Part shown: one piece after another, positions 1 through 64,000 of the stretch | Position numbering within the stretch: the stretch's first letter is position 1 | How the letters are laid out: the number at the start of each line of letters is the position of its first letter | Virus record (IMG/VR): IMGVR_UViG_3300028553_001971 | Coordinates: 1 to 64,000 of that record | Reading direction: 5' to 3' (one strand) | DNA: 64,000 bases | Source of the DNA: a virus | Position numbers and translations under genes: made by a program | Notes under the pieces: model-generated | What the model was told of the DNA's origin: nothing | Databases searched by the model: none | What the model saw: the letters and a program-made list of their open reading frames with translations, nothing else

Positions 1-63
1 CATGGTCTTCATCACTTCAATACAATCTCCGTTTACTATTTTTCCTAAATAATTTTCTGTCAT
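1..63 (-). CDS. DNA methyltransferase, N-terminal fragment (runs off window)
   Basis: Only the first 21 codons are present; the gene continues beyond base 1. They read MTENYLGKIVNGDCIEVMKT and one more Met. The segment 'I-V-N-G-D-C-I-E-V-M-K' is the usual opening of beta-class N6-adenine/N4-cytosine DNA methyltransferases, where 'GDxxExM' precedes the DPPY motif. No catalytic motif lies in the window, so the family call rests on this short stretch. Its role would be modification of phage DNA. A second, unrelated D12-type adenine methylase lies at 18262-19110. Confidence 0.5.
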   Translation of the reverse strand, partial: MTENYLGKIVNGDCIEVMKTM

Positions 64-64
64 T

Positions 65-265
65 TTAATATATTGTTACCTTATGTCCCCTAACAATAAT
101 AGGATTTTCTGTTTCAAATTCCAACCAAGCTTGATTATTATCAATAAAAGTTTTTGTTTTAACCGACACTTCAAATTCAACACAGTTGATGGAAAGTTTT
201 TTATCCTCGGATTGTATTACCCAACCATCTAAAATTGAACCTCTTGCTGCTAATTTATATTTCAT
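65..265 (-). CDS. Small hypothetical protein (66 aa)
   Basis: This 66-residue ORF has no recognised domain. It is beta-rich in appearance, with alternating hydrophobic residues and no membrane segment. The part around 'LSINCVEFEVSVKTKTF' resembles the part of the next gene upstream around 'LKVDSIEFLCQINSSIG', so the two may be distant paralogues of one small fold. Its start codon abuts the stop codon of that neighbour, which indicates co-transcription. Confidence 0.6.
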   Translation of the reverse strand: MKYKLAARGSILDGWVIQSEDKKLSINCVEFEVSVKTKTFIDNNQAWLEFETENPIIVRGHKVTIY

Positions 266-480
266 TATTCAATAACCAAACAATAATCTTCAAGGGTAAT
301 TTTTTTAGCATCACAAGTAATATGACCTGTTTCTCTACCATCATCCCTATACCCAATAGAAGAGTTTATCTGACACAGAAATTCTATTGAATCAACTTTT
401 AAGAGTTGTTTATCAATAAACACTTTCCATGGTCTGTCTCCGTTTTTGTGGTTTGAATTATATCTTGCCTCAACCAGCAT
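265..480 (-). CDS. Small hypothetical protein (71 aa)
   Basis: This is an unrecognised 71-residue protein with a mixed charged and hydrophobic composition and no signal peptide. It overlaps the end of the DUF3310 gene by 11 bases and abuts the 66-aa gene downstream, so it is part of a tight early-type operon. A weak internal similarity to the following 66-aa protein (V-D/N-x-[IV]-E-F followed by alternating residues) suggests a duplicated small fold. Confidence 0.6.
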   Translation of the reverse strand: MLVEARYNSNHKNGDRPWKVFIDKQLLKVDSIEFLCQINSSIGYRDDGRETGHITCDAKKITLEDYCLVIE

Positions 481-694
481 TTTCTATGTTATCAATCTTT
501 CTTTGAAGATACCAAAGAGCCTTTTTTAAGTCTTGTAATTCTTTATCACTACCTTTCTTACCAGCCCTTGAGATATACTTCACCGTATTCCCAAGATGGA
601 AGTCAAGTTCCCACGCCTCAATTACTTTGATAACTTCATACACATTATCCTCACCGCCATAATGAGCTGGGTGATTTACCATTTCATTACTCAT
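470..694 (-). CDS. DUF3310 family protein
   Basis: This 74-residue protein matches the phage DUF3310 family closely. It opens with 'VNHPAHYGG', continues with 'EVIKVIEAWELDFHLGN' and 'VKYISRAGKKG', and ends with 'DLKKALWYLQRKI', which are the defining blocks in order. The family is widespread in phages and sometimes called nucleotide kinase-like, but no catalytic role is established to my knowledge. The length is that of the minimal domain. It overlaps both neighbours slightly, as is usual in compact phage operons. Confidence 0.9.
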   Translation of the reverse strand: MSNEMVNHPAHYGGEDNVYEVIKVIEAWELDFHLGNTVKYISRAGKKGSDKELQDLKKALWYLQRKIDNIENAG

Positions 695-909
695 TTTAGT
701 GTAAAATAATAATCTTTAATTTTAATTGATTTAGTATAACCATGTCTAACCGAAAAAAGAGGTTCTTTTGTCCAACCTACTTTAAATCCAAGTATTGACA
801 TCCAACCATTCTTTTCACCATTCACATATGAATATAGGTATTTTTCCCCAAATTTCAAATGTGTCTCACGAGCAATCTTAGCTCTGATTTTGTACAGTTT
901 GAACGACAT
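691..909 (-). CDS. Small hypothetical protein (72 aa)
   Basis: This is a basic 72-residue protein without a recognised domain. It contains several aromatic residues (YLYSYVNGEKNGW) and no membrane segment. It overlaps the DUF3310 start by 4 bases and the end of the next upstream gene by 32 bases, which supports it being translated in the same operon. A plus-strand ORF over 859-1047 is its shadow and is not annotated. Confidence 0.55.
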   Translation of the reverse strand: MSFKLYKIRAKIARETHLKFGEKYLYSYVNGEKNGWMSILGFKVGWTKEPLFSVRHGYTKSIKIKDYYFTLK

Positions 910-1078
910 AATATTTTGACGACAATGGAGATTCTATTATCAAACCTTCTTCAACAAGGTCATCCAATTCTTTTTGTGTTGTCTCTAAATCTTCCTTCAA
1001 AATGTATTTTGAAATGTAGGAGATGTGTAGAGGTTGACGTAGTTTAGAGAGTAAACTATTTAGTTTTTTTCCTTCCAT
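878..1078 (-). CDS. Small winged-helix-like hypothetical protein
   Basis: The 66-residue product has the look of a small winged helix: a helical N-terminus, 'HISYISKYILKEDLETTQKE' with a turn, a helix 'LDDLVEEGLIIE', then 'SKYYVV' as a possible beta wing. That would fit a DNA-binding regulator, but this is a pattern judgement and no family was recognised. It overlaps both neighbours (32 and 23 bases). Confidence 0.5.
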   Translation of the reverse strand: MEGKKLNSLLSKLRQPLHISYISKYILKEDLETTQKELDDLVEEGLIIESPLSSKYYVVQTVQNQS

Positions 1079-1289
1079 AAGATTTCTTCTCTACTTCTTT
1101 TGATTTCTTTTTCTTGGTGTCTTCTTCGTGAATTACTTCCTTTTCACCGGTAGACCCCTTGAACTCTGATTTTGGAATGAAGGTCCAATAACCTGTGGAC
1201 ACTCTTTGGTCAGCATCTTTGTCAGATACACGAAGCATATGACCGAGAGCATACCTTCCGAATTGTTTTGTTGTTTTAATACATTTCAT
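1056..1289 (-). CDS. Small Lys-rich hypothetical protein
   Basis: This 77-residue protein has an ordered N-terminal half ('YALGHMLRVSDKDADQRVS') followed by a strongly charged tail rich in Lys and Glu ending 'KKSYGRKKTK'. Such tails often contact nucleic acid or are disordered. No family is recognised. It overlaps the preceding and following genes by a few bases, in line with operon translation. Confidence 0.55.
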   Translation of the reverse strand: MKCIKTTKQFGRYALGHMLRVSDKDADQRVSTGYWTFIPKSEFKGSTGEKEVIHEEDTKKKKSKEVEKKSYGRKKTK

Positions 1290-1495
1290 AGAAATAAATT
1301 TTGGTTTTGTTTTTTAAGTGTGTAAAAGATTTGGGTTTCATCATGACCCTGTTGAAATAGATTAAAAACATCAGATGATAAGGTATCCATAAAAATAAAA
1401 GCATCAACCCTCGGAGAGAACAAAGTCTTCAAATCGGAATTTTCCAAATGAACTTTCACTTTCTTTTGGTCTACGAATCGTTTTGTGAATCCCAT
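1286..1495 (-). CDS. Small hypothetical protein (69 aa)
   Basis: This is an unrecognised 69-residue protein with no membrane helix or zinc motif. It overlaps the downstream gene's start by 4 bases (ATGA type), so it is likely translationally coupled. Nothing in the sequence indicates a function. Confidence 0.5.
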   Translation of the reverse strand: MGFTKRFVDQKKVKVHLENSDLKTLFSPRVDAFIFMDTLSSDVFNLFQQGHDETQIFYTLKKQNQNLFL

Positions 1496-1504
1496 GAAAC
1501 AAAA

Positions 1505-2290
1505 TTAGGAAATAATTTTTAAACTGTCAAACGATTCCCAATCTTCTTTTGGAACACTTTGAAGGATATACGCCAATAGTTTTCTCTTTAACATCGGAAC
1601 CAAAGTCTGTTCAAATGGAAAATTCTCATTGGTATTTACCTCAAATATCGGTAACTTGGTGAAATCCACCAAGTCCTTCCACGATGTTGCATCTTTAACT
1701 AACGTGGTAACTCGTTGACCTTGAGGGTCACCACTCCATACCATATCAAAATAAATCTTGGCGTCTGATTTGGTTCTTTTCATCTTTCTGATTGAATACT
1801 CCCACAAAAATACTTGTTTCTTACTTTTGTTGGGATAATAGATGTATCCGTGACCAACCCCCATGTTGTCTTTGTTTTTCTTTAGATTGATGGTTGTTGA
1901 TTCATATACTATGGACCAAATGGACTTCCCAATATTAAAGGTGTCCATCAATCTGTTACCAGAAAAAACCAATGTCTTTTCTAACTCACCAAAATCACTG
2001 TCTTGTAGTTCGGGTAACTTAAGTGGTTGAAGTTCTTTCAAAAGAATCTCATCATCACAAGATTCAAATTTCTTTTTTGTTTGTAGTAATCTTTTTTCTT
2101 TAACTAAAGATTGAACATTTGCTAAGTGAAGTGCCAACTCAACAAAATCAGGATAAATTTTAAACTCGTCAAAATTTTCCTCACATTTTTGAATGTAATT
2201 AAGTAAGGTATATTTGTTATATTCAAAATCTATTGGTTGCGAGAGCATCCAATCAGGATTTAATTTAAATGATTTTTTCTTCCTCGCCAT
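1505..2290 (-). CDS. Hypothetical phage protein (261 aa)
   Basis: This soluble 261-residue protein starts with a basic stretch (MARKKKSFKLNPDWML) and has no recognised domain, signal peptide or membrane segment. The middle ('GVGHGYIYYPNKSKKQVFLW') and the Trp/Asp-rich region after it look folded. It is the largest gene of the first minus-strand block and precedes the small genes by 10 bases. No function is proposed. Confidence 0.65.
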   Translation of the reverse strand: MARKKKSFKLNPDWMLSQPIDFEYNKYTLLNYIQKCEENFDEFKIYPDFVELALHLANVQSLVKEKRLLQTKKKFESCDDEILLKELQPLKLPELQDSDFGELEKTLVFSGNRLMDTFNIGKSIWSIVYESTTINLKKNKDNMGVGHGYIYYPNKSKKQVFLWEYSIRKMKRTKSDAKIYFDMVWSGDPQGQRVTTLVKDATSWKDLVDFTKLPIFEVNTNENFPFEQTLVPMLKRKLLAYILQSVPKEDWESFDSLKIIS

Positions 2291-2317
2291 TTACATAAGA
2301 ATAAAACACCATTTTAT

Positions 2318-3388
2318 TTATTCAACTCTTATGATAAAATAATAAACACCCTCTACTTTTTGTTCATCAACTTTACCATCATAAAGAGACATTATCTCAT
2401 AACCATCACTATCAATCCACCCTTCAATCAAATCATCTTCATAAATAAAGTATGAAAGTCCTAAATCCCATTCCCTAATAAAACTTAAAGTATCGTCCAT
2501 AGCATCACTTACCCTCCCATCAATCACTTGATTAATTAAATCATCAGGAAAATCACCTTCGGGACTTTCTTCTATTTCTTCTATCTTTTGCTCAAACTCA
2601 TAGATGGCATTATTTTCCAATTGGGATATTTTATTTTCAAATACCCCACGTAATTCTCTTGGCGATTTTTCCATTAATTGTTGTAAATTAACAATCTCAC
2701 CCCTAACTTTTTCAATCTGATAATTCAAATACTTTATTTCATTATCTTGAACATATGAAGTTTCTCTTTGTGACTTGTCCAACCAACTTTCAGGGTCTTG
2801 GTAAATCAAGTCATTATACATGTCCTCAGCATATCTTTGAACACTATCATCATCAATATAATTTTCAAGAAAATTGTTTGAGAAAAAATTTATACCTTCA
2901 CTCTCAATCATTTCTTTTGCGTATTCCTCAGCAGACCACTTCACTTCTTTTTCATTACCTATAGCATATTGGCTATTATCCCATGAAGTTTCAAAAATTT
3001 CCATATTACTATAGAATTCTTCATTTTTTGGGATGATATCATACACATCATAATAATCATTAAACTCAGATAACTCTTCATCAATTTGTTCTAACTGTTG
3101 TTGTAAACTAGTCTTTAACCCTTGGGTGTCATTTTGCATTTCATCTTCAATTTGACTTTTTCTTAACTCAAGTTGTCTTTTTCTTTCTTTACCTTGTTCA
3201 TCCAACGCATTTATCTCATTACTATAGACCAAATGGTCAAATAAAGCGTGCGCCATTAACCCTTCTTTAGGACAATCAGGTCCCAATTTCCAAAGGTCCT
3301 TGTCTCTTCTTAATTCCGCACTGATATTATTTACTTCTGAACTCATTACAATTGATAAATATTCGGAGATGTCTATATTTATAGTCAA
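2318..3388 (-). CDS. Acidic coiled-coil hypothetical protein (356 aa)
   Basis: The product is very acidic, with several long heptad-like stretches (residues about 65-115 and 220-275) rich in Glu, Gln, Lys and Leu that should form coiled coils. The C-terminal third ('LSFIREWDLGLSYFIYEDDL') is more globular. Its composition resembles the acidic protein at 4231-5220 across the homing-endonuclease insertion, so the two may belong to the same functional group. No family is recognised. It diverges from the GIY-YIG gene with a 24-base gap. Confidence 0.65.
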   Translation of the reverse strand: MTINIDISEYLSIVMSSEVNNISAELRRDKDLWKLGPDCPKEGLMAHALFDHLVYSNEINALDEQGKERKRQLELRKSQIEDEMQNDTQGLKTSLQQQLEQIDEELSEFNDYYDVYDIIPKNEEFYSNMEIFETSWDNSQYAIGNEKEVKWSAEEYAKEMIESEGINFFSNNFLENYIDDDSVQRYAEDMYNDLIYQDPESWLDKSQRETSYVQDNEIKYLNYQIEKVRGEIVNLQQLMEKSPRELRGVFENKISQLENNAIYEFEQKIEEIEESPEGDFPDDLINQVIDGRVSDAMDDTLSFIREWDLGLSYFIYEDDLIEGWIDSDGYEIMSLYDGKVDEQKVEGVYYFIIRVE

Positions 3389-3412
3389 TAAACCTTTAAT
3401 TTAGATAAACTC

Positions 3413-4000
3413 GTGAATTGTGGTATCTATAAAATAACTAATGTAGTAACCAATAAAGTTTATATTGGTAGTAGTTTGAATTTATCTAAAAGGGAGTACA
3501 AACATTTTTGGATGTTGGATAAAGGTTTACATGATAATTCTTACATTCAAAAGTCATATACTAAACACGGTAAAGATAGTTTTAAATTTGAAGTTATTGA
3601 GTATTGTGAGTCTTTTAAATTGATTGATAAAGAAAATTATTATATTAATTATTATAATTCAAACGATAGTCGTTTTGGTTACAATTTAGCTATCGTAAAT
3701 GAGTTTAGACGAAATACCTACAATGATGAAGTTAAAATTAAATTATCAAAATATAATTTAGAAAAAAACGGAAATTTTGATAAATATTCATTAACAAATA
3801 TTGAAACTAACGAGTCATTTATTTTTGAATCATTAGTTGATGGCGCAAACTATTTAATAATGAATGGATTTACCAATGGTAGTCCAAGAAATGTTAGAAT
3901 GAAAATCTCAAACTCATTAAGAGAGAAAAAAGTTAATAATGGTTACAACGGTTCCATAAGAAAAACTTGTTATAAACATAAATTCAAAATAATAAACTAA
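3413..4000 (+). CDS. GIY-YIG homing endonuclease
   Basis: The N-terminus 'GIYKITNVVTNKVYIGSS' is the GIY-YIG nuclease core, followed by the expected Arg (SKREYKHF) and a Glu in 'FEVIEYCE'. The C-terminal half (about residues 125-170, 'ETNESFIFESLVDGANYL') resembles the small DNA-binding repeats of intron-encoded nucleases. The start is GTG, giving Met-Asn-Cys-Gly-Ile-Tyr; no upstream ATG fits. It is a free-standing gene on the plus strand between two minus-strand genes, as expected for a mobile nuclease inserted in an intergenic site. It should cut DNA of phages lacking the insertion. Confidence 0.88.
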   Translation: MNCGIYKITNVVTNKVYIGSSLNLSKREYKHFWMLDKGLHDNSYIQKSYTKHGKDSFKFEVIEYCESFKLIDKENYYINYYNSNDSRFGYNLAIVNEFRRNTYNDEVKIKLSKYNLEKNGNFDKYSLTNIETNESFIFESLVDGANYLIMNGFTNGSPRNVRMKISNSLREKKVNNGYNGSIRKTCYKHKFKIIN

Positions 4001-4018
4001 ATTTAAAACTAACAAATT

Positions 4019-4165
4019 ATGGGTGGATGCGGCTGTAAAAACAAAAACAACACTAACACAAATCAGATTCAAGCGCCAGTGGTTAAACCCCAGGCTCAAC
4101 CTGTTAATGAAAACATCAAAGATGCCATTAAAAGAACAGTAGAAAAGTATTACGTAAAGAAATAA
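4019..4165 (+). CDS. Tiny Gly/Cys N-terminal protein (48 aa)
   Basis: This short ORF begins MGGCGCKNKN, then has a Gln/Pro linker and a C-terminal amphipathic helix 'IKDAIKRTVEKYYVKK'. The two N-terminal cysteines could bind metal or be acylated. It lies 18 bases after the GIY-YIG stop and is followed at once by a strong terminator, which supports it being a real transcription unit. The upstream leader is A/T-rich without a Shine-Dalgarno motif. The function is unknown. Confidence 0.6.
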   Translation: MGGCGCKNKNNTNTNQIQAPVVKPQAQPVNENIKDAIKRTVEKYYVKK

Positions 4166-4190
4166 ACTAATCTGAGATGTTTTTTAGTGA

Positions 4191-4217
4191 AGGGTAGAGA
4201 AATCTACCCTTTTTTTA
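4191..4217 (+). terminator. Rho-independent terminator
   Basis: A perfect 8-bp stem (AGGGTAGA at 4191-4198, TCTACCCT at 4203-4210) closes a GAAA tetraloop and is followed by a run of T (4211-4216). It lies 25 bases after the 48-aa gene and would end the GIY-YIG/48-aa transcript just before the next plus-strand gene at 4231. Confidence 0.85.
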
Positions 4218-4230
4218 TATTTATGAAAAT

Positions 4231-5220
4231 ATGGCGTTTATTGACTTAGTAATTCAAGATTTTAATGAAGGTGATTATGACCTTTTAGAAACCGCATTTA
4301 ATGGGGATGTCAACACATTTTTTAATTATGTTAATAAAAAAGGTAAATTTGAAGAGATAATTGCCGATGATTATAATCATAACGATTATGAAAACGATTA
4401 CATTCTGTGGGTTTCTAATAACAAACCAGAAATTTTCCGTAAACTTATTGAAGATAAATTATCCGATGTAACATACATTGATGGTAAATGGTATTTTATA
4501 ACATCTGATAGAGGGGATTTATCCAAACTTTATTGTGATGATAGAGATATTGGTCGTAACACAATAGAATCTATATTGTCAGGTGAATATGATAGTTCTG
4601 ATTATTGGGATTCAGGAATAGATGTCTATGACAACGTAATTGATGATTTAAACGACCAAAACAAACAAACTTTAATTGAAAGATTATTAGAGGAATTGAA
4701 AGATGAAGAAATCTTACCATCAACAGATTTACTAAAAGAAATTGCATCGTCTCAAGGTCATGATGAGTATGTATCTTTAGACACTGAAACATTAAGTAGA
4801 ATAATCAATGATAAAAAATCTATTAAAGAAATCTTACCCGATGATTTAGAAAGTGAGTTGGTGAGTTTATACTGGAGTGCCTATAATGTGGCATATGAAG
4901 ATGAACTCTACGAATCTATTTGGAGTGAACTTGATTCTATATTTGAAGGTAATGGTGAATGGACTCAAACACCTTCCCCTTATGATAAAAATAAATTTAC
5001 CCAAAAATTTCAAATACCTTTTATAGATTTAGAGTCAATTGTAAAAGATTATCTTGAAGATAATCTTAGATATAAAGATAGAACCTTGGAGTATTGGGGT
5101 AATATTATTAATATAATTGATGATACACATGAGTGTTTAAGAGTTAGAGTACCTGAATATGCAGATTGGACTGAAACCAAACAAAATATCAATTCTCTTT
5201 ACAACGATTACATTTCTTAA
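4231..5220 (+). CDS. Very acidic hypothetical protein (329 aa)
   Basis: This soluble protein is extremely rich in Asp and Glu, with repeated Tyr/Asp patches such as 'DDYNHNDYENDYILW' and 'YDSSDYWDSGIDVYD'. No catalytic motif, signal peptide or membrane helix is seen. It starts 14 bases after a terminator and so probably has its own promoter in or near that gap. Its last bases overlap the end of the first collagen-like fibre gene (convergent). The acidic composition could suit a DNA mimic or a chaperone, but there is no direct evidence. Confidence 0.65.
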   Translation: MAFIDLVIQDFNEGDYDLLETAFNGDVNTFFNYVNKKGKFEEIIADDYNHNDYENDYILWVSNNKPEIFRKLIEDKLSDVTYIDGKWYFITSDRGDLSKLYCDDRDIGRNTIESILSGEYDSSDYWDSGIDVYDNVIDDLNDQNKQTLIERLLEELKDEEILPSTDLLKEIASSQGHDEYVSLDTETLSRIINDKKSIKEILPDDLESELVSLYWSAYNVAYEDELYESIWSELDSIFEGNGEWTQTPSPYDKNKFTQKFQIPFIDLESIVKDYLEDNLRYKDRTLEYWGNIINIIDDTHECLRVRVPEYADWTETKQNINSLYNDYIS

Positions 5221-8200
5221 AGTAATCTTTTTTCTTTCGCCTTTACTACAAGTTTTTGAGCTCTGTCTTCAATTGAATTGATAATGACTTCTTGCTCTTT
5301 CAAAGCCTCAATACACACGGCAATCATCTCTTTGTACTTCATGGTGTAGTTGGTCTCTTCACTACCGAATACAAGTTCAGGGAAATATGGTAAAACTTCT
5401 TGAGCAATGAAACCAATGTTTTTGTGTCCAAGTTTTTCTTTATCATCCCAATTATAATAGAATTCAACACCACGAATTTTAATTAAACTTTCAAGTGCAG
5501 ATTCAATAGGTTCGATATTTGTCTTTAATCTAATATCAGATGGTCCTTTAGGTCCTGTAGCACCTTGAGCACCTTGTGGTCCTGCAGAACCTGTAGCCCC
5601 TGTAGCACCTTGAGCGCCAAAACCACTGCCCGCCTTTCCTTGAGCCCCTGTAGCACCTTGAGCGCCTCCAGCACCAGGTCCTTGAGAACCTTGAGCACCT
5701 TGTGAACCTGTAGTCGGATTTGGAGCACCTTGAGCTCCTTGAGCACCAGCTCCTTCAGAAGGGAAACCTTGAGCACCTTGCGAACCAACAGCACCTTGAG
5801 CTCCTTGTCCTCCTTGTGGTCCTTGAGCACCTTGTGGTCCTTGTGAACCTTGGCCACCCGCAGCACCTGTTGAGCCACCTCCACCCTGAGAACCTTGTCC
5901 CCCTTGTGTACCCTGAGCACCTTGTCCTCCTTGTGAACCTGTGGCACCTCCACCACCAGTACCACCTTGCGAACCTTGTCCTCCTTGTGAACCTTGTGAA
6001 CCTTGAGCACCTGTGGAACCACCACCACCCTGAGAACCTTGTCCTCCCTGAGAACCTTGCGAACCTGTGGCACCTTTACCTCCACCGCCACCTTGTGAAC
6101 CTTGTCCTCCTTGAGAACCTTGTGAACCTGTGGCACCTCCACCACCAGTACCACCTTGTGCACCTTGACCTCCTGTCGGACCTGTGGCACCTTTACCTCC
6201 TTGAGAACCTTGTCCTCCCTGAGAACCTTGTCCTCCTGTCGGACCTGTGGCACCTTTACCTCCTTGTGAACCTTGTCCTCCTTGTGAACCCTGACCTCCT
6301 GTAGACCCTTGAGAACCTTGAGCTCCTTGACCTCCTTGAGAACCTTGAGCTCCTTTACCACCTTGAGAACCTTGTGAACCTGTGGCACCTCCACCACCAG
6401 TACCACCTTGCGAACCTTGTCCTCCTTGTGAACCTTGTGAACCTTGAGCACCTGTGGAACCACCACCACCCTGAGAACCTTGTCCTCCTTGTGAACCTTG
6501 TGCCCCCGCACCACCTTGTGAACCTTGTCCTCCTTGAGCTCCTTGACCTCCTTGAGAACCCTGAGCACCTTGTCCTCCTTGAGTACCTTGTGAACCTTGA
6601 GCACCCTGGCTACCAACAGCACCTAACGAACCTTGAGCACCCTGACCACCCTGAGCACCTTGGAAACCTTGTCCTCCTTGAGCCCCTTGATTACCAGTAG
6701 CTCCTTGCGAACCGACAGCTCCTTGAGAACCTTGTCCTCCTTGTGAGCCTTGTGAACCAACCGCTCCTTGCGAACCTTGTCCTCCTTGAGTACCTTGTCC
6801 TCCCTGAGCACCTTGTCCTCCCTGAGCACCTTGTCCTCCTTGAGTACCCTGAGCGCCTTGCCCTCCTTGTGAACCTGTAGCTCCTTGAGCACCTTGTCCT
6901 CCTTGGGTACCCTGAGCACCTTGTCCTCCTTGTGAACCTTGTGAACCTGTGTTACCTTGGGAACCTTGAGCTCCCTGTACTCCTTGACCTCCTTGAGCCC
7001 CTTGAGCACCCTGAGCACCCTGTCCTCCTTGTGAACCTTGAACTCCTTGACCCCCTTGAGCTCCTTGTGAACCTGTATTACCTTGAGTACCTTGAGTTCC
7101 TTGTGCACCTTGTCCTCCTTGAGAACCTGTTGCTCCTTGAGCACCTTGTCCTCCCTGAGTTCCCTGAACACCTTGACCACCTTGAGCTCCTTGTGAACCT
7201 GTATTACCTTGAGTACCCTGTCCTCCTTGAGCTCCCTGTCCTCCTTGAGCCCCAACTGCTCCTTGGGAACCTTGACCTCCTTGTGAACCTTGAGCACCTT
7301 GACCTCCTTGAGCCCCAACTGAACCGGGACTACCTTGTGAACCTTGTCCTCCTTGAGTACCCTGTCCTCCTTGAGCTCCAACCGCTCCTTGGGAACCTTG
7401 TACTCCTTGCGAACCTTGAGCACCTTTTCCTCCCTGAGAACCTTGAGCACCAACGGCACCTTGCGAACCAACGGCACCTTGCGAACCTTGCCCCCCTTGA
7501 GCACCTTGATTACCTGTTGCTCCTTGTGAACCAACGGCACCTTGAGAACCTTGTCCCCCTTGAGCACCTTGATTACCTGTCGCTCCTTGTGAACCAACGG
7601 CACCTTGCGAACCTTGTCCTCCTTGAGAACCTTGTGAACCTGTATTACCTTGAGCACCAATAGGACCTTGAACACCCTGAGCACCTTTAGCACCTTGAGG
7701 ACCTACATTACCTTGACTTCCTTGTCCTCCTTGAAAACCTTGACCTCCTTGAGTACCTTGAGAACCTACAGGTCCAACAGCACCCTGTGAACCTTGAACA
7801 CCATCAGCGCCTACCGCACCTTGAGCACCTGTATTACCCTGAGAACCTTGTCCTCCTTGAGAACCTTGTCCTCCTTGAGAACCTTGTGAACCTGTATTAC
7901 CCTGAGAACCTTGAACACCCTGAGCTCCTTGTCCTCCTTGAGAACCCTGTCCTCCCTGAGTACCTTGAGCTCCTTGTCCTCCTTGAGAACCCTGTCCTCC
8001 CTGAGCACCTTGTGAACCTACACCACCAACAGCACCTTGTGAACCTTGAGTCCCTTGAGAACCCTGCCCTCCCTGAGTACCTTGTGAACCTTGAGGTCCT
8101 TTTCCACCTTGGGCACCTTGTCCTCCTTGAGAACCAACATTACCTGTTGCACCTTGTGAACCAACCGAACCTTGTGGACCTGTAGACCCAAAATCACCTT

Positions 8201-8513
8201 GTTTTCCTTGACCTCCTTGAGTTCCCTGAGCACCCGCAGCACCCTGAGCACCTGTTGGTCCGGTATTTGTTGTGCCAGCCCAAAGAGCATTATTAACTAC
8301 AGTACCTGCAGTTGTTGCAATAGTACTAAAAACATAAAGATTGTTAAAAAATAACCTAAATTTAGGTGAGGTATTAATAACTTTAAAATAAACAGTAGTA
8401 CTAACTTTCCAATCAAGTACAGCACTGGAGTAAACCCAAGTTGCCTTAGTATTATTTGTATCATACAACTCAACAGTTGCACTACCTGGTAATATAACGA
8501 TATCCTTAGCCAC
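5217..8513 (-). CDS. Collagen-like tail fibre with S74 chaperone domain (1)
   Basis: The 1098-residue protein has a unique head (1-84, opening [10 protein letters not shown]), an unbroken Gly-X-Y region (about 85-991) dominated by GSQ, GGQ and GAQ, and a C-terminal S74 intramolecular chaperone (992-1098). The chaperone starts with the conserved Ser in '[12 protein letters not shown]', where self-cleavage occurs in characterised relatives, and includes '[15 protein letters not shown]'. Such proteins form trimeric virion fibres that contact the host; the chaperone is cut off after folding. Gln instead of Pro dominates position Y. It is the last of three tandem fibre genes and overlaps the next by 8 bases. 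Confidence 0.88.
5541..8261 (-). repeat. Collagen-like Gly-X-Y coding repeat (fibre 1)
   Basis: About 900 residues of consecutive Gly-X-Y triplets are encoded by a 9-base periodic sequence (on the plus strand mostly variants of CCTTGAGCA and CCTTGTCCT). Longer units recur as well: about 105 bases at 5941-6046 are repeated nearly identically 440 bases away at 6381-6486. This low-complexity DNA leaves long stop-free shadow frames on both strands. Confidence 0.95.
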
Positions 8514-11500
8514 CTATTTTTATACTTAAATCTTTAAGAAAATTATTCAATACTTCAACTCTTTTTTGGTTTTCAATTAATGCCGATATGCCAACCGAAA
8601 CCAATAGCTCATATTGTAAATTCTTATAACCATATTTATCTGTCCAAACTAAATCTGGATATTTTTCTTCAATTTCTTGAGCAATAAATCCAAGGTTTAC
8701 ACCTGTAATTAGGTATTTGTGTTCTGGTAAATAATCTGACAATTGAGGAATGTCCTCAACCCAATCAAATTTAACACCTCTCATGCTAACAATGTTTTGT
8801 CTAACGTCTGTAAGAGGTTTAATGTTTGTTTTATATCTGGCATCTGATGGTGGTCCTTGAGCACCTTTAGCACCTTGAGTACCCTGTGGTCCTTTACCAC
8901 CTTGAGCACCTGTACCTCCTTGCGGTCCTCTTTGGCCTTGAGAACCCTCGGCTCCTTGAGCTCCGTTACCACTCGGTCCTTTTGTACCAGTGGCACCTTG
9001 AGAACCTTGTGCACCTGCCGGCCCTTTTGGACCTTGAGCACCTTGAGCACCTGGTGTTGGAGGACCTGTGGCACCAAGAACACCTGTAGTTCCTTGAGCC
9101 CCTTGGTTTCCTGCAACTCCTGTATTTCCCGCGGCTCCTTGAGCACCTTGTGTGGATGACGCAGCACCTTGAGTTCCTTGGGCTCCTTGAGCCCCTTGTA
9201 CCGAACTTTGAGCACCTTGGGCTCCTTGAGTTGTGCTATTAGCTCCCTGAGCTCCTGTATTACCTTGAGCACCTGTTGCACCTTGAGTAGAACCTTGAGC
9301 ACCTTGAGCTCCTGTTGAACCTCCACCACCTTGTGAACCTTGAGCACCGGTGACACTACTTTGAGCACCTTGAGCTCCTTGACCTCCTTGAGAACCTTGA
9401 CCTCCTTGTGCACCTTGTACAGAACTTTGAGCTCCTTGAGCACCTTGTCCTCCTTGGGAACCTTGACCTCCTTGTGCACCTGTACTAGCACCTTGAGCCC
9501 CTTGTGAACCCTGAGCCCCTTGGGCACCTGTGTTACCTTGTGCACCGGTACTAGCACCTTGAGCTCCTTGTGAACCTTGTGCACCTTGGGCACCTGTATT
9601 ACCTTGAGCACCGGTACTAGCTCCTTGAGCACCTTGGGCTCCTTGAGCACCTTGTTTACCCGTAGCTCCTTGGTCACCTTGGACCGAACTTTGAGCACCT
9701 TGAGCTCCTTGTCCACCCTGAGCCCCTTGTCCACCCTGAGCCCCTGTATTAGCTCCTTGGGCACCTTGAGCACCTGTTGAACCACCACCACCTTGTGAAC
9801 CCTGAGCACCCGTGACACTACTTTGAGCACCAGTATTTCCTTGTGAACCCTGAGCACCTGTTTTTCCTTGAGCACCCGTAACTCCACCTTGAGCACCTTG
9901 TGCTCCTTGGGAACCTTGTTTACCAACAGCACCTTGAGCACCTGTAATTGCTCCTTGAGGACCCTGAGTACCTTGAGCCCCTGTATTACCTGTCGCTCCT
10001 TGAGCACCTGTATTACCACCTTGAGCACCTGTGCTACCTTGAGTACCTTGAGCTCCTTGAGCCCCTTGGGCTCCCGTATTAGCACCTTGAGCACCTTGTG
10101 CCCCTTGACCACCTTGAGCACCTGTCGCTCCTTGAGCTCCCGTAGTTCCACCTTGAGCACCTGTACTACCTTGAGCACCTGTATTACCCGTCGCACCTTG
10201 TGCTCCCGTGGTTCCACCTTGAGCTCCTTGAGCCCCTTGAGCACCTGTATTACCTGTTGCACCTTGAGCACCTGTGACTCCACCTTGAGCCCCTTGAGCA
10301 CCTTGTCCTCCTTGAGCACCTGTAACTCCCGTAGCTCCTGCGGTTCCTCCTTGAGCACCTATATTACCTTGGGCACCGGTATTACCTGTAGCACCTTGTG
10401 CACCCTGTACAGAACTTTGAGCACCTTGAGCACCTTGAGCTCCTTGAGCTCCTGTATTACCTTGGGCACCTTGAGAAGCACCTTGAGCTCCTTGAGCACC
10501 TTGAGCACCTGTATTACCCGTAGCTCCTTGAGCACCCTGAACAGAACTTTGAGCACCTTGAGCTCCTTGAGCACCTTGAGCACCTGTTTTTCCTTGAGCT
10601 CCCGTAACACCACCTTGAGCACCTTGAGCTCCTTGAGCACCTTGTTTTCCGACGGCTCCTTGAGCACCTGTATTAGCACCTTGAGCTCCTTGAAATCCTT
10701 GAGCTCCTTGTGCACCCGTACTACCTTGAGCACCTGTAACACCACCTTGAGCACCTTGAGCACCTTGAGCACCTTGTTTGCCTGTAGCTCCTTGGTCACC
10801 TTGAACCGAACTTTGAGCACCCACAGAACCTTGAGTACCTTGGGCACCCTGAGCACCTTGTGCACCTGTGTTAGCACCTTGTGCTCCTTGAGAACCTGTT
10901 GGTCCCTGAGCACCTTGAGCACCTTGTGCACCTGTGTTAGCACCCTGAGCACCTTGAGCACCTTTAGGTCCTTGAGCTCCTTGTCCACCTTGAGCACCCG
11001 TACTAGCACCTTGTGCTCCTTGAGCCCCTTGTCCACCTTGAGCTCCTTGTCCACCTTGAGCACCAGGAGTATCATCCGTACCACCCTGAGTACCTTGTGC
11101 TCCTTGAGCACCTTGGGCACCTTGAGCTCCTGTGTTTGCACCTTGAGCACCTTGAGCACCTATCGGTCCTTGAGAACCTTGTGCACCTGTTGGTCCGATT
11201 ACATTACTTGCAGTTCCCTGACTACCTTGTGCTCCTTGAGCACCTGTGTTACCTTGAGCACCCGTGCTAGCACCTTGAGCTCCTTGAGCTCCTTGAGTAC
11301 CTTGAGCACCTGTATTACCTTGAGCTCCTTGAGTGGTACTATTAGCACCTTGAGTTCCTTGAGCACCTTGTGCACCCGTTTTTCCTTGGGCACCTTGGAC
11401 TGAACTTTGAGCACCTTGAGTTCCTTGAGCACCTTGAGCACCTTGAGCTCCTGTATTACCTTGAGCTCCTGTGTTCGCACCCTGAGCACCCTGAGCACCT

Positions 11501-11979
11501 TGTGTACCCTGAACTCCTTGAGCCCCTGTGTTAGCCCCTTGGGCACCCTGTCCACCTTGCGTACCTTGGGCTCCCTGTCCACCTTGTGTACCTTGAGCCC
11601 CTTGAGGACCTTGACCTCCTTGAGCCCCTTGAGCACCCGTTGGTCCTTGAGTACCTTGAGCTCCTTGAGCTCCTTTAATATTGGCTTGTGAACCTATCCA
11701 TTCTCCAAGATAGTTAATAATCTGAACATACGATGAACTACCATCCCACGCATAAATACCTTCACCATTACTTATGTCATTAACAGAAAAACCATTAGAA
11801 GTGACTGCTTGAGTACCAATACTACCTACAGAAGAATCCGTGGATGATGAGAATGTTAAATCACCATTAGCATTAACTTTTTGAACCAACTGATTACCAG
11901 TGGCATCCTCATAAATAATAAAAGGTACTCCACCTGAAAAGGTGTTACCTGAAGGGTATATTATAATATCATTAGCCAT
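8506..11979 (-). CDS. Collagen-like tail fibre with S74 chaperone domain (2)
   Basis: The 1157-residue protein has a unique head (1-102, opening [11 protein letters not shown]), a Gly-X-Y region (103-1044) and an S74 chaperone (1045-1157) starting '[12 protein letters not shown]' with '[17 protein letters not shown]'. Unlike fibre 1, the triplets are mostly GAQ and GTQ and are broken at regular intervals by one extra residue or a short insert ([25 protein letters not shown]), which would give kinks in a triple helix. The head shares the opening 'M-x-[KN]-[DN]-I-x-I-x-P' with the other two fibres, probably the virion attachment end. Confidence 0.88.
8848..11673 (-). repeat. Collagen-like coding repeat with periodic interruptions (fibre 2)
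   Basis: Roughly 940 residues of Gly-X-Y, dominated by GAQ, are coded here with recurrent interruptions of the GANTG and GASTG type that add one residue between glycines. The regular spacing of the breaks distinguishes it from the neighbouring uninterrupted arrays. Confidence 0.93.
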
Positions 11980-14900
11980 TAGTAATTCTCAATATATTCC
12001 TCTAACATAGTTAATCTTTCATCAACAGATGCAATGTTATTTTGATGTTCTTTAATACCTTCAACTAAATATGCATTAAGTTGGGGATAAAGGATATAAT
12101 AAAATCCATTATCTCTCATTTTTACTACTTCAGGGATGTGTTCTCTAACTTGTTGAGCAACAAACCCTAAAGAGTGTGTTTTGTTATTTTCTAAATAATA
12201 ATTGTATTCAGGAGTATCTTCGGTCCAATCAAATTCAACAGGTTGTAACATCATCAATTTTGTTAATGAACCCTCTAAAGTTATAACTTCGTTTTTAAGT
12301 CTTAAATCTGATGAGTCATCACAACACATTAATATACATTCAGGGTTCACTTGAGCCTCACCAAACGACATAAATGCACCTCCAAAGAAGGGGTCACAAC
12401 TATTACAATCACCCCTATCATATACAGAATCATTAGACAAACATTGTGGGTTCATTGTAGATGAATAAACAGTATAAGAACCAACCTGATTAGTTAAAGT
12501 ACAATCCATATAAAGCTCATGCATACCCAAATTATAACATGTAGGTCCTGATGGTGGACCTGTATCACCTTGGGCACCTTGAGCACCTTGAGGACCTGTT
12601 ATACCCGTTGCACCTTGAGCCCCTTGAAAACCTTGACCTCCTGTTTGTCCTTGAGCCCCTTGAGCTCCTTGAGCACCAGGAACACCCACACCACCCTGAG
12701 TACCTTGAGCACCTGTAGGACCAGCAACTGCAACACCTTGAGCACCTTGTGAACCTTGTGATGGTAATCCCTCAGGACCTTGAGCACCTTGTCCTCCTGT
12801 TGCACCTTGAGCACCAGGACTAATTCCTGTACCTCCTTGTGCCCCTTGTCCTCCTGTAGGTCCAAAACCTCCTTGAGCACCTGTCGCACCTGTACTACCT
12901 TGAGGTCCAAGATTACCTGTATTACCTGTCGGTCCTTTACCACCTTGAGCGCCTTGTGAACCTGTGGCACCTCCACCACCTGTAGGACCAACCGCACCTA
13001 CAGAACCTGTACCACCTTGAGAACCCTGAGCTCCTGTGGAACCTTGAGGTCCAAGATTACCCGTAGCACCAGTATTACCTTGGGCTCCGGTATTACCCGT
13101 ATTACCTTGAGGTCCTATATTACCCGTAGCACCTGTATTACCTTGAGCACCTTGTGGTCCTGTTGCACCTTGCGAACCTGAGTGACCTGTAGCACCCTGA
13201 GCTCCTGTGGAACCTCCACCACCCGTAGCACCTTGTGCTCCTGAATGACCTGTAGCACCCTGAGCTCCTGTGGAACCTCCACCACCCGTAGCACCTTGTG
13301 CACCGGTATGTCCTTGAGCACCTACGTTACCTTGTGAACCTACAGGTCCTGTAGCACCTGTCGGACCTATATTACCTTGAGCACCAACATTACCTTGAGC
13401 ACCCGTATTTCCTGTAGCACCTTGTGCACCTGTATTTCCTGTTGCACCGGCACCACCTTGAGAACCTTGAGCACCTGTAGAACCTTGTGGTCCAATCGCA
13501 CCTGTATTACCTTGGGCACCCGTTGAACCTTGAGGTCCTGTTGCTCCTTGTGGTCCAACAGCCCCTTGAGCACCTTCATTACCAAATGCACCTGTTTGTC
13601 CTGTAGCTCCTTGTGGTCCTATTGGTCCTTGAGCACCCGTTGAACCTTGAGAACCTTGTGGACCCGTGGCTCCTTGAGGTCCAATAGACCCTGTACCACC
13701 CTGAGCTCCTTGAGCACCCGTGTTTCCCGTTGCTCCTTGAGCTCCGGTATTACCTTGAGCACCTTGTGGTCCTTTAGCTCCTTGTGGTCCAATAGCACCT
13801 TGTGGTCCAATAGCACCTTGAGTACCCGTTGAACCTTGAGAACCTTGTGGTCCGACGGCACCTTGTGGTCCAACTTTACCTTGAGCACCCGTTGAACCTT
13901 GAGCTCCTTGTGGTCCGACGGCACCTTGTGGTCCAACATTACCTTGAGCACCCGTTGAACCTTGAGCTCCTTGTGGACCTTTAGGTCCTTGTGGTCCAAT
14001 TGACCCTTGGCTTCCTGTATTACCTTGAGAACCCGTAGGTCCTGTGTTTCCTGTCGGTCCAAGATTACCTTGAGCACCGGTGTTACCTTGAGCACCTTGT
14101 GGTCCTGTATTACCTTGTGCACCTGTATGACCTTGAGCTCCTGTTGAACCTTGAGAACCTGTTGGTCCTGTGTTCCCTGTGGGTCCAAGATTACCTTGAG
14201 CACCTATATTACCTTGAGCACCTTGTGGTCCTGTATTACCTTGAGGTCCTACCGCACCTTGAGCACCTTCATTACCAAATGCTCCCGTGGTACCTGTGGC
14301 TCCTTGAGCACCGGTATTACCTTGAGCACCTTGTGGTCCTTGAGCACCTTGTGGTCCCGTATTTCCTTGTGGTCCTAAAGCACCTTGAGCACCTGTCGAA
14401 CCTTGGGAGCCGGTCGGTCCTGTAGCCCCTGTTGGTCCTACTGCACCTTGTGCTCCTATATTACCTTGTGCACCCGTGTTACCCGTGGCTCCTTGTGCTC
14501 CTGTATGTCCTATATTACCTTGAGCTCCTTGAGCACCGGTATTACCCGTAGCTCCTTGAGCACCTGTATGTCCCGTATTACCTTGAGCCCCTTGAGCACC
14601 TGTATTACCCGTAGCTCCTTGAGCACCTTTATTACCCTGAGCACCGGTATTGCCTTGAGCACCTGTATTACCCGTAGCACCCGGAGGACCAATAGGTCCT
14701 TGAGCACCTGTATTACCTTGTGCACCTGCATTACCCGTAGAACCTTGAGCACCTGTATTGCCCGTAGAACCTTGTTTACCTTGAGCCCCTTGGTCTCCTT
14801 GAGCACCTTGGTTACCAATTTTACCTTGAGCTCCTATGGCTCCTTGAGCACCTGTGTTACCTATGGCTCCTTGAGCACCTGTGTTACCTTGTGCTCCTAC

Positions 14901-15548
14901 GTTACCTTGAGCACCTTGTGGTCCTTGAGCTCCTGTAAGTCCTTGAGCTCCTTGAGCCCCTATATTACCCTGTGCACCCGTTGGTCCTACCGCACCCGTT
15001 GGTCCAATATTACCGATTGCACCTTGAGCACCTATATTACCCTGTGCACCCGTTGGTCCTACCGCTCCTTGAGCACCTGTATTACCAATGTTACCTTGAG
15101 CACCTGTATTACCCGTAGCTCCTTGAGCACCTGTATGTCCTGTATTACCTTGAGCACCTTGAGCTCCAACGTTTCCTTGAGCACCCGTATCGCCCACCTT
15201 ACCCTGAGCACCAATATTACCTGTATTACCTTGAGCACCTGTATTACCCGTAGCACCTTGAGCGCCAACAATATTTGTTGTGGGACCTACCCATCCTTTA
15301 GTACCATTTAAAACTTGGACACCATTGACAGATAGATTATCTGTAACATTAAGATTTCTAACTGTGAATTCAGTATCAGATAATTTGAATATTGTGTTAG
15401 CACCGACAATCCATTGAAAACTCGTTGTGGCTCCACCTGTTGCAAGCACACGACCAGTCATTGATGCAGTTCCACCATCAAAATAAAAATAAGGAACTGT
15501 TATACTTGCTCCATCCCCATCGGGATAAATAGTAATATTTTTAGGCAT
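11979..15548 (-). CDS. Collagen-like tail fibre with Cys-rich insert and S74 domain (3)
   Basis: The 1189-residue protein opens [12 protein letters not shown] and has a head of about 94 residues, Gly-X-Y triplets (95-1003) rich in GNT, GPT and GAQ, a Cys-rich segment (about 1004-1079, eight cysteines) and an S74 chaperone (1080-1189) starting '[16 protein letters not shown]'. The Cys-rich module lies just before the predicted cleavage site and so would stay on the mature fibre as a tip domain. It is the first fibre of the set, preceded by a terminator at 15611-15639, so a promoter is expected between about 15549 and 15610. Confidence 0.88.
12540..15266 (-). repeat. Collagen-like Gly-X-Y coding repeat (fibre 3)
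   Basis: About 909 residues of Gly-X-Y are coded, with many GNT/GAQ alternations ('[15 protein letters not shown]') and more Pro at position X than in the other two fibres (GPT, GPQ). Composition thus differs between the three arrays, so they did not arise as recent copies of one another. Confidence 0.95.
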
Positions 15549-15610
15549 CTTTGGATTTTATACTCTCTATAAATACAATGAGTTCTAAAACAAATCAAGG
15601 AAAAAACAAT

Positions 15611-15639
15611 AAAATAAAAAAGGATGGTCACCCATCCTT
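15611..15639 (-). terminator. Rho-independent terminator after glutaredoxin gene
   Basis: Read on the minus strand, AAGGATGG pairs with CCATCCTT around a four-base loop (stem 15632-15639 and 15620-15627) and is followed by TTTTTATTTT. It starts 3 bases past the glutaredoxin stop and separates the redox genes from the fibre operon. Confidence 0.8.
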
Positions 15640-15642
15640 AAA

Positions 15643-15924
15643 TTATTTTATTAAATGTTTTTTTACTATGTCCAATGCCTCGGTGAGCTCATTATAATCT
15701 CTTTCGGGTGCGTATAAAAATGATTTACGTTTTTCACCACCATCTTTAATTATCATTAAAGCAGGTATGTATTCATTTTCAGTGGCTTTAATAAATAAAT
15801 CATACTCTTCCGAATATTTGTCAATATCTCTGTCAACAAACTTAATCTTATTTTCTTTAAGTAAGTCCTTAAACTCCGTGCAGAAAGGACATCCCTTCAT
15901 AGTATAAACAACAACCGTAGTCAT
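15643..15924 (-). CDS. Glutaredoxin
   Basis: The 93-residue protein has the glutaredoxin fold order: a first strand 'VVVYTMKG', the redox motif CPFC (residues 11-14), a helix, and a cis-Pro in 'YIPALMII'. It would reduce disulphides, most likely keeping a phage or host ribonucleotide reductase active. It abuts the thioredoxin gene (shared base 15924), so the two form a redox pair. Class is uncertain between NrdH-type and classical glutaredoxin. Confidence 0.85.
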   Translation of the reverse strand: MTTVVVYTMKGCPFCTEFKDLLKENKIKFVDRDIDKYSEEYDLFIKATENEYIPALMIIKDGGEKRKSFLYAPERDYNELTEALDIVKKHLIK

Positions 15925-16235
15925 TAATACTGTCCCATAAGTTCCATTATCTGTTGTTGTGTCAAAACTCCTGAATTAGTTTTAACTACTTCACCATCTT
16001 TGAAAATTTTTACTGTGGGTACTGAACGGATTCCCATCTCTGATGTTAATTCACGGTTTGAGTCCACATCATATTTGAACATCTCCATTGGGAGTTCTTG
16101 ACCACTGTCTGCAAGTTTTTGCATGTTACCCATTAATACTTTACATGGTCCACACCAAGTGGCGTACATATCCAAAAAGAAAGTCTCTTTGTTTGCAATT
16201 TTTACTTTAATCTCCTCTGCGGTAAGTTGTTTCAT
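15924..16235 (-). CDS. Thioredoxin
   Basis: The 103-residue protein has the canonical WCGPC active site (in 'MYATWCGPCKVLM') and the cis-Pro loop 'IRSVPTVKIFKDGE'. The length is that of a normal single-domain thioredoxin. It should be a cytosolic disulphide reductase supporting nucleotide reduction or virion protein folding. It is coupled to the downstream glutaredoxin gene, and a terminator follows the pair. Confidence 0.95.
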   Translation of the reverse strand: MKQLTAEEIKVKIANKETFFLDMYATWCGPCKVLMGNMQKLADSGQELPMEMFKYDVDSNRELTSEMGIRSVPTVKIFKDGEVVKTNSGVLTQQQIMELMGQY

Positions 16236-16239
16236 AATT

Positions 16240-16554
16240 TTAAATATTTGTATTTTTTTTTGTTATTAGACTTTTAATAAAGAAATTTACATCTGTTGTT
16301 TGTTCAGGATAAAAATAAATATCCATAGTATATGTCGGACCCCCACCTCTTACGTAATGTAATATAAATCCGTTGATGGTCTTGTAAATAATCTCACGAT
16401 ATTCCTCTGAAGTGTGAACCTTATCAAAATAAAGACAGGTAATTTTACCATTGTCTGTATTTGGTAAACCACAATTTATACTTCTTATCACCGAAAATAT
16501 TTTATCGGTAGACTCTTCAATTTTTCGTACAACGAAATGGTGTTTTGGAAACAT
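16240..16554 (-). CDS. Hypothetical protein (104 aa)
   Basis: This 104-residue protein has no recognised domain. It has a mixed alpha/beta appearance with aromatic-rich strands ('GGPTYTMDIYFYPE'). No membrane segment or signal peptide is seen. It lies 4 bases upstream of thioredoxin in the same operon, which may tie it to that gene's expression only. Confidence 0.55.
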   Translation of the reverse strand: MFPKHHFVVRKIEESTDKIFSVIRSINCGLPNTDNGKITCLYFDKVHTSEEYREIIYKTINGFILHYVRGGGPTYTMDIYFYPEQTTDVNFFIKSLITKKNTNI

Positions 16555-16590
16555 ACTGTTAAATTTAAATTAAAAAATTAAATGAAAAAC

Positions 16591-16869
16591 TTAGTTTAGG
16601 AAAATATTTCCGAATTTTGTTTCAAGTATGAATGACTCAATTTTTGATTTCTTTTTAGAACCACCATTAATCATTACACAAATGTCAATAAGTTGTTTTT
16701 GAGTAAGAGATATTTCTCTACCATCTTCAACGTTAGAATCTGCAACCTCCCTGACCTTTTCATAAAAATCATCTTTTAGATTTAAAGGTATGAGATTTGC
16801 CAAATCATCAGGGTTCTGATTAAAGAACCTTTTAAATTCAGATAAATAGATTTGAACATCTACGTTCAT
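16591..16869 (-). CDS. Hypothetical protein (92 aa)
   Basis: This predicted all-helical 92-residue protein has an 'FFNQNPDDLANLIPL' helix and a 'SLTQKQLIDICVMIN' helix. I do not recognise a named family, although its compact, conserved-looking pattern fits a small phage protein. It lies 17 bases downstream of the LRR protein gene. Confidence 0.55.
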   Translation of the reverse strand: MNVDVQIYLSEFKRFFNQNPDDLANLIPLNLKDDFYEKVREVADSNVEDGREISLTQKQLIDICVMINGGSKKKSKIESFILETKFGNIFLN

Positions 16870-16886
16870 AATACAAAAATCAAATA

Positions 16887-18218
16887 TTAGACTTCATCAT
16901 CTTGTGAGAACTTATCCCACATACCTGTTTCCATTTCAGACCAACCATTCGCCTCTAATGACTTTGGTGCAGATACTCCTGTGTCCTTAAAGTTAATGAA
17001 TTCCAAGTTTTCCATGGTTCCTAAACATTCAGGTAGACTTGTTAGTTGAGGATTACTCATAACACCTAAAATATTCAAGTTGTTCAACTGACAAATGTAA
17101 TCAGGTACATTATTAATACAATTTACCAACACCAAGTGTTTAAGATTTTTGAACCTTGTAATTGAAGGTGGGATAGTGATAATAGTACCAGCGTTGTCTT
17201 TATTCTTAATTTTGATTTGTTCTAATGTATCAGGTAATGAATTAAACAATTCTTCCAATCCATAAAGACCTACAAACTTACCAACAGAACCTGAACCAAA
17301 TCCATCAATCTTCAAATCTTTACCAGAACCTGCCGTCAAACCTTTTGCAAATTCAGGTTTGAAGTATTGCTTAAGTTCTGCCATAGGACCGTTTAATAAG
17401 TCCACCAAATTAACACTTCTATCATCTTTATCCATAAACTGATTAGAAGGGAAGTGAAATTGGTATCTTTCAATTGGTAATCCTGTTTGTGCAGATATCT
17501 TAGGGTCATTTGGATTGTACACAACATATAAAGGTCCGTCCTTGATGTAATTGTTAAACCAACTTAAACCAGGTGCAGAAGTACACCATCTCGTCTCTTG
17601 TTGATTACCACCATAGAAACATGCAGCTTCTTTACCTCTTTCACCCTTATCTTCAATTTTTACAACTTTCCATGTTTCACCATCATAACTTGAGTCAGCA
17701 CCAGGGTGAACAGGAAGACTCTTTCTTTCAGCCTTTGTTGTTACCGCCAAAGTTAAATCAAAGTCCTTAATCGCATCATATAATGCATCCACACTCAATT
17801 TATTAATATCTCTTTGTTCAACAGGAACTCTACCCTTAAATCTGTGAAACTTTTTCAAGTCATCAGTAACCTTATAAAGGTCTTCCATGAAACGGTCTTT
17901 CATGACCTTTACTTCCTGGTCAAAACCATAATCACCAAATGCACGTTCTGTTGTAGGATTTAAATATTGTTTGATTAACCACGGTGTGTATTCACCAACT
18001 TTAACCTTTTCCAATTCTTCTTTAGTTGCATTGTCTAAATTAACATTATTCAATCTTGATGTAGGGTCGGCATTGATAAGTTTGTAAAGCTCATCTTTTT
18101 TCATTTTTGGAGCAATAACGTTCTCACCCTTTTTATTAGGTTTTACATACTTGTTCATCAAGATTTCAAATCTTGACTGTTCTAAAATTATTTGTTTTAA
18201 TACTGACGTGAATTTCAT
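16887..18218 (-). CDS. WCT-motif protein with C-terminal leucine-rich repeats
   Basis: The 443-residue protein has three parts: a helical N-terminus (1-150), a central region with 'ETRWCTSAPGLSWF' (209-221) followed by a short strand-rich stretch, and C-terminal leucine-rich repeats from about residue 320 ('FKNLKHLVLVN', 'LNNLNILGVMSNPQLTSLPE'). The T-[KR]-W-C-T-[SA] block, the aromatic spacing after it and 'Y-x-K-[DN]-G-x-L' also occur in the protein at 36566-37438, so they define a shared domain I cannot name. The repeats suggest protein binding. Confidence 0.7.
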   Translation of the reverse strand: MKFTSVLKQIILEQSRFEILMNKYVKPNKKGENVIAPKMKKDELYKLINADPTSRLNNVNLDNATKEELEKVKVGEYTPWLIKQYLNPTTERAFGDYGFDQEVKVMKDRFMEDLYKVTDDLKKFHRFKGRVPVEQRDINKLSVDALYDAIKDFDLTLAVTTKAERKSLPVHPGADSSYDGETWKVVKIEDKGERGKEAACFYGGNQQETRWCTSAPGLSWFNNYIKDGPLYVVYNPNDPKISAQTGLPIERYQFHFPSNQFMDKDDRSVNLVDLLNGPMAELKQYFKPEFAKGLTAGSGKDLKIDGFGSGSVGKFVGLYGLEELFNSLPDTLEQIKIKNKDNAGTIITIPPSITRFKNLKHLVLVNCINNVPDYICQLNNLNILGVMSNPQLTSLPECLGTMENLEFINFKDTGVSAPKSLEANGWSEMETGMWDKFSQDDEV

Positions 18219-18261
18219 CGTTATTATGTTTAATAATAAATATACAACCTTACAAGAAATA

Positions 18262-19110
18262 TTAATAATTCATTATTAATAACTCTTCTCCCATATTTTG
18301 TGTTTTACCTTTTTTTGCCGCTGCCGCTTTGGCAAACTCTTTTTTTACCCAACGATATTGGTTTTCAGGAAACCAATCGTGTAATAATTCAAAGTCATAG
18401 TAAGACAACGAGAACTTACCTTGAACTTTTTGGAGAACATTTGCCAATCTTTCGTGGTCTTTCCTATCAAAGTCATGATTAGAATAATATGAACCTTCGC
18501 CAACAATATAATATGGTGGGTCTGTGTAAAAATATGTTTCGGGTGAATCATATTTTTCAATAACAGTTTGAAAATCCATATTTTCAATATGGGTTATTTT
18601 CAAAAAATGTTCAATCCAAATTGGTTTACTTAATTTATTTTTGAAAGAAGTGAATTTTGAATGGTATTTACCTTTTAAATCAATAAATTTTGATTTTTCA
18701 GGATTTGCACCTGAAAATACTTGAGATATTACATAAGCATATTTAGCAGCAACCTCATAATCAAATTGTTTTATAATAAAATTTTTAGCAAATATTTCGA
18801 TTTGAAAACTTACAAATTGTTGTTCGCAAATAGAATTAGTTGGTGTTACACCTTTTTTTTGGACTTCTATTTTTTCACATTCTTTTAATAATTTATCAGG
18901 ATTACTTAAACACTGAAATAAATTGTAATTAAGAGGATTAAAGTCATTATAAACAACTTTCTTTAAATTAGGGTATTCTTTTAATTCCATATTAAAAAAT
19001 ACCCAAAACATACCTGAAAAAGGTTCAACATATGTTTCAATGTCTTTAGGAATAAATGGTACAATCCATTTACCTATTTTAGATTTTCCACCAATATATG
19101 ATAATGCCAT
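18262..19110 (-). CDS. D12-class DNA adenine methyltransferase (Dam-like)
   Basis: The 282-residue protein begins with the characteristic 'YIGGKSKIGKWI', has the SAM-binding 'VEPFSGMFWVFFN' (28-40) and the catalytic DPPY at 197-200, in the order expected of the Dam/D12 class. It should methylate adenine N6 in a short target and could protect phage DNA from restriction. The C-terminus is Ala/Lys-rich and ends normally. A LAGLIDADG endonuclease gene lies 1 base upstream, which is typical of mobile genes placed next to conserved ones. Confidence 0.88.
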   Translation of the reverse strand: MALSYIGGKSKIGKWIVPFIPKDIETYVEPFSGMFWVFFNMELKEYPNLKKVVYNDFNPLNYNLFQCLSNPDKLLKECEKIEVQKKGVTPTNSICEQQFVSFQIEIFAKNFIIKQFDYEVAAKYAYVISQVFSGANPEKSKFIDLKGKYHSKFTSFKNKLSKPIWIEHFLKITHIENMDFQTVIEKYDSPETYFYTDPPYYIVGEGSYYSNHDFDRKDHERLANVLQKVQGKFSLSYYDFELLHDWFPENQYRWVKKEFAKAAAAKKGKTQNMGEELLIMNY

Positions 19111-19111
19111 T

Positions 19112-19723
19112 TTATATTATTTGTTTGAATTTTATAAATTTTCTTTCTAAGAAGGTCACCGCGTTTGAGTAAATATAATCTCTAAATTTCATAATATCCA
19201 TAATTTTACTAATTTTTACGATAGAATAATTTTCATATTTATACGATTTACCATATCCAAAAAAATTAACTATATCATCATTGAAATTATTATTTGAACA
19301 TATACTAACAGAAAATGAATTAGTTCTGTTTTTTACTTTGTGAATACTTCCATCTCCGTCAAAATATCCCCTAATAAAATGAGACATGTGTGGCTCATCT
19401 AATTTTGGTAACAATATTTTTTGAGTTTTATTATTAACACATCCTAACTCAAATAGTTTATTAACTAATAAATTTGAATATAACGTAACCATACAATATT
19501 CAGATTTACCGTCAACACCACATTTTATTGGTTTTTCACATTCTATGTCTTTAAGAAATTTTTCAATGTGGTTTTTATCAGTATTTTTTAGTTTTAATTT
19601 TATCTCACCACTTTTACCATCTTTCATTCTTACGTAACCATCGGCATATAAAAACCCCAACCAATACGCCGATTTTTCATTTAAATCATGAAAAAAACAC
19701 TCATTAAAATTATATTTTCTCAT
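19112..19723 (-). CDS. LAGLIDADG homing endonuclease
   Basis: Two LAGLIDADG helices are visible: 'SAYWLGFLYADGYV' near residue 18 and 'MSHFIRGYFDGDGSIH' near residue 115, each ending in the acidic catalytic residue. The 203-residue length fits a compact two-motif monomeric enzyme. It is free-standing, AT-rich and placed beside the Dam-like methylase. Its first 14 bases overlap a small ribbon-helix-helix-like gene upstream. Confidence 0.87.
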   Translation of the reverse strand: MRKYNFNECFFHDLNEKSAYWLGFLYADGYVRMKDGKSGEIKLKLKNTDKNHIEKFLKDIECEKPIKCGVDGKSEYCMVTLYSNLLVNKLFELGCVNNKTQKILLPKLDEPHMSHFIRGYFDGDGSIHKVKNRTNSFSVSICSNNNFNDDIVNFFGYGKSYKYENYSIVKISKIMDIMKFRDYIYSNAVTFLERKFIKFKQII

Positions 19724-19868
19724 AATATTCTTTAACTAAGTTTTGAATGAATTTAGATATACTAACTTTTTCGTTTTTTAATTTGTCAAAAAGATGTTTA
19801 TCAATACTAATTCCGTATTTTACTTTTTTATCTTTATCTTCTTTATTAGGTCTTCCAATTTTTGTCAT
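19710..19868 (-). CDS. Small ribbon-helix-helix-like protein (52 aa)
   Basis: This 52-residue ORF, read directly from sequence, starts MTKIGRPNKEDKDKK, has a short strand 'VKYGISID' and two helices 'KHLFDKLKNEK' and 'ISKFIQNLVKEYYEKI'. That is the order of a ribbon-helix-helix DNA-binding protein. It overlaps the LAGLIDADG start by 14 bases, so the two are probably translated together and it may regulate expression of the endonuclease. The family is inferred from pattern only. Confidence 0.6.
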   Translation of the reverse strand: MTKIGRPNKEDKDKKVKYGISIDKHLFDKLKNEKVSISKFIQNLVKEYYEKI

Positions 19869-20008
19869 ATAGTATAAATATTACAAAATATAATAAAAGT
19901 GCGTCAAAAATCAAATTTATCTAACAAAAAACCAAAAGCAAGTTTCCAATGTTAAATTTTTCATCTGACTTGTATTATGTGTAGTAAATGTTATATTTAT
20001 GTTAAGAG

Positions 20009-20020
20009 AGTGTTAACACT
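20009..20020. promoter_or_regulatory. 12-bp perfect palindrome, possible operator
   Basis: AGTGTTAACACT is a perfect 12-base palindrome in the 180-base gap between the ribbon-helix-helix-like gene (minus) and the secreted-protein gene (plus). It lies 28 bases before the start codon at 20049. The rest of the gap is AT-rich, and I see no other clear element or convincing promoter boxes. An operator or a promoter-overlapping site is plausible but untested. Confidence 0.3.
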
Positions 20021-20048
20021 TTTCATAAACCAATAAATCTATAAACAC

Positions 20049-20279
20049 ATGAAAAAAATATTTTTGGTTATGATGATGGGATTAATGATATTACCATCAT
20101 TCGCTCAAGGCGGAAAAGGAAAGAAGAAACACAAAAGACAACACAATACAGAAGTGATGTCTCCAGTGCGACCAATTCACAGAGAACGTTGGGTTGAACG
20201 AAACGGTGATTTTTACGTAATTGTATCAAGAACCACTATTACTGAGGAGGATTATAGAAGAATCCAAAACAATAAGTAA
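20049..20279 (+). CDS. Small exported protein (76 aa)
   Basis: The product has a clear signal peptide (MKKIFLVMMMGLMILPSFAQ), probably cut after Ala or Gln at about position 20, then a very basic stretch 'GGKGKKKHKRQH' and a short strand-rich C-terminus ('DFYVIVSRTTITEED'). The 'FAQ' ending is common in Bacteroidota exported proteins. It stands alone on the plus strand, with its own upstream gap and a downstream terminator, so it is an independent unit. A role in the infected cell envelope is likely, but the function is unknown. Confidence 0.75.
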   Translation: MKKIFLVMMMGLMILPSFAQGGKGKKKHKRQHNTEVMSPVRPIHRERWVERNGDFYVIVSRTTITEEDYRRIQNNK

Positions 20280-21167
20280 TTAGTCATAACAGTTCTTATA
20301 AGGTCTACAAGAGGCTTTTTGACTGAACCCCATGTCCCCACATGGGGTTTTTTCACAATATGACTTACCATACTTTCTTGGTTTCTTGAACTTACTGTCT
20401 TCTTTAAGTTCATTGCCAGTCTTATAATTTTTAATATCCGTAGAAATTTCAATTACGGTTGAATACAACATCTTAAGAAATTCCCCCCACATTTTAGGGT
20501 TGTTTGTCTTGATGAGCATTAAAACTTGAATTACGTGTGGTAACTCTTCATCTAAGGATTCTGATGAAATATCTAACAGAACATTTTTAGCAATCTCATC
20601 AGCCTCACCTTTAGCTGCAAAATATTTCACCAAGGATTTTAAACTGTTGAGTAACTCTTGTTTTGTTTTAACACCTAAAAGACTTTTATACTCATTGACA
20701 ATCCCCTCTAAGATTTCATTACTGTACGCTCTAAATTCAAAATCATGCCCCCAATATTCATCACTACCAGCACTTTTATATTTTTCTATTTGTTTAGGAC
20801 TTAAATAAAGAGTCGTGTTCAAATCATTAACGTGTTGAATTTCGTGATAGATTACATTGTATAGGGACTTCTTATTTGGTATTAAAACTTTATCAGGATT
20901 GACAACCATAAAAAGGTTATCTAAAGAACGTGGTTTGGTTGGGTCGTGTTGAAAAACTGCCCCCTGTTCACTAAAGTCACTTAAATAATAAACTGGTATA
21001 TCAAACTCAGCACCCGATGGGTCATTGACATAAATTGTACCTTTCAACGGATTTTCATCATCCAAGTCTTCATAGTCTTTCCAAATAACATCAATAACAT
21101 TTTTGATGTCGGATATGGTTCTTTGATTTAACTTAACTCTTTTGGAACCCTCGTTGATTGTTTTCAT
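20280..21167 (-). CDS. Zincin-like protein with HEIQH motif and Cys-rich tail
   Basis: The 295-residue protein contains 'YHEIQHVND' (near residue 108), an HExxH zinc-metalloprotease motif in a helix, with Glu/Asp residues downstream that could be third ligands. The C-terminal 30 residues carry five cysteines ('YCEKTPCGDMGFSQKASC'), a tail I associate with phage proteins of unknown role. It could be a virion maturation protease or an inactive relative. A plus-strand terminator for the converging gene is embedded in its last codons. Confidence 0.55.
   Translation of the reverse strand: MKTINEGSKRVKLNQRTISDIKNVIDVIWKDYEDLDDENPLKGTIYVNDPSGAEFDIPVYYLSDFSEQGAVFQHDPTKPRSLDNLFMVVNPDKVLIPNKKSLYNVIYHEIQHVNDLNTTLYLSPKQIEKYKSAGSDEYWGHDFEFRAYSNEILEGIVNEYKSLLGVKTKQELLNSLKSLVKYFAAKGEADEIAKNVLLDISSESLDEELPHVIQVLMLIKTNNPKMWGEFLKMLYSTVIEISTDIKNYKTGNELKEDSKFKKPRKYGKSYCEKTPCGDMGFSQKASCRPYKNCYD
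20326..20353 (+). terminator. Rho-independent terminator inside opposing gene
   Basis: AACCCCATGT (20326-20335) pairs with ACATGGGGTT (20340-20349) around a CCCC loop and is followed by T residues to 20353. It lies 47 bases after the exported-protein stop and inside the 3' coding end of the minus-strand zincin-like gene, where it encodes part of the Cys-rich tail. Confidence 0.75.
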
Positions 21168-21183
21168 ACAATCATAAATACCA

Positions 21184-22110
21184 TCAATTAGAATTCAAAT
21201 CAGATTTGTTGAACTTAACTCTCAATTTGACATACATATCCCCTGTTGGGTAACCTTTACCTTTAAGTCTTAAAGGTTTGTTTGTATCAAATTCATTTGG
21301 TGACGGAATTTTAATATCACCATCAGGGTGTGGGATATGATATACATCATTTTTAAGTTCATCATAATTGAACTCTAAATTATAAATCAAATCATTACCC
21401 ATCTTTTGAAACTCTTTTGTGTTGTCCATAACAACCTGAATTATCAAATCACCATAGAAACCATATGAGAAATCACCCTTTTGAGAAATACGTAGGAACT
21501 GACCGTCATCAACATTCTTTGGGATGGTAATTTTAATGGTTTCAAATTTTGGTTTGGTACCAACACCACTACATGAATTACAATATTTTGTTAGGATTGA
21601 ACCTGTCGTACCACAGTGTCCACATCCACGTCTAACAACTTGTTGTAAGAATCCTGAACCCATAACTTGAGTAGTGAATCCTTGACCTTGACAGTGATGA
21701 CACGTGACTCTATCACCACCACTACCCCTACAATCACCACACGGATGGTTTCGTTGGAAGTTTAAGTCTTTCTCCACACCCTTATACGAATCTATCGGTG
21801 TGAGGTTTAGTTTGACAATCTTATCGGCATTTTTTCTTGGACTTTGTGGTCTTTGACCCCCACTAAACATGTTTTTAAAGAAATCCTCAAATTCAGTTCC
21901 ATTAAATGGGTTGTTTTTCTGGCTTAAGTAGTTATTCTTTTTAGTAGGGTCTGAAAGAACGTCGTAGGCTTCGGCTATTTCACGAAATTTTTCACCACCC
22001 TCAGGATTAACATCAGGATGGTATTGTTTAGACAATTTTCTATAAGCACGTTTAAGTTCTTCATCAGTGGCATTGTCCTGCACACCTAATATTTCATAGT
22101 AATCTTTCAT
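21184..22110 (-). CDS. dnaJ: DnaJ-type co-chaperone
   Basis: The 308-residue protein has a J domain with HPD ('[10 protein letters not shown]', about residue 31), a Gly/Phe stretch ('[19 protein letters not shown]') and four zinc-binding CxxCxxG-like repeats ([32 protein letters not shown]) followed by a C-terminal substrate domain. It is a shortened class I DnaJ. It should stimulate host DnaK, probably for virion assembly or replication. Its start codon overlaps that of a plus-strand gene by two bases. Confidence 0.93.
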
Positions 22111-22756
22111 GTTAGTAAATCCAAAGTATCAAATAGTTCTTTTCAAAGATAAGGTTAAGAAAAAGATAATAAAGAAGTTTAACAATTTCAAAAATTGTGA
22201 AAACTTTTTTAATTTATTATTGGAAGAATCTGACAAAGTTATCTTCCCAAAACAAATTGAGGGTACTGTAGAATGTAAATTTGAATTGGGTATACTCCAA
22301 GATGGTTATAAGTCTGATATTCCACAATACACCACCGATGAATTTGGTAGGAATGTCAAAATACAATTGATTGATAATAAATGGGGACTAATTAAGGTAT
22401 CCATATACAATCAAGAAGAAAAGATTTACGATATCAAAAACAAAAAGAAGGTCACAGTATCACAATTAATTTCAAAACATTTAAGGGGTGACGGTCTAAA
22501 GATGATTAACTCACTACACAATAAAATCATCATACAAAAAGATGATGATTTTTCAGTATTTACAACTAAGTCACCATCTGAGACATCAAGATTACTTGAT
22601 TGTCTTACCGAACACTTTATAAAATCACAAAAGAAAGACTGTCTTATTGTAAAAGACACATCAACGGCTCAGAAAAAATATTTAATAGATTTTTTAAATA
22701 GTAATGGGTTTGATAAAAAACTACTTTACAGACAATACACTACTTTTCCTCGGTAG
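22109..22756 (+). CDS. Hypothetical protein (215 aa), divergent from dnaJ
   Basis: This basic 215-residue protein has no recognised domain. The opening '[21 protein letters not shown]' looks like a strand-helix unit, and the rest is mixed alpha/beta. Its ATG shares two bases with the dnaJ ATG on the other strand (palindromic CATG), so each gene's leader and promoter must lie inside the other. No good downstream Met is available, which favours this start. Its 3' end overlaps the end of the converging gene by 17 bases. Confidence 0.6.
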
Positions 22757-23015
22757 GCTCCTCAAGAGTTTCTTTGGGAGTTTCCTCAACCTCTTTTTTC
22801 AACATGAAGTAAAATTCAACACCTGAGATATCAATCAAGAACTGTTTGTGATGTCTATCAATCTCCCTGAAATGACCTAAGATTTTGTCGTATTCGGGTT
22901 TATCTAATTCAAAAACCATCATCCTATCATAATTTGGAAATAGGTCATTGATTGCGTCAGATAACAACGCTAATTTTTCTAATTCCCCCAAAGGAGCTTC
23001 TGTATTCTGTTCCAT
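22740..23015 (-). CDS. Hypothetical protein (91 aa)
   Basis: This 91-residue protein is helical, with an acidic Pro-rich tail ('[19 protein letters not shown]'). No family is recognised. It overlaps the end of the upstream 64-aa gene by 37 bases and is the last of a run of coupled small minus-strand genes. Confidence 0.55.
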   Translation of the reverse strand: MEQNTEAPLGELEKLALLSDAINDLFPNYDRMMVFELDKPEYDKILGHFREIDRHHKQFLIDISGVEFYFMLKKEVEETPKETLEEPTEEK

Positions 23016-23173
23016 ATTGAATTTTTCGGTTTTTGAAATAAATCAGTTTTTTTCATTTGAATGAGTTGTTGAGTAAATCTTTCCTTTTCCCTCATCAACT
23101 CAGCTTGGTCTTTTTGTTTTTCCTTATTCAGCCAGTCCAATAGTTTCTCCTTGTGGTTCATCTGTCTCAACAT
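22979..23173 (-). CDS. Small Lys/Gln-rich helical protein (64 aa)
   Basis: This is a predicted all-helical, highly charged 64-residue protein (LDWLNKEKQKDQAELMREKE). It may start at the second Met (23161) instead, and both options overlap the upstream gene. The function is unknown; a coiled-coil contact role is plausible. Confidence 0.45.
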   Translation of the reverse strand: MLRQMNHKEKLLDWLNKEKQKDQAELMREKERFTQQLIQMKKTDLFQKPKNSIWNRIQKLLWGN

Positions 23174-23552
23174 TTAAATTTGCGGTTTCATCAAATCCAA
23201 TTGAAAGATTTTGTAAATGTTTCAAATCAGTTTTTTCAAAAGTCTTTTTCAACTCTGCGACTACATTATGAAATAGTCTCTCTTTCTCTTCTCTTTCTCG
23301 GTTCAACTTAATTACCTTGAGAATCATTTCAACGTTTTTCTGAACAGTCTTTTCATCAAACTCACAAACAAAACTCATTCCTCTCCAACCTTCTTCTTTA
23401 TAATCAAAAGGAACTACTTGAAATTCTGTTGTAGTACTCTTTGGCATTGACCAGTTAGCTGGGAATTTAACATCTAGACTCATATGAGTCTCAAGTCGTC
23501 TTATTGCAACGAAAAAATTTTCAAACTGATTTAATACTGTATAAAGTGTCAT
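23124..23552 (-). CDS. Hypothetical protein (142 aa)
   Basis: This soluble 142-residue protein has a strand-rich N-terminal half ('TTEFQVVPFDYKEEGWRGM') and a charged helical second half. No family is recognised. Its ATG overlaps the stop of the small membrane-peptide gene (ATGA), so translation is probably coupled. Confidence 0.55.
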   Translation of the reverse strand: MTLYTVLNQFENFFVAIRRLETHMSLDVKFPANWSMPKSTTTEFQVVPFDYKEEGWRGMSFVCEFDEKTVQKNVEMILKVIKLNREREEKERLFHNVVAELKKTFEKTDLKHLQNLSIGFDETANLNVETDEPQGETIGLAE

Positions 23553-23728
23553 GTCCTAATAATATAAGTGATAATATAACTCAAGGAAAGTCCAAAAAAC
23601 AAAAGGTCCCTACTGGAGAAATCAATTTCTTTCCCCAATAGGATACCCATGAGCTTAATGAAATTTTTGAATAGGACAAACAATGAAAAAATAAAAATAA
23701 ATAAGAACAGTGTGTCCGTATTAAACAT
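23549..23728 (-). CDS. Small two-helix membrane protein (59 aa)
   Basis: Read directly from sequence, this 59-residue ORF starts MFNTDTLFLFIFIFSLFVLF, a membrane helix, and has a second hydrophobic stretch near the C-terminus ('LLFFGLSLSYIITYII'). The stop TGA overlaps the next ATG (ATGA), and its start lies 1 base after the stop of the H1-like gene. Small proteins of this shape often act on host membranes, but none is recognised here. Confidence 0.55.
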   Translation of the reverse strand: MFNTDTLFLFIFIFSLFVLFKNFIKLMGILLGKEIDFSSRDLLFFGLSLSYIITYIIRT

Positions 23729-23729
23729 A

Positions 23730-23903
23730 TTAGTCTTTTTTTGAATGTTCCAAAATTTCAGCTCTTAATTGTTGTAGTAAACTCTTAAGTTCTTGAGCAG
23801 ATTTACGAGCTCTTGTACCAGCGCTCTTGTTACCTTTGTAGAACTTTTCTGAATCAACAGATAGAGTTTCACAAGCTTCCTTAATTTTTTGTAATGTTTC
23901 CAT
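23730..23903 (-). CDS. Histone H1-like (Hc1-type) DNA-binding protein
   Basis: This 57-residue ORF, read directly from sequence, matches the bacterial histone H1 family: 'FYKGNKSAGTRARKSAQELK' at 21-40 corresponds to the conserved core of Hc1-like proteins of Bacteroidota and Chlamydiae, followed by 'LLQQLRAEI'. Family members bind and compact DNA. Here it lacks the Lys/Ala-rich tail of chlamydial Hc1. A phage copy could compact its own DNA or displace host nucleoid proteins. It leads a row of coupled small genes. Confidence 0.82.
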   Translation of the reverse strand: METLQKIKEACETLSVDSEKFYKGNKSAGTRARKSAQELKSLLQQLRAEILEHSKKD

Positions 23904-23951
23904 AAATTATTTTAAATTAAAAATAGTGGATTATGTTCTCTCGTCAATAGA

Positions 23952-24419
23952 TTAACCAATATGAATTACTTTATTTTGTAATGTTTTGTATAATTCGGTT
24001 AAAATATCTAAATCAGATTTTGCGAACGGTTTATTTAAATCAAACAACTCCTCAATAAATTCAGGAATTGCTTCCCGATAATTACCTTGAGATTGTGAGT
24101 AAAAACTATCGTGAAAGAAATTCCACAAATATTCTTTGTGCTCACCATCAGAGTCAATCAATATGTTTTCTTTTTCATAATCTTTTATCATTTTACTCCA
24201 ACACCAATCAAAATGGTTCTTCTTATCGTGGTTGGATAATACTACTTTAGTTTCGTGACTTTCCTCACCAAAATATGTATCAATTATTAAAATCGCTAAA
24301 GAGTTGAAGATATCGCCGAAAAGTTCAACTCTTTCCGGGATGATGTTATGCACGCTGAACCATATATCAACTTCACTAAACGGAAGTGACTTGGACATCC
24401 AATTATAAAAATTCTCCAT
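23952..24419 (-). CDS. Conserved-looking phage protein (155 aa)
   Basis: This soluble 155-residue protein starts MENFYNWMSKSLPFSEVDIW, a pattern I associate with an uncharacterised protein of T4-like phages. It is rich in Asp, Glu and aromatic residues, with no catalytic motif I can name. The start codon lies inside a 13-bp hairpin (24409-24439) that could block ribosome access. Confidence 0.6.
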   Translation of the reverse strand: MENFYNWMSKSLPFSEVDIWFSVHNIIPERVELFGDIFNSLAILIIDTYFGEESHETKVVLSNHDKKNHFDWCWSKMIKDYEKENILIDSDGEHKEYLWNFFHDSFYSQSQGNYREAIPEFIEELFDLNKPFAKSDLDILTELYKTLQNKVIHIG

Positions 24420-24439
24420 AGGGTCTCTATGGAGAATTT
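24409..24439 (-). promoter_or_regulatory. 13-bp perfect hairpin over a start codon, also terminator-like
   Basis: AAATTCTCCATAG (24409-24421) and CTATGGAGAATTT (24427-24439) form a perfect 13-bp stem with a 5-base loop. Read on the minus strand, the second arm contains the ATG of the gene ending at 23952, and a short run of T follows. It could end transcripts from the upstream 522-aa gene, hide the start codon, or do both. Confidence 0.7.
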
Positions 24440-24464
24440 AATATAAAATTAAAATTATTAAAGA

Positions 24465-26033
24465 TTATTGAGTTTTTTGGTTGTATCCAACGATATTCAT
24501 CATTCTTGAAATCTGTTCATTCATAAGATTTGTTTTCTTATCTTCTTTAGATTCCAATTGTTTAAAAATCTTTTCGGATTTTTGAGAACCTTTTTTCAAT
24601 TTCAAATCACCATCTTCAGTTCCTTCACCAGCTTGGTCAACAGGTTGAGGATATCTCTTATAAGATGCATTCATTTGTTCTGCACCATATACGTTATCCT
24701 TGAAATTTTTATACATTTTTTCACCAAGTTCAGATGATACAACATTACCTAAGTCATTACCATCTTTGTCTTTTGTAGCGTTTCCTGTTTTTGAAGAACC
24801 TTTCAAATTTGCCTCAATCCACTCATCATTTGGTTTGATTTCATCATAAACCAAATTTGTTTGACCTGGGTAAGCAAATGCATCAATATACTCTTCAACC
24901 GCGTCTGAAGGTTTGTAAGCTTTCTTATCCATTTCCTTCATTTCACCATTACCTTTAGGGAAATGTTTAGGTTCTGTTGTATATCCCTCAACATTACTAT
25001 CTTTAGACCATTTTTCAAGTTTCTCTTTAGTTGCCTTTAAACTTTCTTGGTTTGTATTTTTGTTCTGTTTAGATACTTTTTTCAAGTCAGCATCTGCAGC
25101 TATTTTATTTTGTTCCATAACAAGTCTTTCAATTAATTCAATAACTTCAGATTCTGTCATTTGAACACTTTCGTGTTTAGCACCTTTGAATCCTCCAATG
25201 TTTTTAGCAAAATTAGCCATTTTAACAACTTTACTGTCATCTGACTTCATTGCTTTATCAATACATTTTTTAGTAACTTCACCGTCTTTATCTAAACCTT
25301 CTTTTTTACACCACTGACCAAATTTACCTGAAGTACCTTTCTTTTCCATTTTTTTGGTTACTTTTTGAATAAAATTATCTTTTTCACCTTCTTCACCAAT
25401 AAACATATGTGATGAATATTCATCATCATCATCTTTGTACTCGTCAAAATCATTATAATCCTTTTTTGGAACCATAGTTTGTTCTTTGTCTTTTTTAGGA
25501 TATAATCCCGTATTTCTTTTTAAAGCATTTTTTATGAAATTGGATAAAAAATCTCCATCATCAGTTTTCTCAGGATAAACTTGACCTTCTTTAACTTCAT
25601 AAGTTTTACCGTCAACTTCAAAAGACGATTTACCGTCTTTTTTAGCTTTTGCTAACGCTCCTGAAAACGCATTACCTTCTTCCATATCATTTTCATTGAA
25701 CTCTTTCGCAACTTTCCTTTCATAGTTATATCCTACGTTCTTCACTTTACCAACTTTTTTAGGACTATCTGTTGAGAAATCTCCATAGGGTTCAACCTTT
25801 TCAATTTGGTCATCACCCATAGTGTATTCTTTCATATCTTTTTTAGTTCTTAATTTTTTGAAGTCATCGGCGGTAATTTTACCTTTTGGTTCGGCAACAT
25901 CAATTTTGTGTTGTCCACCATGTAACTTAGATTTTTTTTCAATCTCAGATACAAGATTTCCAACTTTTTTATTTAAAGTTTCATCAAGGACTTGTTTCAC
26001 AACTTTATCCAAATATTTTTCAAATCTATCCAT
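24465..26033 (-). CDS. Large Lys-rich phage protein, probable virion assembly role (522 aa)
   Basis: The product is highly charged (Lys, Glu, Asp) and mostly hydrophilic. It contains a 'GNAFSGALAKAKKDGKSSFE' block (120-139) followed by 'VDGKTYEV', and a second block 'GKFGQWCKKEGLDKDGEV' (236-253), both of which I associate with structural-region proteins of marine phages. The C-terminus ends 'QISRMMNIVGY' plus a short tail. The composition would suit a scaffold or prohead-core protein, but that is inference; no protease motif was seen. Confidence 0.6.
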   Translation of the reverse strand: MDRFEKYLDKVVKQVLDETLNKKVGNLVSEIEKKSKLHGGQHKIDVAEPKGKITADDFKKLRTKKDMKEYTMGDDQIEKVEPYGDFSTDSPKKVGKVKNVGYNYERKVAKEFNENDMEEGNAFSGALAKAKKDGKSSFEVDGKTYEVKEGQVYPEKTDDGDFLSNFIKNALKRNTGLYPKKDKEQTMVPKKDYNDFDEYKDDDDEYSSHMFIGEEGEKDNFIQKVTKKMEKKGTSGKFGQWCKKEGLDKDGEVTKKCIDKAMKSDDSKVVKMANFAKNIGGFKGAKHESVQMTESEVIELIERLVMEQNKIAADADLKKVSKQNKNTNQESLKATKEKLEKWSKDSNVEGYTTEPKHFPKGNGEMKEMDKKAYKPSDAVEEYIDAFAYPGQTNLVYDEIKPNDEWIEANLKGSSKTGNATKDKDGNDLGNVVSSELGEKMYKNFKDNVYGAEQMNASYKRYPQPVDQAGEGTEDGDLKLKKGSQKSEKIFKQLESKEDKKTNLMNEQISRMMNIVGYNQKTQ

Positions 26034-26075
26034 AACGGTCGTTTTAATCTATAAATATCTAAACTTACAGAATGA

Positions 26076-26816
26076 TTACTTTTTCTTCTTTTTAAAATGA
26101 TTATAAAGAATCCTTTTTATTATTTGTTCTTCAACACCCAATCTTGTACTCACATTTTTAATTGCTTCATCTAAAGATGACTTATTTTTGTAAACAACAG
26201 CACCAGCTCCTTGATTACAATATGGGAATGTTAAACATTTCTTTTTAACTTGTGCGAACTTACCACCTTTGTAAATTGGTTTTTTACCACCTCTCCAATT
26301 CTTATCGTTTTTAGCAACAAATGCCGGTGTTGAATATTGACCCGAAGACGCTGTGGTAGTTGCTTCCGTTGCTTCAATTTTCTTTAAATTATCGTAATAA
26401 TTTGGGTCTTCAAAAAGATGGTCTTTAGCAATTTCCATTGCAACATCAACACTATTGGTATGTTCCATTTCAACTTTAATACCTTTCACCAATTGACTCT
26501 TCAAATGTTTTACCATATCATCAATATGGTCATATCCTTTCTTGTCGTGTTTTTTTGCAATGTCTTTTAATGTCTTGTTTTTTGAAAGACCTCCAGGTAT
26601 TTTTTCCTCTTCTTTAGTTTCTTCCTTGGCAAATAATGGTGCCGAAAATGCTCCCGCAGAAGCCGCCCCTGTAGCTTCAGTGGTTTCTTCATTTTCAGTC
26701 ATCTCATCAGAATACTTATCTAAATCTGACACAACATCAATATCTTTTGATATTGTTGGGTCGTTTATGTAAGCCTTTTCAAGACTCTGTTTGAATAAAT
26801 TAGATGATGATTTCAT
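26076..26816 (-). CDS. DUF5661-like domain protein (246 aa)
   Basis: The central part 'VKGIKVEMEHTNSVDVAMEI' followed by 'AKDHLFEDPNYYDNLKKIE' (residues 110-148) matches the DUF5661 pattern. It is flanked by two similar Ala/Thr/Ser linkers ('TEATGAASAGAFSAPLF' and 'TEATTTASSGQYSTPAF'). After the second comes 'NWRGGKKPIYKGGKFAQVKK' with two cysteines ('KCLTFPYCNQG'). The C-terminus is Lys-rich. The duplicated linkers look like cleavage or assembly sites of a virion protein, but this is inference. It is followed 42 bases later by the 522-aa gene. Confidence 0.65.
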   Translation of the reverse strand: MKSSSNLFKQSLEKAYINDPTISKDIDVVSDLDKYSDEMTENEETTEATGAASAGAFSAPLFAKEETKEEEKIPGGLSKNKTLKDIAKKHDKKGYDHIDDMVKHLKSQLVKGIKVEMEHTNSVDVAMEIAKDHLFEDPNYYDNLKKIEATEATTTASSGQYSTPAFVAKNDKNWRGGKKPIYKGGKFAQVKKKCLTFPYCNQGAGAVVYKNKSSLDEAIKNVSTRLGVEEQIIKRILYNHFKKKKK

Positions 26817-26820
26817 TTGA

Positions 26821-27066
26821 TTATGCGTTCTTTAATCTTGGTTCCCAATAACTTCTATTCATCCACATGAATTGGTAGAATTCTCGGAACATTCTAAGTG
26901 TAATGTCTTTAATATCACCCTCAAGTTTACCTCGTTTAATTTCTTTAGCAATCTTATCAATTAACTTATCTTCAAATTGTTTTAATGTATTGCTCTCCAA
27001 GAAACTTTTCATCTCTTTTCTAATCAATACTTCAACTTCTTTTACTTCTGAACTAGTTAGTGCCAT
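26821..27066 (-). CDS. Conserved-looking phage protein (81 aa)
   Basis: This predicted all-helical protein (MALTSSEVKEVEVLIRKEMK, ending 'FMWMNRSYWEPRLKNA') looks like a family I have seen in marine T4-like phages without assigned function. It lies 4 bases upstream of the DUF5661-like gene and 2 bases downstream of the signal-peptide coiled-coil gene. Placement suggests a structural or assembly role, but the evidence is weak. Confidence 0.6.
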   Translation of the reverse strand: MALTSSEVKEVEVLIRKEMKSFLESNTLKQFEDKLIDKIAKEIKRGKLEGDIKDITLRMFREFYQFMWMNRSYWEPRLKNA

Positions 27067-27068
27067 AG

Positions 27069-27500
27069 TTATTTTGTTATGTATAAATAGGTTAATGTAC
27101 CAATTAAAACTCCTGAAATTATATTAGTAAAAGTTCTTTTAGCTTTGATTCTCTTTAATTCCTTTTGGGTAATCTTGAGTTCTTTTTGATAAATTTCTGT
27201 CTTCTTTTTTTCATCTGATATAATCAAATTGTAATTTTCTTCTTTCAACTTCATCTTATCAATTACAGAATCTTTTAAAGAAACAATGTTCTCAAGTTCA
27301 ATAATGTGTTGATTGGACATTTTCAATTGAGCAAATGCCGAATCCCCCCTCAATAAATCAATTACTATTTGTTTTGCCACAGGGACTGGCAAAACTATCT
27401 TTTGTGTATCAGTATAACTCTTTGTAACGGTCTGCGAAAAACATGTCGAGCTCAACATGACCATACTTAGAAGCATCACTAATTTTTTTACTAAACTCAT
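27069..27500 (-). CDS. Exported coiled-coil protein with C-terminal membrane anchor, spanin-like
   Basis: The 143-residue protein has a signal peptide (MSLVKKLVMLLSMVMLSSTCFSQ, with a Cys at position 20), a long charged coiled-coil (about 60-120), and a hydrophobic C-terminus ('IISGVLIGTLTYLYITK'). Two membrane attachments bridging a periplasmic coiled coil is the plan of a unimolecular spanin. The Cys context is not a perfect lipobox, so outer-membrane anchoring is uncertain. It overlaps the next gene (N-terminal helix, coiled coil) by 92 bases, like Rz/Rz1 nested pairs. Confidence 0.5.
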   Translation of the reverse strand: MSLVKKLVMLLSMVMLSSTCFSQTVTKSYTDTQKIVLPVPVAKQIVIDLLRGDSAFAQLKMSNQHIIELENIVSLKDSVIDKMKLKEENYNLIISDEKKKTEIYQKELKITQKELKRIKAKRTFTNIISGVLIGTLTYLYITK

Positions 27501-27783
27501 TTCCTATTTGGGTTTTTGTTTCTTTTATGGTTTCAACTCTTGTCTCCACTACCTTAATTTCTTCACTTACTTTATCAATGTCCGATTGAATTAGTTGTTG
27601 GTTAAACTCAACCATTTCTATATGGGACTGTAAAGAATCAAGTTCTCTTTTACTTTCTTTTGATATCTTAACTACCGTTGTTATTTGTATCAAATACCAA
27701 AGTATTACTAAAACAAGAATAACCTTGAGAACATTTTTCAAGGTTAAATCTTTTTTATCAAATATTTGATTAGGACTAATCAT
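27409..27783 (-). CDS. Inner-membrane coiled-coil protein, Rz-like
   Basis: The likely start is the Met at 27783 (overlapping the upstream stop by 8 bases), giving about 124 residues; a longer start at 27846 is possible. The order is an N-terminal cytosolic stretch, one membrane helix ('VLKVILVLVILWYLIQI') and a heptad-like coiled coil with Glu/Lys to the end. This is the topology of an i-spanin (Rz). It sits between the endolysin region and the spanin-like gene and overlaps the latter by 92 bases. Confidence 0.5.
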   Translation of the reverse strand: MISPNQIFDKKDLTLKNVLKVILVLVILWYLIQITTVVKISKESKRELDSLQSHIEMVEFNQQLIQSDIDKVSEEIKVVETRVETIKETKTQIGNEFSKKISDASKYGHVELDMFFADRYKELY

Positions 27784-28360
27784 AATCTTCAGGAGCTTGT
27801 TTTCTTGCCGCCAATACTTTAGACCACTTGGATTTAAACTTTTCATAAAAAGTCTTCAACTTATTAATCATCTCTAAAGTTGAATCGTCAATTTTTAACA
27901 TGTTACCATTAATATAGATTCCACTGTCCTCACCAATAGTATAAATGAACTCAACATCACTGTCAATGATTTTACCTGACCATTCTACCGTGTTTGGATA
28001 AACGTTCAATTGATTGAAATCAACCAAGTCAGATACTTCTTCAGTGAATTCATCAATGGTGTCTTGGAATGAAACTTTATCATCTGAAGTAATATCGGTT
28101 TCAGCCTTTGTCTTACCATGAATCGCCATTATTGAACCAGAAATTTTATATCTCTGCACAAAATTAGTTTCTTCTTCCTCACCTCTGTTTTTTGGTTTTT
28201 CAATGGCGGTTTCAAATGTATTGTCATCAATACTTGCTTCAATGTCAGCTGCGACATTTATTGGTCCAAGTTTTTCGGCATTAAGTTGTTCGTTGATTAG
28301 TCTTGCTCTTTTGACTAAATCTTTAATAGAGTCATACCTTTCGTTCATATAATTGTTCAT
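27776..28360 (-). CDS. Hypothetical phage protein (194 aa)
   Basis: This soluble, acidic 194-residue protein has helical ends and a strand-rich middle ('RYKISGSIMAIHGKTKAETD', then 'VEWSGKIIDSDVEFIYTI'). I do not recognise a family. It lies between the endolysin and spanin-like genes and overlaps both, so it is co-expressed with them, but nothing suggests a lysis role directly. Confidence 0.55.
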   Translation of the reverse strand: MNNYMNERYDSIKDLVKRARLINEQLNAEKLGPINVAADIEASIDDNTFETAIEKPKNRGEEEETNFVQRYKISGSIMAIHGKTKAETDITSDDKVSFQDTIDEFTEEVSDLVDFNQLNVYPNTVEWSGKIIDSDVEFIYTIGEDSGIYINGNMLKIDDSTLEMINKLKTFYEKFKSKWSKVLAARKQAPEDYD

Positions 28361-28949
28361 TTTCTAATTCTTTTTTAAAGTTATCAAAATCAAATGCCGG
28401 ACTAACATCTGTATATCTTTGATGGTAATTACTTCTTGTTGTTACACCTTGAAATAATTCTATACCATCAACTTTTACATTGTGTCCAACGAATTTATTA
28501 GGGATTTCAAAATCTTTACACAACATCTTACACAACTGAGCCGTTTTGATAATCTGCTCGTTTGTATATGGTTGCCAAAAATTATAATCTCTCCATTTTT
28601 TTTCGTAAACCTCTTGTTTATAAATATTACCAAACCAATTAAGGTAAAACGATGATAATGGTTTTTTATTTAACCAACCCAAATTTTCAAGGACAATTGA
28701 AATCCCCGCACTTTTCATTGAATTATCTGAAAAGAATTCTGAACTGTATTTCGGATTTAACAACTCATAAATCACACCTTCCTGTGAAATTACATAGTTA
28801 GGTATCTTTTTGTATTTACCATTATACCTAAATTTAAGAGAGGTCAAGTATTCACCGACCTCCCTTGAAGTATGACAAAGAATTATTTGTCTTTTTTTCT
28901 TGGGTTTACCAAACCCTTTAAAATTACCATATTTGATAATATCAACCAT
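28332..28949 (-). CDS. Endolysin, N-acetylmuramoyl-L-alanine amidase-like
   Basis: The 205-residue protein looks like an Amidase_2/PGRP-fold enzyme: 'IILCHTSREVG' gives the first zinc His (26), 'PNYVISQEGVIYEL' is the typical middle strand, 'FVGHNVKVDG' the second His (156), and 'TDVSPAFDFDNF' provides the acidic ligand (D181), like the TDPGPxFD ending of the family. It would cleave the sugar-peptide amide bond of peptidoglycan during lysis. No signal peptide is seen, so a holin is required. Confidence 0.72.
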   Translation of the reverse strand: MVDIIKYGNFKGFGKPKKKRQIILCHTSREVGEYLTSLKFRYNGKYKKIPNYVISQEGVIYELLNPKYSSEFFSDNSMKSAGISIVLENLGWLNKKPLSSFYLNWFGNIYKQEVYEKKWRDYNFWQPYTNEQIIKTAQLCKMLCKDFEIPNKFVGHNVKVDGIELFQGVTTRSNYHQRYTDVSPAFDFDNFKKELENEQLYERKV

Positions 28950-29652
28950 TTCTACCAGTATATCTTAATACTTTTTTCTCAGGTTGTGTAATGTTTTCAT
29001 CTTCTTCCTCTGTTAATACAGAAAACTTATTGGATGTAATATGTTGTAATACGTCTTCAAGTTTTTCTAAATCTTCAGGTGTTGGGTTAATTTTTTCAGG
29101 TTCTTCATTCAATAACTCACCTTCCTTCTTACCCGCATCTTTAGAAATTTTCTCAATATCAACTTCTTCTTTTGGATTAACATTGTTTTTCCCTGTCTCT
29201 TCAAACTTGACTAACATATGTAAGAATGATAATGAAATAAGTGGTAACATACCACCAGAAAACAACGCTAAGAATCTTTTATGTGAAACCATACTACCTG
29301 ACTCAACACCAATATAAGAAACTATTGGGTCAACCATCTCCACCCAACTTTGGAATGACGCTGAGTTAACATCTATGTACTGATAAGCAAAGAAGATATT
29401 ACCTAAGAACTGAATTAACGTAACAATACCAAATGGAAAATATACTTTATTTCCCATCTGTGCCGATATTGCGGCAAGAGCTGCCAATGCCGCAATTTCA
29501 ATACCAACTGACAAATATATTGCCCAACTAATTGGGTTTGTTATACCATACCAAGTTGTTACGTGAGATATTGAGACAAACGCAACTGTTAATATTGGTA
29601 CTAAAAACGCAATATAGATTATGGTTTTGAAGTTTTTCTGAAACCAATTCAT
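28942..29652 (-). CDS. Multi-pass membrane protein, possible holin
   Basis: The 236-residue protein has about four hydrophobic segments in its first 150 residues (TIIYIAFLVPILTVAFV; AIYLSVGIEIAALAALAAI; FPFGIVTLIQFLGNIFFAY; LFSGGMLPLISLSFLHML) and a long charged, disordered C-terminal tail. It is directly upstream of the amidase with an 8-base overlap, so a holin role is plausible but not proven. It could also be an unrelated envelope protein. Confidence 0.55.
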   Translation of the reverse strand: MNWFQKNFKTIIYIAFLVPILTVAFVSISHVTTWYGITNPISWAIYLSVGIEIAALAALAAISAQMGNKVYFPFGIVTLIQFLGNIFFAYQYIDVNSASFQSWVEMVDPIVSYIGVESGSMVSHKRFLALFSGGMLPLISLSFLHMLVKFEETGKNNVNPKEEVDIEKISKDAGKKEGELLNEEPEKINPTPEDLEKLEDVLQHITSNKFSVLTEEEDENITQPEKKVLRYTGRNG

Positions 29653-29922
29653 TTATTTAATATCAAGTTTTTTTATTTCTTCGTCAATTTCAGTTTGTCT
29701 TCTAACATCTAAAAGTTTTCTATCAGTTGCCTGAATCATTCTTTTTTCAGCCTCTAACCCACTTCTTTTCAACTCTTTAGTCATTTCTTCTTTAGTAACC
29801 AAAGTTTCCATTTGTTTATTTATTTTTGATAATTGTCTCGTATCTCCGCAACTTTTAAATAAACCTAAAACAGCAATTACTAAAATAATTACGTTAAAAT
29901 TCTTTTTTACAAATTCTTTCAT
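29653..29922 (-). CDS. Small membrane-anchored coiled-coil protein (89 aa)
   Basis: One N-terminal membrane helix ('FNVIILVIAVLGLFKSCG') is followed by a charged coiled coil to the C-terminus, rich in Lys, Glu and Gln. A Cys directly after the helix could be a lipidation or disulphide site. It abuts the membrane protein gene upstream of the endolysin, so it may be part of the lysis group (i-spanin-like), but no motif proves it. Confidence 0.55.
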   Translation of the reverse strand: MKEFVKKNFNVIILVIAVLGLFKSCGDTRQLSKINKQMETLVTKEEMTKELKRSGLEAEKRMIQATDRKLLDVRRQTEIDEEIKKLDIK

Positions 29923-29942
29923 AGTTTTTTTATTAATAAATA

Positions 29943-30743
29943 TTATAGATACTCAAACAGGTCGTTAGACTCATTACGAAGTTTACGTAATGCCTTTTCT
30001 TTAATTTGTCGTACACGTTCTTTTGTCAGTTTGAAGTCATTACCGATGTCCTCTAAAGTTCTTGTTTGACCTGACAAACCAAAGTAATCTTCAATAATAA
30101 TTTTTTCTCTATCATCCAAGATTCCCAAAATTTCTTTTAATTTCTCTTTGAGTATTTCCTTTGTGTCAAATATTGAGTCAGGTAATTCTGCATCAGGATT
30201 CTTAATCAAATCCAACAACGTATCACCTTCTTCATTTAGAGGTGCATCATAATTTATTGTCGTTGGGAGATTAACAAACTTATCAGGTAAATCCGCCCCG
30301 TTTTTTTCAACTTCTTTCTTGGCCTTCTGAAGTTCTTGTACGACGTTAACCGGGAGTCGGATAGTACGAGCATTTTCATTTAGAGATTGAAGAATTGATT
30401 GACGAATCCACCAAACTGCGTATGAAATAAAACGTAGTTGTTTAGTCCAATCAAAATTCCCAACCGCCTTTAATAGTCCCAAATTACCCTCAGCAATCAA
30501 ATCTGATAATTCAAGCCCTTGGTTTTGATACTGTTTAGCCACAGTTATAACAAATCTCAAGTTACCAATTAAAAGTTCCTGTTCAATTTGTTTCTTTTCT
30601 GATTCTGTAATATCACCTGATAGAATTTTTTGAGCCAATTCACGTTCTCGCTCAACTGTCATTACTTTAATCTTGCGAATATCTTTAAGATATGTTGCAA
30701 TTTCTTCTTGATTGATTGGAATTGTAGATATTTTGTCTTTCAT
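29943..30743 (-). CDS. Sigma-70 family RNA polymerase sigma factor, primary-like
   Basis: The 266-residue protein has region 1.2 ('EEIATYLKDIRKIKVMT', 13-29), region 2 with the core-binding and -10 helices ('DLIAEGNLGLLKAV', then 'FISYAVWWIRQSILQ'), region 3, and region 4 with a helix-turn-helix ('RTLEDIGNDFKLTKERVRQI', 228-247). It lacks region 1.1, like the short primary sigma of Bacteroidota. It should redirect host RNA polymerase to phage promoters. It is far from the T4 gp55 pattern. Confidence 0.93.
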   Translation of the reverse strand: MKDKISTIPINQEEIATYLKDIRKIKVMTVERERELAQKILSGDITESEKKQIEQELLIGNLRFVITVAKQYQNQGLELSDLIAEGNLGLLKAVGNFDWTKQLRFISYAVWWIRQSILQSLNENARTIRLPVNVVQELQKAKKEVEKNGADLPDKFVNLPTTINYDAPLNEEGDTLLDLIKNPDAELPDSIFDTKEILKEKLKEILGILDDREKIIIEDYFGLSGQTRTLEDIGNDFKLTKERVRQIKEKALRKLRNESNDLFEYL

Positions 30744-30744
30744 G

Positions 30745-31284
30745 TTATTTAGATAGTTTTTGTAGTAATTTTTTTTCGTTTTCAGTTAAAGAGTTAAAAC
30801 CAAATTCTGTGATTTTATCCAATAAGTCATCCAAAGATAATGTTTTCTTTTTAGACTTTTGAATAATTGTTTTAATTTCATCCTCATCATCATCGTCATC
30901 ATCATCCTCTTCCATCATGTCAATAATCTCCTGTTGTAATTTTTCAAAATCACTATGAATTTTAACAGTGTCGGATTGAACATTGGAGTTTTCATTCTCT
31001 TGTTCTAAATCCGTTAAGTTACTTGCAAAGTCATTATTGACAAGTACGCTAACATTTTCCGAAGGTGAAACTATAACCATATCAACATGGTTATTCAAAA
31101 CATCTTTAACATAACTGGTTATATTGTTTAAATTCCAGTCAGATTCAAAATGTGATATGATAAAGGTATTCGTATTTGAAAGTTTTAACTTTTTTGAGCT
31201 AACCATAGGTGCGAGACAAATATTAATCGCCCTAACTCTATCATTGACTTGGAAATCACCCAACATTGTAATTAAATAATTCAT
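30745..31284 (-). CDS. Acidic protein with DUF6576-like C-terminus (179 aa)
   Basis: The N-terminal half is alpha/beta with no recognised motif. A run of Asp/Glu (about 130-139) leads to a conserved-looking tail 'LSLDDLLDKITEFGFNSLTE', then 'NEKKLLQKLSK'. That tail resembles the small domain seen at the C-terminus of Bacteroidota rhomboid proteins (DUF6576: LDxLLDKIxxxGxxSLTxxE), which I infer by pattern. It lies 1 base upstream of the sigma factor gene, so it could act with it. Confidence 0.6.
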   Translation of the reverse strand: MNYLITMLGDFQVNDRVRAINICLAPMVSSKKLKLSNTNTFIISHFESDWNLNNITSYVKDVLNNHVDMVIVSPSENVSVLVNNDFASNLTDLEQENENSNVQSDTVKIHSDFEKLQQEIIDMMEEDDDDDDDEDEIKTIIQKSKKKTLSLDDLLDKITEFGFNSLTENEKKLLQKLSK

Positions 31285-31336
31285 ATGTCTTTTTATTTAC
31301 TACAAATGTAATACCAAAATGGTAATAGAACCAAAC

Positions 31337-31864
31337 TTATTTACGAAAAATCCAACAGTTTTCCATGATTGTTCGTGTGGGTAACATTTCGTCTACCGCT
31401 TTAACAACACCAGGCCATGAATCCTCATAATCATGACCTGATAGTATTCCCCCCCTTTTAACTTTTGGTAACCACAAACCGATATCTTCTTTAACAGATT
31501 CGTAAGTGTGTGTTAAGTCAATGAACACGACATCCAAACTTTCATCTTCAAATTGACTTACAACTTCTGAAGACAACCCTCTGATTGATTTGTAGGTTCT
31601 TTCCCCCATGTTTTTTTTAAAAACTTCATAGATATCAACTTCAGTTGCCAACTTATGTGTAGAGGTTAACTCATTAGGGGAACCCTTCCATGAGTCAATA
31701 ATGATTACATTACGATTAATGGCTTTGTCAACTAAATAAGATGATGACTTACCAAGCCACGCACCTAATTCAACCATTGTACCACCCTCAGGACATTGTT
31801 CTATTAGGTAGTCATAACTCTTAAGGTGATTAAACCACCCTTTAATCTCAGTATAATCTTTCAT
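31337..31864 (-). CDS. SAM-dependent methyltransferase, class I (Methyltransf_24-like)
   Basis: The 175-residue protein has the SAM-binding 'MVELGAWLGKSSSYLV' (30-45), 'NVIIIDSWKG' as the second strand, and 'LDVVFIDLTHTYESVKEDI' (acidic strand followed by His/Tyr), then 'GGILSGHDYEDSW'. This is the layout of small sugar or metabolite O-methyltransferases. The substrate is unknown; the phage also carries a sugar cluster at the other end of the window. It shares one base with the SbcC-like gene. Confidence 0.8.
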   Translation of the reverse strand: MKDYTEIKGWFNHLKSYDYLIEQCPEGGTMVELGAWLGKSSSYLVDKAINRNVIIIDSWKGSPNELTSTHKLATEVDIYEVFKKNMGERTYKSIRGLSSEVVSQFEDESLDVVFIDLTHTYESVKEDIGLWLPKVKRGGILSGHDYEDSWPGVVKAVDEMLPTRTIMENCWIFRK

Positions 31865-34236
31865 TATTGTATGACTCTTGATACGTTTTCTTCTTTTTTA
31901 ATTCTAACAACATTGTCAGCCCAGTTCGTAACCAAAGGATTGTGTGTGATTACAAATACCTTTTCAAAGTAATCTTTAATCTTAGTGAAGAACTCTCCAA
32001 CTAATTCTAAGTTATCGTTTGAAATTTTTCCAAACACCTCATCCCAAACAATGATATTTGGTTTTGGTAATGAACATATCTTACTCAACACGGCTCTAAG
32101 TGCCATACTCGCAATTGTTCTTTCATAACCTGAACCTGATGACATCAACTTTTCAATACCCGTTGAATTGTCAATCATGATGAACTCCACTTCATTCTTA
32201 TCATTGATTCTAATCTCCAAGTTAAAGTAACAAGAATCTTGTAACAATCTTTGAAGTTCTTGATTAATCAATGGCATCATGGTTTTCATGATGATTTTTG
32301 AAATACCGTTCTTACCAAACAATTCCAAGTAGATTTTATAAATCTTTTCCTTCTCAAATTCAACTTTAATCTTTTCAATGATTTCAGAATTTGTTTGAAT
32401 CTTGGCCGTTGCTGAATTAATATCATTGTTGTTATTGATTTGGGCTCTTTCAAGTTCTCTCTTTCGGTTAATCAATTCATCAATACGTAATTGAGCCTTA
32501 ATAATCTTTGCCTCAAGTTCTTGGTTCTTCTTAATCTTTTCTTGAGACTCAATGTATCTTTTAAGTACATCTTGTTTTTTCTCAAGTTTAAGTTTTTCTG
32601 CTTCCAATCCAACCTCAAATTTTTCCTTAATGAGTTTGTTACGTTCATACTCATCAAAGTCTTTTTTGAGTTGCGTGTAGGACTTTTCTTTGAAATCAAG
32701 GTCTTTCCACTGTTTTGATAACTTGTCAACCTTCTTCTCACAATCACCCAACTCATCAATCTTTTTCTTTGTCAGTGCGGCTTCCATCAATTTGATTCCA
32801 CAGTGCTCACACTGAATCCCATCTCCAAACTTCTTAACCAATTCTTCAATATCTTCAACTTTTTTCTGAGCAAGAATAAGTTCACCGTTTGTGGTTTTCA
32901 TCTCATTTCTAATCTCATCATGTTTGTCCTCATGATAGTATGATGTGGGTTCCTTAATTATAACACCATTGATTTGGGTTTTAATTTTTTCACATTCCCT
33001 TTCTGAGTTTGAAATTTCACTTTGTATGTTGATTGGGTTTAAACCTAAAAGTTCTTTATCTATGTCAGAGTATTTCGCATTTAACAAACCGTCTTTATAT
33101 TCTTGACCAGTTGATAATCTTTCGGTAACATCAACAATCTCCTTTTCAACATCAACATTAGTCTGTTTAAGGGTGGTGATTTTTTCTTTCAATAAATCAA
33201 TATCACCCTTTAATGTCTCAGTATTGTAGACATTAGACATCATACTTTTGGTAAAGGTAGAAACGATTTCTTTACCCGTCTCTTCTTTTATTTTCAAGAA
33301 TTCAAGACCCATAAACCTACTCAGGACTTGTCCACGAGCAGTTGGTTTAGAATCAATGAGTTCCTCCAAATTAGTAGATGTAGTTAAAATAGTCATCAAG
33401 AAGTCATCCATATCACCAATAGAATTCTTAATAAACTTCTCAGTTTCTCTTCTTTGTTCTCCTGTAAAGTTTTGGTAAGAACCATCCCCCAATTTTTTTA
33501 AGAAATCCAATTCGGTTTTGACATTCCAATCACCAGACTTAGACTTCTTTCTTTCAATTGTACGAGAAACCACATACTCATCGCCATCAATAACGATGTC
33601 ACCCCTAACCTGTACTTTATTAGAGTCACGGAACCTATTGAAAATTTCTTCCGCCTTCTGTGTTTTAGTGGTGGTGTTAAAGAATAGAAACATCAATAAG
33701 TCCACAGTTAAAACTGTTTTACCACCAAAGTTTGGTGGGTCTGATTCCACAACAGTTATACCGTTACACTTCTCAAAGTCCAACACTTGATTGTCACCAT
33801 AACTCAAAAAGTTAGAGAAGTGAATCTTCTTAATATACCACTTTTGAAATGGTGTAACCTCAACATTCTGTTGAATTAACTTATTCTCAACCGCCTCATC
33901 AATTTTTACAATGTCATCATACTTATCACCACTACCCTTACTTTCCAAAAAAGATTTCATCAACTCACGTTGATAGTTCTTATCCATAATGTTAAATGAA
34001 ACATCCACAGTTTGTTGTCCTGTTTCAGTTTGTTTTGTCTTGGTAATGACATTAACATTTAATGAATTGTATTTCTTTTGAAAATAAGTTTTTACACTCT
34101 TAATTCTCTCTTGAGTGAAGTTTTCAGGCGTGTCTTCCCAAACAACCTGAATGTAAGGATTTTCGTATTCTTCTAATTTTATTTTTTCTGACATAGTAGT
34201 TAAATCGTAATTAATTGGTGGATTAAATAAGTCCAT
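31864..34236 (-). CDS. Recombination ATPase, gp46/SbcC/Rad50-like
   Basis: The 790-residue protein has an N-terminal ATPase half (from about 135, 'IKKIHFSNFLSYGDNQVLDF', Walker A with GGKT near 171-174), a long coiled coil with a zinc-hook 'CEHCG' (about 475-479), and a C-terminal half with the signature 'SSGSGYERTIAS' and Walker B 'NIIVWDEVFG'. It would work with the gp47-like nuclease (35579-36358) in end resection and recombination-dependent replication. About 130 residues precede the ATPase domain, an extension not present in T4 gp46. Confidence 0.92.
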   Translation of the reverse strand: MDLFNPPINYDLTTMSEKIKLEEYENPYIQVVWEDTPENFTQERIKSVKTYFQKKYNSLNVNVITKTKQTETGQQTVDVSFNIMDKNYQRELMKSFLESKGSGDKYDDIVKIDEAVENKLIQQNVEVTPFQKWYIKKIHFSNFLSYGDNQVLDFEKCNGITVVESDPPNFGGKTVLTVDLLMFLFFNTTTKTQKAEEIFNRFRDSNKVQVRGDIVIDGDEYVVSRTIERKKSKSGDWNVKTELDFLKKLGDGSYQNFTGEQRRETEKFIKNSIGDMDDFLMTILTTSTNLEELIDSKPTARGQVLSRFMGLEFLKIKEETGKEIVSTFTKSMMSNVYNTETLKGDIDLLKEKITTLKQTNVDVEKEIVDVTERLSTGQEYKDGLLNAKYSDIDKELLGLNPINIQSEISNSERECEKIKTQINGVIIKEPTSYYHEDKHDEIRNEMKTTNGELILAQKKVEDIEELVKKFGDGIQCEHCGIKLMEAALTKKKIDELGDCEKKVDKLSKQWKDLDFKEKSYTQLKKDFDEYERNKLIKEKFEVGLEAEKLKLEKKQDVLKRYIESQEKIKKNQELEAKIIKAQLRIDELINRKRELERAQINNNNDINSATAKIQTNSEIIEKIKVEFEKEKIYKIYLELFGKNGISKIIMKTMMPLINQELQRLLQDSCYFNLEIRINDKNEVEFIMIDNSTGIEKLMSSGSGYERTIASMALRAVLSKICSLPKPNIIVWDEVFGKISNDNLELVGEFFTKIKDYFEKVFVITHNPLVTNWADNVVRIKKEENVSRVIQ

Positions 34237-34240
34237 AACA

Positions 34241-34426
34241 TTATTGTCCTGACATTACAAATCCTGTGTTTTCTTCTGTCGTACCCGTTGAAGCTTGTTC
34301 TCTTAGGTCCTCCAAATACTTCTTCAATTTCTCATTGTAAAGTTTTTCATAGGTGTGTTGAGCACTTTTGATTTTTTGGTTGCGAGCAGCAACTTTTTTT
34401 CTGTGTTCTTTTTCTCTTTTTCCCAT
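34241..34426 (-). CDS. Small basic hypothetical protein (61 aa)
   Basis: This protein is Lys/Arg-rich in its N-terminal helix (MGKREKEHRKKVAARNQKIK) with a Ser/Thr-rich, probably disordered tail. It could bind nucleic acid. It lies 4 bases upstream of the SbcC-like gene. No family is recognised. Confidence 0.55.
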   Translation of the reverse strand: MGKREKEHRKKVAARNQKIKSAQHTYEKLYNEKLKKYLEDLREQASTGTTEENTGFVMSGQ

Positions 34427-34428
34427 TT

Positions 34429-34749
34429 TTATTTTTCGTTTTCAAACCATTCAATAATTGAGTTCACCGCCCATACACCTCCCGATGCCAATAGTCCGTC
34501 AAAGAACCATGAAATCCATGTTGGTGTGTCATACAAGAAACTTGTAGGTGAAAATAAAGTTAGACCCAAAAAGAATCCAACCCATGTTGATGTACACATC
34601 ATACAAGAAATCAAACCTGAGATGAATTTCAAAATTGGTGAAAGTTCCGCCCAAGCGTGTACCCATTGTCTTTGTGTGTCAAAGATAGAACCGTAAACCA
34701 AAATTTGGCTCAGTCCATACGCTAAAATAATCCAAGTGAATATTATCAT
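34429..34749 (-). CDS. Small membrane protein with CxxC (106 aa)
   Basis: This protein has three or so hydrophobic segments (IIFTWIILAYGLSQILVYG; ISGLISCMMCTSTWVGFFLG; WFFDGLLASGGVWAVNSII) with 'CMMCTSTWVGF' in the middle one. The CxxC plus Trp inside a membrane segment resembles DUF1360-type phage and bacterial proteins, but I am not certain. The gene sits between the two recombination-nuclease subunit genes, without an obvious link to them. Confidence 0.55.
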   Translation of the reverse strand: MIIFTWIILAYGLSQILVYGSIFDTQRQWVHAWAELSPILKFISGLISCMMCTSTWVGFFLGLTLFSPTSFLYDTPTWISWFFDGLLASGGVWAVNSIIEWFENEK

Positions 34750-34757
34750 AATTTATT

Positions 34758-35579
34758 TTATTTATAAAGTTTATTGTCCAAGTTGGACCCTTTTAAATAT
34801 AAGGCTTTTTGGTCTTGTTGTAACTTATTTAGTTCGTTAATTTTACTTTTTAATTCAGAAATTTCAACATCTCTATCAATTACTTGTTGCCTAATTTTTT
34901 GTAGAGTCTCTTGAAGTTTATTTGTGTTATCGGGATTGTCGGTCTTTTGTTTAAGAATGTCTAAAGAATGTCTAAGTTCATCTAGTTCTTCATCTTTCTT
35001 AGACATTTTATAGTGGAAAATATTTTCGTTTTCTGTGGTTATAGTGGAAAATTCTCGCTCTTTATCGGTAATTTCACCCTCTTTAGTGGAAAATTTTCGT
35101 CTAAGTTCATCTAGTTCACTATCCTTTTTAGACATTCCATTTTCCAACTGTTGTATTTTTAACAACAGTTCATTTTCACTACTGTTGTCGTAAATTGTTA
35201 CAATTTTTTCGACAGGAACCTCTTTGATAATTTCCTTGATAACTACTTTGTCAACGGGAACCTCTTTGATAACCTCAACCAATTTTTCAACGGTTACAAC
35301 TTTTTCAACGGGGACCTCAACGTATTCAATCTTAACCACTTCTTTGATAACCTCAACAGGTATTTCCACCCGTTTTTCACGAATTACCTCTTTTTCCACC
35401 CATTTTTCTTGAATCCCACCCATATTTCCCAAAAGTCCATACTTTTCAATACGGTAACCTTGTTTGAATGAATCCTTTATTAAAGTATCAATATCCAAAC
35501 CGTTTAAAGCACAGAAGGATTCTAAGTCTTTTAACTCTTCCTTAGTTAATACTATTGCCTTCTGTACTCCAAAACTCAT
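34758..35579 (-). CDS. Coiled-coil protein with V-P-V-E-K repeats (273 aa)
   Basis: An N-terminal helix bundle (1-45) resembles a ribbon-helix-helix or sensor-like start. A repetitive region follows (about 65-135) with variants of 'EVPVEKVVEVIKEVPVDKVV', alternating Glu/Lys with Val/Ile and Pro, and then a long Glu/Lys coiled coil to about 250. It is cytosolic by composition. Proteins with this VPVEK repeat occur in Bacteroidota phages, but I know no function. It overlaps the stop of the gp47-like gene (TAATG type). Confidence 0.65.
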   Translation of the reverse strand: MSFGVQKAIVLTKEELKDLESFCALNGLDIDTLIKDSFKQGYRIEKYGLLGNMGGIQEKWVEKEVIREKRVEIPVEVIKEVVKIEYVEVPVEKVVTVEKLVEVIKEVPVDKVVIKEIIKEVPVEKIVTIYDNSSENELLLKIQQLENGMSKKDSELDELRRKFSTKEGEITDKEREFSTITTENENIFHYKMSKKDEELDELRHSLDILKQKTDNPDNTNKLQETLQKIRQQVIDRDVEISELKSKINELNKLQQDQKALYLKGSNLDNKLYK

Positions 35580-36358
35580 TAGACGTTTGCTAACTTTTCC
35601 TTACCCGTCTCTAAGTCTTCGTAAGAAGATATCTTGAATGACAAAAAAGGTTTTGGATTTGGCAAATCAACGAAGGTGTATTCATCGGATTCCAAGTCAT
35701 AAACACCATAACCATGCTTTGTAATACTTTCCCCAAAATTTTGTTGTACAGTTGAACCTATCATATATGCTTTCTTACCCCCTGGGATATCAAATACTTG
35801 ACGTTTGTGAATATCACCGCAGAGTACCAAATCACACCCTTCAAACTTCGAAGCCTCAAAACCATCTTCAAATTTGTAACCAATGTCTGTTGAAAGCCCG
35901 ATAACAGGTCCATGAAATAATCCAATCTTAACCCTATCAGTTTGAGGAATCTCAGGTTTAATGTTGTGGTCCATAAGCGAGTAAACCACCCATTCAATGT
36001 TCTCATCTTCGTAAGAACCTCTGTTTTTATAGTATACAATGTTTTCATTCTTAAGTGAATCAATAATCGGAGACAAAGCATCCAACCTTGATTGGTTATT
36101 TTCAAGGAAGTCGTGATTACCAATAATTAGAATGGTTTTAGTAATTGATGCACATTCGGTTAAAATCCAAGCAACAAACTCTACCAATTCAGGTGTCATT
36201 TGATTCTTTGAATGTACCAAATCACCAGTAAAAACAATACGGTCAGGTTTTAAAGCTTTCCACTCACTCAAAGCTTGTGTTAAGATTTGTTTATACAAGT
36301 CGTGGTCTTTAAATAGACGCACGTGTAAATCCGAAAAGTGAATTAATCTTTTTATCAT
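35579..36358 (-). CDS. Recombination nuclease, gp47/SbcD/Mre11-like
   Basis: The likely start is the Met at 36358 (MIKRLIHFSDLHVRLFK), in a 4-base overlap with the zinc-ribbon gene; a longer 5' start exists but lacks the usual family opening. The calcineurin-type motifs follow in order: DLH, 'TGDLVH', 'IGNHDF', and 'LCGDIHKRQ'. It should form a nuclease with the SbcC-like ATPase. At about 259 residues it is shorter than T4 gp47. Four genes separate the two subunits' starts and stops. Confidence 0.9.
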   Translation of the reverse strand: MIKRLIHFSDLHVRLFKDHDLYKQILTQALSEWKALKPDRIVFTGDLVHSKNQMTPELVEFVAWILTECASITKTILIIGNHDFLENNQSRLDALSPIIDSLKNENIVYYKNRGSYEDENIEWVVYSLMDHNIKPEIPQTDRVKIGLFHGPVIGLSTDIGYKFEDGFEASKFEGCDLVLCGDIHKRQVFDIPGGKKAYMIGSTVQQNFGESITKHGYGVYDLESDEYTFVDLPNPKPFLSFKISSYEDLETGKEKLANV

Positions 36359-36561
36359 TCTGGCATTGCAAATTCTGAGTTGATGTGACCACAACTGTCA
36401 CACTTATAGATTGGGAACGGCACAATTCCGTCGTTCATTGAACCAGTCATAAGTTTAGACACTTTTTTGAATTGGAATGCTTCAACAAAAGTGGTGTTTT
36501 CACACTGTTCACATTTAAGTGTTTCAGCGGTTTTTAGATTTATAGTTAATTTTTGTTCCAT
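36355..36561 (-). CDS. Zinc-ribbon-like small protein
   Basis: Two CxxC knuckles, 'LKCEQCEN' and 'YKCDSCGH', are separated by about 35 residues, as in a treble-clef or zinc-ribbon fold. The start at Met 36561 (MEQKLTINLK) avoids a long overlap and leaves 4 bases to the upstream stop; a start at 36579 is also possible. The product (68 residues) probably binds nucleic acid or RNA polymerase, but no family is recognised. It overlaps the gp47-like start by 4 bases. Confidence 0.7.
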   Translation of the reverse strand: MEQKLTINLKTAETLKCEQCENTTFVEAFQFKKVSKLMTGSMNDGIVPFPIYKCDSCGHINSEFAMPE

Positions 36562-36565
36562 ATTA

Positions 36566-37438
36566 TTAGAAATTTTCAATTTTTGTTATCATTTGTTTCA
36601 TGACTTGCTCAATCATATTAATAACATTATCTTGGTTCTCACCATCGTGTCGTGTTACAATTTTCAAATCTTTTTTAAGTTCATCCAAATCCAAATTTTT
36701 AATCAGTCCAATTTTCTTGTCAACATTATTCTTAGCCTTACGATATTGAAACCTATTAAGAGCCTCCACACGAAATATAAAAATGAATTTAGACAAGTCT
36801 TCATATTCCCACCCGTTTTTGTTAACCAAATGGTCTTCAATCGCACTATCTATCTGATTGTATATTTGGACAGTACCACCAAGAGCATTTTGAGTTTCCT
36901 CGGTAAAGAATGCCAATTTATTGTAATTACTATTCTTCTGCTCACCCTTTCTAATTAGATAAGCTAAGAAACCATTCTTAGAATATCTTACAAAAGAAAA
37001 GTTATCAGTTTTTGCCGCAGTACACCACTTTGTATTAGAACCATATTTTAAAGAACCTATTTTAGTTAAAGGCTCCAAAAACAAATAATTCTTATCCTCA
37101 TAGAGAATACGTATGTGTTCATCACGATTGAACTCAGAATCAAATTTTTTATTTCTAGCAGTTTCAACAACAGACAATAATGTTTGCCAAGATTTATATT
37201 TTTCATGATACAAATCTTTTTCTTCAATCAAATGAATGTATAATTCAAAATCTTTTACCGTATCAATAATTTCTCTACTAACATAGTTTAGATTTTCGTT
37301 TTTTCTATTGACCCACATACTACAAAAGTATCTCAAATACTTTGTGGTTTGAGTGTAGTCTGCATTGGAAAACTTATTAAACATCACCTTCCCAATCTGT
37401 GACTCATATTGTTGTCTTAATTCATCTCTCTTAGACAT
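36566..37438 (-). CDS. WCT-motif protein (290 aa)
   Basis: The protein is helical at both ends and carries 'GSNTKWCTAAKTDNFSFV' (133-150) followed by 'RYSKNGFLAYLI'. The same block, including the Tyr-x-Lys-[DN]-Gly pattern, occurs in the LRR protein at 16887-18218, so both contain one unnamed domain. It seems soluble. The gene sits in the recombination and replication block, but the motif gives no function. No LRR part is present here. Confidence 0.68.
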   Translation of the reverse strand: MSKRDELRQQYESQIGKVMFNKFSNADYTQTTKYLRYFCSMWVNRKNENLNYVSREIIDTVKDFELYIHLIEEKDLYHEKYKSWQTLLSVVETARNKKFDSEFNRDEHIRILYEDKNYLFLEPLTKIGSLKYGSNTKWCTAAKTDNFSFVRYSKNGFLAYLIRKGEQKNSNYNKLAFFTEETQNALGGTVQIYNQIDSAIEDHLVNKNGWEYEDLSKFIFIFRVEALNRFQYRKAKNNVDKKIGLIKNLDLDELKKDLKIVTRHDGENQDNVINMIEQVMKQMITKIENF

Positions 37439-37473
37439 AACTTAATTTTTTATAAAAAATACAAAACTTTTTT

Positions 37474-38334
37474 TTACTTACCAAGTATTGTTTTCATATT
37501 CATGTTCATAATCGTTGACATAATATCTTTTGGAACTCGGAACTCTTGATAGGTCTCATCGTCCTTGAGTAATACCACAATACATCCCAGTAGTTTGATG
37601 TTCTCATATTTTGTCCCTTCCAACATCTTAACCAATAACTTACCGTAAAAAGGTAGTTGAAGATAGTAGTGACCCAATGCGTTGTTTGGGTATGAATCAA
37701 ACGGAGCATACATTGATTTTGTAAACCTATTGGTTTCAAAGTTTTTTTCTTTATTTGTCTTCCAATCCGTAATCAACAAACCAAACTCATCACCTTTAGC
37801 ATTCGTAGTCAACCATACCTTGTCAGGTTGCCCTGTATATCCCAACTCAGGATGACCCAACACCATTTCCGTATCTAACAAAACCAAACCTCGTTGTTCT
37901 GACAAATCAAGGTAATGTTTACCAGCACGAATCATGGAGTCACTTTTCGCTTGAGCAAAAATGTCACATTCAAAAACAGGTTGACGAACTTCCTTATAAC
38001 CCCCATTTCGGGCGATGGTCTCAGTTTCCAAATGAAAGTGAGTTCTACTTCCCAAGTTGGTGGATTCAAGTCCAAGTTGTTTCCACTCTTCCATCAAACG
38101 TTCGGATTCAATGTAATCACCACCAGCCTTTTTCAAAGCAGCTTCTTCAGTTGGGAACTCATCATAAAACTTCTTTAACACCTTTGATACTGATGGGAAG
38201 TTATCACGGACGTTACCATCCAAATCTTTCATCAAGTATTTGTGTTCATCTTCAAAGAACTCTAATCCAAATTCTTCTCGTTTCTTCTCAATAATCAAAC
38301 GGATGTCTTCCGCAGTCTCGTTTAGGTTTATCAT
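37474..38334 (-). CDS. PD-(D/E)XK nuclease, RecB/Cas4-like
   Basis: The 286-residue protein has 'GSRTHFHLETET' (95-106, conserved His), a Glu strand 'LLDTEMVLG', Gly-rich 'GYTGQPDKVW' (catalytic Asp 171), 'LLITDWKTNK' (Asp 190, Lys 192) and a Tyr/Gln helix 'HYYLQLPFY'. This is the full RecB-family exonuclease motif set. It should process DNA ends or act with the primase and resolvase nearby. It overlaps the primase gene end by 4 bases. Confidence 0.85.
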   Translation of the reverse strand: MINLNETAEDIRLIIEKKREEFGLEFFEDEHKYLMKDLDGNVRDNFPSVSKVLKKFYDEFPTEEAALKKAGGDYIESERLMEEWKQLGLESTNLGSRTHFHLETETIARNGGYKEVRQPVFECDIFAQAKSDSMIRAGKHYLDLSEQRGLVLLDTEMVLGHPELGYTGQPDKVWLTTNAKGDEFGLLITDWKTNKEKNFETNRFTKSMYAPFDSYPNNALGHYYLQLPFYGKLLVKMLEGTKYENIKLLGCIVVLLKDDETYQEFRVPKDIMSTIMNMNMKTILGK

Positions 38335-39245
38335 TTTATTTCGTAGTAGTATTCGTCAATCTTGCCTTTTAAGTCACATACGTCCTTATCCTTCGGCAAT
38401 TTAAGGATTTTAATTTTATTATACAAGCGTCCACCATTTAAATTGTGATAGACTCTAAGTGCGTTCTCCCAAGCGTCACCATCCAAACAAATATGAATAT
38501 CACCCTGTACCTTTTCATATAGGGTGGTAAACAAATTCTCAGATAACATCTTTCCTAGCATAGGGATTGGGTTGGGTAAAAAGAAACCGTCAAACACACC
38601 TTCACAAAGATACACATCTTTTGTCCAATCTATTCTACTTTCGTTAAAAATAATTTCATCTTTTGGAACTGATGGGTTTTTGTATTTCATTTTCTTTGGT
38701 GTCCACGCCCTGGCAATAAAGTAATTCAATTTGCCATCCATGTCATATGACGGAACAATAATCCTGTAGGCATAATCACCGGTAACTGTATATCCAATGT
38801 CGTATTTCTGAATTATCTCATCAGTGATACCACGAGAATAAAGATAGGTAATCGCCTCACGGTGTGGTATAAACCTTATGTTAGAGTCTTCAAACTTTTT
38901 ATAACCTTCAGGGAGTCGTGCCCATACTTTTGGTTTTTCTCTAACAAACTCTTCAGATGGACGGATAAGTTCGTATGTCTTCTTTTGTTGTTTGGTTCCA
39001 AAATGGTCAAGTAACTTACCGAGGGGTCCTTGGGTTCCGTTAGTTTCGGAACAAGCCCAACATTTGTAAACCCCTCGGATGTAATTGATTTCCAAGTTAC
39101 CCTTACCATCAGACTCAAGACCCTTTTCTTGGGCACATACGGGACAGTCAAAAGATATCTGTCCCTTTGACTCATAGTGCTGTTTCTCATTACCTAATAC
39201 GTCAATGAGAAGTTCTACTATTACCTCGTTTTCTTGAGTCATCAT
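38331..39245 (-). CDS. DNA primase, DnaG-like
   Basis: The 304-residue protein has an N-terminal zinc finger (C34, C37, C62, C65, in 'DCPVCAQEKG' and 'KCWACSE') and a TOPRIM domain with 'VYLCEGVFDGFF' (Glu 215) and 'ICLDGDAWE' (Asp 255 and 257). It synthesises RNA primers for lagging-strand replication. It lacks the helicase-binding C-terminal extension of bacterial DnaG, as in many phage primases. The start codon choice is uncertain by one codon (MM). Confidence 0.9.
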   Translation of the reverse strand: MMTQENEVIVELLIDVLGNEKQHYESKGQISFDCPVCAQEKGLESDGKGNLEINYIRGVYKCWACSETNGTQGPLGKLLDHFGTKQQKKTYELIRPSEEFVREKPKVWARLPEGYKKFEDSNIRFIPHREAITYLYSRGITDEIIQKYDIGYTVTGDYAYRIIVPSYDMDGKLNYFIARAWTPKKMKYKNPSVPKDEIIFNESRIDWTKDVYLCEGVFDGFFLPNPIPMLGKMLSENLFTTLYEKVQGDIHICLDGDAWENALRVYHNLNGGRLYNKIKILKLPKDKDVCDLKGKIDEYYYEIK

Positions 39246-39267
39246 TTAAAGATAGTAAACTTCACTA

Positions 39268-39648
39268 TCAATTCCAAATAATATTTTTGATTTTGATTGT
39301 ACCATACGATTTCACATCCAAACCAACAAGCTCACAAAATGACTCTACTGAATCTTCAAGTCTCCTTCTAAAAAATTTATTCAGTTTAACCTTGGATATA
39401 CCATTTTGACTAAGAATCTCACTACTTAACCAATTACTTCCACTACCCACACTAGCATAAATTTTACCTTCAAAAATTATGTCCACCTCATGAAAAAAAG
39501 GCGCCCAACTCCATTCGGTTTTGTACTTACGAACTTTTTTAATTTTAAGTTTACCATCGACATGACTGTTACTAACCATAACACCTCTTCTGTTTATTTT
39601 TTGAATCAGAGTGTTTAGTTTTTGGTCCTTAATGAGTTCTTTTTTCAT
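39268..39648 (-). CDS. Hypothetical protein (126 aa)
   Basis: This basic 126-residue protein has no recognised domain. It has a strand-rich middle ('WSWAPFFHEVDIIFEGKIYA') and a helical C-terminal part. It lies between the primase and resolvase genes in the replication block. The 22-base gap to the primase holds only a weak 6-bp inverted repeat. Confidence 0.55.
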   Translation of the reverse strand: MKKELIKDQKLNTLIQKINRRGVMVSNSHVDGKLKIKKVRKYKTEWSWAPFFHEVDIIFEGKIYASVGSGSNWLSSEILSQNGISKVKLNKFFRRRLEDSVESFCELVGLDVKSYGTIKIKNIIWN

Positions 39649-39676
39649 ACCTCAAAGGTATGCCAAGTTTGTTAAA

Positions 39677-40273
39677 CTACCAAATTTTTTCTGTATTCAT
39701 ATAACCAAGAACACAGGTATATGAATCGCTCATATCAAAATTTTCTTTCTTAAGTGTGTTGTTCTTAGTATAGAGCCAAGTAATTTGTGGTTCTTTTTTG
39801 GCAACTTGTTGCCAAATGATTTCTTTCTTGTCGGCGTTTTTGGGATACCCGCCAAATAAAACAAACTTGTTCTTATCGTTCTTTTGAACTAATTCAGGAA
39901 ATGCCGCCTTACGAGCATTGTAAGTTGAAATAAGTTCAGGTATAACACCCAACACATCCCAAACCTCTTTACAGATTAGAGTATTGTATCTCATAAGAGT
40001 TCCTACAGTATAAACATTATTTGAGTTCAACAATGGTTCCTCAATAATAACTTTGGTAATACCAAAATCTTTATACTCAATTAATTTTTGACGAACAATT
40101 TCACTCTTACGAATTAGTTCTTCAATCTTATTTTCACTCTTTGGTTTTGGTACCGGTGATACGTGCGTTAATTCCAATAATTGTTGGGATGGTATATCAA
40201 AAAGTGCAATACCGATTGTTTTAGTACTTACATCTAAACCAAGTACTTTTGGTGTGTTTTGGAATTTTGCCAT
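39677..40273 (-). CDS. RuvC-like Holliday junction resolvase
   Basis: The 198-residue protein has a RNase H-type fold: 'KVLGLDVSTKTIGIALFD' with the first Asp (14), 'KVIIEEPL' with Glu 78/79, and 'NFDMSDSYTCVLGYM' with the last acidic pair (D180/D183). This is the RuvC catalytic set. It would resolve branched DNA before packaging. It starts two bases after the stop of the tail-like gene upstream. Confidence 0.8.
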   Translation of the reverse strand: MAKFQNTPKVLGLDVSTKTIGIALFDIPSQQLLELTHVSPVPKPKSENKIEELIRKSEIVRQKLIEYKDFGITKVIIEEPLLNSNNVYTVGTLMRYNTLICKEVWDVLGVIPELISTYNARKAAFPELVQKNDKNKFVLFGGYPKNADKKEIIWQQVAKKEPQITWLYTKNNTLKKENFDMSDSYTCVLGYMNTEKIW

Positions 40274-40274
40274 A

Positions 40275-42464
40275 TTAAAAGTCTAACTTCACTACAAACT
40301 GTTGAATACCCTGTCTTTTAACGGGAGATTGTAGCTTAGAAATAACTATAAGGTCTTTGGCGGAATCGTAAAGTCCAATTTCCGTAATATATGGATTTGT
40401 ACCTAACACATACGATGGATTTGATGAAGAAGTGAACTGATTTTGTCCCAAATTAATCAAATACTTCATTTCATAAATGGTTGCTTGAATATCCGTTTCT
40501 AAATTACCATAGAAGAAATACTCATCACCAAAGTTCAAAACATTTGGTTCATTTAACTCAGGTAAGTCAATATAGTTTGCCAAGTTGTAAGTTGTTGCTC
40601 CTGTGTAATCTTCAAGTGATACTTGGAACACTTGACCTGTCACACCACTTACAGGAATAAATCCATTAACCAAAGTTATCTGACTTGTTACATCAATTTC
40701 TTTCCATGCAGTAGCACTTGGTTTTGTGTCACCCGATATTTTCTGAACCAACAACTTCATTGAAGTTGCGGTAAATCCTGTTAGTGGGTCTTCACCCATA
40801 AACGGAAACTCATCTCCGAATCTAACTGCAACATTCTGTGAAATTGTACCAACAGTTTTAATAGGTCCTGAAATCTTAGAGTAGTAATTACAATGTAATG
40901 AGTCTGTGAATCCTGTGGTATCAAATCTATATGTTAACCATAGTTTATCAGCTTCGTTATTTAATATACCTGTAGATGTCTCATCAGTGAAACAAGAGTT
41001 TGGTGTTAATAAACTTAATTGTGGTGCGGGTAATGTCCAATTTCTATTTGCTTTATATGACATCGCAGCAATAACTTCCTCATCATCAATAATCACAATT
41101 TCTTGGTCAGGGAAGACTTTACCAATACGATTCAAATTACCATTAGCATTTGCATTTAAATCATATAAATGATAGTATCTAATACCCGGGTCATTCATGT
41201 CAAGATTCTCAGTTGACTTTATGTATTGAGGATAACACAAGTCATAACCTGGAGGGTCAATATAAAACACTTCACCAATTGTAGTTCCTGTGGTTTTGTG
41301 CCACATCAATGTTGGAATTGTCAATTTAAAACTTCTTGCTAATCCTGGGTCAGTTGTTGGGTTCTGTGGGTCAAACGGATTTGTTGCAAATTTCTCACCA
41401 TAAACATTATCAATAGATTGATTTGTGTAGTGAATAATTGCAATGGCTTTTTGTTCTCTTGGTTCAACAATAATTTTATCGTTAAATGAATTGTAGTAGA
41501 ACGTAGAACTTGTATCAGTTTGACCACTATTTTGTTGGTAACCCAAATATTCTTTAGTCCCAATATAATCCACCGAACCATAATATGGATATGACTCATA
41601 AATGTTTGAGAATACACCCGCAGGGCTTTCACTCCATGGAATATTCATATTCCAAATAGGTGTTATCTCACGTTGGGATACATCACACGGACTTTCAAAA
41701 TTAAATGAATCGTTTTGCCAATAAGGTGCCGGTGTTACAGTATCATACAACTGAGTCATTCCTGAAGGGTAAATTAAAACTCTACCAATGGTTCCGCCAG
41801 GTAAACTTGAATAATCAGGTACCGACCTATCCAAAGTCAAATTCCAAGTTGTTGTTCCTGTAGTTCCTGTCGTAGGGTTTAAACTAACAATTTGATAAGT
41901 TAAAATTGGTGATGTTGTGAATTCTCCAGTATTACTACCATTACCATCCAAATACATAACGATGATATCACCAATACTTGGTGTTCCTGATGTGGTCGCC
42001 GCAAAATCATAATTAATAGTTACACCACTTGTTTGACCCGTTAAGGTTCCCATATCAACAATATAATTTGATGTTACGGTATAGGCCGATGAAGTTTGTG
42101 CTGAGAAGGGATATGATGAACCTGTGAAAAATCCTAAAGGCGATTGTGAATTGTAAATAGGTTCAACTTGAGCATCCATAAATGGAATACCATATGTGTT
42201 ACCTGAAGTACCATCAACATATAACGGGTATTTAATATTTTGTTTGTTTGATTGTGGTGAACCGGTATCATTTTGAGCATTAAATGCCGGCATTAAAATA
42301 CTATTATTTGTTAAATTATAATTCGGTACTGCAGTATAATTAACCTCACTATCACCGATTGAAAAATATGATACTACGAAATTACCCTGCGATATATTTC
42401 TTCTACCAACATCAGTGATTCTTGTGTTGATTAACCCCGCGGTATTTTTGATAATGTATGCCAT
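40275..42464 (-). CDS. Virion structural protein, tail/baseplate-like (729 aa)
   Basis: The 729-residue protein is rich in Thr, Ser, Asn, Tyr and Gly, with no signal peptide or catalytic motif, and strand-rich throughout. The C-terminal part 'NPYITEIGLYDSAKDLIVIS' and 'KLQSPVKRQGIQQFVVKLDF' resembles the ends of tail or baseplate proteins that present a fibre attachment surface. It heads the row of Thr-Pro-rich virion genes downstream, which supports a tail location. The exact T4 counterpart cannot be assigned. Confidence 0.72.
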   Translation of the reverse strand: MAYIIKNTAGLINTRITDVGRRNISQGNFVVSYFSIGDSEVNYTAVPNYNLTNNSILMPAFNAQNDTGSPQSNKQNIKYPLYVDGTSGNTYGIPFMDAQVEPIYNSQSPLGFFTGSSYPFSAQTSSAYTVTSNYIVDMGTLTGQTSGVTINYDFAATTSGTPSIGDIIVMYLDGNGSNTGEFTTSPILTYQIVSLNPTTGTTGTTTWNLTLDRSVPDYSSLPGGTIGRVLIYPSGMTQLYDTVTPAPYWQNDSFNFESPCDVSQREITPIWNMNIPWSESPAGVFSNIYESYPYYGSVDYIGTKEYLGYQQNSGQTDTSSTFYYNSFNDKIIVEPREQKAIAIIHYTNQSIDNVYGEKFATNPFDPQNPTTDPGLARSFKLTIPTLMWHKTTGTTIGEVFYIDPPGYDLCYPQYIKSTENLDMNDPGIRYYHLYDLNANANGNLNRIGKVFPDQEIVIIDDEEVIAAMSYKANRNWTLPAPQLSLLTPNSCFTDETSTGILNNEADKLWLTYRFDTTGFTDSLHCNYYSKISGPIKTVGTISQNVAVRFGDEFPFMGEDPLTGFTATSMKLLVQKISGDTKPSATAWKEIDVTSQITLVNGFIPVSGVTGQVFQVSLEDYTGATTYNLANYIDLPELNEPNVLNFGDEYFFYGNLETDIQATIYEMKYLINLGQNQFTSSSNPSYVLGTNPYITEIGLYDSAKDLIVISKLQSPVKRQGIQQFVVKLDF

Positions 42465-42490
42465 CTATATTAAATACTTACAAAGAAATT

Positions 42491-44488
42491 TTATACCCCA
42501 CCGCCAGCTTGATTAGCCCCAAGAGCATGTTGCATTATTGCCGTTCCTTCACTATTCACAACTGAACAACAAATACATCCTGAGATAGATTGATTTGTGG
42601 TTGATACTGTCACATTTTGTTTAATAACTGTTGAACATCCTTGGACATTTCTTGGTAGAGTAACTTCCATGTCAGATACTGATGTACCGCTAACAACATC
42701 ATTATAACCCATCGTAATTGTTGTATAGGTTGAAACATCAACGGTTTGAGTTTGTGTATTTGGTGAACAATATGGTCTATTAGTTGTTGATGAACTTGAT
42801 ACTGGTGTAGTTGTTAATGTTGTGTTGTTTTTCTTAACCACATTTGTATAATCAATTATACCGTCACCAGGTCTTTGAACCAATTGGTCGTTATTAATTA
42901 ACAAATCAAATGTGATTTGTGTACCTTGTGGGATTGGTGGTATAATATTAACCTTCCAAGTCATTGACTCTTGATTTACTCCAATTGGATTTGATAGTTT
43001 CTGAACACCAATACTATAAGTTGTAACCGATGCTTGGTTTGCAACTGTTGTTACTTGAGAGTACTCATCACCATTTGAATCTTTTACCACAACACTATAA
43101 CTTCCACCACACAAATCAGAGAATATGTTTGATGTTTGGTATGTTGTTCCATTGTTAATAGAATATTGGTAAGGTCCTGTTCCTCCAATCGGATTAATTA
43201 AGATTGAACCGTTACAAACTGCTTCACAGTCTGCCAAACTTGTAAGAATTTGTGCCGATAAGAATACCGCAGTTGCACATGATTCATCCTGAACACTAAC
43301 AGTTGCAGGAATTTCTGAACCAACTGAATACCAACCACTCAATGGTGGTACTGTTGGTGATTGTGAGTTAAGTGTTCCACCATATGCTGTGTATCCACTC
43401 GTTACCCACACACCTTGAGTTGGGTTCCATACAACATTGTATCCTGAACCATTTGTCCATGATGGTTTACCATTGACAACACCATTTGGTGTAAATTCAA
43501 TTTGAACAGGAACTTGTTCTTGCCAAATAATATTAAAACAAAGTGTTGGATAAACTGGTGATGGTGTTGGTGTATTTGTTGGTGTAAGTGTTGGCGTTGG
43601 TGTTGGTGACGGAACTATCATTGAACATGTTGTAGTCGCTGTAAAATCACCATAAAAATCAACAACAGTTACTGTGTATTCACCCCCATCTAAATTAAAT
43701 AGGTATGGTGTTTTTTGTCCACCCTCCCAAGTAATATTATAAGGAGCAGTTCCACCTGTTATTCTCAAATATAATTTTCCATCGTAACTTGTTGAAGACG
43801 ATGGGTTGGTTCCATAACATTCAACCCCAAGTGGAAACAATGTAATTACATCACAATTGTTCGCTAATTTTGTAAAGGATTGATTACTTGGAGTAATCGT
43901 TGGAGTAGGTGTTAAAGTTGGTGTGGGTGTTGGTGTCTTTGTATTTGTCGGTGTTGGTGTAAGAGTATTTGTTGCCGTTATTGAAGGTGTGGGTGTTGGT
44001 GTTACACAAGACGTTGACGCTGGTACCCCCAATTTAACAACACCGTTGTATGGCTTTGTGTAATCAAAAATAATTGCGGTTTCTTCTCCGTTTCCTTCTT
44101 GAAACACTCCACAACAATCATAATAATAGTATTGTCCTGTTGTATAACCTGAACCACAAACTATTAATGTTGGTGTTGGTGTGTGGTTTGGGGTTCTTGT
44201 TGGGAATGGACTTGGGGTAAACGAAGGTTCAGGAGTTTCCTCACAAGGATAAAGTAATATACCCTCAAAATTAATATAACCTGTTCCACCATTTTCAATA
44301 TAGACATCCTCAGAATCTGAGTAAGCACCGTTCTCTAAACAACCACAAACACTTGAAAATTGTCCCGCACCAATAACATGACTTTCAAGAGATAAGGTGG
44401 TACAATTATAGGTATAATAAATCTGATTTACATCAGAATTATTCCATACCATCCATCTAACACAAGTTGTACAAGCCATCAGGGACAA
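42491..44488 (-). CDS. Thr-Pro-rich virion protein with SprB-like repeats (665 aa)
   Basis: The protein alternates Thr-Pro linkers ('[12 protein letters not shown]' type, at about 90-110, 163-200 and 293-312) with folded segments. Two SprB-like repeats are seen: about 239-290 ('[13 protein letters not shown]' to '[13 protein letters not shown]') and about 425-481 ('[13 protein letters not shown]' to '[13 protein letters not shown]'). SprB is the gliding adhesin of Bacteroidota; here the repeats probably form small beta domains for surface contact. Many Cys in the N-terminal part suggest disulphides or metal. It is the last of four similar genes. Confidence 0.75.
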
Positions 44489-45126
44489 ATAATAAAGTCA
44501 ATTATGATTCCTGTTGAATCTATTTGTACCGCGTATGTATTAGCACCAAATGTCATTTTTCTCCACCTATTAATTTGATTTACCGGATTGTATAAAACAC
44601 CCCCAAGATTTGTTGAATAAACCTCCGCACCCAATACAGGTATTGTTGGTGTATCAACATAATAAGTATAGTATTGAGTCACCAAAAGTGAATCATCACA
44701 AACACCTGAAGAACCAACATATAAATTAGCACCTATGGTGTGTCCATAAACTAATGGAGTTGGAGTTGGAGTAGGTGTTTTAGTTGGCGTTGGAGTCGGT
44801 GATGCAACTACACTGGTTGATACAGTTGGTGTAACAGTTGGTGTCACCGTTTTAGTTGGTGTTGGAGTTGCCGTCTTAGTTGGTGTTGGCGTTTGTGTGG
44901 GCGTTGGAGTTGGTGTTATGGCAACTGTATGATAAACTATACAACCAGCAACGTCCACAACTTTAATTATAAAATTTTCTGTAGCATATGTGTCATCAAC
45001 TTCAAACACATATGGTGCATTTGCAACAGTTGAGACATAGGTACAACTACCACTTAAAGCATCACAAACATACACATCAAAAGGTGTGTTAGCTGTAATT
45101 GTAGTTATTTCTATATTAACTGGCAT
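44479..45126 (-). CDS. Thr-Pro-rich virion protein (215 aa)
   Basis: The N-terminal domain ('[20 protein letters not shown]', 13-32) is a small beta domain shared with the next upstream protein. A Thr-Pro linker (about 72-137) follows, then a C-terminal domain with aromatic and Gly-rich content. It overlaps the start of the 665-aa gene by 10 bases. A short tail-tip or fibre component is likely from context and composition. Confidence 0.7.
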
Positions 45127-45143
45127 CAGTTATAAATAATATT

Positions 45144-46403
45144 TTATTGGTATTTTATGTATACCGGTTGATTAACAACAAAATTTATTGGTGAACCCGA
45201 AATCAATACAAGTTGTCCCGCTTGAAGTGGTGCTGTTTCATCATGGAAGAAGTTAGAACCATCAACCGCGAAACTATTTGTATTACCACTATAAGTTGCC
45301 GTAGCACCACTTTGAGAGAATGATATTGAATAAGAACTTGTTGTTAACAAGTTGGAATAATAACTGTATCTGCTTGTACCACTAATGTCAACATAACTCC
45401 AATAAACCGCTCTATCAGAAATTCCGAATTGATTTGGTGTTGTAATACCTGTTGATGTTATGTAGTTTAAGAACACTGTTTCACCGGTAGGTGGAGTGTT
45501 AAAATTCGTATTCAAATCATACGCAAAACCAAGTAATGGTCCTCCTGATGGAGTTACCGTTGGTGTTGGTGTAGTACTCGGACTAAGACCAGGTGTTACT
45601 GACGGTGTTGGTGTGGGCGATTGAGTCGCCTCAGGAGTTATTGAAGGTGTTACCGAAGATGTTGGTGTAGGACTAACAATCAAGGAACTAGTCGGAGTAA
45701 TAGTGTTTGTTGGAGTAACTGATGGACTTACTGTTATACTCGGTGTAATTGTTTGAGTTGGTGTTAAAGAATTTGTCGGAGTTACTGTTGGTGTTACTGT
45801 AACTGTTGAAGTTGTCGTTATTGTTGGAGTTGGTGTTTGAGTTGATGTTGGTGTTTGAGTTGGAGTTTCAGTTGGGGTTGGGGTTTGAGTCGCTGTTTGT
45901 GAAGGTGTGTTAGTTGGTGTGTATGTTGGAGTAACTGTAGGAGTTGGTGTCTTACTTGTTGTTGGAGTAAGTGAGTTTGTTGGCGTTACTGTAGGTGTTA
46001 ACGAGTTCGTGGGGGTTGAAGTTTTAGTAGGTGTAACGGTTGGAGTTGAAGTTTTGGTTACAGTTGGTGTCGGTGTTTGTGTTGTAGTACTAGTTGGTGT
46101 TACAGTGTTTGTTGGTGTGAGTGATGGAGTTAAACTTATTGACGGTGTAACAGTCGGCGTTGGTGTTGGAGTTACGGTATATGCAATTGATGTGATACCT
46201 GTTATCACACAATTTTCATCATCCACAACTTTAACCATGTAACTATCACCATTGTTGTACGGTGATGGTATATCAAATATGTATGGTAAATCGCCAGTCA
46301 CAATAGTTGATATGTAAAAGCATGAGGTACCACCACTTTGACAGATATAAACATCATATGGTGACGTTCCTGTAAGAGAATTGATTGTAACTTTTATTGC
46401 CAT
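45144..46403 (-). CDS. Thr-Pro-rich virion protein (419 aa)
   Basis: The N-terminal domain ('[20 protein letters not shown]', 13-32) is paralogous to that of the 215-aa protein downstream. A long Thr-Pro-Ser linker (78-286) with '[13 protein letters not shown]' units follows, and a separate C-terminal domain (287-419) of beta-rich appearance. The linker is a strong candidate for O-glycosylation. It abuts the 1367-aa gene by one base, so the genes are co-translated. Confidence 0.72.
45546..46172 (-). repeat. Thr-Pro coding repeat (419-aa protein)
   Basis: A GT-rich minisatellite-like region, on the plus strand mostly variants of GTTGGTGTT and GTTGGAGTT, codes for about 209 residues of Thr-Pro with Ser, Val, Asn and Leu. 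No exact longer period was noticed. Confidence 0.9.
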
Positions 46404-46404
46404 T

Positions 46405-49400
46405 TTAACATTCGGTTATTGTTGATGGTGTAATACTTTTAACCATCAAAGGACTTGTTGATACCGTATCAGGTAATGAAGTGTAAGGACAAATATCACA
46501 AGTTGACGAGTTGTATACTTTAGAACCTGTTGTTTGACCTTGTTGGATTGTTACTGTAAGTTCAGTAGTACTGTTACCTAAACAGTCAAAAGTTTCCATT
46601 TCAAATACCACTTGTACGGTTTGTGTTGCAGCTACAGGAATTCCGTTATTTAATAATGTAACCGTTATTTTATTTTCTGTTCTTGTATATCCTCCACACT
46701 GGTCAGGTAAGTTATTATTATAATTCGCATCATCCCAAGAAATACAAGCGATTTGACTATTAGTACCTGTTGAACCAACACAAGTTTCACAATCTTGGTA
46801 AACAACTGTTTGTAGTCCCGCGAAATAATCACCACTGTAGTTTATGATGTTGGTATTACCCACAGGGTAGTAACTTTGGTATTGTCCAACATATACCCAA
46901 CAATTACCTTCTGAGTCTTTGAATGATTTAGTTGGTGTTAATGCAAATTCAACAAATGAAGTTTGAAGAACTGTTGTCTGAGAATATCCAAAACTATTCT
47001 GAGAACAAGATTGGAATACATATATCCATGCCACGTTAGTTGATGATGGTGTTGGTGTTAATGTCGGTGTAATTGAAGGTGTTGGTGTCATTGTTGGTGT
47101 TAATGTTGGTGTTGGTGTAAACGCAACTTCACAATCCACACAATTACCATACATGGCTTTAACTTCACTAACGGTTGAGTTAGAAGATAAATTCTCATCA
47201 TTTCTAACATAAGTTAAACAGAAGATATCCCCGTTAAGTACTCCTAAGAATGTTGTACCAGCAACTAAAGGTGTTCCACTAAACACAAGTGAATCATTTG
47301 TATAGAACTCAAGGTCACTTTGACAATCCTTCAATACTTTTGTGGTTACACAAGTAAATGCATCATCCACAAATCTGTATGTCACAGCCCCAGCAACATC
47401 CACAGTTCTTGTTGGACTTAAAGATAATGTTGGGGTTGGTGATGGAGTTTCAGGTAAGAATCTTTCAAAATCAAAATCAATACCCGTATTACATGTAGGT
47501 GTTGATGGTGTCGGTGTTGGCGTAACCGCAAACTTAGTAAATTCAAAATTAACTACGTCACAAGTTATTGATGGTGTTGGTGATGGATATGGAACATAGT
47601 CACAATCAAAATACGCAACAAAATCTAAAGTGTTACAATTTATCGGCGAAGGCGTTGGTGTTGGACAAATTCCTGTTGTAAAGTAGTTGGCTGAAATGTC
47701 AGGACAAGGATTATAACATGGGTGTGCTCCCTCTAATAAACAACTACCACCCAAAGTATCACTTAAACACCAAAACGAACCTGTGTAGTAAATGTAACCT
47801 GTTGTAACACTATCTCCTGTATAATAATATCTTGAGTTATATGTTCCCCCAATTTCATAGTTACCTGAGTAATCTACCAAATCAGGTAGACTGGTTCTCA
47901 AGCAAAATTCTGTAGTTGCACACACACCCACCGATGGTGTTGGTGTTGGAGTAGCATTTGGGGTTCTTGTTGGACTTGGTGTTGGATTAATTACACAAAT
48001 ACCTGTTTGAACCACAATTACCTCAGAAGGTGCAATTATAGTATCTTCACAAACACAATATGTTGTTACCTCTAAAGGTGCCAATTCAACGGTCAATTCA
48101 TTTCCATAACAATCAATGTAACTAACTTCAGCAAAGGTAGTGTCACTAGTGTTTGTTATATCATATTCCAAACAATTACAAAGAATTGTTGGGGTATCTG
48201 TTACTGAAGGTGTGATAGTTGGTGTAACCGAAACACTTGGTGTTATAGATACTGATGGTGTAACGGTTGGAGTTGTTGTTGGAGTAACTGTTGGTGTTTT
48301 TGTAACTGTTGGTGTAACAGATACTGATGGCGTAACAGAAACCGAAGGAGTTACCGACACAGAAGGTGTAACTGATGATGTAGGTGTTAGTGTCGGTGTA
48401 ACACTTGAAGTTGGCGTTGTTGTTGGAGTGTTGGTTGGGGTTATAGTTGGGGTTGGTGTCAAAGAGGGACATACGTATGGTTGTAACGTAAAACAATCAT
48501 TACAAGTTAAATAAAACGTAAGTGTATGTCCAACAGCATTATAAATTGGACCACTTGCAACATATGGTATTACTGTCGCACACCCTGTAAATGAAGGTCC
48601 TGTAATACCATAGGTATCACCCTCATTTAAAATACCCGAAACATTTTGGAATCTAAATACGTTACTTGGGTTACAACAATCTTGAAATAAATAAATGTCA
48701 TAAGGTTCCGATGGAGTAACCGTAGGAGTTACCGTTGGAGTTACTGATATACTTGGTGTAATAGAAGGCGTGTTTGTAGGAGTTACCGTTGGAGTCGTTG
48801 TTGGCGTATTTGTGGGAGTATGTGTTGGTGTTACAGACTCTGTTGGAGTTGGTGTAATTGTTGGCGTTGATGTCGGTGTATCCGATGGAGTTACCGATGC
48901 CGTAATTGATGGTGTATTAGTAGGTGTAGAAGTTGGTGTGTCTGTTGGAGTAACCGATGGTGTGACTGTTGGTGTAACAGAAGACGTTGGAGTTATTGTA
49001 TTAGTTGGAGTTATTGTATTAGTTGGAGTAATTGTATTAGTTGGAGTAACTGTTGGTGTTAAAGATTCTGTCGGAGTTACTGACGGTGTATTGGTTGGTG
49101 TTGTTGATGGCGTTAATGGTGGTGTACCTGTTGGTGTAACAGAAGACGTTGGAGTTATGGTATTAGTTGGTGTAATTGTTGGGGTAACAGTGTTGGTTGG
49201 TGTAGTACTATTTGTAGGAGTCACCGTTGGAGTTACGGATTCTGTTGGTGTCACAGTAACTGACGGTGTTAAAGAACTTGTTGGCGTAAGTGAAGGTGTA
49301 TTTGTAGGAGTATTGGTTGGTGTATTTGTAGGAGTATTTGTTGGTGTAAGTGTTGGTGAATTTGTAGGAGTATTGGTTGGTGAATTTGTAGGAGTATTTG

Positions 49401-50508
49401 TTGGTGTTAAACTATTTGTTGGTGTATTGGTAGGTGTGATGGTTGGAGTATTTGTTGGTGTAAGTGTTGGTGAATTTGTAGGAGTATTGGTTGGTGAATT
49501 TGTAGGAGTATTTGTTGGTGTTAAACTATTTGTTGGTGTATTGGTAGGTGTGATGGTTGGAGTATTTGTTGGTGTTTCAGTCGGTGTTGGTGTTAATGTT
49601 GGTGTTGGAGATGGACAAATAACACACTCAGAACAATTTGAGAAAATTTCGGTAGATTGTATTAAAACAGAACCTGTACCACCTAAAGTAACACTCTGAA
49701 CTTCCCAACAAGTGCCTAAATAAGAAATAACATTACCATTTATTGGTACCGTACATCCCGCAGCATCAATTGATGATGTATTTGTACCATCACAACAATC
49801 TATTAACGTTGCTGTCCAATCAAAACAAGGATTAACTCCTTCACACTCAACACAAGAATTATGAAAAGTCTTGTAAACACCAATAGAAGCCCCTGGTGTT
49901 CCTGAAATAATTTCAAAACAACATCCATCAACATCATATACAAGTCCAACACTTGAACTCGCATTTGGTACCGTAATGGTTAATTGTACAGTACCAGTAC
50001 AACAGTCTTCTACTAAAACATCAGTTAGAGTTTGTCCAGGAGATATTGTTGGTGTTGGAGTTTGTGTAGGAGTTTTTGTAACCGTTGGTGTTACAGTTGG
50101 CGTTTTTGTTTGAGTGGGTGTAACTGAAGGTGTTGTTGTTGGTGTTCTTGTTGGTGTTCTTGTTGGTGTTACAGTAGGTGTTTTTGTTTGAGTTGGTGTT
50201 GGTGTTGGTGAAGGAATTAAAGTAACCGCCAATGAACATGCACCAAGACCACACGCAGGGTCAGTACAATCAGTTGCGACTAACTGTAATGATGTTACTG
50301 TTCCAACAAAAGTACTATTTCCAGAACCAGGATTAACTAAAGATGGTCCGTATACAATCTCAAAACAAACACCACCGCCGCCTACAGCCCTGAAAACATC
50401 ACCAACAGAAATAATTCCCGATGGATATAACGGACTTGATACACTGTTAAGAGTAACAATATTAAAAGGGTTTTTACAACACTGTAATTGAATATATGCG
50501 GTTGCCAT
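46405..50508 (-). CDS. Giant Thr-Pro-rich virion protein with Cys-rich modules (1367 aa)
   Basis: The 1367-residue protein consists of at least six Cys-rich modules of about 60-75 residues (for example '[12 protein letters not shown]', '[12 protein letters not shown]', '[12 protein letters not shown]', '[11 protein letters not shown]'), each with a central C[FW]-x-[EIV] and a closing 'C-x-x-C', separated by Thr-Pro linkers. The longest linker is about 300 residues. The modules look disulphide- or metal-stabilised; the linkers are probably extended and possibly glycosylated. A tail-fibre or long-spike role is inferred from neighbours. It is the first gene of the virion row. Confidence 0.72.
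48710..49613 (-). repeat. Long Thr-Pro coding repeat with a perfect 114-bp duplication
   Basis: GT-rich tandem coding repeats in the 1367-aa gene cover about 300 residues of Thr-Pro with Asn, Ser and Val. A 114-bp block (about 49341-49454) is repeated exactly at 49455-49568, and short flanks extend the identity. It codes a 38-residue unit and looks recent. Confidence 0.92.
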
Positions 50509-50572
50509 CTAAGAAATCTCTACCTAATAAATACCCAAATGATATTTTTCATCAAAAAAAGATATAGTTATT

Positions 50573-50797
50573 ATGAGATTAATAAAGGAATTCTTCAATA
50601 TATTTATAATTGTGAGACTTTTAAAAACAATCAAGAAAGTAATTGAGGAGGCTGAGGATAGATATCTCTCAGCATGTGAAAATAATGTTCCATTAAAAGA
50701 GTTGGACAAACTTGAGGAGAATTATAAAAAATCACTAAAGTTAATGGAGATGTTAGAAACAAAATCTCCTGAAAAAACAATCAAAAAGAAATCTTAA
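50573..50797 (+). CDS. Small coiled-coil protein (74 aa), plus strand
   Basis: The product has a hydrophobic N-terminal helix (IKEFFNIFIIVRLLKTIKK) followed by charged heptads (Glu, Lys, Leu) and a Lys-rich end. It could be membrane-associated by the first helix. The end overlaps the kinase gene by 17 bases, convergently. A minus-strand frame over 50524-50709 is a poorer candidate. The function is unknown. Confidence 0.5.
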   Translation: MRLIKEFFNIFIIVRLLKTIKKVIEEAEDRYLSACENNVPLKELDKLEENYKKSLKLMEMLETKSPEKTIKKKS

Positions 50798-51557
50798 ATT
50801 TCTCATCGGGTAAGGATACTCCTTTTTTACTTACCACATCTGAACAAACCTCGTTTGCAAAAGATATTGATTGAATTAAGTCATTTGTTTTGATATAGTA
50901 GGATACAAATGATGCAACAAAAGTATCACCAGCGCCACTAACATCTATAGTATCTTGTGGTTTTGGTGACCTATAAATACTACCCATATACATCGCTCCT
51001 TTAGAACCCAAAGTTATTATAAATTTATCGGGATGTTCGTCAACCAAATTTTTATTGTTATTATATTCTATTTCATTTTGTTTGACAAAAGAAATATTTT
51101 CAATAATATCCCAACTCAATTTCTTCTTAGTATCTAAAATAGATAAACTAGCAATTTTACTTATATCACGAATCATTTGTTCACTAACATATCCCTTATT
51201 ATAATCACTTATTATAACAACATCGGATTCCATGATAGTTTTTTTCTGTTCAGGTGAAAGAAAATTCAAACTTTCACATGGTTGTAATTCACCCTCATCA
51301 ACACGTGTAATCATTTGATTACTTTTTTTCTCAACATATCTTGTTTTTTCAATTTTATTGTGTTGATACCAATGAACAATATCACCCTCAGGTAATAGAG
51401 TTTTTAAGTTTTCAACAACATTACCCGCCATACCATTGTTGGTGGTTGTTTGAATCGGGTTCAATACCGGAACAGGTGCCTCAGGACACAATCTTTTTAT
51501 TTCACAATACACAAATCGGTCAACACAAAGTTCACCTATAACTAAAATTTTTGCCAT
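50781..51557 (-). CDS. PfkB-family sugar kinase, HldE N-terminal domain-like
   Basis: The 258-residue protein matches the kinase half of HldE/RfaE: 'RLCPEAPVPVLNP' (22-34), 'KTRYVEKKSNQMITRVD' (71-87), 'VVIISDYNKGYVS' (113-125) and the C-terminal 'DVSGAGDTFVASF' (205-217) with the catalytic Asp. HldE's kinase phosphorylates D-glycero-beta-D-manno-heptose 7-phosphate at C1. The matching nucleotidyltransferase is a separate gene (52949-53356), so the two HldE halves are unfused here. It is slightly shorter than the bacterial domain (about 310 aa). Confidence 0.83.
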   Translation of the reverse strand: MAKILVIGELCVDRFVYCEIKRLCPEAPVPVLNPIQTTTNNGMAGNVVENLKTLLPEGDIVHWYQHNKIEKTRYVEKKSNQMITRVDEGELQPCESLNFLSPEQKKTIMESDVVIISDYNKGYVSEQMIRDISKIASLSILDTKKKLSWDIIENISFVKQNEIEYNNNKNLVDEHPDKFIITLGSKGAMYMGSIYRSPKPQDTIDVSGAGDTFVASFVSYYIKTNDLIQSISFANEVCSDVVSKKGVSLPDEKFKISF

Positions 51558-52345
51558 TACATTAACAAATATTCTTGAGATTGACCTTTATTAAACCAAG
51601 GTCTACTTATTATGCCAGCCCAAGCATCCATAGTTGCTCCCATGTCAAGAGCTATCTTACCAAACTCATCTCTGAGAATTACCCCATAATCTTTTTGTAA
51701 ACCAACACCTAACAACACAACATCTTCTTTAATATTCTCAAAAGATTTTAAAAACTCATCTCTATTTCTAAAGTTAATCTCTTTAGAGTGTGTTGTAAAG
51801 TTTACAGTTGTTTGTAACTTTTCTTCAAGTTTTTTTGTTGATAATAATTCGGTATTAGGTGAGACAATGTTTACAGATACACCATCAAGTATGTCTTTTA
51901 ATTGATTAACATTCCCAAGTTGTGGACTACGTGCAATCATGTGGTCACATACTTGTATGTTTTTTAAATTAGTTCCCCACAACTCAGCTTTAAACTTTTC
52001 AATAGACCAAGTATTGTAATTGTACGCAATATTAACAATTTTTGTCTTCGGGTCCATCAACCCAATTATGTCGGATTTAACAAAAGCGTTTTTTATTATA
52101 TCACCAGCATCACCATAAAATTGATTAACTTCTTGAGGGTATTTATATCCCCAAAGTTTGCAATTTTTTTCCTCAAAACCACCACCACCTGAACGGTTTA
52201 AAATATAAATTTCACCATCACCAAATCTTGTTAATGCAAACGGTGTTTTATTTAAGATTTTATCTTTAATAATCCCAATTGTTTCCTCAATAGTTTTGTT
52301 TGGTGTAATGTAATTCAGGTTAGAAGTTGATACCATATTTTTCAA
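51557..52345 (-). CDS. GT-D-type glycosyltransferase (DUF1792-like)
   Basis: The N-terminal 'FALTRFGDGEIYIL' carries the R-F-G-D-G-E signature of the GT-D fold, whose D-G-E serves as the metal-binding DxE. The later 'LLGVGLQKDYGVIL' and 'ALDMGATMDAWAG' stretches fit the family's C-terminal part. Known relatives add a sugar to a growing polysaccharide or glycoprotein. It shares one base with the kinase gene, a close coupling. The donor and acceptor are unknown. Confidence 0.75.
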   Translation of the reverse strand: MKNMVSTSNLNYITPNKTIEETIGIIKDKILNKTPFALTRFGDGEIYILNRSGGGGFEEKNCKLWGYKYPQEVNQFYGDAGDIIKNAFVKSDIIGLMDPKTKIVNIAYNYNTWSIEKFKAELWGTNLKNIQVCDHMIARSPQLGNVNQLKDILDGVSVNIVSPNTELLSTKKLEEKLQTTVNFTTHSKEINFRNRDEFLKSFENIKEDVVLLGVGLQKDYGVILRDEFGKIALDMGATMDAWAGIISRPWFNKGQSQEYLLM

Positions 52346-52952
52346 TAATTTTTTGTCCCCGAGGCATTATTTCACCTCTACGACAAACACTAATATACCA
52401 GTGATAATCTAATAGATAAATATTATGTGGATTTTTATTCAAACGAATACTACCATTTATTTCATTTTCCCAAGGATTCTCGTTAGGTAAAACATTATCT
52501 TTTAATTTACTTTTTCTCCAAAGACCAAATTGATGGTTCTGAGTATATTCAGAATCTTGAGCAAACTTTAATAAATTATCTTTAATTTTAATGGTTTTTA
52601 TTAGATTAATATTTTCCTTAATATGTAATTGGTCCATTTTATATTCTTCAAACATTTCAAGAATATTATCCTTTAATTCAAAATCTTTAATACACCAAAA
52701 ATCCTCTTGCATATAAAATACAAGTTCAGATTCAATTTGTTCTAAAGCAATTAATAGTCTTTCACCCCACTCACCTTTACCAGTTTTAATGTGAGTAACA
52801 TCATTCACAAAATCAGGTTCTTTTTCTTCAGATAAAAAGATAATTGGTCCGTGATTTTTACAATGTAAATTAAATAAGTGATACCATGGATTCCAAAATT
52901 TGGAATATGAATCCATTGAATGTAATATTACTGGTATCTCATTAATTTTCAT
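52320..52952 (-). CDS. Glycosyltransferase-like protein (210 aa)
   Basis: The 210-residue protein opens with 'VILHSMDSYSKFWNPW' and contains 'LVFYMQEDFWC' in the place of a GT-A metal site, followed by a helical region and a C-terminal 'YLLDYHWYISV'. It is probably a small GT-A-type enzyme, but I do not recognise a named family. It overlaps the GT-D gene by 26 bases and abuts the nucleotidyltransferase gene (4-base overlap). Confidence 0.55.
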   Translation of the reverse strand: MKINEIPVILHSMDSYSKFWNPWYHLFNLHCKNHGPIIFLSEEKEPDFVNDVTHIKTGKGEWGERLLIALEQIESELVFYMQEDFWCIKDFELKDNILEMFEEYKMDQLHIKENINLIKTIKIKDNLLKFAQDSEYTQNHQFGLWRKSKLKDNVLPNENPWENEINGSIRLNKNPHNIYLLDYHWYISVCRRGEIMPRGQKIIEKYGINF

Positions 52953-53356
52953 CTATCTCTCAATATTTTTGTTGTAGAGAACTCTCCTACTTTTGGAAAA
53001 AAGATAACTTGTTTTGCGAACTGACCACCAATAACTTCTTTAGTTTCGTATTCACTACCAACAACTAAGATATCAGGATTCCATTCTTTAATTTGTCTTT
53101 CAAGTTCTTCCCTTGTTCCAAATCCAACCACACTATTAACACCTTTAATCTTAGACATAAAATATTCTCTGTCCTCAAAAGAATTGAAGGGTCTATTATG
53201 TCCCTTAAATTCTTTTATTCTTTCATCAGTGTCAATCCCTACTCTTAAAGTACCAAACTTTGACGCAAATTGAATGAGTTCAATGTGCCCTCTGTGAAGA
53301 ACATCAAAAGAACCATTAACCCAAACCTTTATTTCGGTTGACTGTCTCCCTTCCAT
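52949..53356 (-). CDS. Nucleotidyltransferase, HldE C-terminal domain-like
   Basis: The 135-residue protein matches the adenylyltransferase half of HldE: 'VNGSFDVLHRGHIELI' (13-28) holds the HxGH nucleotide motif, 'FKGHNRPFNSFEDREYFM' the middle block, 'DILVVGSEY' the next, and 'GEFSTTKILRDR' the closing S-T-T-[NK]-I signature. HldE uses ATP to activate heptose 1-phosphate to ADP-heptose. The N-terminus overlaps the cupin gene by 28 bases. Nucleotide preference cannot be read from sequence. Confidence 0.85.
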   Translation of the reverse strand: MEGRQSTEIKVWVNGSFDVLHRGHIELIQFASKFGTLRVGIDTDERIKEFKGHNRPFNSFEDREYFMSKIKGVNSVVGFGTREELERQIKEWNPDILVVGSEYETKEVIGGQFAKQVIFFPKVGEFSTTKILRDR

Positions 53357-53718
53357 ACGCGATAAGAATCAGAATCAAAATGTTGTGTTGACACTTCAAA
53401 TACGGTTCCATCGGTCAAAGCCTCCAACTGGTGTGGTTGACCTGGTAATTGTCTTACAGTATCACCAACTTTTAAATGTTGCTCAATGACTTCAGCGGTT
53501 TTGGTGTCTATCCATCTATAGATAAATTCACCTTCATCAACATACCAAGTCTCATCTTTTATTAGGTGGTAGTGCATTGAAAATTTCGCACCTTTTTTGA
53601 ACACTAATAGTTTACCACAATATAATTCGTTATTCACGAATATCACTTCATGTCCCCATCCTTTGGGAACATTACACCCTTCACATTCAATTGCGTTAAT
53701 TACCTTTGGTTTTTCCAT
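53329..53718 (-). CDS. Cupin-fold protein, phosphomannose isomerase type II-like
   Basis: The 129-residue protein has the cupin motifs 'KFSMHYHLIKDETWYVDEG' (His, His, Glu metal ligands, then Gly) and the second motif 'LPGQPHQLEAL'. It opens 'KGWGHEVIFVNNELYCGK', as in the C-terminal cupin of mannose-1-phosphate guanylyltransferase/isomerase proteins. It could be a sugar-phosphate isomerase or epimerase supplying the cluster. It lies between the nucleotidyltransferase and sulfotransferase-like genes. Confidence 0.75.
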   Translation of the reverse strand: MEKPKVINAIECEGCNVPKGWGHEVIFVNNELYCGKLLVFKKGAKFSMHYHLIKDETWYVDEGEFIYRWIDTKTAEVIEQHLKVGDTVRQLPGQPHQLEALTDGTVFEVSTQHFDSDSYRVWKGDSQPK

Positions 53719-53719
53719 T

Positions 53720-54472
53720 TTACAAATTTATTTTTTTATAACCTAAGTCACTAATTAAATGATGTAATTCATCATCAGATGAAATCAAGTCTTTCATCTT
53801 ATCACTTAAGTTTAATTCATGATATCTTTCTTCAACTTTATCCCATGTTTGAAAAGAACTTTGACTTCCTTTAATACCGTCTAACCCATAATGGTCTTTG
53901 ACACCAAAAGTTTCAAACAAAAATTTATCACGAACTTCTTTATTACTAATCCAATCTTCAAACTTTAAAAAAGATACTTGGTTGTTTGCACAAGCCCTTG
54001 CATGACTCTTCCAACGTTCAATGAATATCTCATCAACTTTAAAAAGATGTGGTTCTTGAGTGTCCCATTTTGTAAAAATGGTTCTCTCATTTGAACGAAT
54101 ACGTGATGATAAATTATTATAAAAATCTCTTAAAAAACAAACCCGACCTAAATGGTCTATATTATATTCGTTTCTTTTTTCAAGTGATAATGGTGCCTTA
54201 TAAATTCTATCTTCATTAAAGATAGTATAATCATAAGGAGCGTCTTCATAATTGACAAAAATTAAACCAATAGATTCTTTATGTTCATCTAAAAATTTAA
54301 AACTTAATGGTATATCGTGGTTTGCCTCACCTAAATGAAAAAAATTAGTTCCTGAAGCATTAATCATTTTGAATTTCCACTCTAATTGGAAACCAACTAA
54401 ATTTCTAATAATCCAATTTTTAATTGAGTGGTGTCCTGAACGGCTTAATGCCATTGTTTCGTACATTCTCAT
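53720..54472 (-). CDS. Sulfotransferase-like P-loop protein (250 aa)
   Basis: The N-terminus 'MALSRSGHHSIKNWIIRN' resembles the PAPS-binding loop of sulfotransferases ('RSGSxxL...WI'), and a later 'VCFLRDFYNNLSSRI' resembles the 3'-phosphate motif (R-D-[PF]). The rest is helical and aromatic. It might add sulphate to a glycan, but substrate and activity are uncertain; a kinase-like P-loop is an alternative. It overlaps the epimerase gene's stop by 4 bases. Confidence 0.5.
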   Translation of the reverse strand: MRMYETMALSRSGHHSIKNWIIRNLVGFQLEWKFKMINASGTNFFHLGEANHDIPLSFKFLDEHKESIGLIFVNYEDAPYDYTIFNEDRIYKAPLSLEKRNEYNIDHLGRVCFLRDFYNNLSSRIRSNERTIFTKWDTQEPHLFKVDEIFIERWKSHARACANNQVSFLKFEDWISNKEVRDKFLFETFGVKDHYGLDGIKGSQSSFQTWDKVEERYHELNLSDKMKDLISSDDELHHLISDLGYKKINL

Positions 54473-55287
54473 TTTTTCTCAAGATATTCTTTGTAATCTT
54501 TTATTCCCATTTCTAAATCCCACTTGGATTCCCAACCATTCATCCATTTTGATTTATTACTACACGTATAGAATTGATATCCATTTGGAATTACATCTTC
54601 TGATGTATAACCATATTCAATACCCATATTATTAAGGACATCTTCAAAGGTTCTTGCGGTACCACTACCTACTTCATAGTATTTACTACCCAATTCTTCA
54701 TAGTTTTCCAACGCATGAATGTTGGCTGAAACAATATCTTTGATGTAAACAAAATCTCTTTGTGGTTTTTTCGGGAACAGTGTTATTTTTTCACCTTTAG
54801 TATTCTTTATAAACATCTGATAAGCAACGGACGCCATTTTACCTTTGTCTTCTTCTCCTGGTCCATAGACATTGAAATATCTAAGAGCAATGCCTCCATT
54901 GGATATTACATATCCCTCACCAACATATTTACTCCAACCATATAAGTTTGATGGATATAAATTATTAGTTCCATAATTCGCAGCAGATGATGAGTAAATC
55001 ATTGGTTTGTTATTCTTAACACACCAATCCATTATGATTTTAGTTGATTCGTAATTACGAGTCATCATATAATCAACATTGGTTTCTAAAGTATCTGAAC
55101 ACGCTCCAACATGGAATACCGCATCATAATTCATACTTTCAAGTATTTGTAATAATTTTTCACCCCAATTTAAGTTTAAAAAATATGAATCATCAAATTG
55201 AGTGACTAAATAACCATCTCTTTCAAGTTGAAATGCTAATGATTTCCCGATGAAACCTCTTGTTCCTGTAACAATAACTTTTTTCAT
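54469..55287 (-). CDS. ADP-heptose 6-epimerase-like (HldD), SDR family
   Basis: The 272-residue protein is a strong match to HldD/RfaD: Rossmann 'GTRGFIG' (8-14), 'AVFHVGACSDTLETNVDYMM', the catalytic Y-x-x-x-K in 'YGWSKYVGE', 'LRYFNVYGPGEEDKGKMASV' and 'RDFVYIKDI'. HldD turns ADP-D-glycero-D-manno-heptose into the L-glycero form for LPS and protein glycosylation. It diverges from the SET gene and leads the minus-strand sugar operon at this end. Confidence 0.88.
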   Translation of the reverse strand: MKKVIVTGTRGFIGKSLAFQLERDGYLVTQFDDSYFLNLNWGEKLLQILESMNYDAVFHVGACSDTLETNVDYMMTRNYESTKIIMDWCVKNNKPMIYSSSAANYGTNNLYPSNLYGWSKYVGEGYVISNGGIALRYFNVYGPGEEDKGKMASVAYQMFIKNTKGEKITLFPKKPQRDFVYIKDIVSANIHALENYEELGSKYYEVGSGTARTFEDVLNNMGIEYGYTSEDVIPNGYQFYTCSNKSKWMNGWESKWDLEMGIKDYKEYLEKK

Positions 55288-55339
55288 AATCTATTTTCAA
55301 TAACATAATTATAAACTATTTTTTTAAAAAAGTAATATT

Positions 55340-55747
55340 ATGACATTGAATATTCACCCTCCCCAAAAAATTTATGTAAAAAATTCACCTGTACACGGAT
55401 TAGGTGTTTTTGCAAGTGAAAAAATTAACAAAGATGAAATTTTTGAAGTATGTCCAATTTTGTCACTACCAATGAAATTCGGTGAAGTAAGTCCTTTGTT
55501 TATTGACTATAGATTCAATTGGCCATCGGGAACTTCAGATTGGAAAGAACAAGTTATTTCTTTAGGGTTCGGTAGTCTTTATAATCACAGTGAAAGTCCA
55601 AACGCTTATTGGTTTTCAGATAACGAAACAAGAACATTTAAATTTGTTGCACATCGTGATATTGAACCAGAAGAAGAAATTTTTGTTTGGTATGGTGATG
55701 TTAACTATTGGAACGATGGTAGGACATCAATAGAGGTTATTTCTTAA
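55340..55747 (+). CDS. SET-domain protein
   Basis: The 135-residue protein is a compact SET domain: 'SPVHGLGVFASEKINKDEIF' (17-36) near the N-terminus, 'FGSLYNHSESPNAYW' with the conserved N-H-S-x-x-P-N, and 'IEPEEEIFVWYGDVNYW' with the E-E-[IL]-x-x-x-Y-G close. SET enzymes methylate lysines of proteins using SAM. The target is unknown; the phage also codes for an H1-like protein. It lies on the plus strand between the HldD-like gene and the fusion gene, overlapping the latter's end by 11 bases. Confidence 0.85.
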   Translation: MTLNIHPPQKIYVKNSPVHGLGVFASEKINKDEIFEVCPILSLPMKFGEVSPLFIDYRFNWPSGTSDWKEQVISLGFGSLYNHSESPNAYWFSDNETRTFKFVAHRDIEPEEEIFVWYGDVNYWNDGRTSIEVIS

Positions 55748-57536
55748 AGGCAATTGAGACACCTTTTTCTCTATAGGTTTGAAATCCCTTTTCAATTAAA
55801 AAGTTATTAATCAATTCTCTCTCCTTGTCACTTGAGTTATTATATTCATAAATAATAATGTCAAGATGTGATAATTGTTCATCCGTTAATGACATTATTA
55901 ATTCAAAATCAATACCTTCCACATCAGTGTGAACCCAATTAACATCAGGTGTTATTAATTCAGAAAATTTAATTGATTCTCTAACAGTTTCAGTTATTGG
56001 TTCTGTCTCCCAATAATCAATAACTCTTTTTACAACAGTGTTTGTATACCCTTTACCACCTTCGTAAAAGACCGTATCAGTTCCATCTTTAGTAACTAGT
56101 TGATTTATAAATTTTAGATTCTCAAATGACGAGTAATTTTTAATTAACTCATTGAATTGTTTTTTACTAACCTCAATAAGTGTTATTTCGGATAACTTAT
56201 CAATCGCAACAGGAACCCATTCACCAAATTCACCATTATGAGTTCCAACAACAACACCTTTAGATTTTTCTTTGTTTTTACAATAGTTCCACAACTTTTT
56301 GTAAATAAAATCACCATCAGTATTTACATCCCATTTTCTATGATACACCAGTTCATCTTGATTGTCTTTGACAACAACATCGACAATTTCAGTATCAGGA
56401 AATGTTGCCCAAGAATCTGAATATAATTTTACATCCCAAATTTTACGCTGGTTAATTTGTCTTTTAAATTCAAATGAAAATGGTAGTTTATCTTTATTAA
56501 ATACTCTAATCAAATCTTTAGTGTTTATACGTATTTCGTGTGAGTAATCTATTTCAAAAGGTATTTCATCGTAGTAAAATATGTTACGATTTGTTTTTTT
56601 TATGGTATCCGAATAATCATAAGTCATTTCACCATCAAAAATTACAAATTCATCTATTTTAGTTGAGTCGTAATCTAATTCAATTACCACCGTGTCATTA
56701 ATCTTGAAGTTATGTGTATCTCCGTTAATATTTAAACTAAAATCAATATTTTCTTTGACATCATAGAAGAAAATTTTTAATTTACCGTTAATCCATCCTT
56801 TTGTTGGTCCATCTTCTAACCAAATTTCCCCATCATCGTTCTTATTAAAGTATAATTTATACTTCTCATTCTTAGAGTAATTAAAAAAATCTGTGTCCTC
56901 CCAATAATAAATTAGGTCTTTAACGGGTTGGTTTGATGTTGGTATATTGTATTTATTTTTCCATTTTAAAACTTCACCTTCTGCGACACCATTTGTTCTC
57001 AAATACTCATCAAGTTCTATTTCACTAACAATTTTTTCCATCATAGGTCTATCAAAAACCATAAAGTGTAAAGTTGTTTCCCATAACGTATCAGGATTAT
57101 GTGGGTCTCTTCTTGGGTGGATGATATTTGTAGTGTCGTTAGTTAGTTCGTTTTCTACAACGTCATCAATTACTAAGTCATATATCATATGATAAAAAAT
57201 GTCATAATCATAAGATAATGCAATTTGAGATAACTTTTTAACTTGGTATAATCCAGCCCATCCATAATCCGCCAAATTGTGGTGCATTTTAACCCACCCT
57301 TCATCAGTATAGACTGACTTCCAAAAAGTAAAAGAACGAACAGGCCAAAGCAATAAAGGATTTTCTTTAGTAAAGAAAACAAAATCAGACAATTCAATAA
57401 TTTCTGATGGTAATGTTAATGGACTTATTACTAAAACATCTAATCCAAAAGATTTTATTTTAATAATATTTTCTTTTAGAATTTCAATTTTTTCTATTGT
57501 GTCACAATATGTACTAATTAAAACTATTTTTTTCAT
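55737..57536 (-). CDS. Glycosyltransferase-FkbM methyltransferase fusion (599 aa)
   Basis: The first 200 or so residues ('MKKIVLISTYCDTIEKIEIL', then 'DIFYHMIYDLVIDD') resemble the GT-like protein at 59567-60568. A beta-rich linker follows, and the C-terminal 170 residues form an FkbM-type SAM methyltransferase: 'GVVVGTHNGEFGEW', 'VNWVHTDVEGIDFELI' and 'LDIIIYEYNN'. A fusion would couple sugar transfer with O-methylation. It overlaps the next gene by 4 bases. Confidence 0.68.
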   Translation of the reverse strand: MKKIVLISTYCDTIEKIEILKENIIKIKSFGLDVLVISPLTLPSEIIELSDFVFFTKENPLLLWPVRSFTFWKSVYTDEGWVKMHHNLADYGWAGLYQVKKLSQIALSYDYDIFYHMIYDLVIDDVVENELTNDTTNIIHPRRDPHNPDTLWETTLHFMVFDRPMMEKIVSEIELDEYLRTNGVAEGEVLKWKNKYNIPTSNQPVKDLIYYWEDTDFFNYSKNEKYKLYFNKNDDGEIWLEDGPTKGWINGKLKIFFYDVKENIDFSLNINGDTHNFKINDTVVIELDYDSTKIDEFVIFDGEMTYDYSDTIKKTNRNIFYYDEIPFEIDYSHEIRINTKDLIRVFNKDKLPFSFEFKRQINQRKIWDVKLYSDSWATFPDTEIVDVVVKDNQDELVYHRKWDVNTDGDFIYKKLWNYCKNKEKSKGVVVGTHNGEFGEWVPVAIDKLSEITLIEVSKKQFNELIKNYSSFENLKFINQLVTKDGTDTVFYEGGKGYTNTVVKRVIDYWETEPITETVRESIKFSELITPDVNWVHTDVEGIDFELIMSLTDEQLSHLDIIIYEYNNSSDKERELINNFLIEKGFQTYREKGVSIAFKK

Positions 57537-59026
57537 AACATAAATCCAAATCTATAATCTTTTTTAACACCTAAAATTTCTTCAACACTTTTTTTAGTTA
57601 TAATAATACAATTCTTATAATGCGTAATTGATTCAATATTTTGGTGATTTTTAACCCTACTAAAGTTAGAGTTTATTTTGTGTGGGACTGAAGAAAAATA
57701 ATCAATAACATTATAATTACCAATCTCATATCCATATATGGTTTCTTTGGGATTCCAATAGTTACATTCAATATCTTCAATGATGTAAACTCCACCTTCT
57801 TTTAACATATTTTCAAATAGGTAATTAAATGTTTCTATTTGGTGTTGTGGTTGGTGACTTCCGTCATCAATAATAACATCACACTGACCTATCAAATTAA
57901 ACATTCTTTCCAAGTCTTCGATTTTACTTTGGTCACCTTTATACATAATACCTCTTTCTTGATTTCTTTCTTCAGAGATATCCATAGCGTAAATCATACC
58001 GTTTTTAAAATATTCAATCCACATTCTAAAAGACGCCGCTTCGCTACCAGAACCAATTTCAAATAATTTTATTTTTTTATTACTTAATGGTTCCAAAAAC
58101 TTTTCATAAATTCTATCATATCTATGTTCCAATACTTTGTCTGTATTGTATTTTAGACCCAGACCATACATATCACTATTGTTCTGATTTTCAAGAATAA
58201 TATTTACAACCTCATCAATAGCATCTTTATAATCACTGTAAGGTCTAACACAATTAACATCAATATAAAAACCTTGTTTCAACTTATCTAAATCATACAC
58301 CCCATATTTTTTTTGGTTTTCTATTTCACCGTCCCATTTTAATTCTACAGGAAAGTTATGTCTTTCAATTCTCCTTGGGGTTAAAAATTTACTATAATGC
58401 CCTCGTTTTAATTTGATGATTTCAACATCGTGTTGATTGGTATTTACACAATCTGAAAAATAGAACTCATCAATCAACCACATAATTTTATAACCATCTT
58501 TGTAGTTTGAGTGTCTATTCATAAATTCGTCAAAAGAACAATCAGAATTTAAAATTTTTGTAAAAGTTTTACCCTTACCTGCGTTGTAGATATAACCATA
58601 CATCTCTTGTTTGAATGGTAGTGGTTCTTCTTGAAACAAGTCATTTGATTCAGGTCTGCTTAAGTCATATGCATCACTCGACATGATAACTAAAGAATCT
58701 TCTGAGTAGTGTTTTAGTTGTTCGACAAAATAATTTTTATTAATCATCAACATATCTAAATCACCACAAATACAAACATCATCAGGAAAGTATTTGGTAC
58801 CGAACATTCTAACGGTACAGGCTTGAATTGCTGTGTGTATTCCTTCAACAAATTTAACATTTTTTACCAATCCGTTTCCATCATCATAGAACTCACTATC
58901 TTCATCAGAAATTTTAAAAAGGACTGGTTCCCAACCAAATATTTCTCGACACAATTTAGCCTGAATTGGCCAAAACTCTAAGAAATAAGAGTCATCACTT
59001 GCAAATATTATTTTTTTAATTTCCAT
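57533..59026 (-). CDS. Glycosyltransferase-SAM methyltransferase fusion (497 aa)
   Basis: The start at 59026 (MEIKKIIFASDD) keeps the overlap with the next gene to 11 bases; a longer start at 59047 is possible. Residues 1-270 form a GT-A-like domain with the metal site in 'CICGDLDMLMINK' (about 88-100). Residues about 295-495 form a class I methyltransferase: 'KLFEIGSGSEAASF', 'IYAMDISEERN' and 'DVIIDDGSHQPQHQIETF', as in macrocin O-methyltransferases. It is the second GT-methyltransferase fusion in tandem. Confidence 0.75.
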   Translation of the reverse strand: MEIKKIIFASDDSYFLEFWPIQAKLCREIFGWEPVLFKISDEDSEFYDDGNGLVKNVKFVEGIHTAIQACTVRMFGTKYFPDDVCICGDLDMLMINKNYFVEQLKHYSEDSLVIMSSDAYDLSRPESNDLFQEEPLPFKQEMYGYIYNAGKGKTFTKILNSDCSFDEFMNRHSNYKDGYKIMWLIDEFYFSDCVNTNQHDVEIIKLKRGHYSKFLTPRRIERHNFPVELKWDGEIENQKKYGVYDLDKLKQGFYIDVNCVRPYSDYKDAIDEVVNIILENQNNSDMYGLGLKYNTDKVLEHRYDRIYEKFLEPLSNKKIKLFEIGSGSEAASFRMWIEYFKNGMIYAMDISEERNQERGIMYKGDQSKIEDLERMFNLIGQCDVIIDDGSHQPQHQIETFNYLFENMLKEGGVYIIEDIECNYWNPKETIYGYEIGNYNVIDYFSSVPHKINSNFSRVKNHQNIESITHYKNCIIITKKSVEEILGVKKDYRFGFML

Positions 59027-59570
59027 AAAACTTATTAATAAACCCATCTATATCATCGGACCACATATCCATTGCATTGTCTCTAATTTTTTGTTCATCC
59101 CAATCCCACCAAGAAATTGATAATAGTTTTTCAATTTGCTCTTCGGTAAATCTATACTTAACAACTTTAGCAGGATTACCGGCAACAATTGCGTATGGAG
59201 GAACATCTTTAGTAACTGTAGAACCAGCCGCCACTATAGCACCATTACCAATTTTTATACCTGACATAATCGTTGAGTTAGCACCAATCCATACGTCATT
59301 TTCAATAATAATGTCACCTTTGCAGGATGGGTGGCCCATATCCATATGCATTTGAGCAATCTCGTGATTTACAGGACCCCAAAGTTGTGATGAGGTTGTA
59401 ACCCAGTCAGGTCTGTGATTAGCGTGTAAGAAAAAATTACAATCCCTACCAATTGAATTGTATTTACCAACCCTAACATTGTATTGGTCACTCCATGAAA
59501 TTATGTTTACATGTCGGTCAAAATAGGTACCCCTATCTGCATGCCAAAGATGTATGTTTTCTATATTCAT
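59016..59570 (-). CDS. Hexapeptide-repeat acetyltransferase (CatB-like)
   Basis: The 184-residue protein has left-handed beta-helix turns ('DIIIENDVWIGANSTI', 'IKIGNGAIVAAGSTV') and closes with 'PYAIVAGNPAKVVKYRF', the typical end of xenobiotic/sugar acetyltransferases. 'NFFLHANHRPDW' holds the catalytic His region. It should use acetyl-CoA to O- or N-acetylate a sugar. It is overlapped by both neighbours in the sugar operon. Confidence 0.85.
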   Translation of the reverse strand: MNIENIHLWHADRGTYFDRHVNIISWSDQYNVRVGKYNSIGRDCNFFLHANHRPDWVTTSSQLWGPVNHEIAQMHMDMGHPSCKGDIIIENDVWIGANSTIMSGIKIGNGAIVAAGSTVTKDVPPYAIVAGNPAKVVKYRFTEEQIEKLLSISWWDWDEQKIRDNAMDMWSDDIDGFINKFYGN

Positions 59571-60568
59571 ATTTGAAATGATTCTTTATATCTGAAACTA
59601 CTTTTTTTGAAGATATCAATTTCTTCATTACTATTTAATTTAAATTTATTTCTAATTTCACCATTTTCAATTATTAATATACTTTGGATTTCATTTACAT
59701 TACCTAAATTAACTAATCTCCAATGGTTTAATAATGTTGTTGGTATATTAACAATCCTATCATTATTAAGAATTATAATGTGTTCAACACCATTTTGATT
59801 TTTTGTATTCCAAACAACAAATCCAATAGTATCGTTTAATTTATCGTAAAAAGGTACCGCCCATGGTATAAACTTAACACCAACTTGTCCATCAATTATA
59901 CCGAATTTATTTCCATTTACTTCGAGACTATGTCTGTCTTTTTTAAAAACTTTTCCACTATCTTCCAATATTTTCTGAAGCATCAATTCAGGTGATTTAG
60001 TTTCTGATTGTCTAATCATCTCAACTATTTTTCCCTCATCTAAATTAATCAGAAACTTATCTAATGTTGGTAACAAATATGATTGGAAACTTCCGAATAA
60101 AATGTCATCAACATTTTCTCTACTATCAATATAAATTACAGAATCAAATTCATCTAATAATACAGAGTTATTTTTAAACTCTTCAATGTTTTCAATATTA
60201 CAATCGTACTCAATGTGGTGAACTTTGTTATATCCCATATTTTTTGCTAACGAAAATCCCAATATCATCATTCTCCATATTGCAAGATGTGTATTTTTTC
60301 CAGTTAAAAATGAAGACTGAATTCTTCTTTCATTATTTGGATTAAACCAAGGTTGGTTAAGTAAATCCCAATCAGTAAGTATCTCATTTTTACTATCATA
60401 AAAACAATAATTAACTTTATTTTGAATATCAAAAGGGATTGGTGTATGACTAACAATTAAAGTATCAAAAGTATCTTTAAATTTTAAGAGTGAATTTACT
60501 AAATTTCTTAGAATATTTTCTCTATGTTCGTCAGGACAATAAGCGGTAATTAAGATTAAATCTTTCAT
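59567..60568 (-). CDS. Glycosyltransferase-like protein (333 aa)
   Basis: The N-terminus 'LILITAYCPDEHRENILRNL' and 'KVHHIEYDCNIENIEE' (an acidic cluster where GT-A enzymes have DxD) resemble the N-terminal domain of the fusion at 55737-57536, so the two are paralogous glycosyltransferases. The C-terminal part is strand-rich and unlike a methyltransferase. It shares one base with the PglD-like gene and overlaps the acetyltransferase start by 4 bases. Confidence 0.62.
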   Translation of the reverse strand: MKDLILITAYCPDEHRENILRNLVNSLLKFKDTFDTLIVSHTPIPFDIQNKVNYCFYDSKNEILTDWDLLNQPWFNPNNERRIQSSFLTGKNTHLAIWRMMILGFSLAKNMGYNKVHHIEYDCNIENIEEFKNNSVLLDEFDSVIYIDSRENVDDILFGSFQSYLLPTLDKFLINLDEGKIVEMIRQSETKSPELMLQKILEDSGKVFKKDRHSLEVNGNKFGIIDGQVGVKFIPWAVPFYDKLNDTIGFVVWNTKNQNGVEHIIILNNDRIVNIPTTLLNHWRLVNLGNVNEIQSILIIENGEIRNKFKLNSNEEIDIFKKSSFRYKESFQI

Positions 60569-61146
60569 TATAATATTTTTTTTGTTGGGACACCGACATA
60601 AATTCCTAGTTCTTCTATGTCTTTAACAACCGCACCATTCATACCTATAGTTGTTAATGAATGAATTGATAATTTTTCCTTAATTGATGAATTATTACCC
60701 ATATAAACTAAATCATGAATTGTAACATTACCTGAAACAATTGCTCCTGGCATCGCACTAAAATAATTACCAATTTCACAATCGTGACCAATATGGTTAC
60801 CTCTATTTAGTAACGCATGTTTACCTATTTTTATATTAGTTGTTAAGATTGAATGAGCACCTATAAAACTACCTTCACCAATTTCAACATCATCACTCAT
60901 GATTAAAGCAGTTGGGTGAATCCAAGTAAAATATTTTGTTTCTTTTGGTAATCTTTGAACTATATCAAACCTATCCTTTGAGTCTGCAACTGCAACCATC
61001 AAAGCATATTTTTTTGGGTTAAACTTTGATAATGGTAGTGTTCCTTCAACAACATATTCATCGTCAACAAAACAAGTAAGTTTAACTCCCATTTGAGCCA
61101 TAACCTCACGAGCGTGTCCCCCATACCCAATCAAAGCTTTTTTCAT
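60568..61146 (-). CDS. PglD/NeuD-type sugar acyltransferase
   Basis: The 192-residue protein has the PglD N-terminal fold ('KKALIGYGGHAREVMAQM', Gly-x-Gly-Gly-His) and left-handed beta-helix turns ('DDVEIGEGSFIGAHSI', 'KIGKHALLNRGNHIGHDCEI'). It should N- or O-acetylate an amino sugar nucleotide. The DegT-type aminotransferase next to it would make that amino sugar, the same pair found in bacillosamine-type pathways. It overlaps that gene by 4 bases. Confidence 0.87.
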   Translation of the reverse strand: MKKALIGYGGHAREVMAQMGVKLTCFVDDEYVVEGTLPLSKFNPKKYALMVAVADSKDRFDIVQRLPKETKYFTWIHPTALIMSDDVEIGEGSFIGAHSILTTNIKIGKHALLNRGNHIGHDCEIGNYFSAMPGAIVSGNVTIHDLVYMGNNSSIKEKLSIHSLTTIGMNGAVVKDIEELGIYVGVPTKKIL

Positions 61147-61787
61147 TGTTTATAAACATCAAACTTTGATAAATCAGGATATGGTAATTCCAAATCCTCG
61201 TTATGTTTTTTACTACCATCAAGATTGTAGAATTGGTTCATAAGAAGTAATCCTCTTGCAGCCAATTCAGGCATCATGTAGAAGTTCCACCCTATCATAT
61301 CTAAGTAATCGTCATGATAAGAACATTCACGTCTTCCACTATATCTCGCTCTTTTAAACCAGTGATACGCCTCAAGACTATCTGTCAATATTGCACCACC
61401 CTTACTTAATTTGAAATGTTTGTAAGGACCTGTGAATGAAACACAAATGTGTTGGTTTGGTTTATACATATCAGCTGTAAAACTTAATGCCGAATCCCAA
61501 ACATTACTTCCCTTGAGTTGGTACATACCTTTAATTGTTTTACCTTCAATAGGTTCAAAATCAACTTTAAGACCCGCATGAATAATCTCACACGGAACCG
61601 AAGGATATGTTCTACAAGGAATTCCTACTTTATCATCAGTAATACTTTTTTTAACGTTTTTTTCATAATACAACGCCAAAAACAAAGCATTACTCATATT
61701 ATCTACGGTAATCACATATGGTGCACCCGTATAATCTGAAAGAGCTTTCTCAAAATCTTCTGTAATTTTATAAATACCATTTGCCAT
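61143..61787 (-). CDS. Short DegT/DnrJ-type sugar aminotransferase
   Basis: The likely start is Met 61787 (MANGIYKITEDF), giving about 214 residues. It has the N-terminal PLP fold ('PYVITVDNMSNALFLALYY', 'VGIPCRTYPSVPCEIIHAG') and 'GPYKHFKLSKGGAILTDS', where a Lys stands at the PLP site. The family is usually about 370 residues, so the C-terminal domain is missing. It may be a natural short form or a truncated copy; the reading frame has no internal stop or frameshift. Confidence 0.65.
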   Translation of the reverse strand: MANGIYKITEDFEKALSDYTGAPYVITVDNMSNALFLALYYEKNVKKSITDDKVGIPCRTYPSVPCEIIHAGLKVDFEPIEGKTIKGMYQLKGSNVWDSALSFTADMYKPNQHICVSFTGPYKHFKLSKGGAILTDSLEAYHWFKRARYSGRRECSYHDDYLDMIGWNFYMMPELAARGLLLMNQFYNLDGSKKHNEDLELPYPDLSKFDVYKQ

Positions 61788-61843
61788 ATGTTGAAAAAAT
61801 AGAATAAAATAATATATTTTCAATAATCAACTTAACACTTTAT

Positions 61844-64000
61844 ATGGAAAAACCAAAAATTTATGTTCATGGGTCTTACATCGGAACAACAGGGTATAAT
61901 AACCACACAAGAGATTTTTTAAGAGAACTATCAAAACACACAAAAGTTAAAGTAAGAAACTTTACTGTTGGTAACAGTTGGAATGGTTATAACTTAACCC
62001 CCCATGATAACGAACCTTACATTAATGATGTCGATAAATCAATGTTATACAAACAGATTTTGTATAACTCTGAAGGTAAGTTAGAGGACTTTCTAATTTA
62101 CCCTGACAAGTCAAAAGAGTTTTTTCAAGACGTTAACATTGTATTAAGTGAAACAAACCATCATATCTTCTATCAAGATTATGTTGGTCCAAAAATAGCG
62201 TATAACGTTTGGGAATCAACTTTACAACCTGAAGAGTTCTTCAACGAACTTTTAAAGTACGACGAGATTTGGGTTCCAAGTAAATGGCAAAGAGAATGTA
62301 CTATCAACCAAGGCGCTAACCCAAACAAAGTTAAAGTTGTACCTGAAGGTGTTGATATTCATACATTCTTTCCTGAAGAAGTTGAAAAGTTGGAACAATA
62401 TAATGATGGTCGGTTCAAGTTTCTATTGTTTGGTCGTTGGGATTACAGAAAATCAACCAAGGAAATAATTCAAACATTCTTAAAGACGTTCTCACCTGAC
62501 GAACCCGTAGATTTGGTTGTGTCGATTGACAATATGTGGGGTGAAGAAATGGATGGTTATAAAACCACTGAGGAACGATTGGAGGCTTACGGTCTAACTG
62601 ACCCAAGAATCAAAATGATTCACTTCCCAACAAGAGAAGATTATATCAAATACCTTAAAACAGGTCACGTGTTTGTTTCTTGTGCAAGGTCTGAAGGATG
62701 GAACTTACCACTTATCGAAGCCATGGCTTGTGGTACCCCGTCAATTTATTCTGAGTGTTGCGCTCAAATGGAGTTTGCCGAAGGTAAGGGTATTCCTGTA
62801 AAGATTATTGGTGAAAAACCGGCGAATTCAAATGACTACGGTAGATACACAATGAGCGATTTACCAGGAAACTATTATGAACCTGATTTCAATGATTTAT
62901 CAGAAAAGATGAGGTTTGTTTATAAAAATTACAAACAATGTAAATTAGACGCAATTAAAGATGCTATTGAGATTCATAAAGAATTCTCTTGGGAAAGAAT
63001 TGGTGAAATCGGTTATAATACCGTTGTTGAGTTCATGAAAAACCATAAAAAGACCGACGTTGACAATAATAAAATTTCTGTTTTTTATCTTGACGGCCCA
63101 AAGGTTGATATATCAGGTGATGAAGATAGAACTTATTTTGTTGAGTTTTTAGATGAGAAAGATAATGTAATTCATTCTCATACCATGAAAAACAATCATT
63201 GGGTTCAATGTGGTAGAAAATATTATACAAAGTGGAGGATTAGAGTTAATGGTAAAATTGTTGGGGAACTTGATTTAACAGGAAAAAGAGTTCTTATTTC
63301 ATTTGAATCAAAATCAATTGGTGATACAATTGCTTGGGCACCATATGCAATAGAATTTCAGAAAAAACATAACTGTCAGGTAGTTTTGAGTACCTTCCAC
63401 AATAGTTGGTTTAAAAATAACCCTAACTATGAAAGTATTGAATTTATTGAACCAGGACGTTCTACAAACTGTCACGCACTTTATAGAGTTGGTTGGTTTA
63501 TGTCTGAAGAAGGAAAATGGAATAAGTTAGACAGTTATCCGAACTATATTCAAACACTACCACTTCAACAAACCGCAACAGATATTTTAGGTCTTGATTA
63601 TGTTGAACGTAATTATGGTATTTTCTTTGATGTAAAGGAAAGACCATTCAAAAACAAATACGTTGTCTTGGCTCCCGAATCAACAGCGGGTTGTAAAGAA
63701 TGGACTTATGAAGGATGGTGTTACTTAACAGACCAATTAATTAAAAAAGGTTATGAAGTTGTAATTCTTACAACAAAACCATACTCTGTTAAAGGTGCGA
63801 AATGTATTTACGGAAAATCTCTCAATGATGCACTTAACATCCTTTATCATTCAGAATTCTTAGTATCCCCAAGTTCAGGCATGGCTTGGATGAATTGGGG
63901 TGTTGGTAAACATACCGTAATGATTAGTGGATTCACCCCCAAACACCACGAGTTTCAAACCAACATCACAAGAATAATCAACGAAAACGCTTGTAACTCT
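61844..64000 (+). CDS. GT4 glycosyltransferase fused to O-heptosyltransferase-like domain (partial)
   Basis: At least 719 residues are present; the gene runs off the window. Residues 1-400 form a GT4 enzyme: 'YVHGSYIGTTGYNNHTRDFL', 'LFGRWDYRKSTKEI' and the E-x7-E in 'SEGWNLPLIEAM' (about 285). A small beta domain follows ('YLDGPKVDISGD'), then from about 480 a GT-B half like the autotransporter heptosyltransferases (TibC/AAH): 'SKSIGDTIAWAPY', 'LAPESTAGCKEW' and 'SPSSGMAWMNWGVGKHTVMI' with 'GFTPKHHEF'. The last residues 'NENACNS' reach the first Cys of the expected metal finger. Confidence 0.8.
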   Translation, partial: MEKPKIYVHGSYIGTTGYNNHTRDFLRELSKHTKVKVRNFTVGNSWNGYNLTPHDNEPYINDVDKSMLYKQILYNSEGKLEDFLIYPDKSKEFFQDVNIVLSETNHHIFYQDYVGPKIAYNVWESTLQPEEFFNELLKYDEIWVPSKWQRECTINQGANPNKVKVVPEGVDIHTFFPEEVEKLEQYNDGRFKFLLFGRWDYRKSTKEIIQTFLKTFSPDEPVDLVVSIDNMWGEEMDGYKTTEERLEAYGLTDPRIKMIHFPTREDYIKYLKTGHVFVSCARSEGWNLPLIEAMACGTPSIYSECCAQMEFAEGKGIPVKIIGEKPANSNDYGRYTMSDLPGNYYEPDFNDLSEKMRFVYKNYKQCKLDAIKDAIEIHKEFSWERIGEIGYNTVVEFMKNHKKTDVDNNKISVFYLDGPKVDISGDEDRTYFVEFLDEKDNVIHSHTMKNNHWVQCGRKYYTKWRIRVNGKIVGELDLTGKRVLISFESKSIGDTIAWAPYAIEFQKKHNCQVVLSTFHNSWFKNNPNYESIEFIEPGRSTNCHALYRVGWFMSEEGKWNKLDSYPNYIQTLPLQQTATDILGLDYVERNYGIFFDVKERPFKNKYVVLAPESTAGCKEWTYEGWCYLTDQLIKKGYEVVILTTKPYSVKGAKCIYGKSLNDALNILYHSEFLVSPSSGMAWMNWGVGKHTVMISGFTPKHHEFQTNITRIINENACNS

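Follow-up and report, generated by a model that had tools for sequence, protein, structure and literature searches.

A putative phage-encoded supply of ADP-heptose within a glycosylation island, with a cupin as candidate sedoheptulose-7-phosphate isomerase

We propose that a phage gene cluster encodes the phage's own supply of ADP-manno-heptose inside a glycosylation island, and we place the probability of ADP-heptose synthesis, as judged from the sequences, at roughly 0.8. We also propose that a cupin encoded in the cluster is probably a sedoheptulose-7-phosphate isomerase that is not orthologous to GmhA and replaces it; that both proposals hold jointly is slightly better than an even bet. 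In bacteria, the ADP-L-glycero-D-manno-heptose pathway consists of GmhA, HldE, GmhB, and HldD.

The window, which is the whole stretch of DNA analyzed, comprises 64,000 of the 67,251 bases of IMG/VR phage record IMGVR_UViG_3300028553_001971. The phage is a tailed phage. The cluster, the island, and the adjoining genes contain the following features:

44479..50508, minus strand: three Thr/Pro-rich (PT-repeat) proteins adjoining the cluster (by composition)
50781..51557, minus strand: putative short HldE-type heptose-7-phosphate kinase (PfkB fold, 258 aa; TIGR02198, PF00294, phrog_8133)
51557..52345, minus strand: GT-D-fold glycosyltransferase-like protein (PF22882, 37 bits, cut-off 27; NF040628, 31 bits, below 75)
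52320..52952, minus strand: 210-aa island protein (no Pfam family at E<=0.1)
52949..53356, minus strand: HldE-type nucleotidyltransferase, presumed heptose-1-phosphate adenylyltransferase (135 aa; TIGR02199, phrog_7878)
53329..53718, minus strand: cupin, presumed sugar-phosphate aldose-ketose isomerase (129 aa; PF07883, phrog_7851)
53720..54472, minus strand: 250-aa protein with an RSGHH motif (no convincing family; sulfotransferase-like by eye only)
54469..55287, minus strand: putative HldD-like ADP-heptose 6-epimerase (272 aa; TIGR02197)
55737..57536, minus strand: 599-aa island protein (no convincing family; C-terminal part methyltransferase-like by eye)
57533..59047, minus strand: 504-aa island protein, C-terminal part methyltransferase-like (weak PF13578, PF13847)
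59016..59570, minus strand: hexapeptide acetyltransferase-like protein (PF00132)
59567..60568, minus strand: 333-aa island protein (no Pfam family)
60568..61146, minus strand: NeuD/PglD-like sugar acetyltransferase (TIGR03570, 152 bits, cut-off 160.8)
61143..61823, minus strand: compact DegT-type aminotransferase (226 aa; PF01041, 45 bits)
61844..64000, plus strand, open at the window end: GT4 + TibC-like heptosyltransferase fusion (PF00534, PF13692, PF01075)

A preliminary description had reported separate HldE-kinase-like, HldE-nucleotidyltransferase-like, and HldD-like genes in one cluster, and this observation is confirmed: seven minus-strand genes at 50781-55287 form a tight run, in which neighbors in the ORF list overlap by 1-28 bases or are separated by 1-base gaps. 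Between the HldD-like gene and the fusion lie a further minus-strand run (55737-61823) and one plus-strand SET gene (55340-55747). The term "one operon" suits 50781-55287, and "one island" suits the remainder up to the fusion. The same families are adjacent in three cyanophages and in many other phage contigs, indicating that the clustering exceeds chance.

For all three enzymes, heptose families ranked best among the profiles, in line with the preliminary description, whereas every score fell below its equivalog cut-off. The kinase matched TIGR02198 at 124 bits (E 6e-36; top of 18 NCBIfam families; cut-off 345), and it has the PfkB GAGD motif and an HldE N-terminal signature in common with the cyanophage kinases. 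The nucleotidyltransferase matched TIGR02199 at 85 bits (E 6e-24; top of 9 NCBIfam families; cut-off 181.5) and is 43-45% identical to three cyanophage proteins. The epimerase matched TIGR02197 at 194 bits (E 4e-57; top of 14 NCBIfam families; cut-off 274.6), and its top four solved relatives are all HldD (1eq2, 2x6t, 3sxp, 4ej0). In the alignment, Ser116, Tyr140, Lys144, and Lys178, which we take to be the catalytic residues of HldD, are identical to 1eq2. The scores below cut-off count against the ADP-heptose reading and would suit a set that produces a nucleotide sugar of a different kind, such as one linked to CDP or ADP whose sugar is not manno-heptose, by means of enzymes that derive from the heptose families, as would the additional match of the nucleotidyltransferase to glycerol-3-phosphate cytidylyltransferase (TIGR01518, 62 bits; also structure 1coz). 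We consider this alternative improbable, because the epimerase favors HldD over GalE (194 vs 52 bits) and because the pairing of a kinase with a phosphatase speaks for the heptose route. To our knowledge, making and then breaking a bisphosphate is peculiar to that route.

GmhA and GmhB had been described as missing from the window, and a search of the adjoining sequence gave the same result. A profile search of the phage's own record found no match to SIS_2 or GmhA. A GmhB-like HAD was likewise absent from the search results for that record and for two longer ones from this phage, of 79,584 and 77,665 bases, although all of these may be fragments; the HAD search detected its positive control in S-CAM1 at 193 bits. 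These results lend no support to the suggested independence of host genes. SIS_2 was matched in 0 of 37 records, including S-SM2, P-TIM68, and S-CAM1, and not in the complete Bellamy genome, while positive controls were detected. In S-SM2, P-TIM68, and S-CAM1, the label "phosphoheptose isomerase" is attached to four genes that align with one another as a single DxDxT HAD, so that the isomerase slot would be vacant without the cupin. In this phage, too, the cupin may replace GmhA.

The cupin sits between the nucleotidyltransferase and the HldD-like gene; it was overlooked in the preliminary description, which for that reason left the GmhA question open. Its family, phrog_7851, carries the label "cysteine dioxygenase". 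Residues H49, H51, E56, and H96 are invariant in 31 phage sequences and in 15 phage and cellular sequences, and an HxH/E/H set binds metal in phosphomannose and D-lyxose isomerase cupins. The D-lyxose isomerase family PF07385 was matched weakly by 31 of 31 cupin sequences at E<=0.1, with the cupin below the curated cut-offs of both PF07385 (16.1 vs 20.8 bits) and PF01050 (14.4 vs 23.6 bits). The structure model (pLDDT 93.7) is an all-beta barrel that matches cupin folds, and the closest of these include archaeal phosphomannose isomerases (7zvm, Z 15.0, 1.8 A over 99 residues); unrelated cupins rank equally high in the fold search, which counts against the isomerase reading.

Cupin-fold epimerases acting on GDP-linked heptose are established in Campylobacter jejuni (DdahB and MlghB), as set out in PMC7949155, and this precedent would allow the cupin to be a later-acting C3/C5 epimerase on nucleotide-bound heptose. 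We consider that very unlikely, because the invariant HxH/E/H set points to a metal enzyme, the weak profile matches are sugar isomerases, and the fusion partner of cupin relatives is a kinase rather than a nucleotidyltransferase or an epimerase. RmlC-type epimerases are, as far as we know, not metal enzymes.

At least 566 relatives of the cupin are present in IMG/VR, of which the best 80 were used as phage loci together with 50 cellular loci. Among these best 80 of at least 566, a nucleotidyltransferase lies within 500 bases of the cupin in 32, a kinase within 2 kb in 31 (farther in 1), an epimerase within 2 kb in 17 (farther in 5), and a HAD within 2 kb in 9 (farther in 5); all five genes fall inside 3.5 kb in 7. 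The cellular loci have a kinase within 2 kb in 18 cases, a nucleotidyltransferase in 15, an epimerase in 8, and a HAD in 5, with all five genes inside 3.5 kb in 2 of the 50. Compact cassettes have the order cupin-HAD-kinase-nucleotidyltransferase-epimerase. In 6 of the 50 cellular loci the cupin is fused to an HldE-type kinase (TIGR02198, 261-333 bits for the kinase part), and the cupin part of 5 of these 6 fusions weakly matches TIGR01479 (phosphomannose isomerase). In cyanophages Bellamy and SynMITS9220M01, a GHMP-type kinase directly precedes the cupin, and the best solved relatives of these kinases are the heptose kinases 3k85 and 4n3o (234-258 bits). Two unrelated kinases beside the cupin suggest that the shared link is a heptose substrate, and the GHMP-type neighbor raised our estimate for the isomerase role from little above even to its present level.

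The same survey also holds evidence that the cupin could be an ordinary phosphomannose-type isomerase for another sugar, with host GmhA providing heptose 7-phosphate and the phage boosting later steps. No partner gene was found in 41 of the 80 phage loci (again the best 80 of at least 566), which counts against a heptose-isomerase role. Cupin records that lacked a kinase nearby were searched throughout, and 14 of 20 had none; three of 112, 150, and 219 kb (L033, L042, and L071) had neither kinase nor nucleotidyltransferase, and the L033 cupin is 80% identical to that of the window. A GHMP heptose kinase was found in 0 of 15 cupin records without an HldE-type kinase. In L114, the cupin adjoins a GDP-mannose 4,6-dehydratase (523 bits), a mannose setting. 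A GmhA-like gene coexists with the four-gene cassette in three of four cellular genomes (G072, 120 bits; G075, 180 bits; G077, 83 bits) and was not found in the fourth (G095), and in SynMITS9220M01 the cupin is accompanied by a relative of SIS-type isomerases. The archaeal phosphomannose isomerases among the nearest folds also fit this alternative. Against it stand the six fusions to an HldE-type kinase, the adjacent GHMP heptose kinase in two cyanophages, and cassettes without another isomerase, SIS_2 being unmatched in S-SM2, P-TIM68, S-CAM1, and Bellamy. We therefore consider another sugar unlikely and retain the cupin as the candidate sedoheptulose-7-phosphate isomerase.

At the end of the island lies the divergent GT4-heptosyltransferase-like fusion of the preliminary description, which continues beyond the window to record position 64135 and totals 763 aa. 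Its C-terminal half passes the O-heptosyltransferase profile TIGR04414 (215 bits at full length, cut-off 200; 166 bits for the window-cut piece), and residues 430-754 match the TibC structures 4rap and 4rb4. Of the expected ADP-heptose-binding residues, the sugar/phosphate residues Thr226, Lys230, and Trp305 are kept along with the catalytic Asp110 (TibC numbering), all invariant across 7 fusions, as are the four iron-finger cysteines C717, C720, C736, and C748. Arg286, however, is missing: the position is Ala in the fusion, and Arg is absent from 8 of 8 phage proteins compared. This Arg contacts adenine and is termed highly conserved in the TibC paper. With it lost, ADP is unproven as the donor nucleotide, and we name the fusion TibC-like rather than filing it as a proven BAHT. 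Ser stands in place of Pro300, a substitution shared with AAH, which uses both heptose epimers; this is consistent with the presence of the HldD-like gene. Overall, we regard heptose as the donor of the TibC-like half as somewhat more likely than not.

We surveyed 13 near-full-length fusion loci. Two (L086 and L087) are from the same phage as the window; they carry the nucleotidyltransferase, and the kinase is present in their records. Neither gene was found nearby in the 11 loci of other phages (L088-L098, some of them repeats of one phage), nor anywhere in the 7 of those records searched whole, and the complete genome of Microcystis phage Mel-JY01, which has the fusion, yielded no HldE-type kinase. 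These results tell against the earlier description of the transferase as matching the heptose genes. Along with the loss of Arg286, they make it possible, though we lean the other way, that the fusion draws its donor from the host or works with some other nucleotide sugar, and that it came to lie near heptose genes by an accident of island shuffling. The retained Asp110, Thr226, Lys230, and Trp305 argue against such an accident, as does the Ser replacing Pro300, which suits ADP-L,D-heptose, and as do HldD-like genes (252-266 bits) that share the island with the fusion in L088 and L089 and lie 8 kb off in L097. By eye, an ORF resembling the 250-aa RSGHH protein adjoins the fusion in L088 and L089. 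At E 1e-5, fusion relatives occur in 138 records, with Streptomyces, Rhodococcus, uncultured, and Microcystis among the names and none from Synechococcus or Prochlorococcus.

In the pathway that we propose, the PfkB kinase would form a 1,7-bisphosphate, and a phosphatase would remove the 7-phosphate; cyanophages and other cassettes encode a small HAD for this step, and here the enzyme would be host-borne or encoded beyond the contig. The nucleotidyltransferase would yield ADP-D,D-heptose, which the HldD-like enzyme would convert to ADP-L,D-heptose, and the TibC-like half, perhaps with other island transferases, would transfer heptose to protein Ser/Thr. We infer all of these reactions, the acceptor, and the pairing of the transferase with the phage-made donor from homology, conserved residues, gene order, and the kinase-cupin fusions. 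A virion protein as the glycan acceptor is conceivable at somewhat less than even odds, with fibre proteins the most likely. The three PT-repeat proteins (T 20-26%, P 11-13%; 33, 78, and 224 PT/TP pairs) are candidate O-glycosylation acceptors.

Heptose is a usual LPS sugar, and the product could instead be destined for the host cell, either its lipopolysaccharide or a different surface glycan, where it might, for instance, block other phages. Two cyanophage papers assign such genes to LPS synthesis (PMC9602691, PMC7378029). In contrast, the transferase is closest to protein O-heptosyltransferases, tail sheath genes follow fusion relatives at a distance of 0.3-1.2 kb in L088, L093, and L094, and the S-CAM1 cassette is flanked by tail-fibre genes. 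A host glycan is thus a minority possibility in our estimation. Taken together, we conclude that the preliminary interpretation is partly supported.

Heptose sets comparable to this one have been annotated and published for cyanophages before. The cupin appears to be an unrecognised stand-in for the first enzyme of the pathway, and databases label it otherwise. A bolder reading, which we consider less likely than not, is that small metal cupins form a second class of sedoheptulose-7-phosphate isomerase, unrelated to GmhA. If true, isomerase cupins would span bacteria, archaea, and phages, fused or adjacent to heptose kinases with one or the other of two unrelated folds; with the small HAD that is labelled "phosphoheptose isomerase" in several cyanophages, they would equip phages with a compact and complete pathway that starts at a pentose-phosphate intermediate and ends at ADP-heptose; and in this phage, the ADP-heptose would feed the GT4-TibC fusion for O-heptosylation of its fibre proteins.

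The closest known systems are the cyanophage (Kyanoviridae) sets of S-CAM1, S-SM2, and P-TIM68, in which a nucleotidyltransferase, kinase, HldD-like epimerase, and cupin 32-54% identical to those of the window share a single region with genes for glycans or fibres. This phage has the same four-gene combination, whereas the cyanophage sets include a small HAD that was not found in its records, and its fusion had no match at E 1e-5 in Synechococcus or Prochlorococcus records. SynMITS9220M01 shares the cupin but pairs it with a GHMP-type heptose kinase and has the separate SIS-type relative; PMC7378029 lists a heptose kinase, phosphoheptose isomerase, and ADP-heptose epimerase for it. The Mel-JY01 protein WWT39291.1 also joins GT4 and TibC-like halves (48% and 39% identical; TIGR04414, 317 bits), but it is 1226 aa long with an extra middle part and is annotated only as "methyltransferase FkbM". 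Like the BAHTs TibC and AAH (4rap, 4rb4), the phage domain passes the TIGR04414 cut-off and keeps the catalytic Asp and iron finger; unlike them, it follows a GT4 domain and lacks Arg286. BAHTs form dodecamers and modify an autotransporter passenger, and no autotransporter was noticed in the phage record. Compared with the bacterial pathway, the phage has homologues of the kinase, nucleotidyltransferase, and epimerase, but the first two are separate and shorter, and the cluster holds a cupin where no SIS-type GmhA was found. Finally, the cupin resembles type II phosphomannose and D-lyxose isomerases in its small HxH/E/H form, its similar fold, and its weak PF07385 and PF01050 matches, and differs from them in sitting among heptose genes and in having relatives fused to an HldE-type kinase.

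In the ORF map of the analysed window (bases 1-64000 of the 67,251-base IMG/VR virus record, which may be a fragment), seven minus-strand genes form a run between 55287 and 50781; neighbors overlap by 1-28 bases or are separated by a single base. A second run on the same strand lies upstream, a plus-strand SET gene lies between the two runs, and a gene fusing a GT4 glycosyltransferase to a TibC-like heptosyltransferase diverges at 61844. The genes of the island and its flanks are as follows.

44479-50508 (-): three mucin-like Thr/Pro-repeat proteins adjoining the heptose genes
55287 down to 50781 (-), in gene order: HldD-like epimerase, 250-aa protein, cupin (53329-53718, 129 aa), nucleotidyltransferase, 210-aa protein, GT-D-like protein, PfkB kinase
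55340-55747 (+): SET-domain gene inside the glycan island, 135 aa, PF00856 55 bits
61823-55737 (-): aminotransferase, two proteins resembling acetyltransferases and three larger ones, of which one has a methyltransferase-like end and the others match no family convincingly
60568-61146 (-): NeuD-like acetyltransferase
61143-61823 (-): compact DegT aminotransferase, only 226 aa, adjoining the NeuD-like gene
61844 (+) to record 64135: GT4 and TibC-like fusion, 763 aa
record 64921-67251 (3122-5452 of L002, the contig piece with the record end): fibre-like long ORF with GSSGTSG repeats, running off the record end beside the glycosyltransferase

The DegT aminotransferase and the NeuD-like acetyltransferase form an amino-sugar branch within the island; by eye, lookalikes of the former (about 216 aa) occur in fusion loci L090 and L097 of other phages, and L096 (18870-19271) and L097 (19364-19753) have SET-like ORFs in their islands. 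A neighbor of the Thr/Pro-repeat proteins (42491-44488) contains a SprB repeat. Elsewhere, the window encodes three very long, glycine-rich (29-35% Gly) collagen-like repeat proteins (5217-15548, -) and a D12-class N6-adenine DNA methyltransferase (18262-19110, -; PF02086, 91 bits).

The preliminary description had proposed separate kinase, nucleotidyltransferase and HldD homologues in one cluster with a divergent fusion, and this was borne out, with each enzyme scoring best with its heptose family. Against NCBIfam profiles, the best family of the kinase was TIGR02198 (124 bits), the nucleotidyltransferase scored 85 bits on TIGR02199 vs 62 for glycerol-3-phosphate cytidylyltransferase, and the epimerase scored 194 bits on TIGR02197 vs 52 for GalE. 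All three fell under the equivalog cut-offs, and we therefore regard them as heptose-family relatives that probably work alike rather than as certified members. The kinase retains the GAGD motif and the HldE N-terminal signature. For the epimerase, all four top-ranking solved relatives are HldD proteins, and its residues aligned to Ser116, Tyr140, Lys144 and Lys178 of E. coli HldD, which we take to be catalytic, are identical. Comparison with profiles and solved relatives did not decide between ATP and CTP specificity of the nucleotidyltransferase.

The isomerase and phosphatase, GmhA and GmhB, had been suggested to come from the host or to lie beyond 64 kb. Neither is in the remaining 3,251 bases, which contain the fusion end (record 64135), an FkbM-type methyltransferase (PF05050) and, at the record end, a gene for a fibre with Gly/Ser/Thr repeats; the cupin is a candidate for the isomerase step. 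No HAD phosphatase was found in this phage's own record or in two longer records of the same phage, all of which may be fragments. SIS_2 was absent from the record and from 37 phage records, with E. coli and others ringing as positive controls, and TIGR00441 gave one weak match (29 bits) among 50 records. We also considered the cyanophage gene labelled "phosphoheptose isomerase" as filling the gap, and rejected it: in S-SM2, P-TIM68 and S-CAM1 it encodes a HAD protein of about 105 aa, and the alignment of four such genes shows a DxDxT motif. Cellular HAD relatives in the same cassettes weakly match the capsule phosphatase TIGR01689. Judged by its sequence, the cyanophage HAD fits the GmhB step, which would leave the isomerase step empty and the cupin as the remaining candidate. 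The label is not always wrong, as the SynMITS9220M01 gene bearing it is a SIS-type relative matching solved phosphoheptose isomerases (39 bits).

We predict, at somewhat better than even odds, that the cupin, publicly labelled "cysteine dioxygenase", is a sedoheptulose-7-phosphate isomerase. The aldose-ketose change that turns sedoheptulose 7-phosphate into heptose 7-phosphate also turns fructose 6-phosphate into mannose 6-phosphate, so a phosphomannose-isomerase-like cupin is a sensible candidate. An IMG/VR scan gave at least 566 cupin relatives, and the best 80 were kept for locus counts. Among these 80 phage loci, a kinase lay within 2 kb of the cupin in 31 and further off in one, a nucleotidyltransferase was near in 32 (all within 500 bases), a HAD and an epimerase lay within 2 kb in 9 and 17, respectively, and the full five-gene set fell within 3.5 kb in 7. 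Since the same phage loci had been used to enrich the profiles, these counts are partly circular, unlike the cellular ones. Scanning genomes gave 50 cellular relatives, from both bacteria and archaea, and within 2 kb of the cupin 18 of these loci had a kinase, 15 a nucleotidyltransferase, 5 a HAD and 8 an epimerase. Six of the 50 are kinase fusions, with the cupin behind the kinase in five and in front of it in one, and the kinase part covers nearly the whole TIGR02198 model (261-333 bits). These fusions, in either order, come from bacterial or archaeal metagenome-assembled genomes (L135, L137, L138, L139, L144 and L146).

Weak matches were seen to the phosphomannose-isomerase model TIGR01479 for the cupin part of five of the six kinase fusions, and to D-lyxose isomerase for each of the 31 phage cupins scanned. 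H49, H51, E56 and H96 do not vary among 31 phage sequences, nor among 15 sequences from phages, bacteria and archaea that include four of the six fusions. The structure model is an all-beta barrel (pLDDT 93.7) to which the archaeal phosphomannose isomerase 7zvm aligns with Z 15.0 and 1.8 A over 99 residues, tied with many unrelated cupins. The fold comparison did not single out a substrate, since similar scores went to phosphomannose isomerase, D-lyxose isomerase, oxalate decarboxylase, CapF, KdgF and seed storage cupins. Nor did we accept the lack of a SIS protein alone as proof that GmhA is replaced, since it varies among cellular genomes: none of 37 exceeded the TIGR00441 cut-off, and nine scored above 100 bits, including two with the cassette. 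Among five genomes with kinase-cupin fusions (that of L138 left out), four had nothing above 20 bits and one had 52 bits.

The cyanophages Bellamy and SynMITS9220M01 have a different kinase, of GHMP type, immediately before the cupin.

L156 7946-9949 (SynMITS9220M01): cupin flanked by a GHMP-type heptose kinase and a nucleotidyltransferase of 216 aa
L157 4976-6949 (Bellamy): the same arrangement

The best solved relatives of this kinase are the heptose kinases 3k85 and 4n3o (234-258 bits), and the SynMITS9220M01 nucleotidyltransferase has weak matches that include, among others, the heptose-pathway proteins 6jq8 and 5xhw. This arrangement is perhaps a GDP-heptose-type set. The complete Bellamy genome has no SIS_2 match; SynMITS9220M01 has a second set, with the SIS-type isomerase, at 14559-17638 of L156.

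The cupin could instead be a manno-type phosphosugar isomerase serving more than one setting, or have another function. In 41 of the 80 phage loci (the best of at least 566) no partner is near it. By eye, many of the lone-cupin loci inspected belong to one phage lineage (many of L021-L060), in which a cupin about 75-80% identical to ours lies by a small P-loop kinase-like gene (178 aa) and a terminase-like gene. Among cupin records without a local kinase, 14 of 20 had none elsewhere, and a GHMP heptose kinase as alternative partner was rejected, being found in none of 15 such phage records or 5 cellular genomes. These lone cupins, locus L114, where the cupin neighbors a GDP-mannose 4,6-dehydratase, and SynMITS9220M01, where it coexists with a SIS-type isomerase, fit a manno-type isomerase of several settings. 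On the other side, two unrelated kinases accompany the cupin and have D-glycero-D-manno-heptose phosphate in common, and the GHMP heptose kinase beside it raised our probability for the sedoheptulose-7-phosphate isomerase from 0.55 to 0.62. We consider the cupin the most interesting part of the island, since it may represent a second class of heptose-phosphate isomerase and can be tested for this. If the prediction is true, a phage can make its own activated heptose and decorate proteins without relying on the first heptose enzyme of its host, the new class would explain heptose-type sets in some Patescibacteria and archaea without a detected GmhA, and public phage records should be relabelled for the cupin and for the HAD of several cyanophages.

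The heptosyltransferase half proposed for the fusion was upheld by profile search: at full length the protein scored 215 bits on TIGR04414 (cut-off 200), which four tested relatives (212-232 bits) and Microcystis phage Mel-JY01 (317) also passed. In Mel-JY01 the two halves and an extra middle part form one 1226-aa protein (L155 4750-8430), annotated only "methyltransferase FkbM". With residue roles taken from excerpts of eLife 03714, the expected ADP-heptose-binding residues were kept in part. Asp110, Thr226, Lys230 and Trp305 of TibC are present, as are all four cysteines of its iron finger, but Arg286, the adenine contact, is Ala. As none of eight phage proteins has Arg there, adenine as the base of the donor is tentative. 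According to the same excerpts, Pro300 limits TibC to ADP-D,D-heptose and AAH, with Ser there, takes both epimers; the fusion also has Ser, which fits the HldD-like gene in the island.

Near the fusion, kinase and nucleotidyltransferase were absent in all 11 loci of other phages and likewise in all seven records searched, and the complete Mel-JY01 genome has no kinase. Heptose supply and transferase are therefore separable, and their pairing here may not be exclusive. Of the glycosylation system independent of host LPS genes that had been proposed, the gene set stands and full independence is not supported.

In L088, L093 and L094, the relative of the fusion is followed at 0.3-1.2 kb by a tail sheath gene, the S-CAM1 heptose cassette lies between tail-fibre genes, and the window's island is bracketed by the Thr/Pro-repeat proteins and the Gly/Ser/Thr-repeat fibre. 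On these neighbors, we tentatively favor virion fibres over host LPS as possible acceptors. Thirteen fusion loci were inspected for a regularly recurring Ser/Thr-rich neighbor, and one was flagged only in L086, from the window's own phage; L093 and L098 have Gly/Pro-rich neighbors, and nothing was flagged in the other 10. By composition and position, the PT-repeat proteins are candidate acceptors.

Parts of this system have precedents. Excerpts of published work describe cupin-fold GDP-heptose epimerases (PMC7949155) and name a WaaC-type heptosyltransferase in a huge phage (PMC10747093); the "TibC" in an excerpt of PMC10892653 is the firm TIBCO and was rejected as a phage enzyme. Neither a cupin acting as sedoheptulose-7-phosphate isomerase nor a phage TibC-type enzyme was found in the literature searched, which excluded subscription journals and preprints, and we claim no absence from print. 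Matches to the nucleotidyltransferase occur in 97 phage records. Those to the cupin occur in 35, every one from a cyanophage or a marine single virus and many of them duplicates of one phage. Thirty-one of the 35 are among the 40 nucleotidyltransferase matches listed of the 97; the other four are AG-345-E15 and three records, two of Bellamy and that of SynMITS9220M01, in which a different kinase/nucleotidyltransferase pair accounts for this. The set in S-SM2, P-TIM68 and S-CAM1 comprises the cupin, kinase, nucleotidyltransferase and epimerase together with the gene labelled "phosphoheptose isomerase", and heptose-LPS genes are named in excerpts of the SynMITS9220M01 genome announcement (PMC7378029). 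We therefore conclude that a heptose-type set in a phage is of a known kind.

Follow-up and report, generated by a model that had tools for sequence, protein, structure and literature searches.

Introduction

TibC of enterotoxigenic Escherichia coli and AAH, which belong to the BAHT family, are known protein O-heptosyltransferases (PMC4358343, from which the TibC residue numbers and residue roles used in this study were taken). TibC requires a beta-hairpin thumb for its active dodecamer, and two thumb mutants were dimeric and inactive on TibA; Arg286 of TibC touches adenine and was required, and AAH, which has Ser at position 300, accepts both heptose isomers (PMC4358343). Viruses encode working NDP-heptose enzymes, without the phosphatase (Tang et al. 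2024, in the account of PMC11461863), and the role of these viral enzymes was left open in that account. The virion proteins of mycobacteriophages are glycosylated (Freeman et al. 2023, as cited in PMC12619734).

This study analyzed a 64,000-bp stretch of DNA (the window), which comprises bases 1-64000 of a 67,251-bp virus record. An earlier note on the window had proposed that an open reading frame (ORF) at its end encodes a GT4 glycosyltransferase and an autotransporter-type O-heptosyltransferase of the TibC/AAH type in one phage protein. We pursued this ORF beyond the end of the window and analyzed its domains, its relatives, and its gene neighborhood.

A GT4 enzyme and a TibC-type enzyme are joined in one phage protein

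The ORF starting at 61844 contained no stop codon before the end of the window and closed at 64135 in the record, resulting in a protein of 763 aa (Table 1). The same full-length protein, with an identical second half, is encoded by two virus contigs from other samples (L006 and L007); therefore, the fusion is not an assembly join. An assembly chimera was ruled out by these two contigs together with the many fused relatives.

Table 1. Positions of the fusion gene, its domains, and neighboring genes, numbered from the first base of the window and record
Feature	Position	Strand	Evidence
GT4-TibC fusion, 763 aa	61844..64000 in window; stop codon ends at record base 64135	+	TIGR04414, 215 bits; AF2 model
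GT4 (GT-B) half, residues 1-400	61844..63043	+	PF00534, PHROG, E-x7-E
E284-x7-E292 motif	about 62693-62719	+	Alignment with relatives
TibC-type N-terminal beta-rich (barrel) domain, approximately residues 410-480	63071..63283	+	Strands in model, weak PF21129
TibC-type catalytic domain	63284..64000, on to record base 64132	+	TibC alignment, Foldseek
Four-Cys iron-finger motif	63992..64000 in window; record 63992-64087	+	TibC alignment
FkbM-type methyltransferase	record 64132-64878, outside window	+	Profile matches
Collagen-like Gly-(Ser/Thr)-Ser protein, candidate acceptor	record 64921-67251, outside window, cut by record end	-	Pfam Collagen, 4.4e-33
Vat/CatB-like acetyltransferase, unknown protein, NeuD-like acyltransferase, DegT-type aminotransferase	59016..61823	-	Profiles
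Two-part protein, C-terminal methyltransferase	57533..59047	-	BLASTP to Mel-JY01
HldD-type ADP-glyceromanno-heptose 6-epimerase	54469..55287	-	TIGR02197, 4.2e-57, 193.7 bits (cut-off 274.6)
Cupin in heptose cassette	53329..53718	-	Beside kinase and HldC in other phages too
HldC-type heptose-1-phosphate nucleotidyltransferase	52949..53356	-	rfaE_dom_II, 3.4e-25, under cut-off
HldA-type heptose-7-phosphate kinase	50781..51557	-	rfaE_dom_I, 6.4e-36, under equivalog cut-off
Two Thr/Pro-rich, mucin-like proteins (419 and 1367 aa), alternative acceptor candidates	45144..50508	-	Composition

The profile searches bore out the domain reading of the earlier note. The first half, read there as a GT4 enzyme with an E-x7-E motif, matched PF00534 (Glycos_transf_1) at 8.9e-11 (42.1 bits; cut-off, 26.4) and a PHROG glycosyltransferase profile at 2.5e-28 over residues 7-388, and both E284 and E292 were invariant among 29 aligned sequences. 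The TibC/AAH-type half, taken as residues 410-763, matched TIGR04414 over residues 418-759 (E 1.5e-63) with 215 bits, above the curated cut-off of 200, and the sequence of the solved TibC (PDB 4rap) over residues 430-754 (1.6e-37). The barrel region scored 14.3 bits with PF21129 (TibC_1st), under its cut-off of 27; the model revealed strands there, and the fold match to TibC extended over the whole length. Assignment to the LPS heptosyltransferases (WaaC/WaaF) was rejected, with heptsyl_trn_I reaching 18.6 bits versus 215 bits for TIGR04414.

An AlphaFold (AF2) model of the fusion, built from 29 aligned sequences, had a mean pLDDT of 85.5 and a pTM of 0.56, a modest value that makes the relative placement of the two halves unreliable. 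In the comparison with TibC that the earlier note had proposed, the best PDB match in Foldseek was TibC itself (4rap; 1.7e-30, TM 0.82 normalized to TibC), and GT4-type GT-B enzymes ranked next. The GT4 enzymes 3oy2 from a chlorella virus, MshA, HepE, and PglA have their fold and E-x7-E motif in common with the phage half at 12-16% identity in structural alignments; the phage half differs from them in being joined to a TibC-type enzyme. The top structure matches in BFVD were multidomain viral UniProt entries of 924-985 aa from uncultured viruses, named Glycosyltransferase Aah/TibC, Methyltransferase FkbM, or glycosyltransferase family 1. These names are database annotations, and the entries were compared whole rather than domain by domain, with alignments long enough to cover both halves of the fusion.

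The second half of the phage protein has the fold, the catalytic Asp/Lys/Trp, and the four-Cys iron finger in common with TibC and AAH. It retains the counterparts of Asp110 (D494), Thr226, Lys230 (K618), and Trp305 (W682). The earlier note had pointed out that the window stops at the first Cys of the finger; extension past 64000 revealed all four (C717, C720, C736, and C748, aligned with Cys339, Cys342, Cys358, and Cys370 of TibC), only the first of which lies inside the window. Asp110, Lys230, Trp305, and the four Cys were invariant in 48 of 48 distinct viral domains, and the Thr226 position was occupied by Thr in 46 and Ser in 2. Throughout a 142-row viral alignment, in which 6 to 8 rows were gapped at key residue positions, the key residues were kept wherever lettered, except that Cys370 was replaced by Leu in one row and Thr226 by Ser in two. 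The metal finger is complete and the TibC match lies far above that of LPS heptosyltransferase I, so that neither of the outcomes named in the earlier note as refuting its reading occurred. The domain identities of the fusion are secure.

Besides the attached GT4 half, the phage enzyme differs from TibC in the thumb and at positions 286 and 300. The thumb segment 252-284 comprises 23 residues versus 33 in TibC, and this 10-residue shortening makes a TibC-like dodecamer doubtful; a smaller oligomer is predicted. Because the thumb mutants of TibC were dimeric and inactive, the phage enzyme would need another assembly or another kind of substrate. Arg286 is replaced by Ala, and Arg occupies this position in 6 of 48 viral domains, with T, V, L, S, or I in most viral copies; the position was read from a gapped alignment near the thumb. 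At position 300, Ser replaces the Pro of TibC, as in AAH.

The fusion is widespread in viral contigs

A scan with the second half identified 64 viral loci, and an alignment query returned at least 572 relatives, the 80 best of which were retained. A GT4 domain was present in the same ORF as the TibC-type domain in 125 of 138 viral loci, a share that may be lower among all viral TibC-type genes because the sample consists of the query's closest relatives. Nine of the other 13 begin at a contig edge, 1 is split, and 3 are stand-alone. Thus, the fusion of GT4 and TibC-type enzymes, described in the earlier note as separate proteins elsewhere, is not peculiar to this phage: it is widespread and is the usual form in the contigs of uncultured phages. 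Some TibC-type copies are additionally fused to methyltransferase, PIG-L deacetylase, or short-chain dehydrogenase domains. On the tree, the fusion label needs approximately 8 changes, at least 4 of which are forced by well-supported branches; a single origin of the fusion is not supported, with copies cut by contig ends blurring the label. Among cellular loci, 4 of 20 were fused, and one of these (L070) grouped with the viral copies in the tree.

At least three contigs filed as cellular (L071, L085, and L087) encode GT4-TibC fusions; their assignments are Thermoplasmatales, a deltaproteobacterium, and Nitrosotalea. All three fusions are short-thumbed with Thr at position 286, and they may be either cellular or proviral.

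Among the matches listed, which covered 40 of 138 records, the Microcystis phage Mel-JY01 was the only named phage matching both halves; the TibC half matched uncultured huge phages too. Mel-JY01, which has been cultured, encodes a GT4-methyltransferase-TibC protein close to a Gly-Ser/Thr protein of the same genome region, and it is therefore a phage in which the system could be examined. Our literature searches, which covered one library, found nothing on phage O-heptosylation or on Mel-JY01.

The Gly-Ser/Thr fiber ORF of Mel-JY01 (L003:1-3052, PP395634.1) lies on the plus strand, is at least 1016 aa long, and has a non-repetitive, structural-looking C-terminal domain. The deposited hypothetical proteins on the minus strand (1-651 and 739-2298) are probably antisense to it.

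Gly-Ser/Thr arrays accompany the TibC-type gene

BclA-type spore proteins of Bacillus carry collagen-like repeats that are O-glycosylated. The phage system resembles them in the proposed modification of such repeats and differs from them in enzymes, sugars, and organism. The collagen-like protein beside the phage fusion is at least 776 aa long and convergent to the fusion operon, and in its clean Gly-X-Y triplets X was Ser or Thr in 141 of 151 and Y was Ser in 149 of 151.

ORFs in which Ser and Thr make up at least 45% over 100 aa were present in 54 of 126 TibC loci, compared with 5 of 74 HldA loci and 4 of 129 random viral loci. Their density was 40.7 per megabase at TibC loci versus 4.5 at random loci, although the random loci are shorter (mean 8.6 kb) and part of the excess is therefore due to length. 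When loci were clustered at 60% identity, 15 of 24 representatives had arrays of the G[ST][ST]G type, compared with 1 of 129 random viral loci; at 29 of 56 loci, the distance between the gene and its nearest array was 0.2-1.5 kb. Conversely, a TibC-type domain was carried by 21 of 42 array-bearing records and by 0 of 37 random records, where one weak match (4e-6) was left uncounted. Among the 21, the match in G142 does not include the barrel region. For array-bearing records longer than 75 kb, the count was 13 of 15. The random sets were drawn with one 14-base and one 16-base pattern, since a primase query for control records had returned 6 loci only, and they are unmatched for length, habitat, and lineage.

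This association supports the Gly-(Ser/Thr)-Ser fiber of the phage as the acceptor; it is not proof, as the loci are mutually related and the array protein adjoining the window is cut. The mucin-like proteins in Table 1 have a Ser+Thr content of 33-39%. Elsewhere in the window (5217-15548) are three giant collagen-like tail-fiber proteins of 1098-1189 aa in which Gly-Ala-Gln and Gly-Xaa-Thr triplets are abundant, and one of them has a C-terminal Peptidase_S74 chaperone domain.

Heptose-synthesis genes and other genes of the sugar island

The window encodes homologues of HldA, HldC, and HldD; none reaches the curated equivalog cut-off, but the homology is clear. The earlier note on the fusion mentions neither these genes nor the Gly-(Ser/Thr)-Ser protein beyond the window. 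The GAGDT motif of the kinase is kept in the phage copies, and the GxFDxxHxGH motif of the nucleotidyltransferase is conserved. In other fusion-bearing phages, homologues of the kinase, nucleotidyltransferase, and epimerase form compact clusters, and the cupin gene sits with those for the kinase and nucleotidyltransferase. Among 50 viral records carrying the HldA-type kinase, 17 had a TibC-type match. Sixteen of these matches were strong (that in G057 does not include the barrel region), against 0 of 37 in the random set (p 4e-5, a Fisher value that is too small because related records were treated as independent). In the other direction, the kinase was present in 8 of 50 TibC-bearing records versus 2 of 37 random records (strong matches), which was not significant (p 0.12), and the HldC-type nucleotidyltransferase was present in 9 of 50. 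The scarcity of the kinase among TibC-bearing records suggests that many of these phages use host heptose or another donor. GmhA was not found in 50 related records, and the pathway would therefore need host enzymes. Compared with the viral NDP-heptose enzymes of Tang et al. 2024, the present locus differs in that a likely consumer of the product is encoded in the same genome.

The FkbM-type methyltransferase gene overlaps the stop codon of the fusion by 4 bases (ATGA). The same overlap occurs at L008-L011 and L069, unlike L012, where no neighbor of the fusion was detected. The methyltransferase of the two-part protein is homologous to the piece located between GT4 and TibC in Mel-JY01 (BLASTP, 46% over 208 aa, E 4e-52). 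A SET-domain protein (55340-55747, plus strand; PF00856, 8.8e-15) also lies within the island.

Proposed function and alternative explanations

On the basis of these findings, we lean, with slightly better than even confidence, toward an enzyme of a tailed phage that O-glycosylates protein in two steps: it would decorate Ser/Thr-rich fibers of the phage itself, probably with heptose, and its GT4 half would extend the first sugar. The TibC-type half would transfer a sugar to Ser or Thr of low-complexity fibers, foremost the neighboring Gly-(Ser/Thr)-Ser protein, and the nucleotide donor would most likely be ADP-heptose that phage enzymes provide at least in part. Onto this first sugar, the GT4 half would most likely place a second one, and the coupled FkbM-type methyltransferase and the nearby acyl- and methyltransferases may complete the glycan. 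We infer that the enzyme is active and that its sugar is heptose, and likewise the acceptor, the second sugar, and the order of the two steps; the processive transfer suggested by the earlier note is conjectural, and the thumb on which the TibC dodecamer depends is short. A fuller version, in which the phage makes its own activated heptose and the fusion coats the Gly-(Ser/Thr)-Ser fibers with a heptose-based glycan, maybe stabilizing or shielding them, in a widespread system, is tentative and falls somewhat short of an even chance. Mycobacteriophages, which likewise carry glycans on their own virion proteins, bear them on the C-termini of capsid and tail-tube proteins in the account of Freeman et al. 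2023 cited in PMC12619734, unlike the fiber acceptor proposed here.

Heptose, the sugar named in the earlier note, is likely, but the loss of Arg286 weakens this reading. The enzyme may instead glycosylate fiber proteins by using a different nucleotide or hexose donor, with the heptose genes serving another glycan. The residues found at the Arg286 position in most viral copies and the missing kinase in most TibC-bearing records are consistent with this explanation, as is the production of CDP- and UDP-heptose by some nucleotidyltransferases (PMC11461863); yet Thr226, Lys230, and Trp305 are retained, and the kinase-first test revealed co-occurrence with the TibC-type domain above random. We regard another donor as unlikely, though the least unlikely of the alternatives.

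The target may also differ. Phage glycosyltransferases can change host surface antigens (cited in PMC12619734), and two kinds of enzyme encoded in the island, NeuD-like and DegT-like, typically act on surface sugars; the fusion might thus alter host LPS, capsule, or proteins, for example excluding other phages. We consider this improbable: the second half is closer to the TibC branch, which modifies proteins, than to LPS heptosyltransferases, and Ser/Thr-rich, virion-like array proteins adjoin the gene. The same family membership argues against glycosylation of modified bases in phage DNA, for which DNA-modifying phage glycosyltransferases provide a precedent (cited in PMC12619734); no base-hypermodification gene was recognized among the proteins scanned, and we consider this explanation highly improbable. 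Modification of protein is likely, judging from the family of the enzyme. No autotransporter, the substrate of TibC/AAH-type enzymes, was recognized among the proteins of the phage record that were scanned.

If decoration of the phage's own fibers is correct, protein O-heptosylation, known from bacterial autotransporters, would be common in viruses too, and viral heptose synthesis, the role of which is left open in the account of PMC11461863, would gain a consumer and a proposed acceptor. Sugar-coated fibers would also bear on host recognition, stability, and the particle surface.

Two minor observations were made at these loci. A 250-aa protein in the island (53720-54472) has an N-terminal SRSGHHS that resembles a sulfotransferase P-loop by eye, with no Pfam support. 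At three loci, the gene directly after the fusion is also TibC-like but shorter, and it lacks the barrel region (L013:11044-11937, L015:11053-11931, and L064:11082-11924).
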